Part shown: one piece after another, positions 1 to 39,706 of the stretch | How the letters are laid out: each line of letters begins with the position of its first letter | How positions within the stretch are numbered: the first letter of the stretch is position 1 | Assembly (NCBI GenBank): GCA_013115145.1 | Contig: JAAPAO010000323.1 | Coordinates: 1 to 39,706 of the forward strand | Source: Perkinsus chesapeaki | Lineage: Eukaryota; Perkinsozoa; Perkinsida; Perkinsidae | DNA: 39,706 bases | Direction: 5' to 3' | The notes under the pieces: model-generated | Seen by the model: only the letters and a program-made list of their open reading frames with translations | What the model was told of the DNA's origin: nothing | Database searches by the model: none | Translations under genes and position numbers: made by a program

Positions 1-54
1 TGCGTTGAGGCCAAGTGTTCCGGCTCTGTTTTCATAAACCGCAGTAGATTGGAC

Positions 55-288
55 TCACAGTGTGAGTCGTGTGAGTCTCACACGACTTTCCTCGCCTCTT
101 TTTTGCTTTGTCCTGTTTGCGATCTTGAAGAAGCTTATCTCTCCCGGTGATGGCTGGGGATAGACATAGCTGGGAACTACCACTGTTAACAACACAAGAC
201 AGATAGCCGAACGATTCTGTGATGCAAGTAAGACAAGGTGAGACAGCAACATGATCGGCGAAATATTGATCATAATCGGGGTTGTCAA
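55..288 (-). CDS. possible signal-peptide exon, unrecognised
   Basis: Not recognised. A minus-strand open frame contains a strongly hydrophobic run (AICLVLLTVVVPSYVYPQ) followed by a polar basic stretch, like the first exon of a secreted protein. In-frame ATG codons lie shortly upstream of the hydrophobic run. The overlapping frame at 32-313 on the same strand is also open and Cys-containing, so the frame choice is not secure. No partner exon could be joined with confidence, and the rest of any gene would lie beyond the left edge. Confidence 0.22.
   Translation of the reverse strand: MTTPIMINISPIMLLSHLVLLASQNRSAICLVLLTVVVPSYVYPQPSPGEISFFKIANRTKQKRGEESRVRLTRLTL
65..87. repeat. perfect inverted repeat, 11-bp arms
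   Basis: The arms 65-75 and 77-87 are perfect reverse complements around a single central base, and would form a near-loopless palindrome. It has no poly-T tail and no clear partner gene, so the function is unknown. It could be chance or a protein-binding site. Confidence 0.5.
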
Positions 289-648
289 CCCCGGGTTGAT
301 AACAAACCGTCAAAGATGACCCAATAACATAATTTAAGTTGACCTAAGCGAGATTTTACCTTTAGCAGACTCTCAAGGAAGGCATTTATTCCTCAAACCA
401 CTGTTATCATTATAACCAGCAGTTCAATGGGAGTGAATGCAATGCAGCATATAACAACGAACGATGATCGTCTGCAAGAAGATCGTCTAAGATCTCGTCC
501 TGTAAAAATAAGCCCTTCAACGACTAGTTCTTGATGAGCGCCATTTTTTCATCGATCTGCTTCCGAGAGCTATAAATGAACCCATTGAAGTGACCGTCGC
601 CATAGGAGGGAGCACCATCTTCAATAAGCTCTTTGTAGCTCCTAGGCA

Positions 649-1529
649 TCAAGGTTGCTTCTTTGCTTCCCCCGGTTTGGACCTAAGCTGCTGCAGATGC
701 TTTCCTATTCGCCTTCCTGAGGCAAAAACCGGTTGAGGGCTTACTGATAACTCCACCTGAGATCTCGACATCCCTAGCCTGCTCAGACGATTCACAGCTT
801 TCTGGGCAAAGGAAATATTGATCATGTCAGAGTCAACCACACCAGGAGAGCCAAAATGAATCGAGACGGTATCGAAGGACCTCCAATCAACATGAGCCTC
901 ATCAATATAATCCCACAGTGGAGATTCTAGTTTTTCAGCAGCAAACCTGTGATACCATAGTACTACTATGATAGTAGAGAGGATAACAAACATACATAAG
1001 CCGGTATGAAGTGCTTACTTAAGTGATGCTCTTATTCCTTCCCCATCTCTCGTCTTCAAGCTTTGAATGATAATGCTTATACTGTTTGCCATCTGCCAGA
1101 AGCATTCTTGACGGTTTCCCGCCCAAATCGTCAATGACACTTCATCCACACCATATGTGGTAACCATAGCCTGAGCTTGCCTTTGGAACTCTGCATAATC
1201 AAAGTCCTCAGGAGTACATTTCCCAAAGACAGAGTCCGTGATAAGTTCAACTGACGTGATTGCCCCGAACTTTTTGGCACACTCGGCGATTGTTTAGTTG
1301 CTGTAACATTATGGCTCAGCTCCCAATCAAAGATACTCCCATTCATTAACAATATGGAGTATTCCAGGACCAGTTTTTTCACCCCCATAGGGAGCAATTC
1401 ACAGAAGTATTCCGGTGTTGAAAGCCAAGGTTGGCTGCCTACGGCTACATCAACGGTGGTTTTACTTGGTATAACTATGGCCAGCAACATGATGACAATC
1501 ATAGTAGTGTGTACAGCGGTGAGCATCAT
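649..1529 (-). CDS. secreted protein of unknown function, three exons
   Basis: Not recognised. Exon 1 (1529-1308) starts at ATG and encodes a hydrophobic signal peptide (TTMIVIMLLAIVIPSKTT region). Exon 2 (1269-1019) and exon 3 (946-649, stop at 649) continue in agreeing phases (0, then 2), for about 256 residues. The protein has scattered Cys, amphipathic segments (for example FDYAEFQRQAQAMV) and N-glycosylation-like N-x-S/T sites. The first intron would be only 38 nt (1307-1270). The alternative is a single-base indel near 1293, because the sequence just upstream of exon 2 also reads like coding in the exon-2 frame. The second intron is 72 nt. Its best interpretation is a lineage-specific secreted protein. 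Confidence 0.6.
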
Positions 1530-2893
1530 TGAACGATTTTTACCAAAAAAAACCTAAGACCGTGCTCGCCGGTGTTAACCAAGTAGACTGGCGTGCCCTC
1601 CGCAACATCGAAGCTGGGGCTCAATATGCTCCATTTCAGTCCCATATCGACTCAACAACTCTGTCGGTGGAGCACATTTGATCCACCAAAGCTTTGTTCA
1701 GTGATCAATGTCTCAAAAGCGTCACCTTGCCTTCTTTGTTGATCGATAATAAATAGATGCACTGCCTTAGTAGGCTCGTTAACTTCCGAAGGAGAGGTTT
1801 CGGCGTTATTCGCCGTTTCGATAATTCCCCCTATGGAGCACAGGCTGTGCGATCTCATCGCATCGTAGTCGACCCGCCTCAACGAAATTACGGTTAAGTA
1901 CGTTGAAAAGCTTCAAAGTACGACTTGAATTTTAGAAAGCTTGGCAACGAGTACAGAACAAGTCATCTAATATGAAGTACACAGAGAGAAACACAAGAAC
2001 GCCGAGGCTACACAAGCGAGCCTCCTGGAATAGGGTGAACATGATTGCAGGTGTCCTCTGGTGGCGCGGAGAGCCCTCCACACAAGCCAACTCTCGCCCC
2101 GGTTAGATCATGAGAGATATGCTGTATCAAGCAAATAATTGGATACCAATCAGTTCTGCACTATTGTTGTTGGAAGTTAGCATTATATACTCGTTCACTT
2201 ATTAGCGCACACGAGGCACTACATGACAGTTTTAGCTTATTACGTCATCCTGGAAGGCTGTCTACACAGGACCTATTTACAGCGAATGAGCCTAGTATAG
2301 TGTGCACAGAGTGAATGTGTAGTCTTGCAGTAGTTGAGTGCAGAGTGCACCCACAGTTCGTCCCAATGGCGTAGTACTTGTTCAAACGCGACAGCTCCTC
2401 TACAAGCGGTATGAGCTTTTGAAACTCGCAAAGCATCGAATACCAGGACTTCGTCCGTAGCTTTATTGACCCGCTTGGTACACCAAATTCAACAGCAAAG
2501 TTTGGGTTGACGGTGGCAACTATGTAACATAGTCTATGTCGATTACTTTGTCAAGCCTTAGTCAACGCATCGAACATTCGACGTGTACCGACAATACGTA
2601 TCAGACTGCTGTAGGGTTAACATGCGTATTACGCCAAGTGATATAATATCGTGTAAAACAACACTAACTGCTATGTGCTTTGTGTGTATTCCAGTACCGT
2701 AGTGTATATGTGGTCCACATAACGGGTTACAACTCCATTTAACTCAAATCAATACTTCGTAACAAGATTTACTAACATGTTCAACATGCCTTGCTTAGGT
2801 GCCTCATAAGCGCGAGAGTGCCGCGTAGAGTCTCCTCATACCGGGGTTCGTCTGGATACCTGTCAATGGGGAAATTAAGGTCTAACTTCTCAA
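1530..2893. other. no supported gene
   Basis: No gene could be assembled here. A short minus-strand frame at 1652-1882 is rich in charged residues and could be an isolated exon, but no start, splice partner or family was found. The 2100-2890 part is AT-leaning with no convincing coding signal and probably includes the 3' flank of the cassette gene that ends at 2894. Confidence 0.4.
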
Positions 2894-4343
2894 TCAGATA
2901 GCCCTACCACTGTCCGGCAATTTGCTGCCAGAGTCGCTGCTTGAAAGCGACGTTGGTGTACTATTAGAGGGCGCATTCCCTCCAGGTCTCTGGTAAGATA
3001 ACTGTCTCGCATCCGGCACCTTATCCACCACCTTCACTCGCCAACCTGCCAATAACACTCATCAAACCGAGTCATTTGGCCAAACCAACCTCCAGCCGTC
3101 GGTGCTGCTCCTGCTGATGAACTGCTGCTGCTGGTGGAGGAGGAGGACTCTTCGGTGGAGTTCATCAGGGAGCCTCCTTCCTCGATACGATCTCCACTAT
3201 TCTTCATCGTTGTTCCGCCATTTATGTTGAGATTAGCCAACTCTCGAGCTCGAGATGTAACCGTCAGCTCGGATGCATTCTCCAAGACTTTCACGGCCTT
3301 AACGCGCCAACCTAACGTCACCATTAATATCGCAGTGTAAATGATACTTCCCCAAACTATTTTCTAATCACCCAAGATTCGACTAGTTTTCTCCCAGGAG
3401 ATAACTCACGCAAATCCGAGGAACAAGCCATCCAAGGTCTAGGAACTGGGTGACTGGCGACATTTCCGCTCAGGTTCTACAACCATATCCTTCCGACGCA
3501 TTCACGGTATTCAGTATTTCTTGATCGAACTCGCCTTACCCGCGCCTTGTCCTTTCGCCGTTACCGAGGAGGATGAATCGGTCGAATTGAACGTTTCTTC
3601 GTTGGCCGCCGATTCTTCACCCCCCTCCTCCATCGCACCACTGCCTTCCTTCATATCTGTCCCCCCAGCCAGCCTGACACCCTCGGCCACCGCCTCCGAG
3701 GTTGTTTCATTTAATGCCGAGGCCAGGTGCCTTTCACGTCTCTCAGTTTCATCTGCCAGAGTGAGATCGTTGCCATTGGAGAGCAGCTTCACTTCCTTAA
3801 CTCGCCAACCTGAAATCATCACAAGTCCCTATTGCTTTATTATTAAACCAAGTAGATATGTGACAAGTTTAAATTATATATTCGACCCACTGCGCTTTTC
3901 CTCAGTTACCAAATTCACACACTTTCACAGCTCCAGACATGATTTCGACAACAAATCAAGCATACCGACAAAGGCGAGCTTGACAGGAACATGGAAGGCC
4001 CAGTCAATAGGAGCCACCTTCCACAATAGAGCTCGCCGAATGATACACTCGAGGCCCGAGGGATCCCCAATAACCTCACCCAGCCTACTACCTCCAGATC
4101 CTCCTCCTCCTGATGTAATATTGGTCTTGCCTGTTGTTGGCTGTCCCTCGCCAACAATCATAGTTTCATTAGAATCATTGCTCATCGTATCATTTATATG
4201 GAAACCGCCCTCCTCGGTGTAACCGGCATGCTTTTGGGTGTAAACTCCGCCATGGATGTTGAGATCAGCCAACTGCTGTGCCTTCGACTTTGACGTCAAA
4301 TCTCTGCCATTCCCGACTAGCTTGACCTCGCGAACTCTCCAAC
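2894..4343 (-). other. 3' exon subfamily of the cassette gene (GWRVK type)
   Basis: Four successive 3' exons, 4343-4092 (or 4080), 3809-3540, 3311-3090 and 3045-2894, all begin at AG|GTTGG and encode GWRV(K/R)xVK. The first three continue into a Gly-rich segment (GGT...MEEGG / RIEEGG), N-S-T sites and Ser-rich tails. The last is shortened and ends in TGA. The exon ending at 4393 has the GGTTS...MEEGGS part but not GWRV. The exon at 5941-5837 carries both FGEEDGE and GVRLGGGT, which links this subfamily to the acidic-motif cassettes upstream. Confidence 0.75.
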
Positions 4344-7300
4344 CTGCTCGAGGAACTTCCATCCAGCAACAACAGGGACTATTTAAACTTACCTCCAGCG
4401 CCGCTGCCAGCAAACTTGGCAGCACTCGCCTCTGTTTGGTTAGACTCTGTTGAGTTCAAATACGAGCCGCCTTCCTCCATAGCGTCCGCTCCGTTCTGGC
4501 TTGTTGTACCACCACCGAGCTGCACGCCTTGCTGGACTGCCATTTCTGGAAGGATGAACGGATTCATATATGATGCTAGTAAAGTATCCAAGCCTGAAGC
4601 GAGTGAGTTGCGTTCCGCGATGGACAACCTCAACAGGATTTTCCTGGCTACATGAGAGATAACGATTTGTATACGACATATCAATCTGGAACAAGGACGA
4701 CACTCATTTGGAGTAATCCCGTTATTTTATCAAGTACATTCCCACCCACAAGAATCAAGACACAAGGCGGCTTCGACTGCAACCGGCTTTCTACACACTC
4801 CTCCACTAGATGACGATGATGCCATTACGGAGAACGCCAATGAGAGCTGTGGTGACAGGTTCTGCTAGTCTGCGGGTTTTCGGGTCCGAGAAGGAAAGTA
4901 GTAACTTTCGTAAATTGCCAAGGGCACGTTTTCTCACCATCATCAGAAGACGCTATAACACCTTCATCCTCGCCAAAGTGTAGGGCCGCCTTCGGCGAAT
5001 CTGCAAGACGCAGGTTCAACTCCCACGACTTGGTATTTTATTCACCTTTTTCCGGTTCCACTTTGCCATCCATCTCACTGAAGTGCAATGCCGGCTTATG
5101 CTCTCTGGCCACCACCGAGTTAGCTTGCTGCTGCTGATCAGCCTCCCCTTCCTCTTCATCCATCGTCACTACCGACGGTTCTGCAACCAAAGCAAGGTAC
5201 GCCAGCTCCCACAGTAGTGACCTTACCGTGAGGTTTGATCTCGCCGATGTCCTCATCAAAGCCCGTCCCTGAGAATGCCAACTCCAAACTGGCAACTATT
5301 CGATCAACTTACCCGGCTGTTGTTGCTCATGCTGGGATGACTCGGTCTCGTTTCTTGACTGGTGCTCCCGAATCTCATGGCCGCCCTCCTCGACCGAACT
5401 GCCACCTAGATCGGAGATGTCTTAACTCCTTTCCAACCGAAAGTGACATTAAGACGAGCTTAACGCCGAGCCCACGTTTTGCAAATTCAACAAGTGCAGT
5501 GCGCATTTTACCACAAAAAGTCTTCTTCTTCATACTGGGTGATTATCTTCCTACTCATCCAGTTAGTGAATGATTCAATTGTGCGTAGGGAGCCAGCTAG
5601 CTCTCCCAAAACTAATACCCTTCGCGAATCTATTCCCGAGACAAGGACATCGCATCCGTGCATGTATAATATGAACACTGTCACGAAATAATACGACCTG
5701 TACATTCCCAGGAGTATGATACTAACGAGGAAGAGTTTGAACTTGAAATTTTGTAAGAGCAGCTTTAGAAATATTATTTCCATCCTACTATACAGATTGA
5801 CATTTCCCATCCCAACAGACGCCTTCAAGAACTGACCTTCTGTGACGTGCGTACCACCGCCTAAGCGGACCCCTTCTCCCTTCGGCTCCGTCTCGCCGTC
5901 CTCCTCGCCGAACTGTACGAACGGTGGTTTATTCTCGACGACTGAAAGGAAGGAATCAAACTTCTTTGGACGAGTTCCTGTCCGAGCGAGCTTGATTCTC
6001 AAAGTGAAATAGCATGGAAGTCGGCCACCACATTCGCGACTAGGTTGCTCTTGCAGTTTTCGTATCTCCAACTCGATGAAGTTTTATCTTTCCGAGTCGG
6101 AAGTAGAAAATGCGCGTAAGTGTCGGCCGCCAACTTTCTAAGCAGAATTCGATAAAAATAGTTTTTAGATTCAACATCAGATAAGTAACTTTTTCAAGTA
6201 ATTTCCTCACCTTCAGGTTCATCAACTTCTCCATCAGACTCACCAAAGAGTATTCCAGCACTGGTAGTGCTGGGCGGCAGGGCCGTTGTGGAAGGTGACA
6301 CAGTGGTGTTAACAGCTGCATTGGAAGCAGACTCAACGACTTCCTCTGACTCTCCTTCTTCCATTCCGAAACTTAGGCCTCCTCCAGTTTTCGAGGGAGC
6401 TAGAGAAGAAATCGGTATGAGAATTCCTACTTAGATGAGACCTACGTGATGTCGTTATGCTGCCGGAAGCCTCACCAAAATTGATTCCGACCGTTGATGG
6501 CACCGCTGAGATGATCGAGCTTAATTCCATGCAGTAGTGGAGTAGCTTACCAGTTGTCGAGGACGTCACAGCTTCAGACGAATCTTCCTCTTGGACGTCT
6601 GATTAGAGGAGGGAGCGGTATGAAAACTGCTAACCTACAAACGATTGCTACCTTGGGCTTCCTTTTCCCCTTCGATACTATCGAATGTAAGCCCAGGACC
6701 CTTAGTAGTAGTGGAAGATGAAGGTCTCGTTTGGGAAGCTGAGACAGGAAGCTTCCCAGGGTAATACGACTAGTGGGATGATGGTGTTACTGGTGGTTGA
6801 TGAGGATACCGCGCTGTCTTGACGCTCAACCTTCTCACCATGCTCTGCCACTTCGCTTCCACCCTCTAACCTATCTGATTGACCTGATAAAGCAACCTAG
6901 ATTCACGACTGTAATGCTTTTAAAGTGAGAGGGCAACCGTGATGGAACTATGAATGTATTTGATGTCCATTGATTCCATCCTAGTTGATGTTTACTATTT
7001 CATTGGAGTCCAAGTCGCCTTCAGAAATGTCAATCGCACTAGTACTTCTCAACTTCGCTCGAGCAACACATTTTAGTGATAACCCCGCTGGACGCCGACG
7101 AGGCTTACCTCCACTAGTGCGGCTTTCGCCTTCGATGTCGACGTCCGATTCCTCTGAAAAAGAAGCATGGCGGTGTGATTGACGACAGAGGAGCTTTCTT
7201 ACCTTTCTCAACCGTTTCACCGTCCTCCTCCCCGAAAAGGACTCTAGACGGACCTTCGGTGGTTTCTGAAGGAGATAGAAAAATATACAAATGAGGAGGT

Positions 7301-10300
7301 GGAGGCATAGGAACGAACCATCTCGAGCAACTCGTATGCTCCTCACCTTGCACTTCTCCATCTGATTCACCAAATACTATTCCCTTAGTCGTTGCCCTTG
7401 TAGTGGTGGTGACCAACGCCTCGGTGGCGGTCGTTGTAGTTGTAGTAGTAGTATTGCGCTGCTCCTGCTCCTGCTTCACCGCATCACCCTCAGAGACCTC
7501 CTCAGAGCTTCCTTCCTCAGACCCAAATGCTAGGTTACCAGGAGCAGGAGGAGCTGGTTTGAACAAAATACAATTATTCTATCAAAAGTTACCAACACTC
7601 ACCTTTGGTGGTCGTCACTTCTTCACTATGCTCGCCGAAATCCACGCCACTTCCACTGCTCGATGAGCTTGCCGTAGTGGTGGTACTAGTAGCTACGTAT
7701 CAGATAGAAACAAGTCCACACCTGCCGACCTACTCGAGCCACTCGTCGTAGCCGTCGTCGAAGTAGGCGCTGGTCGTTCTGTAGATTCCTGATGCTCTTC
7801 TATGTGCTCGTCCTCTTCGCCTTCTTCCATACCAAAGCTCAGTCTCGACCCCTCAACTGTAACCAAGCTATGATTGGCATCCTCGTCGATGCTAGCATCG
7901 CTCCTACCAGGCGGTTCGACTTCCCCATCATTCTCACCAAACACCAAACCGACAGTTGTGGTGCCGGCCACTGTAGATTGAGTGGCTGAAACATGAATTT
8001 AGTGGCGCAGTGACGATTCAGTTCGCCTACTACTTGAAGTAGTAGTGGTAGTAGTAGTCGTCCTTTTCGTGGTGGATCTAGTAGTGGTAGGAGTCGGAGC
8101 CATCCGCGTTGTCGTTGTGATCTCTTCGGGCAACTCACCAGTCGTGGCTGAGAAACAACGTTAAATGCTCCCGCCAAGTGAATCTAATGCCTTCCTCAAC
8201 TCGCTAAAGTGTGATTATATAAAACATCACACATTTCTATTCAAATCAAATTTATCCTGTTTTACACATACACATGGTATGACACAATTATATGTCTACT
8301 TTCATAGCCGTTGCTACTACTGCTGTTAAGTGATGGTGTATTCCTCATCCACCCCAACGCTCCAACCCCTCACCTTCATGTATCTCCTCATCCTCCTTTT
8401 CTTCAACTATCCCTTCCTCCTCGGTAAAGTTAGGATTAACTGCATTGCTGCTACGGTCAATCGGGACTTCCTCGATCTCTTCATCTCCTTCCTCCTCTGA
8501 AAGCAACCGGCTCAAGTTACCAAAGCACTTCAGTCACTTCGCAAAAACACAGATTAATTGCCAAGATGTTCTTCAACGTCGTTCAAAGGTACGCCCGTCG
8601 ACGTCGTCTACGTACGGATGATGATAAAGCTGAGAGCTCCATCGTGACAAGTTAATGGACCAGAAGACCAACCTAAGCTTTTAGCGTCTAATGGTCTCGT
8701 TCCATGTCCACCAACAGTGATAACCCAGCACTGTAAGATGGCGTTGAATAACAATCCGATAAAATTTCGCATCATTGCGACGTCGTGACCGAGGATCGAA
8801 CTCACCTGGCACTCCCTCCTCCTGCTCATCCTCCCCAACGGTCTTCTTCTCCTAACAAAGCCGCTAACTTGCCATTGGAATGAGCTAAGTTTGCTTACAA
8901 AAATGAAAACCAAGAAACATCTCATGGCCTTCCTATCCTTAAACCGAATCTCCACGATGTTTCCGTCCTTCAAGATTGCCGTTACGAGTAGGTCCGAAGG
9001 GGGAGGTCCAAAGTAAATGGTGCTGATGACAATGTCGAGTCTATAAGGTGCCGAAGTGTCGTTCGTGTTGATCGGTATAGGCTCGCCCGACTGACTGTTA
9101 TAGATTCGGATGCTCTCCGGTTGACCTGATCCAAGCCATCACTGTTGGATTGAATATCTTCACCTACTATGGCAAGCAGGAGCCTTCACGCCTGTGGTGC
9201 TGTTGTCCGGGACTATGACTGGTTTGTCAATCTCCTCACTGCTGCTTGATCGACTTTCCCTCTCGCCATCCTCCTCTTCAAAGTTCACTCCACCAGTTGC
9301 CTCAGGCATCCTTGTAGTGCTGGAAGTGGTAGTGGATTCTAAATAGGCCAGGATGCTGGTAGAGCCTTTGGCATGTAAAAGCACGGCCCAGATGCTGACA
9401 CACCAATTGCTACTCCGTGCCGTCCGAATGAAGATTTAGGATTTACTATACATCCAATGCTTTCTCGCGCCTGAGCCTATCATCCCTTGCCAGGTTCCAA
9501 GGCCTTAGTAATAGTGACAACGATGAGGGTGGGACTATATAAACCGTTGTTACTGCATGATGAAGGGGAAATTCGCTGCAATTCCACAGAATCCCCTGTA
9601 GAGTCTTCCAAGTCGGGACTAACTCCTCGATGTGGGGATGTGCATGTGGAGTTTATGTCCTTTAGATGAGCAACTCAGCAGCTCCGAAGATAGACATGCC
9701 AACCTCCGAGGAGGATCGCTTTCTTTCTTACTTGTTGCTGTTGTTGTTGTCGTCGTCACATCACCCGCATCCTCTTCGAAAGATATCCCTTGGGTCGTCG
9801 GCGTGGCTAGAAAATCATATCAATCAATCTACACATTCTTTTATCATCTTACCTGTCGTAGTCGTAGTGGTCTCAGTCCGTTGCTGATGCTCTTGTTGAC
9901 CTGAAACGTATCTTACCATAATCAACCTCAAGATTCCATATCCCACTTGAGCTTTCCTCCTTTATGCCATCCTCGCTCCCGAAGGACAGTCGAATCCCTC
10001 TCGCCGCCTTAGAGGGTCTCGTAGTGGTCGTAGCTAAGCCACCATGATCCAGAGGAAGTTTGGTATGACTTACTGCTCGTGGTAACATCTCCTGCGTCCT
10101 CATCGAACGCCAATGCCACCGGCGGCTGCTTTGTAGTAGCTAAAATTGAATATCTCTCCAAACCCAGCTGCGATGAATCCTTACAGCTTTCCGCCTGTTT
10201 TTCCCGAATGTCCGCGTGGTAATTATTCCTTGACGAACCTGACGGAGGACCATAATAATGTCTTCATTAGTCTGCCCTACTTTGTCGCTCGATCTCGCCA

Positions 10301-10389
10301 GCTTCCCGTCCAAAACTCAGACTTTTTCGCCTCGCAAGCACGCCCAGTGCAAGTATCAGTACACTCAGCGTTCTGCGTGTAGGTAGCAT
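2894..10389 (-). CDS. secreted cassette-exon repeat protein (at least 30 phase-1 exons)
   Basis: Not a recognised family. Exon 1 starts at ATG 10389 with a signal peptide; the last exon stops at 2894. Between them lie at least 30 short exons that nearly all begin and end in phase 1, so each has a length divisible by three. Examples: 10139-10074, 10033-9917, 9900-9853, 9806-9732, 8496-8374, 8147-8034, 7692-7603, 7553-7347, 7265-7203, 7153-7109, 6883-6791, 6738-6652, 6598-6551, 6505-6446, 6399-6211, 5941-5837, 5405-5313, 5268-5227, 5180-5046, 5000-4938. Most carry one acidic motif such as FGEEDGE, FGESDGE, FDEDAGD, FEEDAGD or FGMEEGE, with Thr/Ser/Glu/Gln-rich linkers (runs of Thr suggest O-glycosylation). 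The architecture suggests growth by exon duplication and tolerance of exon skipping. Exon calls near 9600, 7000 and 4600-4850 are uncertain, and the region could be more than one gene. Confidence 0.75.
7998..8018 (+). repeat. A-box-like intronic motif, copy 1
   Basis: TTTAGTGGCGCAGTGACGAT lies inside the 48-nt intron 8033-7986 of the cassette gene, antisense to the transcript. Confidence 0.7.
8793..8802 (-). repeat. B-box-like intronic motif, copy 1
   Basis: The minus strand reads AGTTCGATCC close to the donor of a cassette-gene intron that begins at 8805. Confidence 0.45.
8806..9125 (-). other. non-repeat domain exons inside the cassette gene
   Basis: Exon 9125-8899 encodes about 75 residues with alternating hydrophobic strands (SIRIYNSQSG, YRLDIVIST, LLVTAILKDGNIVEIRF) and no acidic motif, unlike its neighbours. 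It enters in phase 1 but leaves in phase 0, and the next exon (8851-8806, GEDEQEEG) enters in phase 0 and leaves in phase 1. This is the only clear phase-0 junction in the gene. It may be a small beta-rich domain. The preceding exon (from 9338) lacks a clear phase-1 GT donor, so the joint upstream is unresolved. Confidence 0.6.
10281..10389 (-). other. exon 1 of the cassette gene: signal peptide plus first motif
   Basis: The exon encodes MLPTRRTLSVLILALGVLA, a typical signal peptide with a basic N-region, hydrophobic core and A-x-A-like end, followed directly by a first motif copy (LSFGREAGEIE). The donor falls after one base of a codon, giving phase 1, which matches the acceptor of the next exon at 10139. 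This fixes the start and shows that the product enters the secretory pathway. Confidence 0.8.
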
Positions 10390-11086
10390 TAATAAAAAGG
10401 GGCCTGACAGGAACACTTCTGAATGCCTAAATGCATTCCACGGTACTGGGCCGGAATCGACGTAATCAACAGTGTTCTGAAACCATTGGATGGGTTATCC
10501 GATGCATAAATAATTTAGTTAAACACCGATGCTTTTTCGACCCTTTTGTGAGCGAAATTTGGTATGAAATTTGATTCCCGACGGCTTGTCTTCCCGTTAA
10601 CGTAGCGATGTGACCCAGATAGACTGCATTATTAATTCATATAACACTCGGATTCCTCTGTATTATCTGACACTTCCAGCAAAGGCTTCCACCGAGTAGC
10701 TTCGCGTATCGAAATACAAGTTAAATGATACTCAACACCCCCTCGGCTGGACCAAGCTCGAAATGATCGCTCCTTTCCAAAAATGAATAGTACTTGCGCA
10801 GTAGCGTTGAGGAAATACAAGAAGTATCAAGTGAGCAAGATTCTCTATCCTGCATACCACGTACTTTCCACGAGGTATAGAACATGATTTTCACGCGCTG
10901 TTTAAGATTCCGGGAAGATTTTAAATGGTTTTGCTCCGAGCCTAACAACGAGCACGGTAGCATCTTTGGTTTTGTTGAAATCTGACCCTACACGGGCGCC
11001 GCTTGCGAATATGTACAAGATTGGAATTGATGCATCATCGCTGCACTCCACACTCCATCACCATTGAACCACTTTCAGTTAACAAA
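10390..11086. promoter_or_regulatory. divergent intergenic region between cassette gene and EF-hand gene
   Basis: About 700 bp separate the start codons of two divergent genes, at 10389 on minus and 11087 on plus. It must hold both 5' flanks. No gene was supported here, and no individual promoter element can be named from sequence alone. Confidence 0.45.
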
Positions 11087-14000
11087 ATGGATAACGCAGC
11101 CCTTGTGCCTCCTGGTGGGGCCCGGCATCGTCAAAGAGCCTCAGTGGCAATGATATACGGTCACTCGCCCCCAGCGCAAACAGGAAAGAGAAGGGCGAGT
11201 CATTTGCCGCCAGAATCACCGAAACACCACGATGATGTCCCCGAATATTTCGGACTGCCGGAGCCTTTCTCTGGCGACGAATCGAAAAAAAAGTCTTCTC
11301 ATGCGTTGGATTTGCCGAGCCATAGAGATCTGCCGCGAAAGCTGAGCCATGCTGCTACTACTGGGAACACCTTGGGCGTATCTAAGGTTGATGCGGATCC
11401 ACGGCGATTGAGTCATTCGATCACAACCGGAACGGATTTTGGTCTGACGCACGCGGAGAAGGCCAGGCGATCCAGTAGCCATGTCGACGGCAGAAGGGCC
11501 TCGGGCAGCAAATATAGGAAATCATCTCATACTAGAGGTTCGCAATCGACCTCATAAAATATCTTTCACATACCTCATCTCAGGCGACGTTGCCCCTCTG
11601 CCCGGTAGCACCGACGTCGATCGGCGTAAAGGCATAGCGCGGCCCATCAGTCCACAAAGCAGCGTCAGCTCACTTGTGTCCGATGATTCGCTAATTGAAC
11701 GATTGCAGAAGGATCGAGCTTGGCGCCATAGGAAGGAAAATGCAACCTATTCACTGGCGAAAACTCGGTATGAAGATCGGTAGAAAAATTTAATTATTTA
11801 TCAGATTTAAAAACCGGAAGTTTCTGGACCAACTATTTTTCAAGTACGATCCAAACGGCGATGGCACTGGTAAATCTGCGGGGTGATTTGTGGCGCGTGA
11901 CGATTTGACAGGCTCTCTGGGTGTTGATGAGACTTTTGCGCTCTTTCAAGAGGCTGGATTGAATCTTTCGCGTGCGGAGGTTAAAGATACCATGAAGCAG
12001 ATCGACCTTGATGGTGAGTTATTCTGGACAGATTCTAAAGATACTTTCAATAATTTCATTTTTGGTGCAACTGGGGGGGGCTGAATATCACCATGTGGGG
12101 AGGGGTGAGCTTACTCAGCATCAGAACCGCTTGACAACCTTTAGCACATGCGGGGAATCTTGTCACTCGCCACTGCTCGAGGCGGACTTGCCGCCGCCGA
12201 CAGGTGCGACGGCAGCACTGAAGAGCACAAGCAAGCTCGCCTCGCCGCAGTGCCTAGTTTAACCTTACACTGCAGCAGAGCACTCCAGCATTTTGGATTG
12301 ATTCTACTTTTCATTAACTTCAACTGAAACCCAATTATAATAATCGTCTGTTTGGTATTATTGTAATTCGAAGGTTCATTGTTGCAGGCAATGGAACGGT
12401 GGAGATAGAAGAATTTCACTTCTTCTTCAATCGAGCTGCAAACAGGCAAGAGCTCAAAACGGCAGCCAAGGACTTGTTCACCAAGATAGCGGATTCAAGC
12501 GATAATTTCGACGTAGGCAGCATGAGCCGCCTAGGCGGAGCTGACTTCGCATTCAACCTCTGACTCAGGGATTCATTAAGAAGGTGTTTTCTGAATACGC
12601 AGAGCCTTTGGGGCCTTCCGGCAAGGCCGGCACTTTGTAGGGTTAGCGACTGCCACCGGTGCGTTGGAGTGTTGTTCAGATACGGGGTAACAGCTAATAA
12701 CTTCCACTCACTTCAACGCCTTCTGCATCTTGGACTGAATAAAGAAGATGTGAGACTTACCCACAAATGCTTACGTATTCAGTTTTGTATCTCCTCTCTT
12801 TGGTTTGCTTTAGTAAGGCAGCTTTACTTCCTCCAACCTGCAAACTATGCACTCAAGTGCCATTTCGGGCCCATTAAGTGTTCAAACAAAGCTCCCCTTT
12901 GGCGTTCTCTAAACGCCCATTTGAATAGGCCTAGGCATTCGCCTGTTAAACCTCATCGATACCGCGCGTACAAGATAACTTGGATCTGCGAATTTCTTCA
13001 GAGTGCGGCACTGTTTGCTAAGTTCAAGCACCCAAGTCTGGACTGTCTGGACCGGACGGCGTTGGCACGATGCATAGAAGATGTGAAGCAGCGGAATGAG
13101 TTAAAGGTGCGTAATTAAGCCCTGCATGCGCGGCACCCAGGTTCGAATCCGGCGTGTTTATTTTTAGGAACGTTTAGTCGAAAAAGAGCCGCCGAAAGAA
13201 GACTTCCTTCGCAATGTGTAAGTGTCCCTTCTCCGTCCACGGCCAGACTCCCGCTGCCTCCTCGGATAGGTTCGAGCAGTTCGACACGTCCCGAACTGGC
13301 AACATGTCCGAGGATGACCTCTGCCGTGCTGTTAAGTTTATGGAACTTGACATCTCCAGCGATGGTGTTCGAGATGTATAAAATGACAGACGCCGGGATC
13401 GAACCGGGGACCTCGTATTTCAGTTGCTACGAGCAATGGACACCGATGAGAATGGCACTGTTGAGATTGACGAGTTTTTTGCATTCTTCAAAACCGTTAA
13501 GGACATCGGCGACATGAAGAGAGTTCTAGCAGAGTTCGAGATACGGAAGGAAAATAAGAATGCTCTGAATCGGGTGGGTGATCCGACTGCTATCAGTTGC
13601 AGTAAAGCAGCATGGCAGGTTCTGTGCGGCGTCACTTCCCTGTCCACGGCAGTCCTGCTCGTTGTCACTTTAACGACTAATAATGATGCCACACGGATTG
13701 GCCTATTCCTCTCTGCCGGAGCTCTGGTGAGTGTATCCCTCGTAATGAAAGTCTATTGCATTCCTAGGTCATGTCATTGTTCTTTCTTCTGTATGAATCC
13801 ATCAGTCGAGGTGCTGCCGGCATTTGGGCCTTAGTGACCGTCAAGCGGTGCTTAGTGGTAAGGCCGGCTACATCTCCCATAGTTAGCGTATCGTCTCAGG
13901 CCGCAGCTGCGTTCCTAATCTTATTGATAATCGCAGCAATCATTGGTTCTTCTGACAAGTCATCTTCGTCATCCAATTCCTACAAGACAGTTGCCAGCGC

Positions 14001-14203
14001 CACCGAGTCCGTTTCAGACGACTGTAAGATTCCCCTTCTATTCGACGGAAGATTGGTTTTTGTTAGCTTCTGCGATGCCTGTTTTGATGGCCGTCTCCGG
14101 AGCTCTAATGGGCATTTGTCTGCTCTGTGCTGGAGTTGTGACATGCGCCGGCTCAGGCAAGAACTACGACATCAGAGATGAGCCCGAGACCCAGGAGCCT
14201 TAG
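11087..14203 (+). CDS. EF-hand calcium-binding multi-pass membrane protein
   Basis: Exons (all phases agree): 11087-11537, 11584-11767, 11805-11869, 11912-12013, 12388-12512, 12569-12636, 12680-12749, 13002-13106, 13168-13217, 13270-13375, 13424-13726, 13768-13857, 13900-14023, 14067-14203. The N-terminal ~150 residues are basic and repeat R/K-x-x-S-H (RRASH, RKLSH, RRLSH), resembling basophilic kinase sites. Next come several EF-hand-like loops: DPNGDGTG, the canonical DLDGNGTVEIEE, a divergent third and fourth, DTSRTGNMSEDD and DTDENGTVEIDE. The C-terminus has about four transmembrane helices (in exons 11-14) and an acidic cytosolic-like tail. A calcium sensor embedded in a membrane is the natural reading; substrate and partner are unknown. 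The join across 12750-13001 rests on phase and on EF-hand continuity. Confidence 0.8.
11886..11905 (+). repeat. A-box-like intronic motif, copy 2
   Basis: ATTTGTGGCGCGTGACGATT lies inside the 42-nt intron 11870-11911 of the EF-hand gene, sense orientation. Confidence 0.7.
13140..13150 (+). repeat. B-box-like intronic motif, copy 2
   Basis: GGTTCGAATCC, an exact tRNA B-box consensus, lies in the 61-nt intron 13107-13167 of the EF-hand gene. Confidence 0.7.
13396..13405 (-). repeat. B-box-like intronic motif, copy 3
   Basis: The minus strand reads GGTTCGATCC, flanked by CC and GG that could pair as a T-stem, in the 48-nt intron 13376-13423 of the EF-hand gene. Confidence 0.7.
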
Positions 14204-15047
14204 TTCAGTAGCCTCGTACCTAGCCATCGGCTTGTGCCATTAAGTACCATAAGACATGTTGGTTGTTAAGCATGCTGTGTGGTGTTATAAGTTTAAGTGA
14301 ATGGCTACTTATGTAGCTCTCCATTCACTAGAGGGTTAAGGATAGTTCAGTCCATCAAAACATCTCAGCACACAGATAACTAGGCCAATAAACCTGAATA
14401 ACTACAAACCGCCTGCCTCACAATTGAGCCTCCGGGCCTCAATGCCGAGGCAAAGTGTTGGGTTGCCACCCTCGTGGTGCTGGGCATATCATACGGTAAA
14501 ATCCCCCCGTGCGATACACTAGCTATACACTGTAGAACTCGAGTCGGCATCAGTGGCAGCATTGAGGGTAGAAGTAATAAACTCTAACCTATGTTAGGAC
14601 ATGACTTAGTCAAGTTGGCATCTAAGTAGAATATGAGTGTAAACAATCGGTTAGAGAAAACTAAGCGCCAGCGGGAGGACGTGCGCATCTGGTTACGTTG
14701 TATCCCAGAGTGGGCCTCTGAGCTGACGGAGAGGCGGAAAAAGAGCCTTGGTGTATATGCGTTGAACTGTGTAATCCGCATAGCTAAGGCTAACAGCGAA
14801 CCAGCTCACAGACAATACTAAGAATACCTTCTCGGCTCTCACCATTGTCGTAAGCCTTAATATAGAGGATAAGCATTGTACGCGTAGGGAATATAGATAT
14901 GTCCACGATTGGGAGATCTATAGTATGCAAAACTGAAATGGTCAAGTTCTCACGATTTGGTAGTCATAAAAGAAGATTTATTAGTTATATTATGAAACGG
15001 TGCAAAGCAGCTGATGTGCCCGTCGGAGATGTCACCTCGACGATGTC
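14204..15047. other. no supported gene
   Basis: This is the 3' flank of the EF-hand gene on one side and of the minus-strand gene ending at 15048 on the other. Only short frames are present, with no signal peptide, motif or splice partner. Confidence 0.5.
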
Positions 15048-15808
15048 TCAACAGTAGATTGGAGATAACAACCATCGTTCATCTGGTGACCATTTGCTCC
15101 GAGTATCCACGACCTGGTTCAGACCGGGATAACAGTAGATGAGTAGTCCGTAACCCAAATAGGGAAACTCCAGAACAGACAACCTACCCGTGCTGGAGGA
15201 TCGGACCAAGTACGCGTCGGCAGTCTTGTCGTACCCTAGTTCGTAGTTCACATTATGGAGCGACACTGTTACACTGCCTTTTTTTAACACTGCATCATAT
15301 GCGGTAGAGGAGAGAGGACCAAAATTGTATTCAACTGATTCATCTTGACCGATCTGTCCTGGGCTAGAGCAGAACTTCCCGGAAGGCTCGGGAACTCCCT
15401 CACTTTCCCCAGAGGCTTTCTCAGCTCGGGCTGAAACAGCTCAGCAGTTTGACGAACACACTCCGTCCTATTGAAGTCCATAAACATTCTGTCATTCACA
15501 AGTTTGATAAAATTAGCTGACTTATCGTAATACATAGTCCATTCGTGGGATATGTACGGAAAGGTGTTACTGTTGACCTCTCTTAGAGCGTCGAATGTGA
15601 TAAGACCGCTAGATGAATCGACACTGTAACTCGAATTTAGGATACTAACCGTGGCGATTTCACCGGCGAGGAACACGGTGGCCGTACCAGATGGGCTCGA
15701 GACCACCTTTGACACATAGGGGCCATAGGTCCTTCTGCAGTATTCTCCGACGGGGATCATTTGAGTATTACCAACATATAGATTGCCGAATAGAAGAAAC
15801 GAGAACAC
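15048..15808 (-). CDS. secreted-protein-like gene, 5' end unresolved
   Basis: Not recognised. Two exons join cleanly in phase 0 across a 50-nt intron (15403-15354): 15808-15404 and 15353-15048, the latter ending in a stop. The product has a hydrophobic start (FSFLLFGNLYVG), a G-x-Y-C motif (PVGEYC) and alternating beta-like strands. It resembles in style, but not clearly in sequence, the secreted proteins at 28.9-31.5 kb. The open frame begins without an ATG: a nearby ATG (MKRHIAG) is in another frame, so either an upstream exon is missing or there is a one-base indel. The frame at 15843-16067 on the same strand could be part of it. Confidence 0.5.
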
Positions 15809-15843
15809 CGGCGATGTGGCGTTTCATGAATAAGACTGGAATC

Positions 15844-16344
15844 TACCTGGCTTGAAAGTTAACGACATTTATAGCATCCTGCCCTAGGTAGTAAAGCGAT
15901 CTTTGGATACTCTCTAGTACTCTCAGGATACAGTCATACGCATCTACGCAAAAGCCCTCTCTTGCGTATACCAACCAGCTGTGTAAACCCTCGATCGTAG
16001 AATTGAAGCCTACACAGATCGACGGGGCCCTTGATCGTCGAATCCAGGCCCCTGTGAGCTGTGTCATCTCTGTCTATCGTGGTACTTCCCTTGTGTGTTA
16101 GTCTATCCTATATTAGTCTGTATCTGAGCCCATGATTGTAACACTCGCCACCATATGGGCGATCGCGACTGATTAGCTGTGCTATTCCCACGGGAATCCC
16201 GTGGCGGGTATCCTGTGCGCTTCGGGCCCACTCCAGAATAAGAGTCTTTTTTTGTTGATCTCTCATGCCTCCTGCGAGTCGCGTTACTAGGAAGTCTGCT
16301 AATACCTCATCTGCTCAAGGATCTGATGAACACGGTGGTCGTGA
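15844..16344. other. unassigned, possible 5' exon on minus strand
   Basis: A minus-strand frame at 15843-16067 looks weakly coding (aromatic- and Cys-containing) and ends next to a GTAGAT donor-like sequence, but it could not be joined securely to the gene below it. The rest up to the tandem repeat holds nothing identifiable. Confidence 0.3.
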
Positions 16345-16708
16345 CTGTTGTAGGATTCTGCGCAGTCTATGTGCATGCGTGCTATAATAATCTATAGCTA
16401 GGCGNNNNNNNNNNNNNNNNNNNNNNNNNNNNNNNNNNNNNNNNNNNNNNNNNNNNNNNNNNNNNNNNNNNNNNNNNNNNNNNNNNNNNNNNNNNNNNNN
16501 NNNNGCCGGCGTGTTGTAGGATTCTGCGCAGTCTATGTGCATGCGTGTTATAATAATCTATAGCTAAGCGGCCGGCGTGTTGTAGGATTCTGCGCAGTCT
16601 ATGTGCATGCGTGTTATAATAATCTATAGCTAGGCGGCCGGCGTGTTGTAGGATTCTGCGCAGTCTATGTGCATGCGTGTTATAATAATCTATAGCTAAG
16701 CGGCCGGC
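16345..16708. repeat. 66-bp tandem repeat array
   Basis: Units start at 16505, 16571 and 16637, each exactly 66 bp. A fourth start at 16703 breaks off after seven bases. A partial unit at 16345-16404 lies on the left of an assembly gap. Copies are almost identical, differing at single positions (taagcg/taggcg, gtgtta/gtgcta). Each begins GCCGGCG and contains TGCGCAGTCT and GTGCATGCGTG. The homogeneity suggests recent amplification. Confidence 0.95.
16405..16504. other. assembly gap (100 N)
   Basis: Exactly 100 N lie within the tandem array, so the true number of 66-bp units is unknown. A round 100 is often used for gaps of unknown length. Confidence 0.97.
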
Positions 16709-17019
16709 GCGGTTGGTTATCGCCTGTCCTTGGTGTGTTCTTGATTATCACTACTATCTCTAGCGTAAGCTACCTATCCCTCAAGGTCCCTCCTGTTGTG
16801 TTAACGCATCTGAGCCAGGGGAGGCATTGGTCGTTACTGCTCAACTCGCGCGATGCCCTCACAATTTGCAAGTTACACATTTCATTGGAAAAACAGCCCT
16901 GATTCAGGGCCGTCCAATTACTCCCGTAGTATTTTAGCACCGGCGAGGACTCAAGTGGATAGTGGCGTCATGGTGACGCGGATTCACTGAGGCGGCACCG
17001 CTTTTTCAGCTGGAAAGCC

Positions 17020-17211
17020 TTGAGCGTATCTAAGGTTGAGGCAGCTTCGCGACGAATCGTCGTTGACGATGAGCCACCCTATCACAGCAGAAATGGGTTT
17101 TGGATAACTCTCGCCGAGAAGGCCCGGCCATCCAGTCTCCATGTCGGCGACATAAGTGTCTTAGCCAGAAAACAAAAATCATCTCATAGCTCCGAGCTAT
17201 TAGCTCATTGA
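17020..17211 (+). pseudogene. decayed duplicate of EF-hand gene exon 1
   Basis: This stretch matches the 3' half of exon 1 of the EF-hand gene (about 11385-11535). Both have GCGTATCTAAGGTTGA at the start, GAGAAGGCC in the middle, then CCAGT...CCATGTCG and AAATCATCTCAT at the end. The translated frame keeps VSKVEA, AEKAR and KSSH but has lost the RRLSH copies and has a stop after LLAH. No EF-hand exons follow, so it is read as a duplicated fragment that has decayed. Confidence 0.65.
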
Positions 17212-17950
17212 GGTAATCCCACTACCATGCTCGGTAGTCATGGTTCCATAAGCCGCTGGCTCCGAGCCAGTTTGTCCCATACTTCGGGAGCAAAGATACT
17301 TTCCTCAATAAGCGTGAACTCATAACCTCCTGTTCAGGGCCTGAACTTCAGGTTACTTGTAGTCGAAAGTAGCCGGACCCCTAACCCTCGTAGCCCCCGT
17401 ACGCTTAGGCGAATCTGCCTCAGGAGATCAAGGACACTGGCAAAAGATGGCTCGTAACCTTCTTCTCGTCGGGTTGTGAAACCGGACAGTCACCATGGAA
17501 ATGGCTAATGGTTATAGTATAGTAACCTTCGTTTCTAAAATCTCTCTTCATGGGCTACTGAGCATCCAAATGGAAGTACACTTAAACTCCACAATGTGGA
17601 GTCCACATCGCTTTCACTTTTGTTTCGGAATCTTAGTTATCCAGGCGTCATGTGCAAATTGAAGTTCCTCAACCTTTCCTTCATCCGAATTGAGCTTCCT
17701 AAGCGATAGTTTCATCTTTTAATCCGACGGCCTGTTTAGATTGAAGTGACCATGTGTCAAGGACGCGTGGAATAATTGTGGTGAGTCACTACTAGTGACA
17801 CATGAGAGTTACACTCCCGAAGAAGGTCGCACGTCACGCCTGTGACACTTCACAGACTGTCTCCTTCTTCACTGTGTTCATTGTTCCTTCACGACCGGTG
17901 ATAGCTACAACTTCCCGATTCAGTTACCTGTTGTCATCCACTTCCGAGAA
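17212..17950. other. no supported gene
   Basis: Non-coding by inspection: 3' flank of the pseudogene fragment and 5' flank of the surface-protein gene that starts at 17951. No repeat or RNA gene was recognised. Confidence 0.5.
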
Positions 17951-19571
17951 ATGGCTCAAAGGGTCAATGCGATATTCTTCACCCTGCTTTTGGTGCCCTT
18001 AATTCGCACCCAGAGGCTCGGCAACAAACCCGACGCAGTGCTACCGCTCAAATTGGTTGAGCGCTACCGTAAGGTATTCTCCCATGCTTTAGACCGAGGT
18101 GAGGTTCCAAGGTTCCGTATTTATGTATTACTATTGATAGGGAACTTCAGCCATGTCCATACAGTTGAATTCGAAGATTCGCGGCAGAGTAGAGATTTGG
18201 GTTCACTCGCGTCCCTCGTTGTAAACGCAGAGGGCACCGAGTTACTGGCCATGTCCAAGGGAGCGTAAATGTTATCTGATTCCAACTCATCATAGATGCT
18301 TTCAGGAAGTTTGTGACCATGACACTTGCACCGATACCAGATGGGGGCTTCGACGTCACCGCTAAGATTTCTTCCATGCCAAATGCATGTAAGATTTTGT
18401 CGGTCGTACACGCTGGTGGAAGAATAAGTCATTGTAGGCGAATAGCATACAGCAGATTAGGATTAGTAGGAGAGCAGCTCCTGCCAGTGAACCCCATTAT
18501 TATTCGTTTGTAGATTATCCCGACGCAATGACAATTGATGGAGTATATGTGGGAAATGGCCGAGGTACACTCTACGTTGCTTCCAATGGACATGAGTTAA
18601 CTAAGTAAGGCTCATTTGCTAACAGCTTCGTTGTCGCTGCGCTTGCATCAGATACATGTCGGGTACGCGTACCAAGGCTGCCTACCACATGTTCACACTG
18701 GAATCAGGATGCCCGAACAAAGGTACACTGACGAACTTTGCGAAACTCCGTAGCAAGTCTATCATATTGTCTTCTTTGACATAACCCTCTGTCAGAGTCG
18801 TCTCATTCTGACATCCTACTAATGGCTTGTAATAAGCCCTTTAAGCCTGTCTTCGCTCCACAGACTACCCTGTCACCAACAACGCATCCCCTCACAATCT
18901 TTGCATGGGCATACTCTCTGCGGCGTGGTATATCGGAGAAGTTTTATATAAAGGTGAACCGCGCCTGCTGAAGCTCAACTGTTTCGGACAGTTTTCCTTC
19001 AGTTGCCTGACGGACTAGCACCAGCCGGTATGGCCGAGCTGCCCAGCGGTGATATAATCATCGCTCTCCGTGGGTAAGCGCGTCCCACGATTGGAGGCTA
19101 TTATTCCAGTGTCCTCAGTAACAACAAGAATGACATACAGATTGGATATATCGCAGCTGAATCTCTCCACCAGGCTATCAAAAACGGTGCCAACGTCAAG
19201 CCTGAGGTCATCTTGAACGTGAATGAGAATAACGAGTAGATGTGAAATATGAGACGACGTTGAACTTGATACCTGCGAGGTTCGATATTGGGTATCCAAT
19301 AAGTCTGACAGTTCGCCAAGACCCCGAAACTGAGGAGATATTCGTTTATATGCTCAGCGGCGATGATCAATATAAGGTAAGCATGAATATCGGACAGTAT
19401 GGAGAAATAAGCAAGAGTAAATTATGATGGTTTCAGCCTCGAAGAACATTCCTCACCGTATACCAATGGAGTCCTAAGATCGTTGAACCCGTTATGTCGA
19501 GTACGGATGGGTTATGTACAACGATCCCGTTGCTGATCACCTGTATCCTAGTATTCTGGATGAGCTGCTGA
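17951..19571 (+). CDS. secreted or surface-anchored protein, ten exons
   Basis: Not recognised. Ten exons join in consistent phase: 17951-18098, 18141-18264, 18306-18388, 18514-18604, 18652-18722, 18864-18953, 18992-19048, 19097-19235, 19280-19376, 19437-19571, about 344 residues. It begins with a signal peptide (MAQRVNAIFFTLLLVPLIRT). It ends in a hydrophobic tail with no basic residues after it (TTIPLLITCILVFWMSC), as expected for a GPI-anchor signal or a tail helix. The body alternates beta-like strands with Gly/Asn turns and few Cys. Several introns are 42-48 nt. The last exons (FDIGYPISLTV...) resemble the beta-rich style of the secreted proteins at 29-31 kb, without clear homology. Confidence 0.72.
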
Positions 19572-20402
19572 GTTCACATAACCAGTGACATGTTCTATCT
19601 CTCCAATAAACTTTCACTTGGAGACGACAATGCTGCGCACATCGTTCGATGTGTTTGCTGTCACAAGAGTTATACCACGTTCATGGTGTCAGACCACGTA
19701 CCGTGCGTGCTATGTATGGCATCGGAGTGTTCTTATTCAAATCGCCTTTTGATTGGAAAGGATCATGTTGAAGATGACGGTGACGTTTTAGAGTAGCAGT
19801 GACCCTGTCGCCCAGTACATATCATCTACATCGTCTTCTGCTCCTTTGATTTAACCAACCGATATAAGACTTTTCAACCACAGTAGTGTTGAGCTATCGA
19901 TAGTGGAAAAGTGTCTCCCTTGAGCAATGAGTTGTTCACAAGACAACAATGTAAAACGCACATTTTTAATTATTCGTTTCGTTTCGATCCTGTTGGATCC
20001 GCTGGCCATCAGAAAGCTGACCTCTACTGCCCAAGTTGGGCTAACTGAGGCTCAACACAAACGTTCGTGCGAAACGCCGATTGAGATAGACCACCGTGGT
20101 GTCGTATTCATATTGATCAACTTAGCAAAGCAACAATTAGTATCATTTATACAAGCGTAAAGGGTCAAGCAAGTGTCACACATAATTATAGAAAACGTAA
20201 AAAACTAGTTACAGGACAACATCATCATCATCATGTTGGTGATTCATCAAAGCTAATGCCTCGAGACGACGGCGATAAAGTGGCCGTCGTCCAGTCAGTC
20301 TGATCGAACACGTCCTCGATATCATTTGTCGACTCCCGGGAGGTCTCTAACGGCAAAGGCAGCCGGCCAACCTGCCCATTCGAAATGATGCCCATGGTAC
20401 GG
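19572..20402. other. no supported gene; one small Cys-containing frame
   Basis: A plus-strand ATG frame at 19590-19796 encodes 68 residues with CVCC and CVLC pairs that could bind metal, but it lies just after the stop of the surface-protein gene and may be untranslated. A second short frame at 19927-20160 has no features. Nothing else was seen. Confidence 0.35.
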
Positions 20403-23400
20403 CTAAGAACTATTTACGCTTTCGTCGTCCAACTCTCGGCAATCGTCAACTGTGAAGTCGTCCGCGTCGGGAACCTCCTCCGACAGGTCGTTATCACTGT
20501 CCTCGGCACCTATGTAGAACGAAGATGCCCCACCACCTGCAAGGTGCCTGCCAGGGACGGAGCGAGGGGTATCACAGTGATGGATCGAATCTGAAACACC
20601 GAGCGTCAGCCGCAATCGAAGACGAAGCTCTCAGGTAAGCCCACCGACGGCCAGGGAGCTCTTGCGGATACTATTCGAGGTGTCATGGAGTTCATCCTCA
20701 TCATCATCATCATCCAGTATCCCATGGTCGCTGCTACCAGTACCACCATCGAAGCTGCTAGAGCTACTGCTGTGCTGAGGTGCAGGGCTAGGTGGAGATG
20801 AATGGCCAGAGTGATCTGACGAACAAGTTATTTGGTTGCTGAAGGACAACAACCTCTCACCGTCACCATCAACCACCCAAGCGATCGTATAGTCGTCGCC
20901 CGGCGCTGACGGCAGCAGCTCATATCCAGTCTCAAGTGCCCAATCCAAAGACCAACCATGATAATGCCCGCCACGCGAGGCTATAGACTGCACGGTGATA
21001 CCTAATACGAACTCCTGTACAATTCATGCGCGCCTCCGTGTGCCGGACGAACTATGCGTCTTCGTCACCTCTCGCACACCGTTTCACTTCCCGATCGTCG
21101 TCCTCCTGAAGTGTGTGGATGATTTCTAGGATATCGTCCGGGCAGCTGGCTGGAAACGGGCTCAGAGCGGAAAGTGCCGATGCTACAGCTTGTCGTATCT
21201 AAAGACGCAGGTTCGATTCCCCGAGGTGACAACTTAGACCTACATGCACACAGGCATCATGACCAGTCGTAGCTAGAAGTGTCAGAAAGTATCTAGCCTC
21301 TCCACTTAAGCGCGTTGGGGCCGCACCATCCCCCGTCAGCGCCGCGATCAACACCTGTTGAACGACTTAGCAAAAGTCCGACCGAAAATCCTCACCTGCT
21401 TGCAAAGCTCCACGAAAACATGTCTTTTAGAAAATGACTTCGACGATGCGAATTTCTTGACCTGTCGAAAGACGCTACTGAAACTCAGCAGTTCGGCAAG
21501 AATCTCACTAAAAACGCCACAGTTCGTCGCTTCATGTCGGCCGGTATCGCCACGCATTTGAACACTTCAGGTGCTGCCTGTGCAGATATTCTACCTGAGT
21601 GAGTTAAGAGTGGAGAAAGAGGCAACCTCAAATCTTCTCATACTAATGGGGGGAGTGGTAGCTCCGAGAAGTGTGAGCCAGATGGTCATCAGAGACTTCA
21701 CAGAAGAAGCTTGCACAGAGTCTTCAAGCTCTCCTTCAACATCGCCCAGCGACCGTATCTACGAGGCTTTCATGCATGCGCATGCGTGCAGCTGTTTACC
21801 AATTTTCGGACAGTTTTCGCAAGCTCCCCCTTCTGTCTCCATCCAGTAGTGTCCGTGACTGTGATATTTTTATCATCTCCTCGACTCGACATAGATGAGA
21901 GGCTCATCGATGATCGGCTCCTTGGACTCGCCGCTGCAGTTGCCGACGCTATTGTGGTGAGGACTCGCAAAATCCGATTCCTGGGAGGAAGTGCGCCAAG
22001 TTGCTCATCACTCGCGCGCTCACGTAAGAACTGATTTCGGCTCTAGCCTTCGTACGATCACCTCTACCGCGTCACGCAGGAGAAGTATCCGTTCCTCAGC
22101 CAACTGAGGAGAATAATTTCCTGGCGCAGTGACGAATTTCACCTACGCCTTGAGGCGCCGCGAGTATCTGTATGACAGCCAGAGTGCAGTCCTCAAATAC
22201 CTCCTGGCATCGATCGCCACAGGAAGTTATCAAAAAGTGCAGGGAGGCTATGATCGGTCGTCTGATAGAGAAGCCACAATTTTGTCCGACGGACAAAGCA
22301 CTTCTCACCGAACTTTCGAGTCACTGCAATACAGAAGGGCCTGCAGTGGTCTCTGGAATCGCTCAGACCACAGCACGGTTGGATCCTGTGGACCGCTAAG
22401 AACGCTACGTGCAACACCTGAGACATGGTTCCACTTGGTGGCACGGCTCTGAGAAGTACAGACATACCAGCGAATGTGAAAGCGGAATGGAACAGAACTT
22501 CACGACTCAGCTCGGCACCGCCGAGGGATGTCCCCTCCTCAGAGTGCTTGTTGCCAGAGGTGGAGTCCTGCACGGCAAGGCTGGGGCACTTAGGCGGAGA
22601 TAATAAGTCTGGGAACGTGCAAGCAGTTGAGTGATAGACGAACTTCATATTCTAGGGGCGGAAGGGATGCGCTGGGTGTTTCCTTGTGGGCTGGGACCCT
22701 CTAGCTGAATTCTCATTGTTATCTCGTCCGAGTGAGGAGCAACACTTTGCCCTCCCTGTTGATCGGTTTGATTACTGCCATTGTCTGGCCTGGCCAGACT
22801 GGCCACATGATTCCCGCCTGAGGGGCAGGCGGCGGGTTCCTCGTTCACCAGTAGGATGGATTCCCCGTTCACTCATCAGTACTCGTGACAGACAATGTAA
22901 ATTCGCAGTGGTAGTGCCAGGAAAGCAGAATAATATCTAAGGTTGAAGCGTGCTTACTCTGCTGGACAGCTGAGACAGGCTAGATGAATGGGATAATATA
23001 AGATCGGAGAATTGGACCACCAGCGGGTCTACAATCTCAAACACCTTCTTATGGCTCATAAGAGGACCACAGGCAGCAATCACCTGATAGCAAAACTGAT
23101 AGAAAAACCGTAAACCAGCTCGTGGCCTCACATAGCCGACTTTCAGCATCGCAGCCTTCCGCACCCACCAGCTGGTATCCGATACTAGTGCCTCCGCCAT
23201 CGCTGTCAGCAGTTCACACACAGCTTTGTCGAGTAGGCTATCTGTTTGGGGCGATGAACCACTACCGCAGAGCAAAGGAGAATGCAAAGCAGTCAGCAAA
23301 CGCTTCAAGTACTTGACATCGTGATCGCCAGCTCCTCTTAGAAGTTCCATTAGGAACAAATGCATCGAGTCAAATGCGCTCTTCCGCACCGCCCAGTGCG

Positions 23401-25573
23401 GATCCTGGGTCAAGTGCGAGAAAAATGGATATATTTTCGTCAGAGTCAATGTTGGCCCAACAACCTGATAACATAAATTCTAAACCAACAGTCCTGAGAG
23501 CTCACCGCAGCGACCTCGGCCATGGACCCTGCCACGGCACGGCGAACTTTAGGGCAGCGCTCCTCTGTGAGAGAGTTCAACTGAGCCACTATGTACCTAG
23601 TCGATACGCCTACCAGGTGGCCGCCGCCCCCGCTGCCGAACTAGTTGCTTACTGGGAGCATATCTCAGGCCCCAAGGTAGACGACAAGTGCCCCATTAGT
23701 TGGACTGCCGCCGTCGCCGCTGTACCGTAGGATTGCCCACCTTGAACTGACAAAACAGTATCGAAAAACAAAAGTGCTATAGGGGGATGTTGGGCTGCAG
23801 CTATACTGCATAATCTATTTATTATATAGCCCAGAATCCTGTGGCGAAAGTTGCGTCATTTCAAGGGGAATACAAAAGCAACATAAGTTCCGCATCACCA
23901 CTGCCACAGTGCCACTGCGGACGCATCACATCGTCTCAGACCTATCTGAGTAGTTATCCAACCAAATGCTCATCGATGCTTCCTAATCCTCGAACAGGCA
24001 ATCTACGCTACCTTACACCCCACTTCAACAACCCTCGTGGTCCTTCCAGCCGAACCATGACCGGCGGGCTGAGTGCAACTTTCGATACAGATCTACTATC
24101 GAGGTGTCATGCTGGTAGTAACAGGAAAGAGCTAGGTCTCGAGAGATTCATTTGACCCCAAACTCCTATTACAGAATCTGCGTCTCCTGGCGTGTGGGCC
24201 CCCCAAACAAAGACCAAAGAAGTAAAAAAGACTACAAAAATCCTCTTAATGAAAGAATGTCTGAGGAATATAGAAGGTCATAAGATTTTAAGAGGAGGAT
24301 GGAAAGAAGGGTTTTGAGACAATGCTCACCATCATTGTCATCGTCCCCCAAGGCTCCAAGTCCCGCAGCGTTGGCCGGTGTTTGAGACATCCTCAACAGT
24401 GTTGTTAAAACCTACAAGATACTGTCAGTGAAGAGCATTAAATTTATTCCATACCGTCTCGCCATGGTCGTGAGATCTCATATGAACTGCTAGGGTCGAT
24501 ATCGCCGCGGCAGCCTTCGTCCTCACCTGACCGAGGGCCGGTGATATCAACAACACCACGGCGGGGAGATACGCCCAGCGGAACTCCAATCCTTGGTTGC
24601 TTACTTCGCTCGACTTGTCTTCAACCAGTATCTTAGCCACTATAGGGAACAGCTTTCGGACCACTACACTGTACCTGACCGGGAGTATCACTATCGCCGA
24701 TGATACGGCTCGGAGTGGTACTACCCTTGGTCTGGATCGGATAAGATAAGGAATGCAGCCAGCTCACCTACAGTATCGAGCAGAGCTTGCCGTATGGTAG
24801 GGTCCGGATCGGCAGCAAGACGGGCGAGCACCAAGGGCAAGATGTATCTGATCAAGTGAACACAGGAGTAGATTAAGATGTTTGTGAAGAGATGGAGGCA
24901 TCGAACCACTAACCTCTGCGTTGAAATCTAAATGCTCCCGAGAGACGACTTTGTGAATCATTTGCTCTTGGCTCAGAGATTGTTATGAGTAGACGTCTCA
25001 AAACCCAGAGCACCCAACATGAGCCCTACACAACTAACTCCACTGGCGAACCTTCTGCACTAAAGGTCACAGAGCCCTTCGAGGAAGGATACTTGACATT
25101 CACCTCAGGGCAGCCATTCTATCAAAACCCACACATCATTTTAGTTGATTACCAAACTGCTGCTGTGGTTAACCCTACTCACTCTGCTGCCTCCTCGTAT
25201 CCAACACTATAGCATGTCTCAGGTAACTGCTTTATGGCAGCAACCCTTATATGTGGGGCGCATGCTCGACCAACTGTTGCTGCGTCCACCGATCGCTGAT
25301 GCTTATCAACTGTACAGGATATCTAAACTACCCACCGGCTCTGCCCTACAAGGCAACTGGCCAGATCTTCCCGGCGGTTTCAACATGAGGACGAGTCGAT
25401 TCAGCGGTGACAGCTGGCTGATGTACTCCAGGCCCGGATGGACCGCAGCGATGAACTCGGGCTCCCCTAGGGAAAATCCACTTCCCCCCTTTCCGCTGCT
25501 TTTTCTTACTAACACCATCGCTGCCCGCTAGGCTCTCAATGCTGCCTCGCCGACGGCCAAATAAATACTGCAT
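20403..25573 (-). CDS. PPP4R1: HEAT-repeat protein similar to PP4 regulatory subunit 1
   Basis: Likely a scaffold subunit targeting a PP2A-like phosphatase. Exon 1 (25573-25510) and exon 2 (from 25466) join in phase 1 and give a short N-terminus followed by PGLEYISQLSPLNRL, resembling the start of PPP4R1. HEAT repeats follow in order: YILPLVLARLAADPDPTIRQ, SPALGQVRTKAAAAI, IYPFFSHLTQDPHWAVRKSA, VSDTSWWVRKAAMLKVG, and later QVLIAALTG and IRQAVASALSALSP. The pairing of a WAVRK and a WWVRK repeat is PPP4R1-like. A Ser- and Asp-rich segment (21-20.6 kb) leads to an acidic C-terminus ending at 20403. Many small exons are joined here; exact borders between 21.5 and 25.4 kb, especially 22.6-22.9 kb, are only partly resolved. 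The family call rests on repeat order, not on alignment. Confidence 0.62.
21210..21220 (+). repeat. B-box-like intronic motif, copy 4
   Basis: GGTTCGATTCC lies in the 45-nt intron 21243-21199 of the PPP4R1-like gene, antisense to the transcript. Confidence 0.7.
22115..22138 (+). repeat. A-box-like intronic motif, copy 3
   Basis: AATTTCCTGGCGCAGTGACG lies inside the 43-nt intron 22146-22104 of the PPP4R1-like gene, antisense to the transcript. Confidence 0.7.
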
Positions 25574-25707
25574 ACCAGACCAAGAACTGAGGCTTCCCCA
25601 AAGTAATGACTGACAAACTCAACTCCCCCAATGGCTGTGAACCGCTCCGACATTCCCATCTGAAACCCTTCAATGGTGATGCAGTTGTATACAAACAACA
25701 GAAAGTA

Positions 25708-25726
25708 ATATTGTGGCGCAGTGACA
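25708..25726 (+). repeat. A-box-like motif, copy 4
   Basis: ATATTGTGGCGCAGTGACA lies just downstream of the MINDY stop codon, in its 3' flank. A GTGAGG donor-like site overlaps that stop, so this may also have been an intron. Confidence 0.6.
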
Positions 25727-25742
25727 CTAATGTACCATATCC

Positions 25743-27410
25743 TCACATTATAGCGCAAAACTTCTTCTTCCTCCGACGCTCCCCCTCCTGCGGTTGCCGT
25801 CCTCCCTGCTGGTTGCCATCGTTTCTATCGGTAACCATCGCCACCCCCATCGGCCCCACATAGGTCTGCGGGCGTCGGCGGGCCCTCTCATCATCGTCCA
25901 TTTGCAAGCTCAATGCCAGGAGGTAGTCCGGGTCTTGCTCCGCAGCGTTCAACGCCTGTCTGGATGCCGGAGACTGTCCCGTTGCCCTGTGAAATTGAGC
26001 GTCGTAATATAGCGTGTCACCATCAAGAGTGTCCAATCTCTCCCAGACCACCGAGCTGCTGCCAAAGCCTATATCGGTGGCCAACGCATAGAGATGAGTC
26101 TCGCCCTCCGCGTCTGGACTAGGCTTGAAAACCGTAACAAAATGGTTGTTCCTAAAAAGCACCGCCAGCTCATTATCCCGCAGCTTCTCCATAATCTGGC
26201 TCAGACCGTCATAGGTCATCTGTGACTTGTTGTCATCCAACCATTGGCTCACAATCAGGCCATCCTCATACGCTCCAGGCTCAGCGGTAGTTGAGCCATC
26301 CTCTCTCCCCTCCAACGCTTGAGCTTGCATATCGTTGAATGTGACCACCTTTTCGATGGCTTGGTTGTAGCTTAGAGCGCCTAGTACCGGGAAAGCCGAC
26401 ATGTCATCTTTGCTGACAACCCAGCCATGAAGCAAAGTGATATCCAACAAATCAAAGACCCCCAGTTCTGGGGTGAACTCGAACCCATCACAGGAACCAA
26501 ATTTGACATTCACATCCAGGCCCTTATTCAGGCTCGGCAGAAGGGTGACGGCGTCCTCGAGGCCTGAAATTCACTATGGCCCAACGCCCTCCATCATCCG
26601 AGACTCACCTTGCGCCACATCGTCCTGACCGCCCTGATTAGCATCGAACATTACATTTGCAATACGACTGACTAAATCATCGAAGCTAATTGAGCTCATG
26701 TCCTTATGGAGCTGTAATTTATTACGAAGCAATAATACCTAGCAGGAGAAGAAGGCGAGCTGGTGGGAAGCCTCGACAGGTTCGACATTACATTGGCCAC
26801 TGCGAGGAGAGGGCATGGGCCGTTCTCGCTTTGGAGGAGAAATGATCTCTCCGAACCGAGGAGCTCTGTGTGCTTTATACGGTAATGATTTGGGATGGGG
26901 GATGACATGTCCTCCTGAGGCACTTGATGGGGAACCTGTGATGACAGTTCCTCGGGTTGGACGGGAGTTTTAGTTCTAATATTATTATGATCACATAATA
27001 CTCAGTGAGCACAGCTACATAAAGTGGAGTGATAGCAATCAAGTACAATTAACATCTTAACCGATGTTACAAAAAATATCTTAAATGAATTATAATATCA
27101 TCTTCTACCAACTACGATTTTCATAAGAATGCATCCCAGCTTATCACAACGAGCACTGAATGACAACATTCATCCTCACGATCATTAACCTCCACATTCC
27201 CCTTACTACCTGTCCCTCCTGTCCTGGCAAAGGCACTCCTTGAGCCACTACAACTGCTGGTACCGGATTAGCAGCTGACCCAAGTTGGGCAGCTTGGGTG
27301 CCAGCCTCAGCTGGTGGAGCATTTGCCGGGGCCTCCATAGGGACACTCTCCTCAATAGAGACTCCCCTCTGTGCTGCCGGGTTGGTTGGTGGTGGTGGAT
27401 TAGTCGACAT
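25743..27410 (-). CDS. MINDY: MINDY-1/2-type deubiquitinase with CaaX end
   Basis: A cysteine protease that trims Lys48-linked ubiquitin chains in its family. Exons 27410-27210, 26935-26792, 26738-26609 and 26563-25743 agree in phase, giving about 431 residues. The catalytic Cys lies in SENGPCPLLAVAN, followed after splicing by VLLLRNKLQL. FGSCDGFEFTPEL and GWVVSKDD follow, and the catalytic His is in NNHFVTVFK. The tail has a UIM-like DPDYLLALSLQ and ends in CAIM, a CaaX prenylation box, as described for some MINDY relatives. Exon 1 is Pro/Ala-rich and starts MSTNPPPP. A start at 26908 (MSSPIPNHY) would be possible if exon 1 is not used. The neighbours are PEX2 upstream and the HEAT protein downstream, all on the same strand. 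Confidence 0.88.
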
Positions 27411-27499
27411 ACAACTTAGAACAACTATGCGCCCTCCGACAAAAACAAACAAATGATTTCTCTGAGAAACTGTTTTAAAACGTGCATGAAGATGTTAAT

Positions 27500-28803
27500 C
27501 TATCCGAGAGCGGCCCCGCAAGCCGGACACCTTCCCTTGGTTGCTGCGTCCTCAGTCTGCCAGCAATAATAACATATCCTACATCCACATGGAGACGCCT
27601 GCTGGCTCCCTATCTGCAGTTGGCACTAAGGACACAGAAAATAACTACCGTCTATGTAAACGATTTCGGCTGCTACCGAGCAAACTGCGCAAACTCGACT
27701 GCTCGGAGGCCGCCGTCCCAACGCTGATAGCCTGCGGGACGCCTGACGAAGAACCGCAATAGTAATTTCGCGGCGCGTGACGTATGTATTCACTTTTTTA
27801 AATAGAGCAGTGTTTGCCATCAGCGGCCAGACAGCTGTGAGAAACTCTGTGAAATGCTGAACGAAGAGATACCTAAAAATACCCTTGCTGAGGATCGAAC
27901 CTGCATCCTTCCGTACCGGTGAAAGTAGTCCAATTGATGCACCCGTTGGGCTTGAGGATCTATCTGTACCGGCTTCACGCCCAACACAGTTGCCACTGGG
28001 CTCGCTGAGAGTATTGAAACATGCGGAATATTTAGCGCATGTCTCAGCAAGCAATTCGATCTCAGTCTAACGGCACTGTGTTGGATTGGCCCTTAGCTGC
28101 TGCAGCACTTAGTGAATGAAAAGACCAACCCCTTCTGAAAAGTCACGCGCCCCATAATTATTACCATGAAAGCCCTTAGCACCAGCAAGGAAGCATATCC
28201 AATGCAAGAGCTTGAGACCATCCAAGATACTTATGAGGTCGGATGACAGCCTTCCGCGAATCCTAGGAAACACTTAAACCATACCAGCGATTCACTTACC
28301 CACTTAAACTTTGTCCACCAATACGAGAGGAATGGTCCCAGCAGTAATAACAATATTTTTTGCCTCGATGAAGGTGCAACATAATTGATATTGAACAGCT
28401 CCTGTCCTGGCGTGGGTCGCCGCTTGCACAAATAGAAATACCACAGTGCTGTCTCTAAGGCCAATCGTATCTTAAATTAACAAATCGACCCTCTATTTAG
28501 TGTTAGGGAAATTGATTCCCCAGGCAAGGATAACATGTCAACCTTTTAAGAATCTTTCTACCGCTTCCTCCATATATTTTAGTTACAGCATTATTTCCGT
28601 ATTACCTCTGACCGCCATCGGCATCCTAGTCTACCAGGTATCGCATTAACAGCACATCGCTCAACTTGATCGATGGTATCATCATCCACAGTGATGGCAT
28701 CGATTTCATCACTACGGAGAGCCAACATAAGGAACAAGTGAAGATAGTAGAGCAATCTCAGTGACGCCACTTGAAATCTTGCAATCTTGGATTTTCTCAA
28801 CAT
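27500..28803 (-). CDS. PEX2: peroxisome biogenesis factor 2 (RING peroxin)
   Basis: One of three membrane RING peroxins (with PEX10 and PEX12) that form the E3 ligase and export channel for peroxisomal receptor recycling. Exons: 28803-28606, from 28470 (to 28310 or 28300), from 28262, one ending 27917, 27872-27794, 27742-27677, 27625-27500. The order fits PEX2: SEIRLALETALWYFYLCKR, then TPGQELFNINY, SSRQKILLLLLGPF, a hydrophobic segment, HFTEFLTAVWPLM, and a C-terminal RING. The RING reads CAVC, then CGC-x2-CYYC, then CPAC. The usual His is replaced by Cys, giving an all-Cys ligand set. The junction between the third and fourth exons (28.05-28.2 kb) is unresolved. Two introns here carry the recurring tRNA-box-like motifs. 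Confidence 0.83.
27762..27782 (+). repeat. A-box-like intronic motif, copy 5
   Basis: GTAATTTCGCGGCGCGTGAC lies inside the 51-nt intron 27793-27743 of PEX2, antisense to the transcript. Confidence 0.7.
27892..27901 (-). repeat. B-box-like intronic motif, copy 5
   Basis: The minus strand reads GGTTCGATCC in the 44-nt intron 27916-27873 of PEX2, sense orientation. Confidence 0.7.
28141..28160 (-). repeat. A-box-like motif, copy 6
   Basis: The minus strand reads TAATTATGGGGCGCGTGACT in the unresolved stretch between two PEX2 exons, preceded by GTAATA and followed by TTTTCAG. Confidence 0.55.
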
Positions 28804-28863
28804 TTCGAGGCACCCATGAAAAATGTCATTTCCTCCTTTCACAACAGTCTCTTCTCCACTATA
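28804..28863. promoter_or_regulatory. 60-bp divergent promoter region, PEX2 / secreted protein
   Basis: Only 60 bp separate the PEX2 ATG (28803, minus) from the preferred ATG of the secreted protein (28864, plus). Both transcripts must start here or overlap each other's 5' region. No individual box can be assigned. Confidence 0.55.
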
Positions 28864-29412
28864 ATGATCTTCTCTCCCTTCATACCGCTCCTTCCTCTCA
28901 TCATTGTCCTGGTATATGCCGACACTCCTCCTCAACCCAAGACTACAGGCACTTATCGTTCTCGTGAGCCTGCCGTGTATGGCACCTGTATCACCTTCCG
29001 TGGCTCTACCATGGATATTACTGGTCCCGAAAGAAGCAAGCTTCCTGTAGCTGCGAAGGGATCTTGGCTTTATACCGTCTCCGCGGATCCTTCAGGGTCC
29101 TATGCTATCAGCCCTACAGGGGAAAATGGGGCGACTTGGCCAGATAATATTAGACTGAAACTGGCCCCGGACGCCAAAACCATCACTTTGGTTCTCCCTG
29201 GCGAGTCTTACACCTGCAAGTGGTTGAATTCTCAGCCTAGCGTTCCCGTACAAATGAATATTCAACCTGTTGAAGATGACTTACATGGCAATCGCTACGT
29301 TGGAGACACCCCGACTATTAAATGGGGAAATGAAGAGGAAATGGAAAGAGGCAGGAGGGATTTCGCCAAACTGAGAAGTAAGGTCGATCTCAGAGATGAC
29401 AAGCTTATTTAA
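28864..29412 (+). CDS. secreted protein of a local family, single exon
   Basis: Not recognised. 182 residues. The start at 28864 gives a compact signal peptide (MIFSPFIPLLPLIIVLVYA); an upstream in-frame ATG at 28816 would add a polar leader. The mature part contains G-T-Y, a Cys pair bracketing a ~100-residue beta-rich domain (YGTCITFRG to GESYTCKWLNS) and a charged C-terminal tail. The closing pattern (I-x-L-x-x-G-E-x-Y-x-C-x-W) recurs in the gene at 31.2 kb, and a similar F-x-W ending is found in the repeats of the next gene, so the three neighbours look like paralogues. Confidence 0.75.
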   Translation: MIFSPFIPLLPLIIVLVYADTPPQPKTTGTYRSREPAVYGTCITFRGSTMDITGPERSKLPVAAKGSWLYTVSADPSGSYAISPTGENGATWPDNIRLKLAPDAKTITLVLPGESYTCKWLNSQPSVPVQMNIQPVEDDLHGNRYVGDTPTIKWGNEEEMERGRRDFAKLRSKVDLRDDKLI

Positions 29413-29526
29413 TACTGATGTTATTCATGTTGATGTGTGCGTGTTTTTATCCTATTAGCTCTTGTGTTCAAACTAACCTCTGGAGTATCTTTTCCTCGAG
29501 CTTCGTCACTCACGCCATTTTTCACA

Positions 29527-31058
29527 ATGGTTCTGCTCTTGATGGGCTTCCTATCAACCTCTTTGGCATCTTATCCTCATCGTGGTACTAAGTCATCCTC
29601 TTCAAGCTCCGATAGTGGCATTGGTGGAAGTGTGAGCACCTACCGCAGCAGCCTCGGAAGCGTCGGCAGCCAGTTGAGCTCCTACTCGACCTTCGGTGAC
29701 GACGAATCCTGCCCGAGGACCTCCGGCTACTATTATGGCACAGACGCTCATTCTCAGTGCAGCCTAATTTTCAGGCAGTCCACCGCCATGTGGAGCTGCC
29801 CGAGCAAGTTCGGCTTGCCTGAAGAGTTCGAGTTCGCCCGGGTCAACTTTGATAAGCGTAGCTTGCCTGACTACGACTACTATCCCTTAGAATGGTACAC
29901 AGACAAGGAAAATGGAGTGCTTGCTGGGGAAAAGGATACCACTGTGGATTTCGATAGTTCCTGCAAGAAGATTCTGATAGCTGATGCTTACGACTTCGCC
30001 TACTTTAACTGGCGTCAATATGAGGATGGGCCAACTCAACGTGACGAGTTGAGGGCCCCTAGGGTTCAAGGGCACTATATAGGCCAGGGTGATTTCGATA
30101 GATGCAGAATCAATTCCGTTGTTGACAAGGATAAGAAACGTTGGTGCATGATGAAATGCGTGGATCAAGCTAAGATACCTACGCCATTCGAAGGTCCGTT
30201 GCTATGTTGGGTTAGCCCGCCGAAGCGATCCTCAAGTTCATCGAGAATCGATTTGCCTCAATTTAACACCTTGGATCTGAAATACAAATCCAGCGACATT
30301 CCTCGGAATGAGCTTTCAGTCGAGATTAGTGGTGATGGCTTGATCATGAATCTGAAGGACTCCTTCCCCTCCCCCAGGGATGGCGTCTTTGAATGGGACA
30401 GTACCGACATTATCGCCTCTCCACCAAAGCAACCGCCGGTCCCCAGAACATCTGGAAACTATTTTGGTGAAGGCAAGTACCGTAAATGTTATTTCCAATT
30501 CCGAAACGTCGGTAAGAAGTACGCCATAATGAGATGCCCTCGAAGCGACGATCGATGGTCGATCCCCGATGCTTTTCTGAATCACACGTTCGTTTATGGT
30601 GTTAAGGAGAACGACGGACCTGGCCGACTTTACTCTGAGATAGAGCTATTCGATAAGACAGACGGCAACTCTCCGATAGGGTCCAAAGTAGATATCAAAT
30701 ATGATAACAGCAAGATTAAACTAACTTTTATTGGCTATGATACACCCTTCTATTTCACTTGGTCACCGATGTCCGGTGAAACTGGTGGGGCCATCACTTT
30801 ACCTTTCGAGACTGGTTATTACGCACTACCGCCTCGGGAGTATCCACATATGTATCTCAGGTAGTAGTAGGAGGGACCGGGGATCGAACTTGTGCGGATT
30901 AATTGATTTCGTCGGACATGCGTTTCTGTCCGTGCCGAAACTACCTTAGTTTCCCGAACCCTGAAATTATTGTGATATTTGGAGCGCCCTTGGAATCAAG
31001 TCGACTGGTCTCGAACACCAGCAGCAGCCTTCTCGAGCTTGCCACGAACTGTTCCTAA
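29527..31058 (+). CDS. secreted protein with three tandem domain repeats
   Basis: Not recognised. The start at 29527 gives a signal peptide (MVLLLMGFLSTSLA); the longer open frame upstream lacks ATG. A Ser-rich linker is followed by three repeats of about 120 residues. They open with RTSGYYYG (about residue 64), RVQGHYIG (178) and RTSGNYFG (307), each followed by a Cys, a hydrophobic strand and a second Cys, and ending in an aromatic F-x-W signature. A stop occurs at 30864, but AG|GTAGTAGG precedes it. Splicing 30861-30949 adds 35 residues (FPNPEIIVIFGAP...) to a stop at 31058, in phase 2 on both sides. That intron carries a B-box-like motif. The long uninterrupted exon is unlike the intron-dense genes elsewhere. 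Confidence 0.75.
30881..30890 (-). repeat. B-box-like intronic motif, copy 6
   Basis: The minus strand reads AGTTCGATCC, followed by CCGGTCCC, in the 89-nt putative intron 30861-30949 of the three-repeat secreted gene. Confidence 0.6.
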
Positions 31059-31155
31059 TGCGGAATTATAATAGTAAAACTTGGGATGCTGTCCTTTCTG
31101 GGATAAGATATGCTCCGCTTCTTCCACCATGACTCCCAGTTTGCCTCTCTCTCAG

Positions 31156-31528
31156 GCATAGACATGGTACGATCGAGCTGTACTGCAGTAACCTTGAGAC
31201 ACCATGCACTCCAATAGGGATCAACGGACCATATGCAACTAGACTCCTTGTGGGCTGGACGATGACTGTAGGCGATGAAGGTAAGGAACCTGAGTACATA
31301 GAAGTAGAACTATCGAACCCGAGCGATGGTCAGCTAGTGCTACACCCTAAAATGTGGGTGCGTAGCCAAGGGAGCGGTATGAAGATTGTCCTTGGTGATG
31401 GCAAGGAAGTACTTTGTGTGTGGGTTAAGAGCATAGAATTCAGTCAGAAAGGAGACAGAGGACAGAAAATGCGGCAAAGTGTCAGGCGCGTGAAATCGGT
31501 TATTAGAAATAGACTGAAGATTCATTAA
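31156..31528 (+). CDS. partial secreted-type paralogue, 5' exon missing
   Basis: The 3' exon of a gene related to the one at 28864. It opens after CTCTCAG in phase 2 and encodes HGTIELYCSNLETPC, then a beta-rich stretch ending GMKIVLGDGKEVLCVWVKS. That end matches the I-x-L...E...C-x-W signature of its neighbour. A basic tail follows before the stop. No signal-peptide exon could be joined; the gene may start in 31059-31155, may be the 3' part of the gene before it, or may be broken. Confidence 0.5.
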
Positions 31529-31813
31529 TTGTATACGATCATGTTCAACGATGATGTTGCTGTCCTCGGGCTCGACGACCAATGTAGTGTTATACAGTAT
31601 ATAATATGACCATCTTAATCTCTTATATGATATCATTCACCAGCCGGTGAGGGTTGAAATATTCGAATTAATAGAACCTTGTAAGCGGCTTGCAAGTACA
31701 TAACCACTAATATGGGGGAGGAGACCAGCTGCTGCTGCTGCTGCTGCTGCCTCGTTGCCGCTGATATTTTACCATGGCTTAAGTCGTGATGCGGCCTGAC
31801 GGGGAAGGTGGGA
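31529..31813. other. intergenic, contains a CTG/GCT microsatellite
   Basis: No gene. Perfect (GCT)n runs from about 31728 to 31750, directly upstream of the next gene's start. A second short GCT run begins at 31836, inside the first codons of that gene, where it encodes a run of Cys. Confidence 0.7.
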
Positions 31814-33650
31814 ATGATATACCCTTTGTTGGGCTGTTGCTGCTGCTGCAGTATCATGTCTTCACGTTCTTATGATCCTAGAAGGCCCCTAGCTACCCGT
31901 CCTCAAGCGGCAGTATCATCTACTAGTATAATTGCGGTATCGGTTACCTTGGGCATATTAACTGTATTAGCATTGGTTTTATACTGGCAGAGGGAGTCTA
32001 TGGTAGTGGTTGATCTCCAAGAGAGGCTCATGCATGCCACTGGAGAGGCAGTGGTGTGGATGCTAGAGTCGCCTCTGGGCCGTCTCCTGCTCCCATCGGT
32101 CAATATAGAAAATATCAAAAGGCGCTTTGGTATCGACGAGGCATCTAAACTCCCGTTCAGTTGGATGGCGGCTGGCCCACCGCAGGCTGCCGGTCCGCCG
32201 CGTGATCAGCGTTCAAGTAGGGCAGAGGATCAAATCGAATTGATGGCTGACGAGAGAGCTGGCATCGACGGAATCGATACCGGCAATCCTGACCTCCTTT
32301 ACGGCGATTCATTTGACGTATTTCCCGTCACAAATTGGCAGACAGTTCAGACCACAAAGCTGAAGCGAAGTGCCGAGCCTTGCCTGTGGGGCATGGATGT
32401 TTTGGAGGGCGATGATACATGGTGTCATCTGGATAGGGAGAGACTCCGAGTCGGCGACACAATCTACGAAATCCTCAACGAAGCCGAGGACCCTAAGACC
32501 GTTCTCTCCAATTTCCCCCTGCCGCTCCAAGATGTCTGCATTGTCGAATTCACCATAGAGAATCTACTTGACCATCAAAAAGTGTCGATTGGCATATCGC
32601 CGAAGCCGATTCCGCTGGGCGAATGGGCCGGCCATTTCCCCTACAGCTTGGGGCTCTTCAACGATGGTTCAATCTTCGCAGGAGACTGGAGGTCTCCGAT
32701 TGGGACAATGCTTGGCGGCTTTGCTAGCGGCGATGTAATCACGATGATTGTGAAACGAAAATACGGCGGAGCGAAGCTCAACGGGGCAGCGGTGCTCTTC
32801 AGGAACGGAGATCTATGTGGAAATGCATGCCCGGTGACGATGGAGTCCCTGAGGGTCCCATTGGACGGAAATGAAGAGCCTAAGATTTATGGGGAGGATT
32901 GCGAACGGATGGTCTTCGGGTAAGGGGAAGGCGACCTAAAGATACGTTTTGTTGCCTAACATCAGATACCGTTCTCTTAAGGGCACAGATTACGAGATCT
33001 CCTCGCCTGTCCCGATGAGACCGCCCAGGCCGAATCGAGCTGAATGGGGCTATTTACCGGCACCTTACATCGCCATCAGTGTGGCTGAGGCAGAGGCCAC
33101 TTCACCAGTGAAAGTGGTGGTCAATTTTGGGGCCGATCCTTTCGCTTACGCGCGAGAAAGTATATCGAAAGTTGCGGGCCTTCTCGGGCTTGAGGGAGAG
33201 CTGAGTGGTTCAATGGATGCACTTGGATATGGAAACAGCCTACTGGTCGATGAAATGGAAAGATACGTCCAATTGCGCACCGCGAAGATTTTGCGCATGC
33301 GTGCAAGCGCAGATGAACCACCCTCTCCTCCACGAGAGGTCCAACTGCGTTCGCCAGCAGTCGTTCCCGAGCCTTCTCTCCCTGTAGCTTGTGAAAATCT
33401 TCCAAGTGCGGTCGAGGGGGTATCTTCCGATGATACACCGTCGCCTCGTTATATCGACCTCAGCGATAGATGTAGATTCGTTCCTCTCGATGATGGTGGT
33501 GGTGGTGCCCCGTGCGATTGTGCTTGGTTCACTCTAGGAGCAGCTCACGGCATTTGTGGGCGATGTGGTCATGATAGATTATGGCATAAACCAGGTCCCG
33601 GAGAGAAGAGGATCTTGCTAAGCGGTAGGTTGCTAAGTCACGCGCCATAA
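31814..33650 (+). CDS. membrane-anchored SPRY-domain protein with Cys/His C-terminal motif
   Basis: Exon 1 31814-32919, intron 32920-32965 (46 nt, phase 2), exon 2 from 32966. ATG at 31814 (Cys-rich start) or 31856 (MSSRSYD). One transmembrane helix (SIIAVSVTLGILTVLALVLYW) precedes a linker and a SPRY domain: VSIGISPK, FPYSLGLFNDGSIF, GDVITMIV, then across the intron to VKVVVNFGADPFAY, the usual closing strand. SPRY domains bind peptides. The C-terminus has C-x-C-x10-C-x2-C-G-H-x4-H, a likely zinc site. The frame stops at 33650. If 33625-33672 is an intron (GTAGGT...TTGTAG, carrying the A-box-like motif), the frame continues to 33752 and gains a hydrophobic tail (EGFFLALLLHRSN). Both versions stay in frame. 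Confidence 0.8.
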
Positions 33651-33655
33651 AATTG
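33636..33655 (-). repeat. A-box-like intronic motif, copy 7
   Basis: The minus strand reads AATTTTATGGCGCGTGACTT in the putative 48-nt intron 33625-33672 at the 3' end of the SPRY gene, antisense to the transcript. Confidence 0.65.
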
Positions 33656-33917
33656 GACCCGCTTTCTTGTAGTTGAAGGCTTCTTTCTAGCTCTGCTGTT
33701 GCATCGATCGAATGTCACATCACTTACTAATATATATTATATGAATTTATAATAGTATTTCTACGTCGATTGTAAATTCTTTATAGTGCGTAAGAGGATA
33801 TCCTCTCCTTGGCTGCCTACTTTAAGATGCCAACTATCGAATGCTCGTGATTTTCTGGGAAGTTTCTTCCACCGTCGACGTAGAGATGTTTGGCAATTTT
33901 CCGGAACATGATTCAGC

Positions 33918-34439
33918 ATGCGTCCAGTGTATTCGAGGACTTTCAAGCCAAGTTTTCAGCTCGGTAATTCTCAAGCTAGAATCTCCTCCTCAGAACCGGC
34001 CACCTCAAGACCATCTTCCCCTCAGCGTCAAAGCACTCCCGACGAGACGTCCCCATTAGATGAGCGTTGGCTGGCCCTTGATGGTCGAATGGGCGACTGG
34101 CGTCACGCTATGGTTGTTGGTGATGAGGTGTGGTATAATGTGAAGACAAGAGAAGTCACTTCCGAGAGGCCAGAGATCTACAGGCATCGGAAACTGCGTC
34201 CACCTGCCGTCGCCAGAGCTCACACTCGACGAGCGGAACAGCTTCCTAGTGGTGGTGTTAGTGTTACTGAGAATGCAACAGAGAAGATAGAGGGTAAACT
34301 TGACACTTTTCGGGGGCCTGTGGTGGATGCTGCCCGTCGATCGAGAAGGAGGCATGTCGTCCGGTTGGGAATAACTAAGACGAAGCACCGTATTGGCAAT
34401 GATCCGCTTAAGCTGAGCTTCAATAGGACGAAGATTTAA
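33918..34439 (+). CDS. small basic protein with a WW-like segment
   Basis: The open frame is 173 residues from ATG 33918. A Ser/Pro-rich start is followed by DWRHAMVVGDEVWYNVKTRE and TSERPE, which fits the strands of a WW domain (first W, aromatic pair, T-x-E-R-P), although the second signature Trp is replaced. The C-terminus is strongly basic (ARRSRRRHVVRL), suggesting nucleic-acid or nuclear targeting. An additional 5' exon cannot be excluded. It follows the SPRY gene on the same strand. Confidence 0.55.
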   Translation: MRPVYSRTFKPSFQLGNSQARISSSEPATSRPSSPQRQSTPDETSPLDERWLALDGRMGDWRHAMVVGDEVWYNVKTREVTSERPEIYRHRKLRPPAVARAHTRRAEQLPSGGVSVTENATEKIEGKLDTFRGPVVDAARRSRRRHVVRLGITKTKHRIGNDPLKLSFNRTKI

Positions 34440-34541
34440 AGTCATGTACATGCGAAGTTCATACCGTCTCTTTCGTTAAGAGTTGAATTTTATGGGTATA
34501 CTTCTATTCCCTCCCTTAGAGGCTACCCTTGCCTTTTTATA

Positions 34542-37347
34542 ATGAAAGGCTCCACTGTCGAATCCACGCCTGTCATCAGCCCGAATGCTAGGAGGTTTGT
34601 TTTCGCCCAGTTCCTCTCCAGATGCGCTCACACTTTTATAAGTAGATTTGGTACGGCTAATCGGTTTGCATCTACCCCTTGTTAGCTACAGCGGTTCGAT
34701 ATGAAACCCTTGATCTCGTTGGACCTAGAAGATACGCGCACTCTCAGATCTGGCAGAATCTCACTCGTAAGAATCTTGAGGTTGCGCGAGTTCTTGGCGC
34801 TGGGAAAGATACTCTTTGCTTGCAGGTACCTTGTCGGCTCAAACTGCGGGTGTTATCACTGACAATGCTCCGCCGAAGAAGGTCTATGTAGGTCCTCAGT
34901 TCGGGTGGCCTCCCGCTGACCCGCTTCATCAGGTTCTCACTGATTTCTTCTGTGCTATTATGGTATTGACGATCTGGACAAGTGAGTCATCCGCTGTATT
35001 ATTGGTGTAGCCGTTAGTGTGTTATCCTTTCATGCTATTGACCCAGGTTCGATCCTTTGTCGGTCAGGTTCTCAGAATCTTCTCCAGTTTCTCGCTGTGG
35101 CCAACATTGCTCTAGGAGTAGTAATGGCTTTCTCGGGCCCCGTCGGCAAGAGCCTCCCCCCACTGGTAACTAATCTTGCTCATCTTGCTAGTCTTGCATT
35201 TTCCTAACACAGGTTGTCCGTTCCCGTTCTGAGCTTCCCATGGTGAACTCCTTTGAACTTACCGGCGATAAGATTGGACGTTATCTCACTCCTTTCGCTG
35301 TCGGCTTCTTCATGATGTAAGACTTCCATCATCACATTTGCACGCATGCGCACGGCAGGGAGTGCCGCCGCACAAGATACTAGTTGGAGCGGCGGACGGT
35401 GAAGTCTTTTCTCGATTGGTCACCGTATCTTATTACTTTGTGGCATTATTGATAAAGTATCTCTTAGCGCTCATTTCTTGCTCGTCTTCAATTCATTTAA
35501 ACATAACATCACCATGCGGGTGTTTTGATGATACCAGTAATAGATTGAGTGGATATCAATAGTAACTGATTACTGATTGAATAATTATTACTGATCAATG
35601 TAGATATTGTTTGCACTATACAGCTGCTGCCTAACAGTTTTCCCCCCCGTCAGGTACTTCGGCTTCTCAATGGCTGTCTATTCAAGTGTTGTCTTCTACC
35701 TTCTCGTAGTAATAGTGAAGTCCTCCGTCCAGGTCGATGGTAATGTAGTAGTTGATGGTGATGAGCAGCTCATTATCATTAGAATCCTCCCATAGCAAGC
35801 GATCTGATAGCAGTAGACCAGGACTACTAACACAACTCATTGAAGGAGTGAAGTCCCTTGGAGACCCGAGGCTTGGGGTGAGCCGAGCAGCCTACCTATT
35901 CGGTATTTCAACAACGCTCCGACGCCAGCCTCGTAACGCTCTACGAGTTCTTCAGTGTTAGAACTCAATCCGCACGCGAGACTAGTAAATAAGAAAGTAA
36001 CATTAAACAACTCGTATTATCCTCTTTGAGGATTTTGTTGCATCATCGGCTCCAGTTGGGGGTTTTCTAAAAAACATGGTTCAGTAATAATACGGCCAGT
36101 TTACAGTCATCTTTTCTATTTCGCTCTTCGAGAGAGACCCCATGGCGGATGACCCCACTAACACATTTATCATTTCGAAACATGTTTATTATTAGCGATC
36201 TTCGTTCCCGAAGAGACGTAGCAAACCGAAAATGTACTTCTGAACTCCTCAAAGCCTTTAGCGGGAGCAGTGTACCCGAATTGAAGGGATGGTGGTGGTT
36301 TTCAGGTGTTGGTATTGAACACTCTTATCACTAACGTCTTCGTCTATCCATTCCAGACGGCAGCGGTACCGGTTATATTGCGGCAGATGGATCCGGTGAA
36401 TTGGAAAAGTCTAACCAGCTTGGTAAGTGTCCTTTTAATATTAATAACACCGGTGTTTGATTCCCCTTCTGAAGGGCGAGTGACTGATTGCCTAAACTCG
36501 TTGTGCCCTTCATGCTGCTCGATACCGTGCTCGGCAATACTAGCTCTTTTATTGCACCATCGCTCGTCAGGGTTCTCCTCAGGTCTCTCTAGGTGGAGTA
36601 GTTGGCCCGATTCTGTCAAATGCCAGCGCCTTCCTCTTCAGCAGCGACACCTTCGCCGGTAACCTTCCAATCGTTGATACATTTGGCATTTATTTCCCCT
36701 TCAGGATTGGTCTCTGGTTTAACTGCCCAAATAGTGACTGGCATGTTGTCAGTGTTTTGCGTGTTGGTGAGGAACGTTCCGGCTGATTAGTCGAAATCAT
36801 CGCTGTCTTGTTCAGATATACCCGCTCTTCCCCACAGGGACTGCCTATGCTGTTCTCCTATCAATACTTTGGGTTCTTGTTATTGCTGCCAATAACCAGT
36901 TCACGATCTTCTTCAACTCGCTGCAACAGATGGTCAGTTCTACGAACCTCTTTGCCGCCGCGGTAGAGTTATCAATCAGGTCCTTCCAGCCAACCAGCGA
37001 GGGAAGTTCATCGCCAATCTCCTTGCTGTCTTCACTGTAAGCTGCTTGCCTTCCAACATGCCCAGATTATCTCTTTCAGATGGGCAATGCTGCAGGTCTC
37101 TGGGTTTTCGGTCAAGCCATATCCTCACCGGACCATCTACAGACGAACGTCTGCTGGGTGTTGGCCCTTTCGGTGCTCCTTAGGATGATCATTGGTGAGC
37201 TTATCGTCTGACCAATTTATGGTACTTCCCTCAGGCGGAGTGGTTTTGTACCGTAAATCGGCACTTCGTCGCGCTTCATCTACCTCCACAGATGATGAGC
37301 AGCTCAGCGTTGCTAGCGCTTCCAGGGGTGGGCGTTCGGACGAATAA
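34542..37347 (+). CDS. major facilitator superfamily transporter, copy A
   Basis: About 15 exons with agreeing phases: 34542-34641, 34686-34766, 34826-34887, 34933-34981, 35068-35165, 35213-35316, 35654-35739, 35783-35877, 36306-36422, then further exons to the stop at 37347. The protein is a 12-helix-type permease: RRFVFAQFLSRCAHTFIS, AGVITDNAPPKKVY, ANIALGVVMAFSGPVGKS and LPMVNSFELTGDKIGRY correspond to the conserved loops of MFS_3/EntS-like exporters (the Asn-Ser...Gly-Arg signature after helix 4). The second half has PFQTAAVPVIL, VSLGGVVGPILSN, ANNQFTIFFNSLQ and RGKFIANLLAVFT. The tail is basic and Ser-rich. The substrate is unknown. The stop codons seen in continuous frames fall in introns of 43-47 nt. 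Confidence 0.8.
35046..35055 (+). repeat. B-box-like intronic motif, copy 7
   Basis: GGTTCGATCC lies in the 86-nt intron 34982-35067 of MFS copy A, 12 bases before the acceptor. Confidence 0.65.
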
Positions 37348-37637
37348 CTTGCTTGCTCTCTTGGCACATTACTGCCTCCAACAGCAGTAGTCTCTCGGCA
37401 GTCTGCCACGGCCGTCGCCGACAGGTACGAGACCGGCGATTCGCAGCGAAGACTTTACCGAGTCGCCCTTAGTTTCCTCGATTGAAAGTGGCAGTGATAG
37501 AAGCAGCGAATAGTAGACAACAACAGCATCACATTAGCGTGTCTGATGTTTCTATCATTGCTCGCTTTTTTGCGTTCGTTGAGTTCAAGGCCGACACATC
37601 TACCCTAAAAACCGCTCAGTTGGGAGGCAGAAGCCAA

Positions 37638-39706
37638 ATGGCTCCGAAACGCACACGTTTGGTGAGCCAGAATGCTGCCCGCTTTGTAGCAGCGCAATCG
37701 CTTTCGAGATTCGTTCATGCGTTTTTGAGTAAGCATTGAAATTGCCGCCCACGCCAACCTCATTTTTCTGTCTTCAGCCACCGCGGTTCGATATGAAACG
37801 TTGGACCGAGTGGGAGGCCGAAGCTATGCCTTCTCGCAAATGTGGCAGAATCTCACAAGTGTGCCGGAAGGCTAAGCTCTAGTGATAATCTCTCCCAGGA
37901 ACCGTCACGTCGCAAGTCGCTGGTGTGGTAACTGACAACGCCCCGTTAAAAGCAACATACGTATACTTCAAGCCACGGCGATGAATACACTCTCGACCGT
38001 CAGGTTCTCCTGGATGTCATTGCCGCAGCTACGATAGCAGCTCTGTGGATAGGTGGGCTCTCTCTAGAACATTTCTAGAGATTGCTGACTCAGCACTGCT
38101 GACGACGCTTCAACTGGCTATGCTGATTCACCAGGTGCCACAGAGATTGCCCAATTCCTTACAGCTGCCAATCTTGCCCTCGGAGTTGTGATGGCCTTCT
38201 CGGGCCCGGTCGGAAAGAGTCTGCCTCCATCAGTAAGTAAGAGTTGGTGTCTTTGACGCAGTAAGGTCTCAGGTTGTCGATACGCCCTCCGAGTTGCCTA
38301 TGGTGAACTCCTTCGAGCTCACTGGTGACAAGATAGGTCGCTACGCAGCTCCCTTCGCAGTCAGCTTTTTCCTACTGTAAGTTGCTTATGCATGACTGCA
38401 CTCTGGTAAATCGGGATACACAACAATGCGCTTCCCGGGAGCTCTGTTAACGGTACAAATTCAACCAGAAATGCCCATAGCAATCAGAACGATTTATCAT
38501 ATGCCCCCCTATCTGTATGCGCGGGTGGTATACCCTGTTTGACTCGCCTTCCGTATGCGCCACTTCAAGTGCTCCTTCCGCCTCCTCACTGAGGGGTCCT
38601 CAGGTACTCTGACTTCTCCTCATTGATCCACCTCAGCATTTTCCTCTTCCTATCGGTTGCACTCGCTAAATCGACTATCCACGTGAAAGGTAGCGGGAAC
38701 ATGTGCCATACTACACAGACGACTCTCATTACTGTAGATACGATACCAAGAAGTGTACGGCGCAAAAGATCTGGATTTATAAGACAGCTCATAGAAGGCG
38801 TGAAATCCTTGAATGACCCTATCCTCGGAGTAGCACTTTATCCTTCATTCCCATATTGCTACCTCTGTCCTGTCAGATGTTGGTCTTTAATACGATGCTT
38901 ACCAATTTATTCATTTATCCCTTCCAAACAGTAGCCTTGCCGGTAATCCTCAAACAGATGGATCCGGTCAACTGGAAGAGTCTTGCGAGCCTTGTAGGTG
39001 CCGAGGCGTTCGGCAGTTCCCCTCTCGACTCTATCCCCAATGGCAGGTATCGCTCGGTGGAGTCCTGGGCCCTGTTTTGTCCAACTTCGCAGCCTACCGA
39101 TTTCGTGCCGACATCTATAAGGGTTAGCATATCTCTTAAGTCGCTTCCTCAAGAATGATATTCAGGTCTGATATCGGGATTAATTTTCCAGACCATCAGT
39201 GTGCTTCTGTGTTTCTGCGGCATAGCGGTAAGGTTCGTGCCCTTTACAGGTCTCACTCGCAACGAGTTAACCGTATACTCCATTTTAAGAAACTTGCACA
39301 CTCATCAAAGCTTATTCGCCTCAGGCCACCACCGCCTTCACCAGCTCCTCGGCCTTCGCACTTTGTTTGTGCATTATCTGGGTCGTAGTTGTCGCCGCCA
39401 ACAACCACTTCACAGTATTCTTCAATTCCATTCAACAACAAGTTAGCGATCTTCCTCCTGCTATCATCGAGCTCACCATCTCAATCAGATGCTGCCTAGT
39501 GGACAGAGGGGAAGATTCATAGCCAACATGCTAGCTTTGTTCACAGTATAAATTCTCATCTCTTACCGATCTTTCACTTATCATGCTTAGATCAGTAATG
39601 CAGCTGGCCTGTGGCTTTACGGTCAAGCAGTGTCTTCCGGACCTCACCTACATTTGTTCGTCGACCTCATCCTTGCTCTTTGCATAACCCTTAGAGTGTT
39701 CATAAG
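37638..39706 (+). CDS. MFS transporter, copy B (truncated by window end)
   Basis: Tandem paralogue of copy A. Exon 1 starts at 37638 (MAPKRTRLVSQNAARF), matching copy A in length before the shared R-F-V. Then come TAVRYETLDRVGGRSYAFSQ, TVTSQVAGVVTDNAPLKATY, ANLALGVVMAFSGPVGKS, LPMVNSFELTGDKIGRY, LFIYPFQTVALPVILKQMD, VSLGGVLGPVLSN, AANNHFTVFFNS and NAAGLWLYGQA. Every intron that can be compared is at the same position and phase as in copy A, including the 43-nt intron after KATY and the 48-nt one after STIHVK, so apparent frameshifts there are introns. The last exon (the basic Ser-rich tail) lies outside the window. Confidence 0.8.

Follow-up and report, generated by a model that had tools for sequence, protein, structure and literature searches.

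In the window analysed here, a stretch of 39,706 nucleotides from Perkinsus chesapeaki (contig JAAPAO010000323.1), we have found a single minus-strand gene that runs from an ATG at 10389 to a stop at 2804. The source organism is an alveolate protist, not an animal, and a parasite of shellfish. The gene comprises 33 exons and encodes about 1,244 residues; in the homology-guided model the exons measure 42-270 nt and the introns 40-431 nt. The exon chains are predictions backed by orthologues, and three models were used: homology-guided, phase-neutral, and phase-neutral trained without this gene.

Gene model and intron phase

The exons are listed below with strand in brackets and start and end phase.

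E1, 10281..10389 (-): ATG, signal-like peptide MLPTRRTLSVLILALGVLA, then a motif copy, RRKSLSFGREAGEIER; start conserved in P. olseni
E2, 10185..10238 (-): phase 1-1
E3, 10074..10139 (-): 1-1; motif LAFDEDAGD
E4, 9947..10033 (-): 1-1; motif LSFGSEDGI
E5, 9853..9900 (-): 1-1
E6, 9732..9806 (-): 1-1; motif ISFEEDAGD; without clear P. olseni counterpart
E7, 9168..9338 (-): 1-1; motif VNFEEEDGE; 5' border set by comparison with P. olseni, further upstream in the gene finder's and the deposited model
E8, 8899..9125 (-): 1-0; bulk of the conserved domain, longest folded-looking stretch
E9, 8806..8851 (-): 0-1; end of the E8 domain, E8 and E9 being jointly 1-1
E10, 8374..8496 (-): 1-1; very acidic; 85% identity to P. 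olseni
E11, 8031..8147 (-): 1-1; Thr-rich linker
E12, 7908..7985 (-): 1-1; motif LVFGENDGE
E13, 7734..7856 (-): 1-1; motif LSFGMEEGE; preceding intron inferred from P. olseni and a laxer gene-finder setting
E14, 7603..7692 (-): 1-1; motif VDFGEHSEE; opens the duplicated block E14-E16
E15, 7347..7553 (-): 1-1; Thr-rich linker flanked by two motif copies
E16, 7203..7265 (-): 1-1; motif VLFGEEDGE
E17, 7109..7153 (-): 1-1
E18, 6791..6883 (-): 1-1
E19, 6652..6738 (-): 1-1; motif LTFDSIEGE
E20, 6551..6598 (-): 1-1
E21, 6446..6505 (-): 1-1; motif INFGEASGS; the unit E21-E22 occurs twice in P. olseni
E22, 6211..6399 (-): 1-1; Thr-rich linker flanked by two motif copies
E23, 5837..5941 (-): 1-1; motif VQFGEEDGE and GVRLGGGT; 3' border set by comparison with the deposited model and P. 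olseni
E24, 5313..5405 (-): 1-1; half-module VEEGGHEI, containing an N-glycosylation sequon; 5' border set in the same way as the 3' border of E23
E25, 5227..5268 (-): 1-1; motif TGFDEDIGE; at 42 nt the shortest exon
E26, 5046..5180 (-): 1-1; motif LHFSEMDGK; also VTMDEEEGE, outside the pattern count
E27, 4938..5000 (-): 1-1; motif LHFGEDEGV
E28, 4393..4545 (-): 1-1; half-module GVQLGGGT...EEGG...NST; 5' border set by comparison with P. olseni
E29, 4092..4343 (-): 1-1; full GWRV...EEGG module; 3' border set by comparison with P. olseni
E30, 3540..3809 (-): 1-1; full GWRV...EEGG module; missing in P. olseni
E31, 3090..3311 (-): 1-1; full GWRV...EEGG module; missing in P. olseni
E32, 2908..3045 (-): 1-1; GWRV half-module
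E33, 2804..2859 (-): final exon; stop preceded by the conserved C-terminus GMRRLYAALSRL

The sequence-only reading had placed more than 30 exons in one gene, and this is upheld by the gene finder trained without the gene, which returned the same 10389-2804 span, and by two near full-length P. olseni proteins. The end proposed there, at 2894, is replaced. Position 2894 is the stop reached on reading through the last intron, where the strictest gene-finder setting also ends, whereas the spliced end at 2859-2804 encodes a C-terminal GM-R-x-L-x-x-ALSR common to P. olseni. The deposited P. chesapeaki model retains four stretches that are missing in P. olseni, and we read these as introns.

The symmetric phase-1 pattern claimed for nearly all exons was reproduced in every model. 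In the homology-guided model, phase 1 is found in 31 of 32 introns, and 29 of the 31 internal exons are 1-1. The phase-neutral model gave 29/32, against 134/519 elsewhere (P = 1.9e-14; the background introns come from 58 further predicted genes, in about 222 kb with the window included), and its longest phase-1 run was 14 introns in this gene and at most 4 in the others. With the gene excluded from training, the count was 30/32. Accordingly, we confirmed that the phase-1 exon gene is real and far from chance. On the other hand, the exons do not deserve the name of micro-exons, since a median of 93 nt for the internal ones compares with 109 nt in a set of 469 other internal exons (p = 0.27).

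Acidic motif and character of the predicted protein

The acidic motif has a consensus of about [LIV]-x-F-G-E-x-[DEA]-G-[ED]. A strict pattern, which was derived from the observed copies themselves, matched 18 copies as against a mean of 0.035 and a maximum of 2 in 2,000 shuffles, and a slightly looser one matched 19 copies in 17 of the 33 exons. The description of one motif copy per exon therefore holds for about half of the exons and fails for the rest: six 3' exons (E24, E28-E32) bear a second module or half-module, GWRV...EEGG, in place of the motif, and 10 carry neither. In 11 of 19 copies, 4-5 residues separate the end of the motif from the 3' end of its exon, which none of 100,000 random placements reached, in a window picked after the distances had been seen; the wider cut, within 6 residues, gave 13/19 (P = 0.00085).

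The N-terminus is signal-like in both species as judged by eye and by conservation, and the start is kept in P. olseni, which agrees with the signal-peptide exon proposed before. The protein has a net charge of -121, 309 Ser and Thr among its 1,244 residues, with Thr runs, and only two cysteines; about 80% of its 51-residue windows are disordered by the charge-hydropathy rule, including the mucin-like, Ser/Thr-rich linkers. Neither a hydrophobic anchor at the C-terminus nor an internal membrane-spanning stretch was found; beyond residue 60, mean hydropathy over 19 residues peaks at 1.11. The protein is probably secreted or in the secretory pathway. O-glycosylation is predicted, as is N-glycosylation, for which the EEGG modules carry sequons.

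Relatives, duplicated exons and alternative explanations

The spliced protein had been proposed as a query against related genomes, and a collinear P. olseni orthologue was found. The P. olseni models P0002 and P0003 align with the deposited P. chesapeaki protein of this gene (P0001) from the signal-like peptide to the C-terminus with 60 and 59% identity. FOL47_005843 of P. chesapeaki is the same gene, FOZ60_010025 and FOZ61_009154 of P. olseni are orthologues, and all are recorded as 'hypothetical protein'. Where the species align, identity is 75% at motif positions, 76% in the domain, 55% in T/S/A/P runs and 54% in the rest. The per-exon identities at E19-E22 are too low because the alignment misplaces the P. 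olseni duplicate there, and the E21-E22 unit was compared separately from the full alignment.

Six proteins matched at E up to 0.01, all from Perkinsus (one P. chesapeaki, five P. olseni), and no relative outside the genus was present among the best 7,999, 804 and best 8,000 scored candidates. No P. marinus protein was among the matches of these searches, whose length filter would miss short fragments. Two seven-residue patterns each were used on prokaryote and viral contigs; 413 and 187 stretches fitted and none was confirmed. The view that the motif belongs to no described family is in line with the searches run: no Pfam family at E up to 1 in three proteins, nor for the E8-E9 domain, and no match in NCBIfam (two proteins) or PDB. 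Titles and abstract openings of the best-ranked entries in a literature search held nothing on the gene or motif. In the 35.4 Mb P. chesapeaki assembly, all 22 matches listed for P0001 (10 candidates scored) fall in this locus, and the gene appears to be single-copy in this assembly. The modules had no match outside the locus among the best candidates, in a search that very short exons could escape and of an assembly that may be incomplete. Since every listed match lies inside the locus, there is no sign of module exchange with other genes.

Growth by internal duplication, as suggested before, is supported for single exons and for blocks of two or three exons. E14-E16 and E21-E23 are duplicate blocks (z = 24), as are E28-E29 and E30-E31 (z = 28), and E12-E13 resembles E21-E22. 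Among 16 protein-level exon comparisons, chosen by eye and partly overlapping, 13 had a score unreached by any of 1,000 shuffles; the other three showed no clear similarity (52, 89 and 59 of 1,000 shuffles reached the score), so that not every exon is demonstrably a copy. In DNA, four of seven exon pairs scored above all 300 shuffles and three were reached by 1, 7 and 12 of 300, and the seven intron pairs of duplicated exons showed no clear similarity (26 to 294 of 300).

These copies appear to be ancient. Duplicated units of P. chesapeaki, compared in three pairs, differ at 41-48% of aligned residues. In P. olseni, the two versions of E21-E22 share 23/44 residues with each other, and 27/44 and 29/45 with the single P. 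chesapeaki copy, suggesting that the extra unit is older than the species split. The diverged units, the dissimilar introns and this seemingly pre-split unit lead us to reject recent or fast exon amplification, and the fast turnover expected from the sequence-only reading is thus not borne out.

Considering that copying without a frameshift needs the same start and end phase, one ancestral 1-1 motif exon suffices for uniform phase, and we consider old intragenic exon duplication its most likely cause. Phase-1 symmetry would also result from animal-type shuffling, in which modules are brought in from other genes, as had been the principle invoked for this locus. However, the gene is from a protist, the searched modules are unmatched elsewhere in the assembly among the best candidates scored, and there is no Pfam domain, and we regard this origin as highly improbable. 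An equally slight chance is left to an artefact in which several short genes or non-coding sequence were read as one. All exon chains are predicted, the gene finder used can fuse neighbouring genes, and the P. olseni model P0005 begins inside the gene, but start, order and end agree between the left-out-trained finder and the two deposited P. olseni proteins, and motif positions are conserved across species.

It is also conceivable, though we doubt it, that the locus is an isoform generator in which the 29 symmetric exons are skipped in varied combinations to give many secreted variants, in the manner of the schistosome micro-exon genes. These 29 of 31 internal exons are skippable without a frameshift, and P0003 is short of 58 residues present in P0002, corresponding to the greater part of E14 and roughly half of E15. 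However, the edges of this gap lie in or beside Thr-rich runs, off the exon borders as mapped in P. chesapeaki, and a deletion or prediction error therefore fits better. The comparison of P0003 with P0002 hints that recombination between linkers may operate beside exon duplication. On average, donor sites here outscore those of the sample (mean 5.29 vs 4.41) and acceptors are on par (4.93 vs 4.92), by site models trained including this gene; splice-site strength thus speaks mildly against alternative splicing. Slightly less likely still is the fuller form, in which combinatorial splicing of the 29 frame-neutral exons of a single-copy alveolate gene would let a Perkinsus cell lineage present a large secreted variant set to its bivalve host.

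In the reading that we prefer, the gene grew as phase-1 exons, singly or in blocks of two or three, were copied in tandem within it. The predicted product combines many acidic motif copies, spaced by mucin-like linkers rich in Thr and Ser, with a single small conserved domain (E8-E9) and, towards the C-terminus, the GWRV...EEGG modules. The motifs may be repeated docking or cation-binding sites along an extended glycosylated backbone, and the protein may be a multivalent scaffold of the surface, matrix or wall. We hold the architecture and the origin by intragenic duplication with high confidence; the scaffold function is a tentative proposal, and the whole statement with a secreted scaffold we judge somewhat probable. 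A protein that enters the secretory pathway may instead have an intracellular role, be it vacuolar or in some other compartment; it could, for instance, be an acidic store that binds cations or polyphosphate. The strong negative charge and the lack of a C-terminal anchor or membrane-spanning stretch would suit such a store, and the conserved C-terminal peptide could be a sorting signal. On the other hand, Thr-rich linkers and EEGG-module sequons are typical of extracellular glycoproteins, yet compatible with it, and we give this role a minor share of the probability.

Comparison with known systems

Among animal extracellular proteins there are some built of class 1-1 exons. The Perkinsus gene resembles them in that nearly all of its exons are phase-1 symmetric and its product is modular and probably secreted. 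It differs in that its modules were found in no other gene and have no Pfam match, the protein has two cysteines, and the organism is a protist. Motif, linker and exon border were apparently copied as one unit, making this a clean protist example and phase-1 uniformity possible without animal-style shuffling. The rise of 1-1 exons in metazoa is noted in PMC6547436.

Micro-exon genes (MEGs) of Schistosoma are described as having exons of 3-81 bp and introns of up to 5 kb (PMC10526429). They are parasite genes with very many short exons, as is the present gene, and their signal peptide and secretion would be matched here by the signal-like N-terminus and probable secretion. The internal exons here, however, are 42-270 nt, 12 of 31 being 81 nt or shorter, and the introns 40-431 nt. 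Schistosoma also belongs to another phylum without a shown sequence relation. Exon skipping, as the sequence-only reading proposed for this locus, would be a further point in common. If combinatorial splicing were true, it would be an independently evolved counterpart of the schistosome MEGs without gene-family switching. The gene offers a direct test of symmetric-exon gene growth and of isoform use.

Alveolate parasites have Thr/Ser-rich mucin-like surface or wall proteins, and the signal-like peptide, Thr runs, acidity and low complexity are features in common with them. In contrast to these, the protein described here, found so far only in Perkinsus, parasites of shellfish, has a regular acidic motif whose position is coupled to the ends of exons, together with a conserved domain of its own and the GWRV/EEGG modules.

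Exon borders and intron phase

We modelled the acidic repeat gene of Perkinsus chesapeaki, named here for its short motif (about [LIV]-x-F-G-E-x-[DEA]-G-[ED]), using a gene finder written for this study, which combines codon-position coding content with GT-AG site models and intron lengths, is blind to preferred phase and was trained on about 222 kb from the assembly that contains the window, window included. At a middling exon penalty, it returned a single gene on the minus strand (10389-2804) with 33 exons, in which 29 of 32 introns are in phase 1, compared with 134/519 in 58 other predicted genes (binomial P = 1.9e-14). The longest phase-1 run was 14 introns, against at most 4 in those genes. 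The excess was found with a stricter penalty (26/29 vs 85/380; P = 2.2e-14) and with a laxer one (35/49 vs 202/731; P = 2.4e-10; longest run 9 vs 5), at which the model extends into downstream sequence. Retraining without the gene gave the span 10389-2804, 33 exons and 30/32 phase-1 introns, in a test that is nearly, not wholly, independent, as the other genes used for training were themselves calls of the first model. Accordingly, the phase-1 pattern proposed by the sequence-only reading is borne out. On the other hand, its term "micro-exon" does not fit, since the gene's exons are about as long as others in the genome sample (median 93 vs 109 nt, p = 0.27).

Correction by homology yielded a protein of 1,244 aa from 33 exons (E1-E33), with phase 1 in 31 of 32 introns and 29 of 31 internal exons starting and ending in phase 1 (1-1), but these borders were set with the phase known to the analyst, and the unguided counts are the fair test. 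The sole intron in another phase lies inside a small domain (E8-E9). In the genome sample, introns have a median length of 49 nt and are GT-AG by construction; this agrees with P. marinus, for which PMC3101222 gives introns of 39-1,622 bp, mostly below 100 bp, and 1-10 per intron-containing gene. Intron lengths in the acidic repeat gene are bimodal (23/32 of 40-81 nt, 9/32 of 225-431 nt); introns of at least 200 nt number 98/519 in the other predicted genes.

Long introns of the acidic repeat gene (minus strand, corrected model)
9339-9731
8497-8805
8148-8373
6884-7108
5942-6210
5406-5836
4546-4937
3810-4091
3312-3539

Alternative splicing of the symmetric exons into isoforms is possible but has low probability: 29 exons could be skipped without a change of frame, yet no result of the analysis points to it. 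The donor sites are stronger than elsewhere in the genome sample and the acceptors equal, according to site models trained with the gene included.

Duplication within the gene and pace of change

When the whole protein was searched against the assembly (35.4 Mb, 884 contigs), all 22 matches listed fell inside the locus, and none lay elsewhere among the best candidates scored. Within the gene, block E14-E16 resembles E21-E23 (z = 24), E28-E29 resembles E30-E31 (z = 28) and E29 resembles E31 (z = 23). Among 16 exon comparisons, picked by eye and partly overlapping, 13 reached a score unmatched by any of 1,000 shuffles and three showed no clear similarity. In 13 of 19 copies, the motif ends within 6 residues of the exon 3' end (random mean 6.5, P = 0.00085). 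In 11, the distance is exactly 4-5 residues (random mean 1.9; 0/100,000 placements), a window picked after the distances were seen. In 10 of the 33 exons, the pattern finds no motif copy and the second, C-terminal GWRV/EEGG module is absent as well. Considering the exon similarity and the fixed place of the motif, the spacer, motif and intron position look copied together and may have been duplicated as one unit. Because in-frame duplication is limited to symmetric exons, a single ancestral 1-1 exon copied inside the gene would account for the uniform phase. We consider internal duplication the most likely route to 1-1 symmetry in this protist gene.

The search of related genomes suggested by the sequence-only reading recovered orthologues. 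The best match of the spliced protein was FOL47_005843 (P0001), a deposited hypothetical P. chesapeaki protein, at 95% identity and with 100% coverage of the query part. P. olseni contributed five proteins: P0002 (1,137 aa) and P0003 (1,102 aa) are near full length, and P0004, P0005 and P0006 are partial pieces. P0001, P0002 and P0003 can be aligned from the signal-like N-terminus through the last residue, and the order is kept between the species at about 60% identity. P0001 contains four stretches that are missing in P. olseni; the comparison suggests that these are unspliced introns or wrong borders, and their removal gave the 1,244-aa model.

The GWRV/EEGG exons E30 and E31 are present in P. 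chesapeaki and missing in P. olseni, and E6 is probably likewise specific to P. chesapeaki. P. olseni carries a second E21-E22 unit; its two copies share 23/44 residues with each other, but 27/44 and 29/45 with the P. chesapeaki copy, which suggests a duplication before the species split and loss of one copy in P. chesapeaki. The introns of duplicated exons, compared in seven pairs, showed no clear similarity (of 300 shuffles, 26 to 294 reach the score). In P0003, 58 residues are missing, and the gap starts and ends in or beside Thr-rich runs, indicating either a deletion in a linker or an error of prediction. Based on the kept order, the apparently old E21-E22 duplication, the lack of clear intron similarity and the P0003 gap, module turnover looks slow and linker change faster, which does not support the fast evolution first suggested for the locus.

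Neighbouring features

Other features of the window
16405-16709, N run, then about three copies (98%) of a 66-bp tandem repeat; a gap of the assembly inside a repeat array is probable
22937-23449, HEAT-repeat exon
25743-27494, minus strand, MINDY deubiquitinase exons (PF04424, E 1.5e-54 for 25743-26570)
28864-34439, plus strand, two adjacent intron-poor predicted genes of 3 exons each (gene finder)

The introns of the MINDY exons show canonical GT-AG splicing in this genome. The MINDY and HEAT-repeat stretch was returned as one 36-exon model, in which the gene finder probably fused neighbours. The first gene of the plus-strand pair has a signal-like peptide at its start, and inspection by eye shows repeated G-x-Y-x-G...C-x-F-like blocks; the exons searched gave no Pfam match, and its main exon has no second copy in the assembly.

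Protein properties and comparison with known systems

The encoded protein has a net charge of -121 and 309 Ser and Thr among 1,244 residues. By the charge-hydropathy rule, about 80% of windows are disordered; four stretches look folded, of which the longest (65 window centres) lies in E8 and the other three span 16-18. Identity between P. chesapeaki and P. olseni is 75% at motif positions and 76% in the domain, but 55% in Thr-rich runs and 54% in the rest, and thus selection seems to keep the motif and the small domain. Each EEGG-bearing exon (E24, E28-E31) holds at least one N-glycosylation sequon. Searches of Pfam, NCBIfam and PDB found no relative. The best reading of these sequence properties is that the protein may serve as a multivalent, glycosylated scaffold of the surface or wall.

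Among the matches listed, a literature search gave nothing on this gene or its motif. Schistosome MEGs, according to PMC10526429, combine exons of 3-81 bp with introns that reach 5 kb, sizes from which the acidic repeat gene differs. The sequence-only reading took phase-1 exons as a hallmark of exon shuffling in animals; P. chesapeaki is an alveolate, a protist, so this does not carry over directly. PMC6547436 describes an increase of 1-1 exons in metazoan genomes and, across eukaryotes generally, an agreement between exons and domains. The acidic repeat gene has this symmetry in common with metazoan 1-1 exons, but here it occurs in a protist and was most likely reached by internal duplication.
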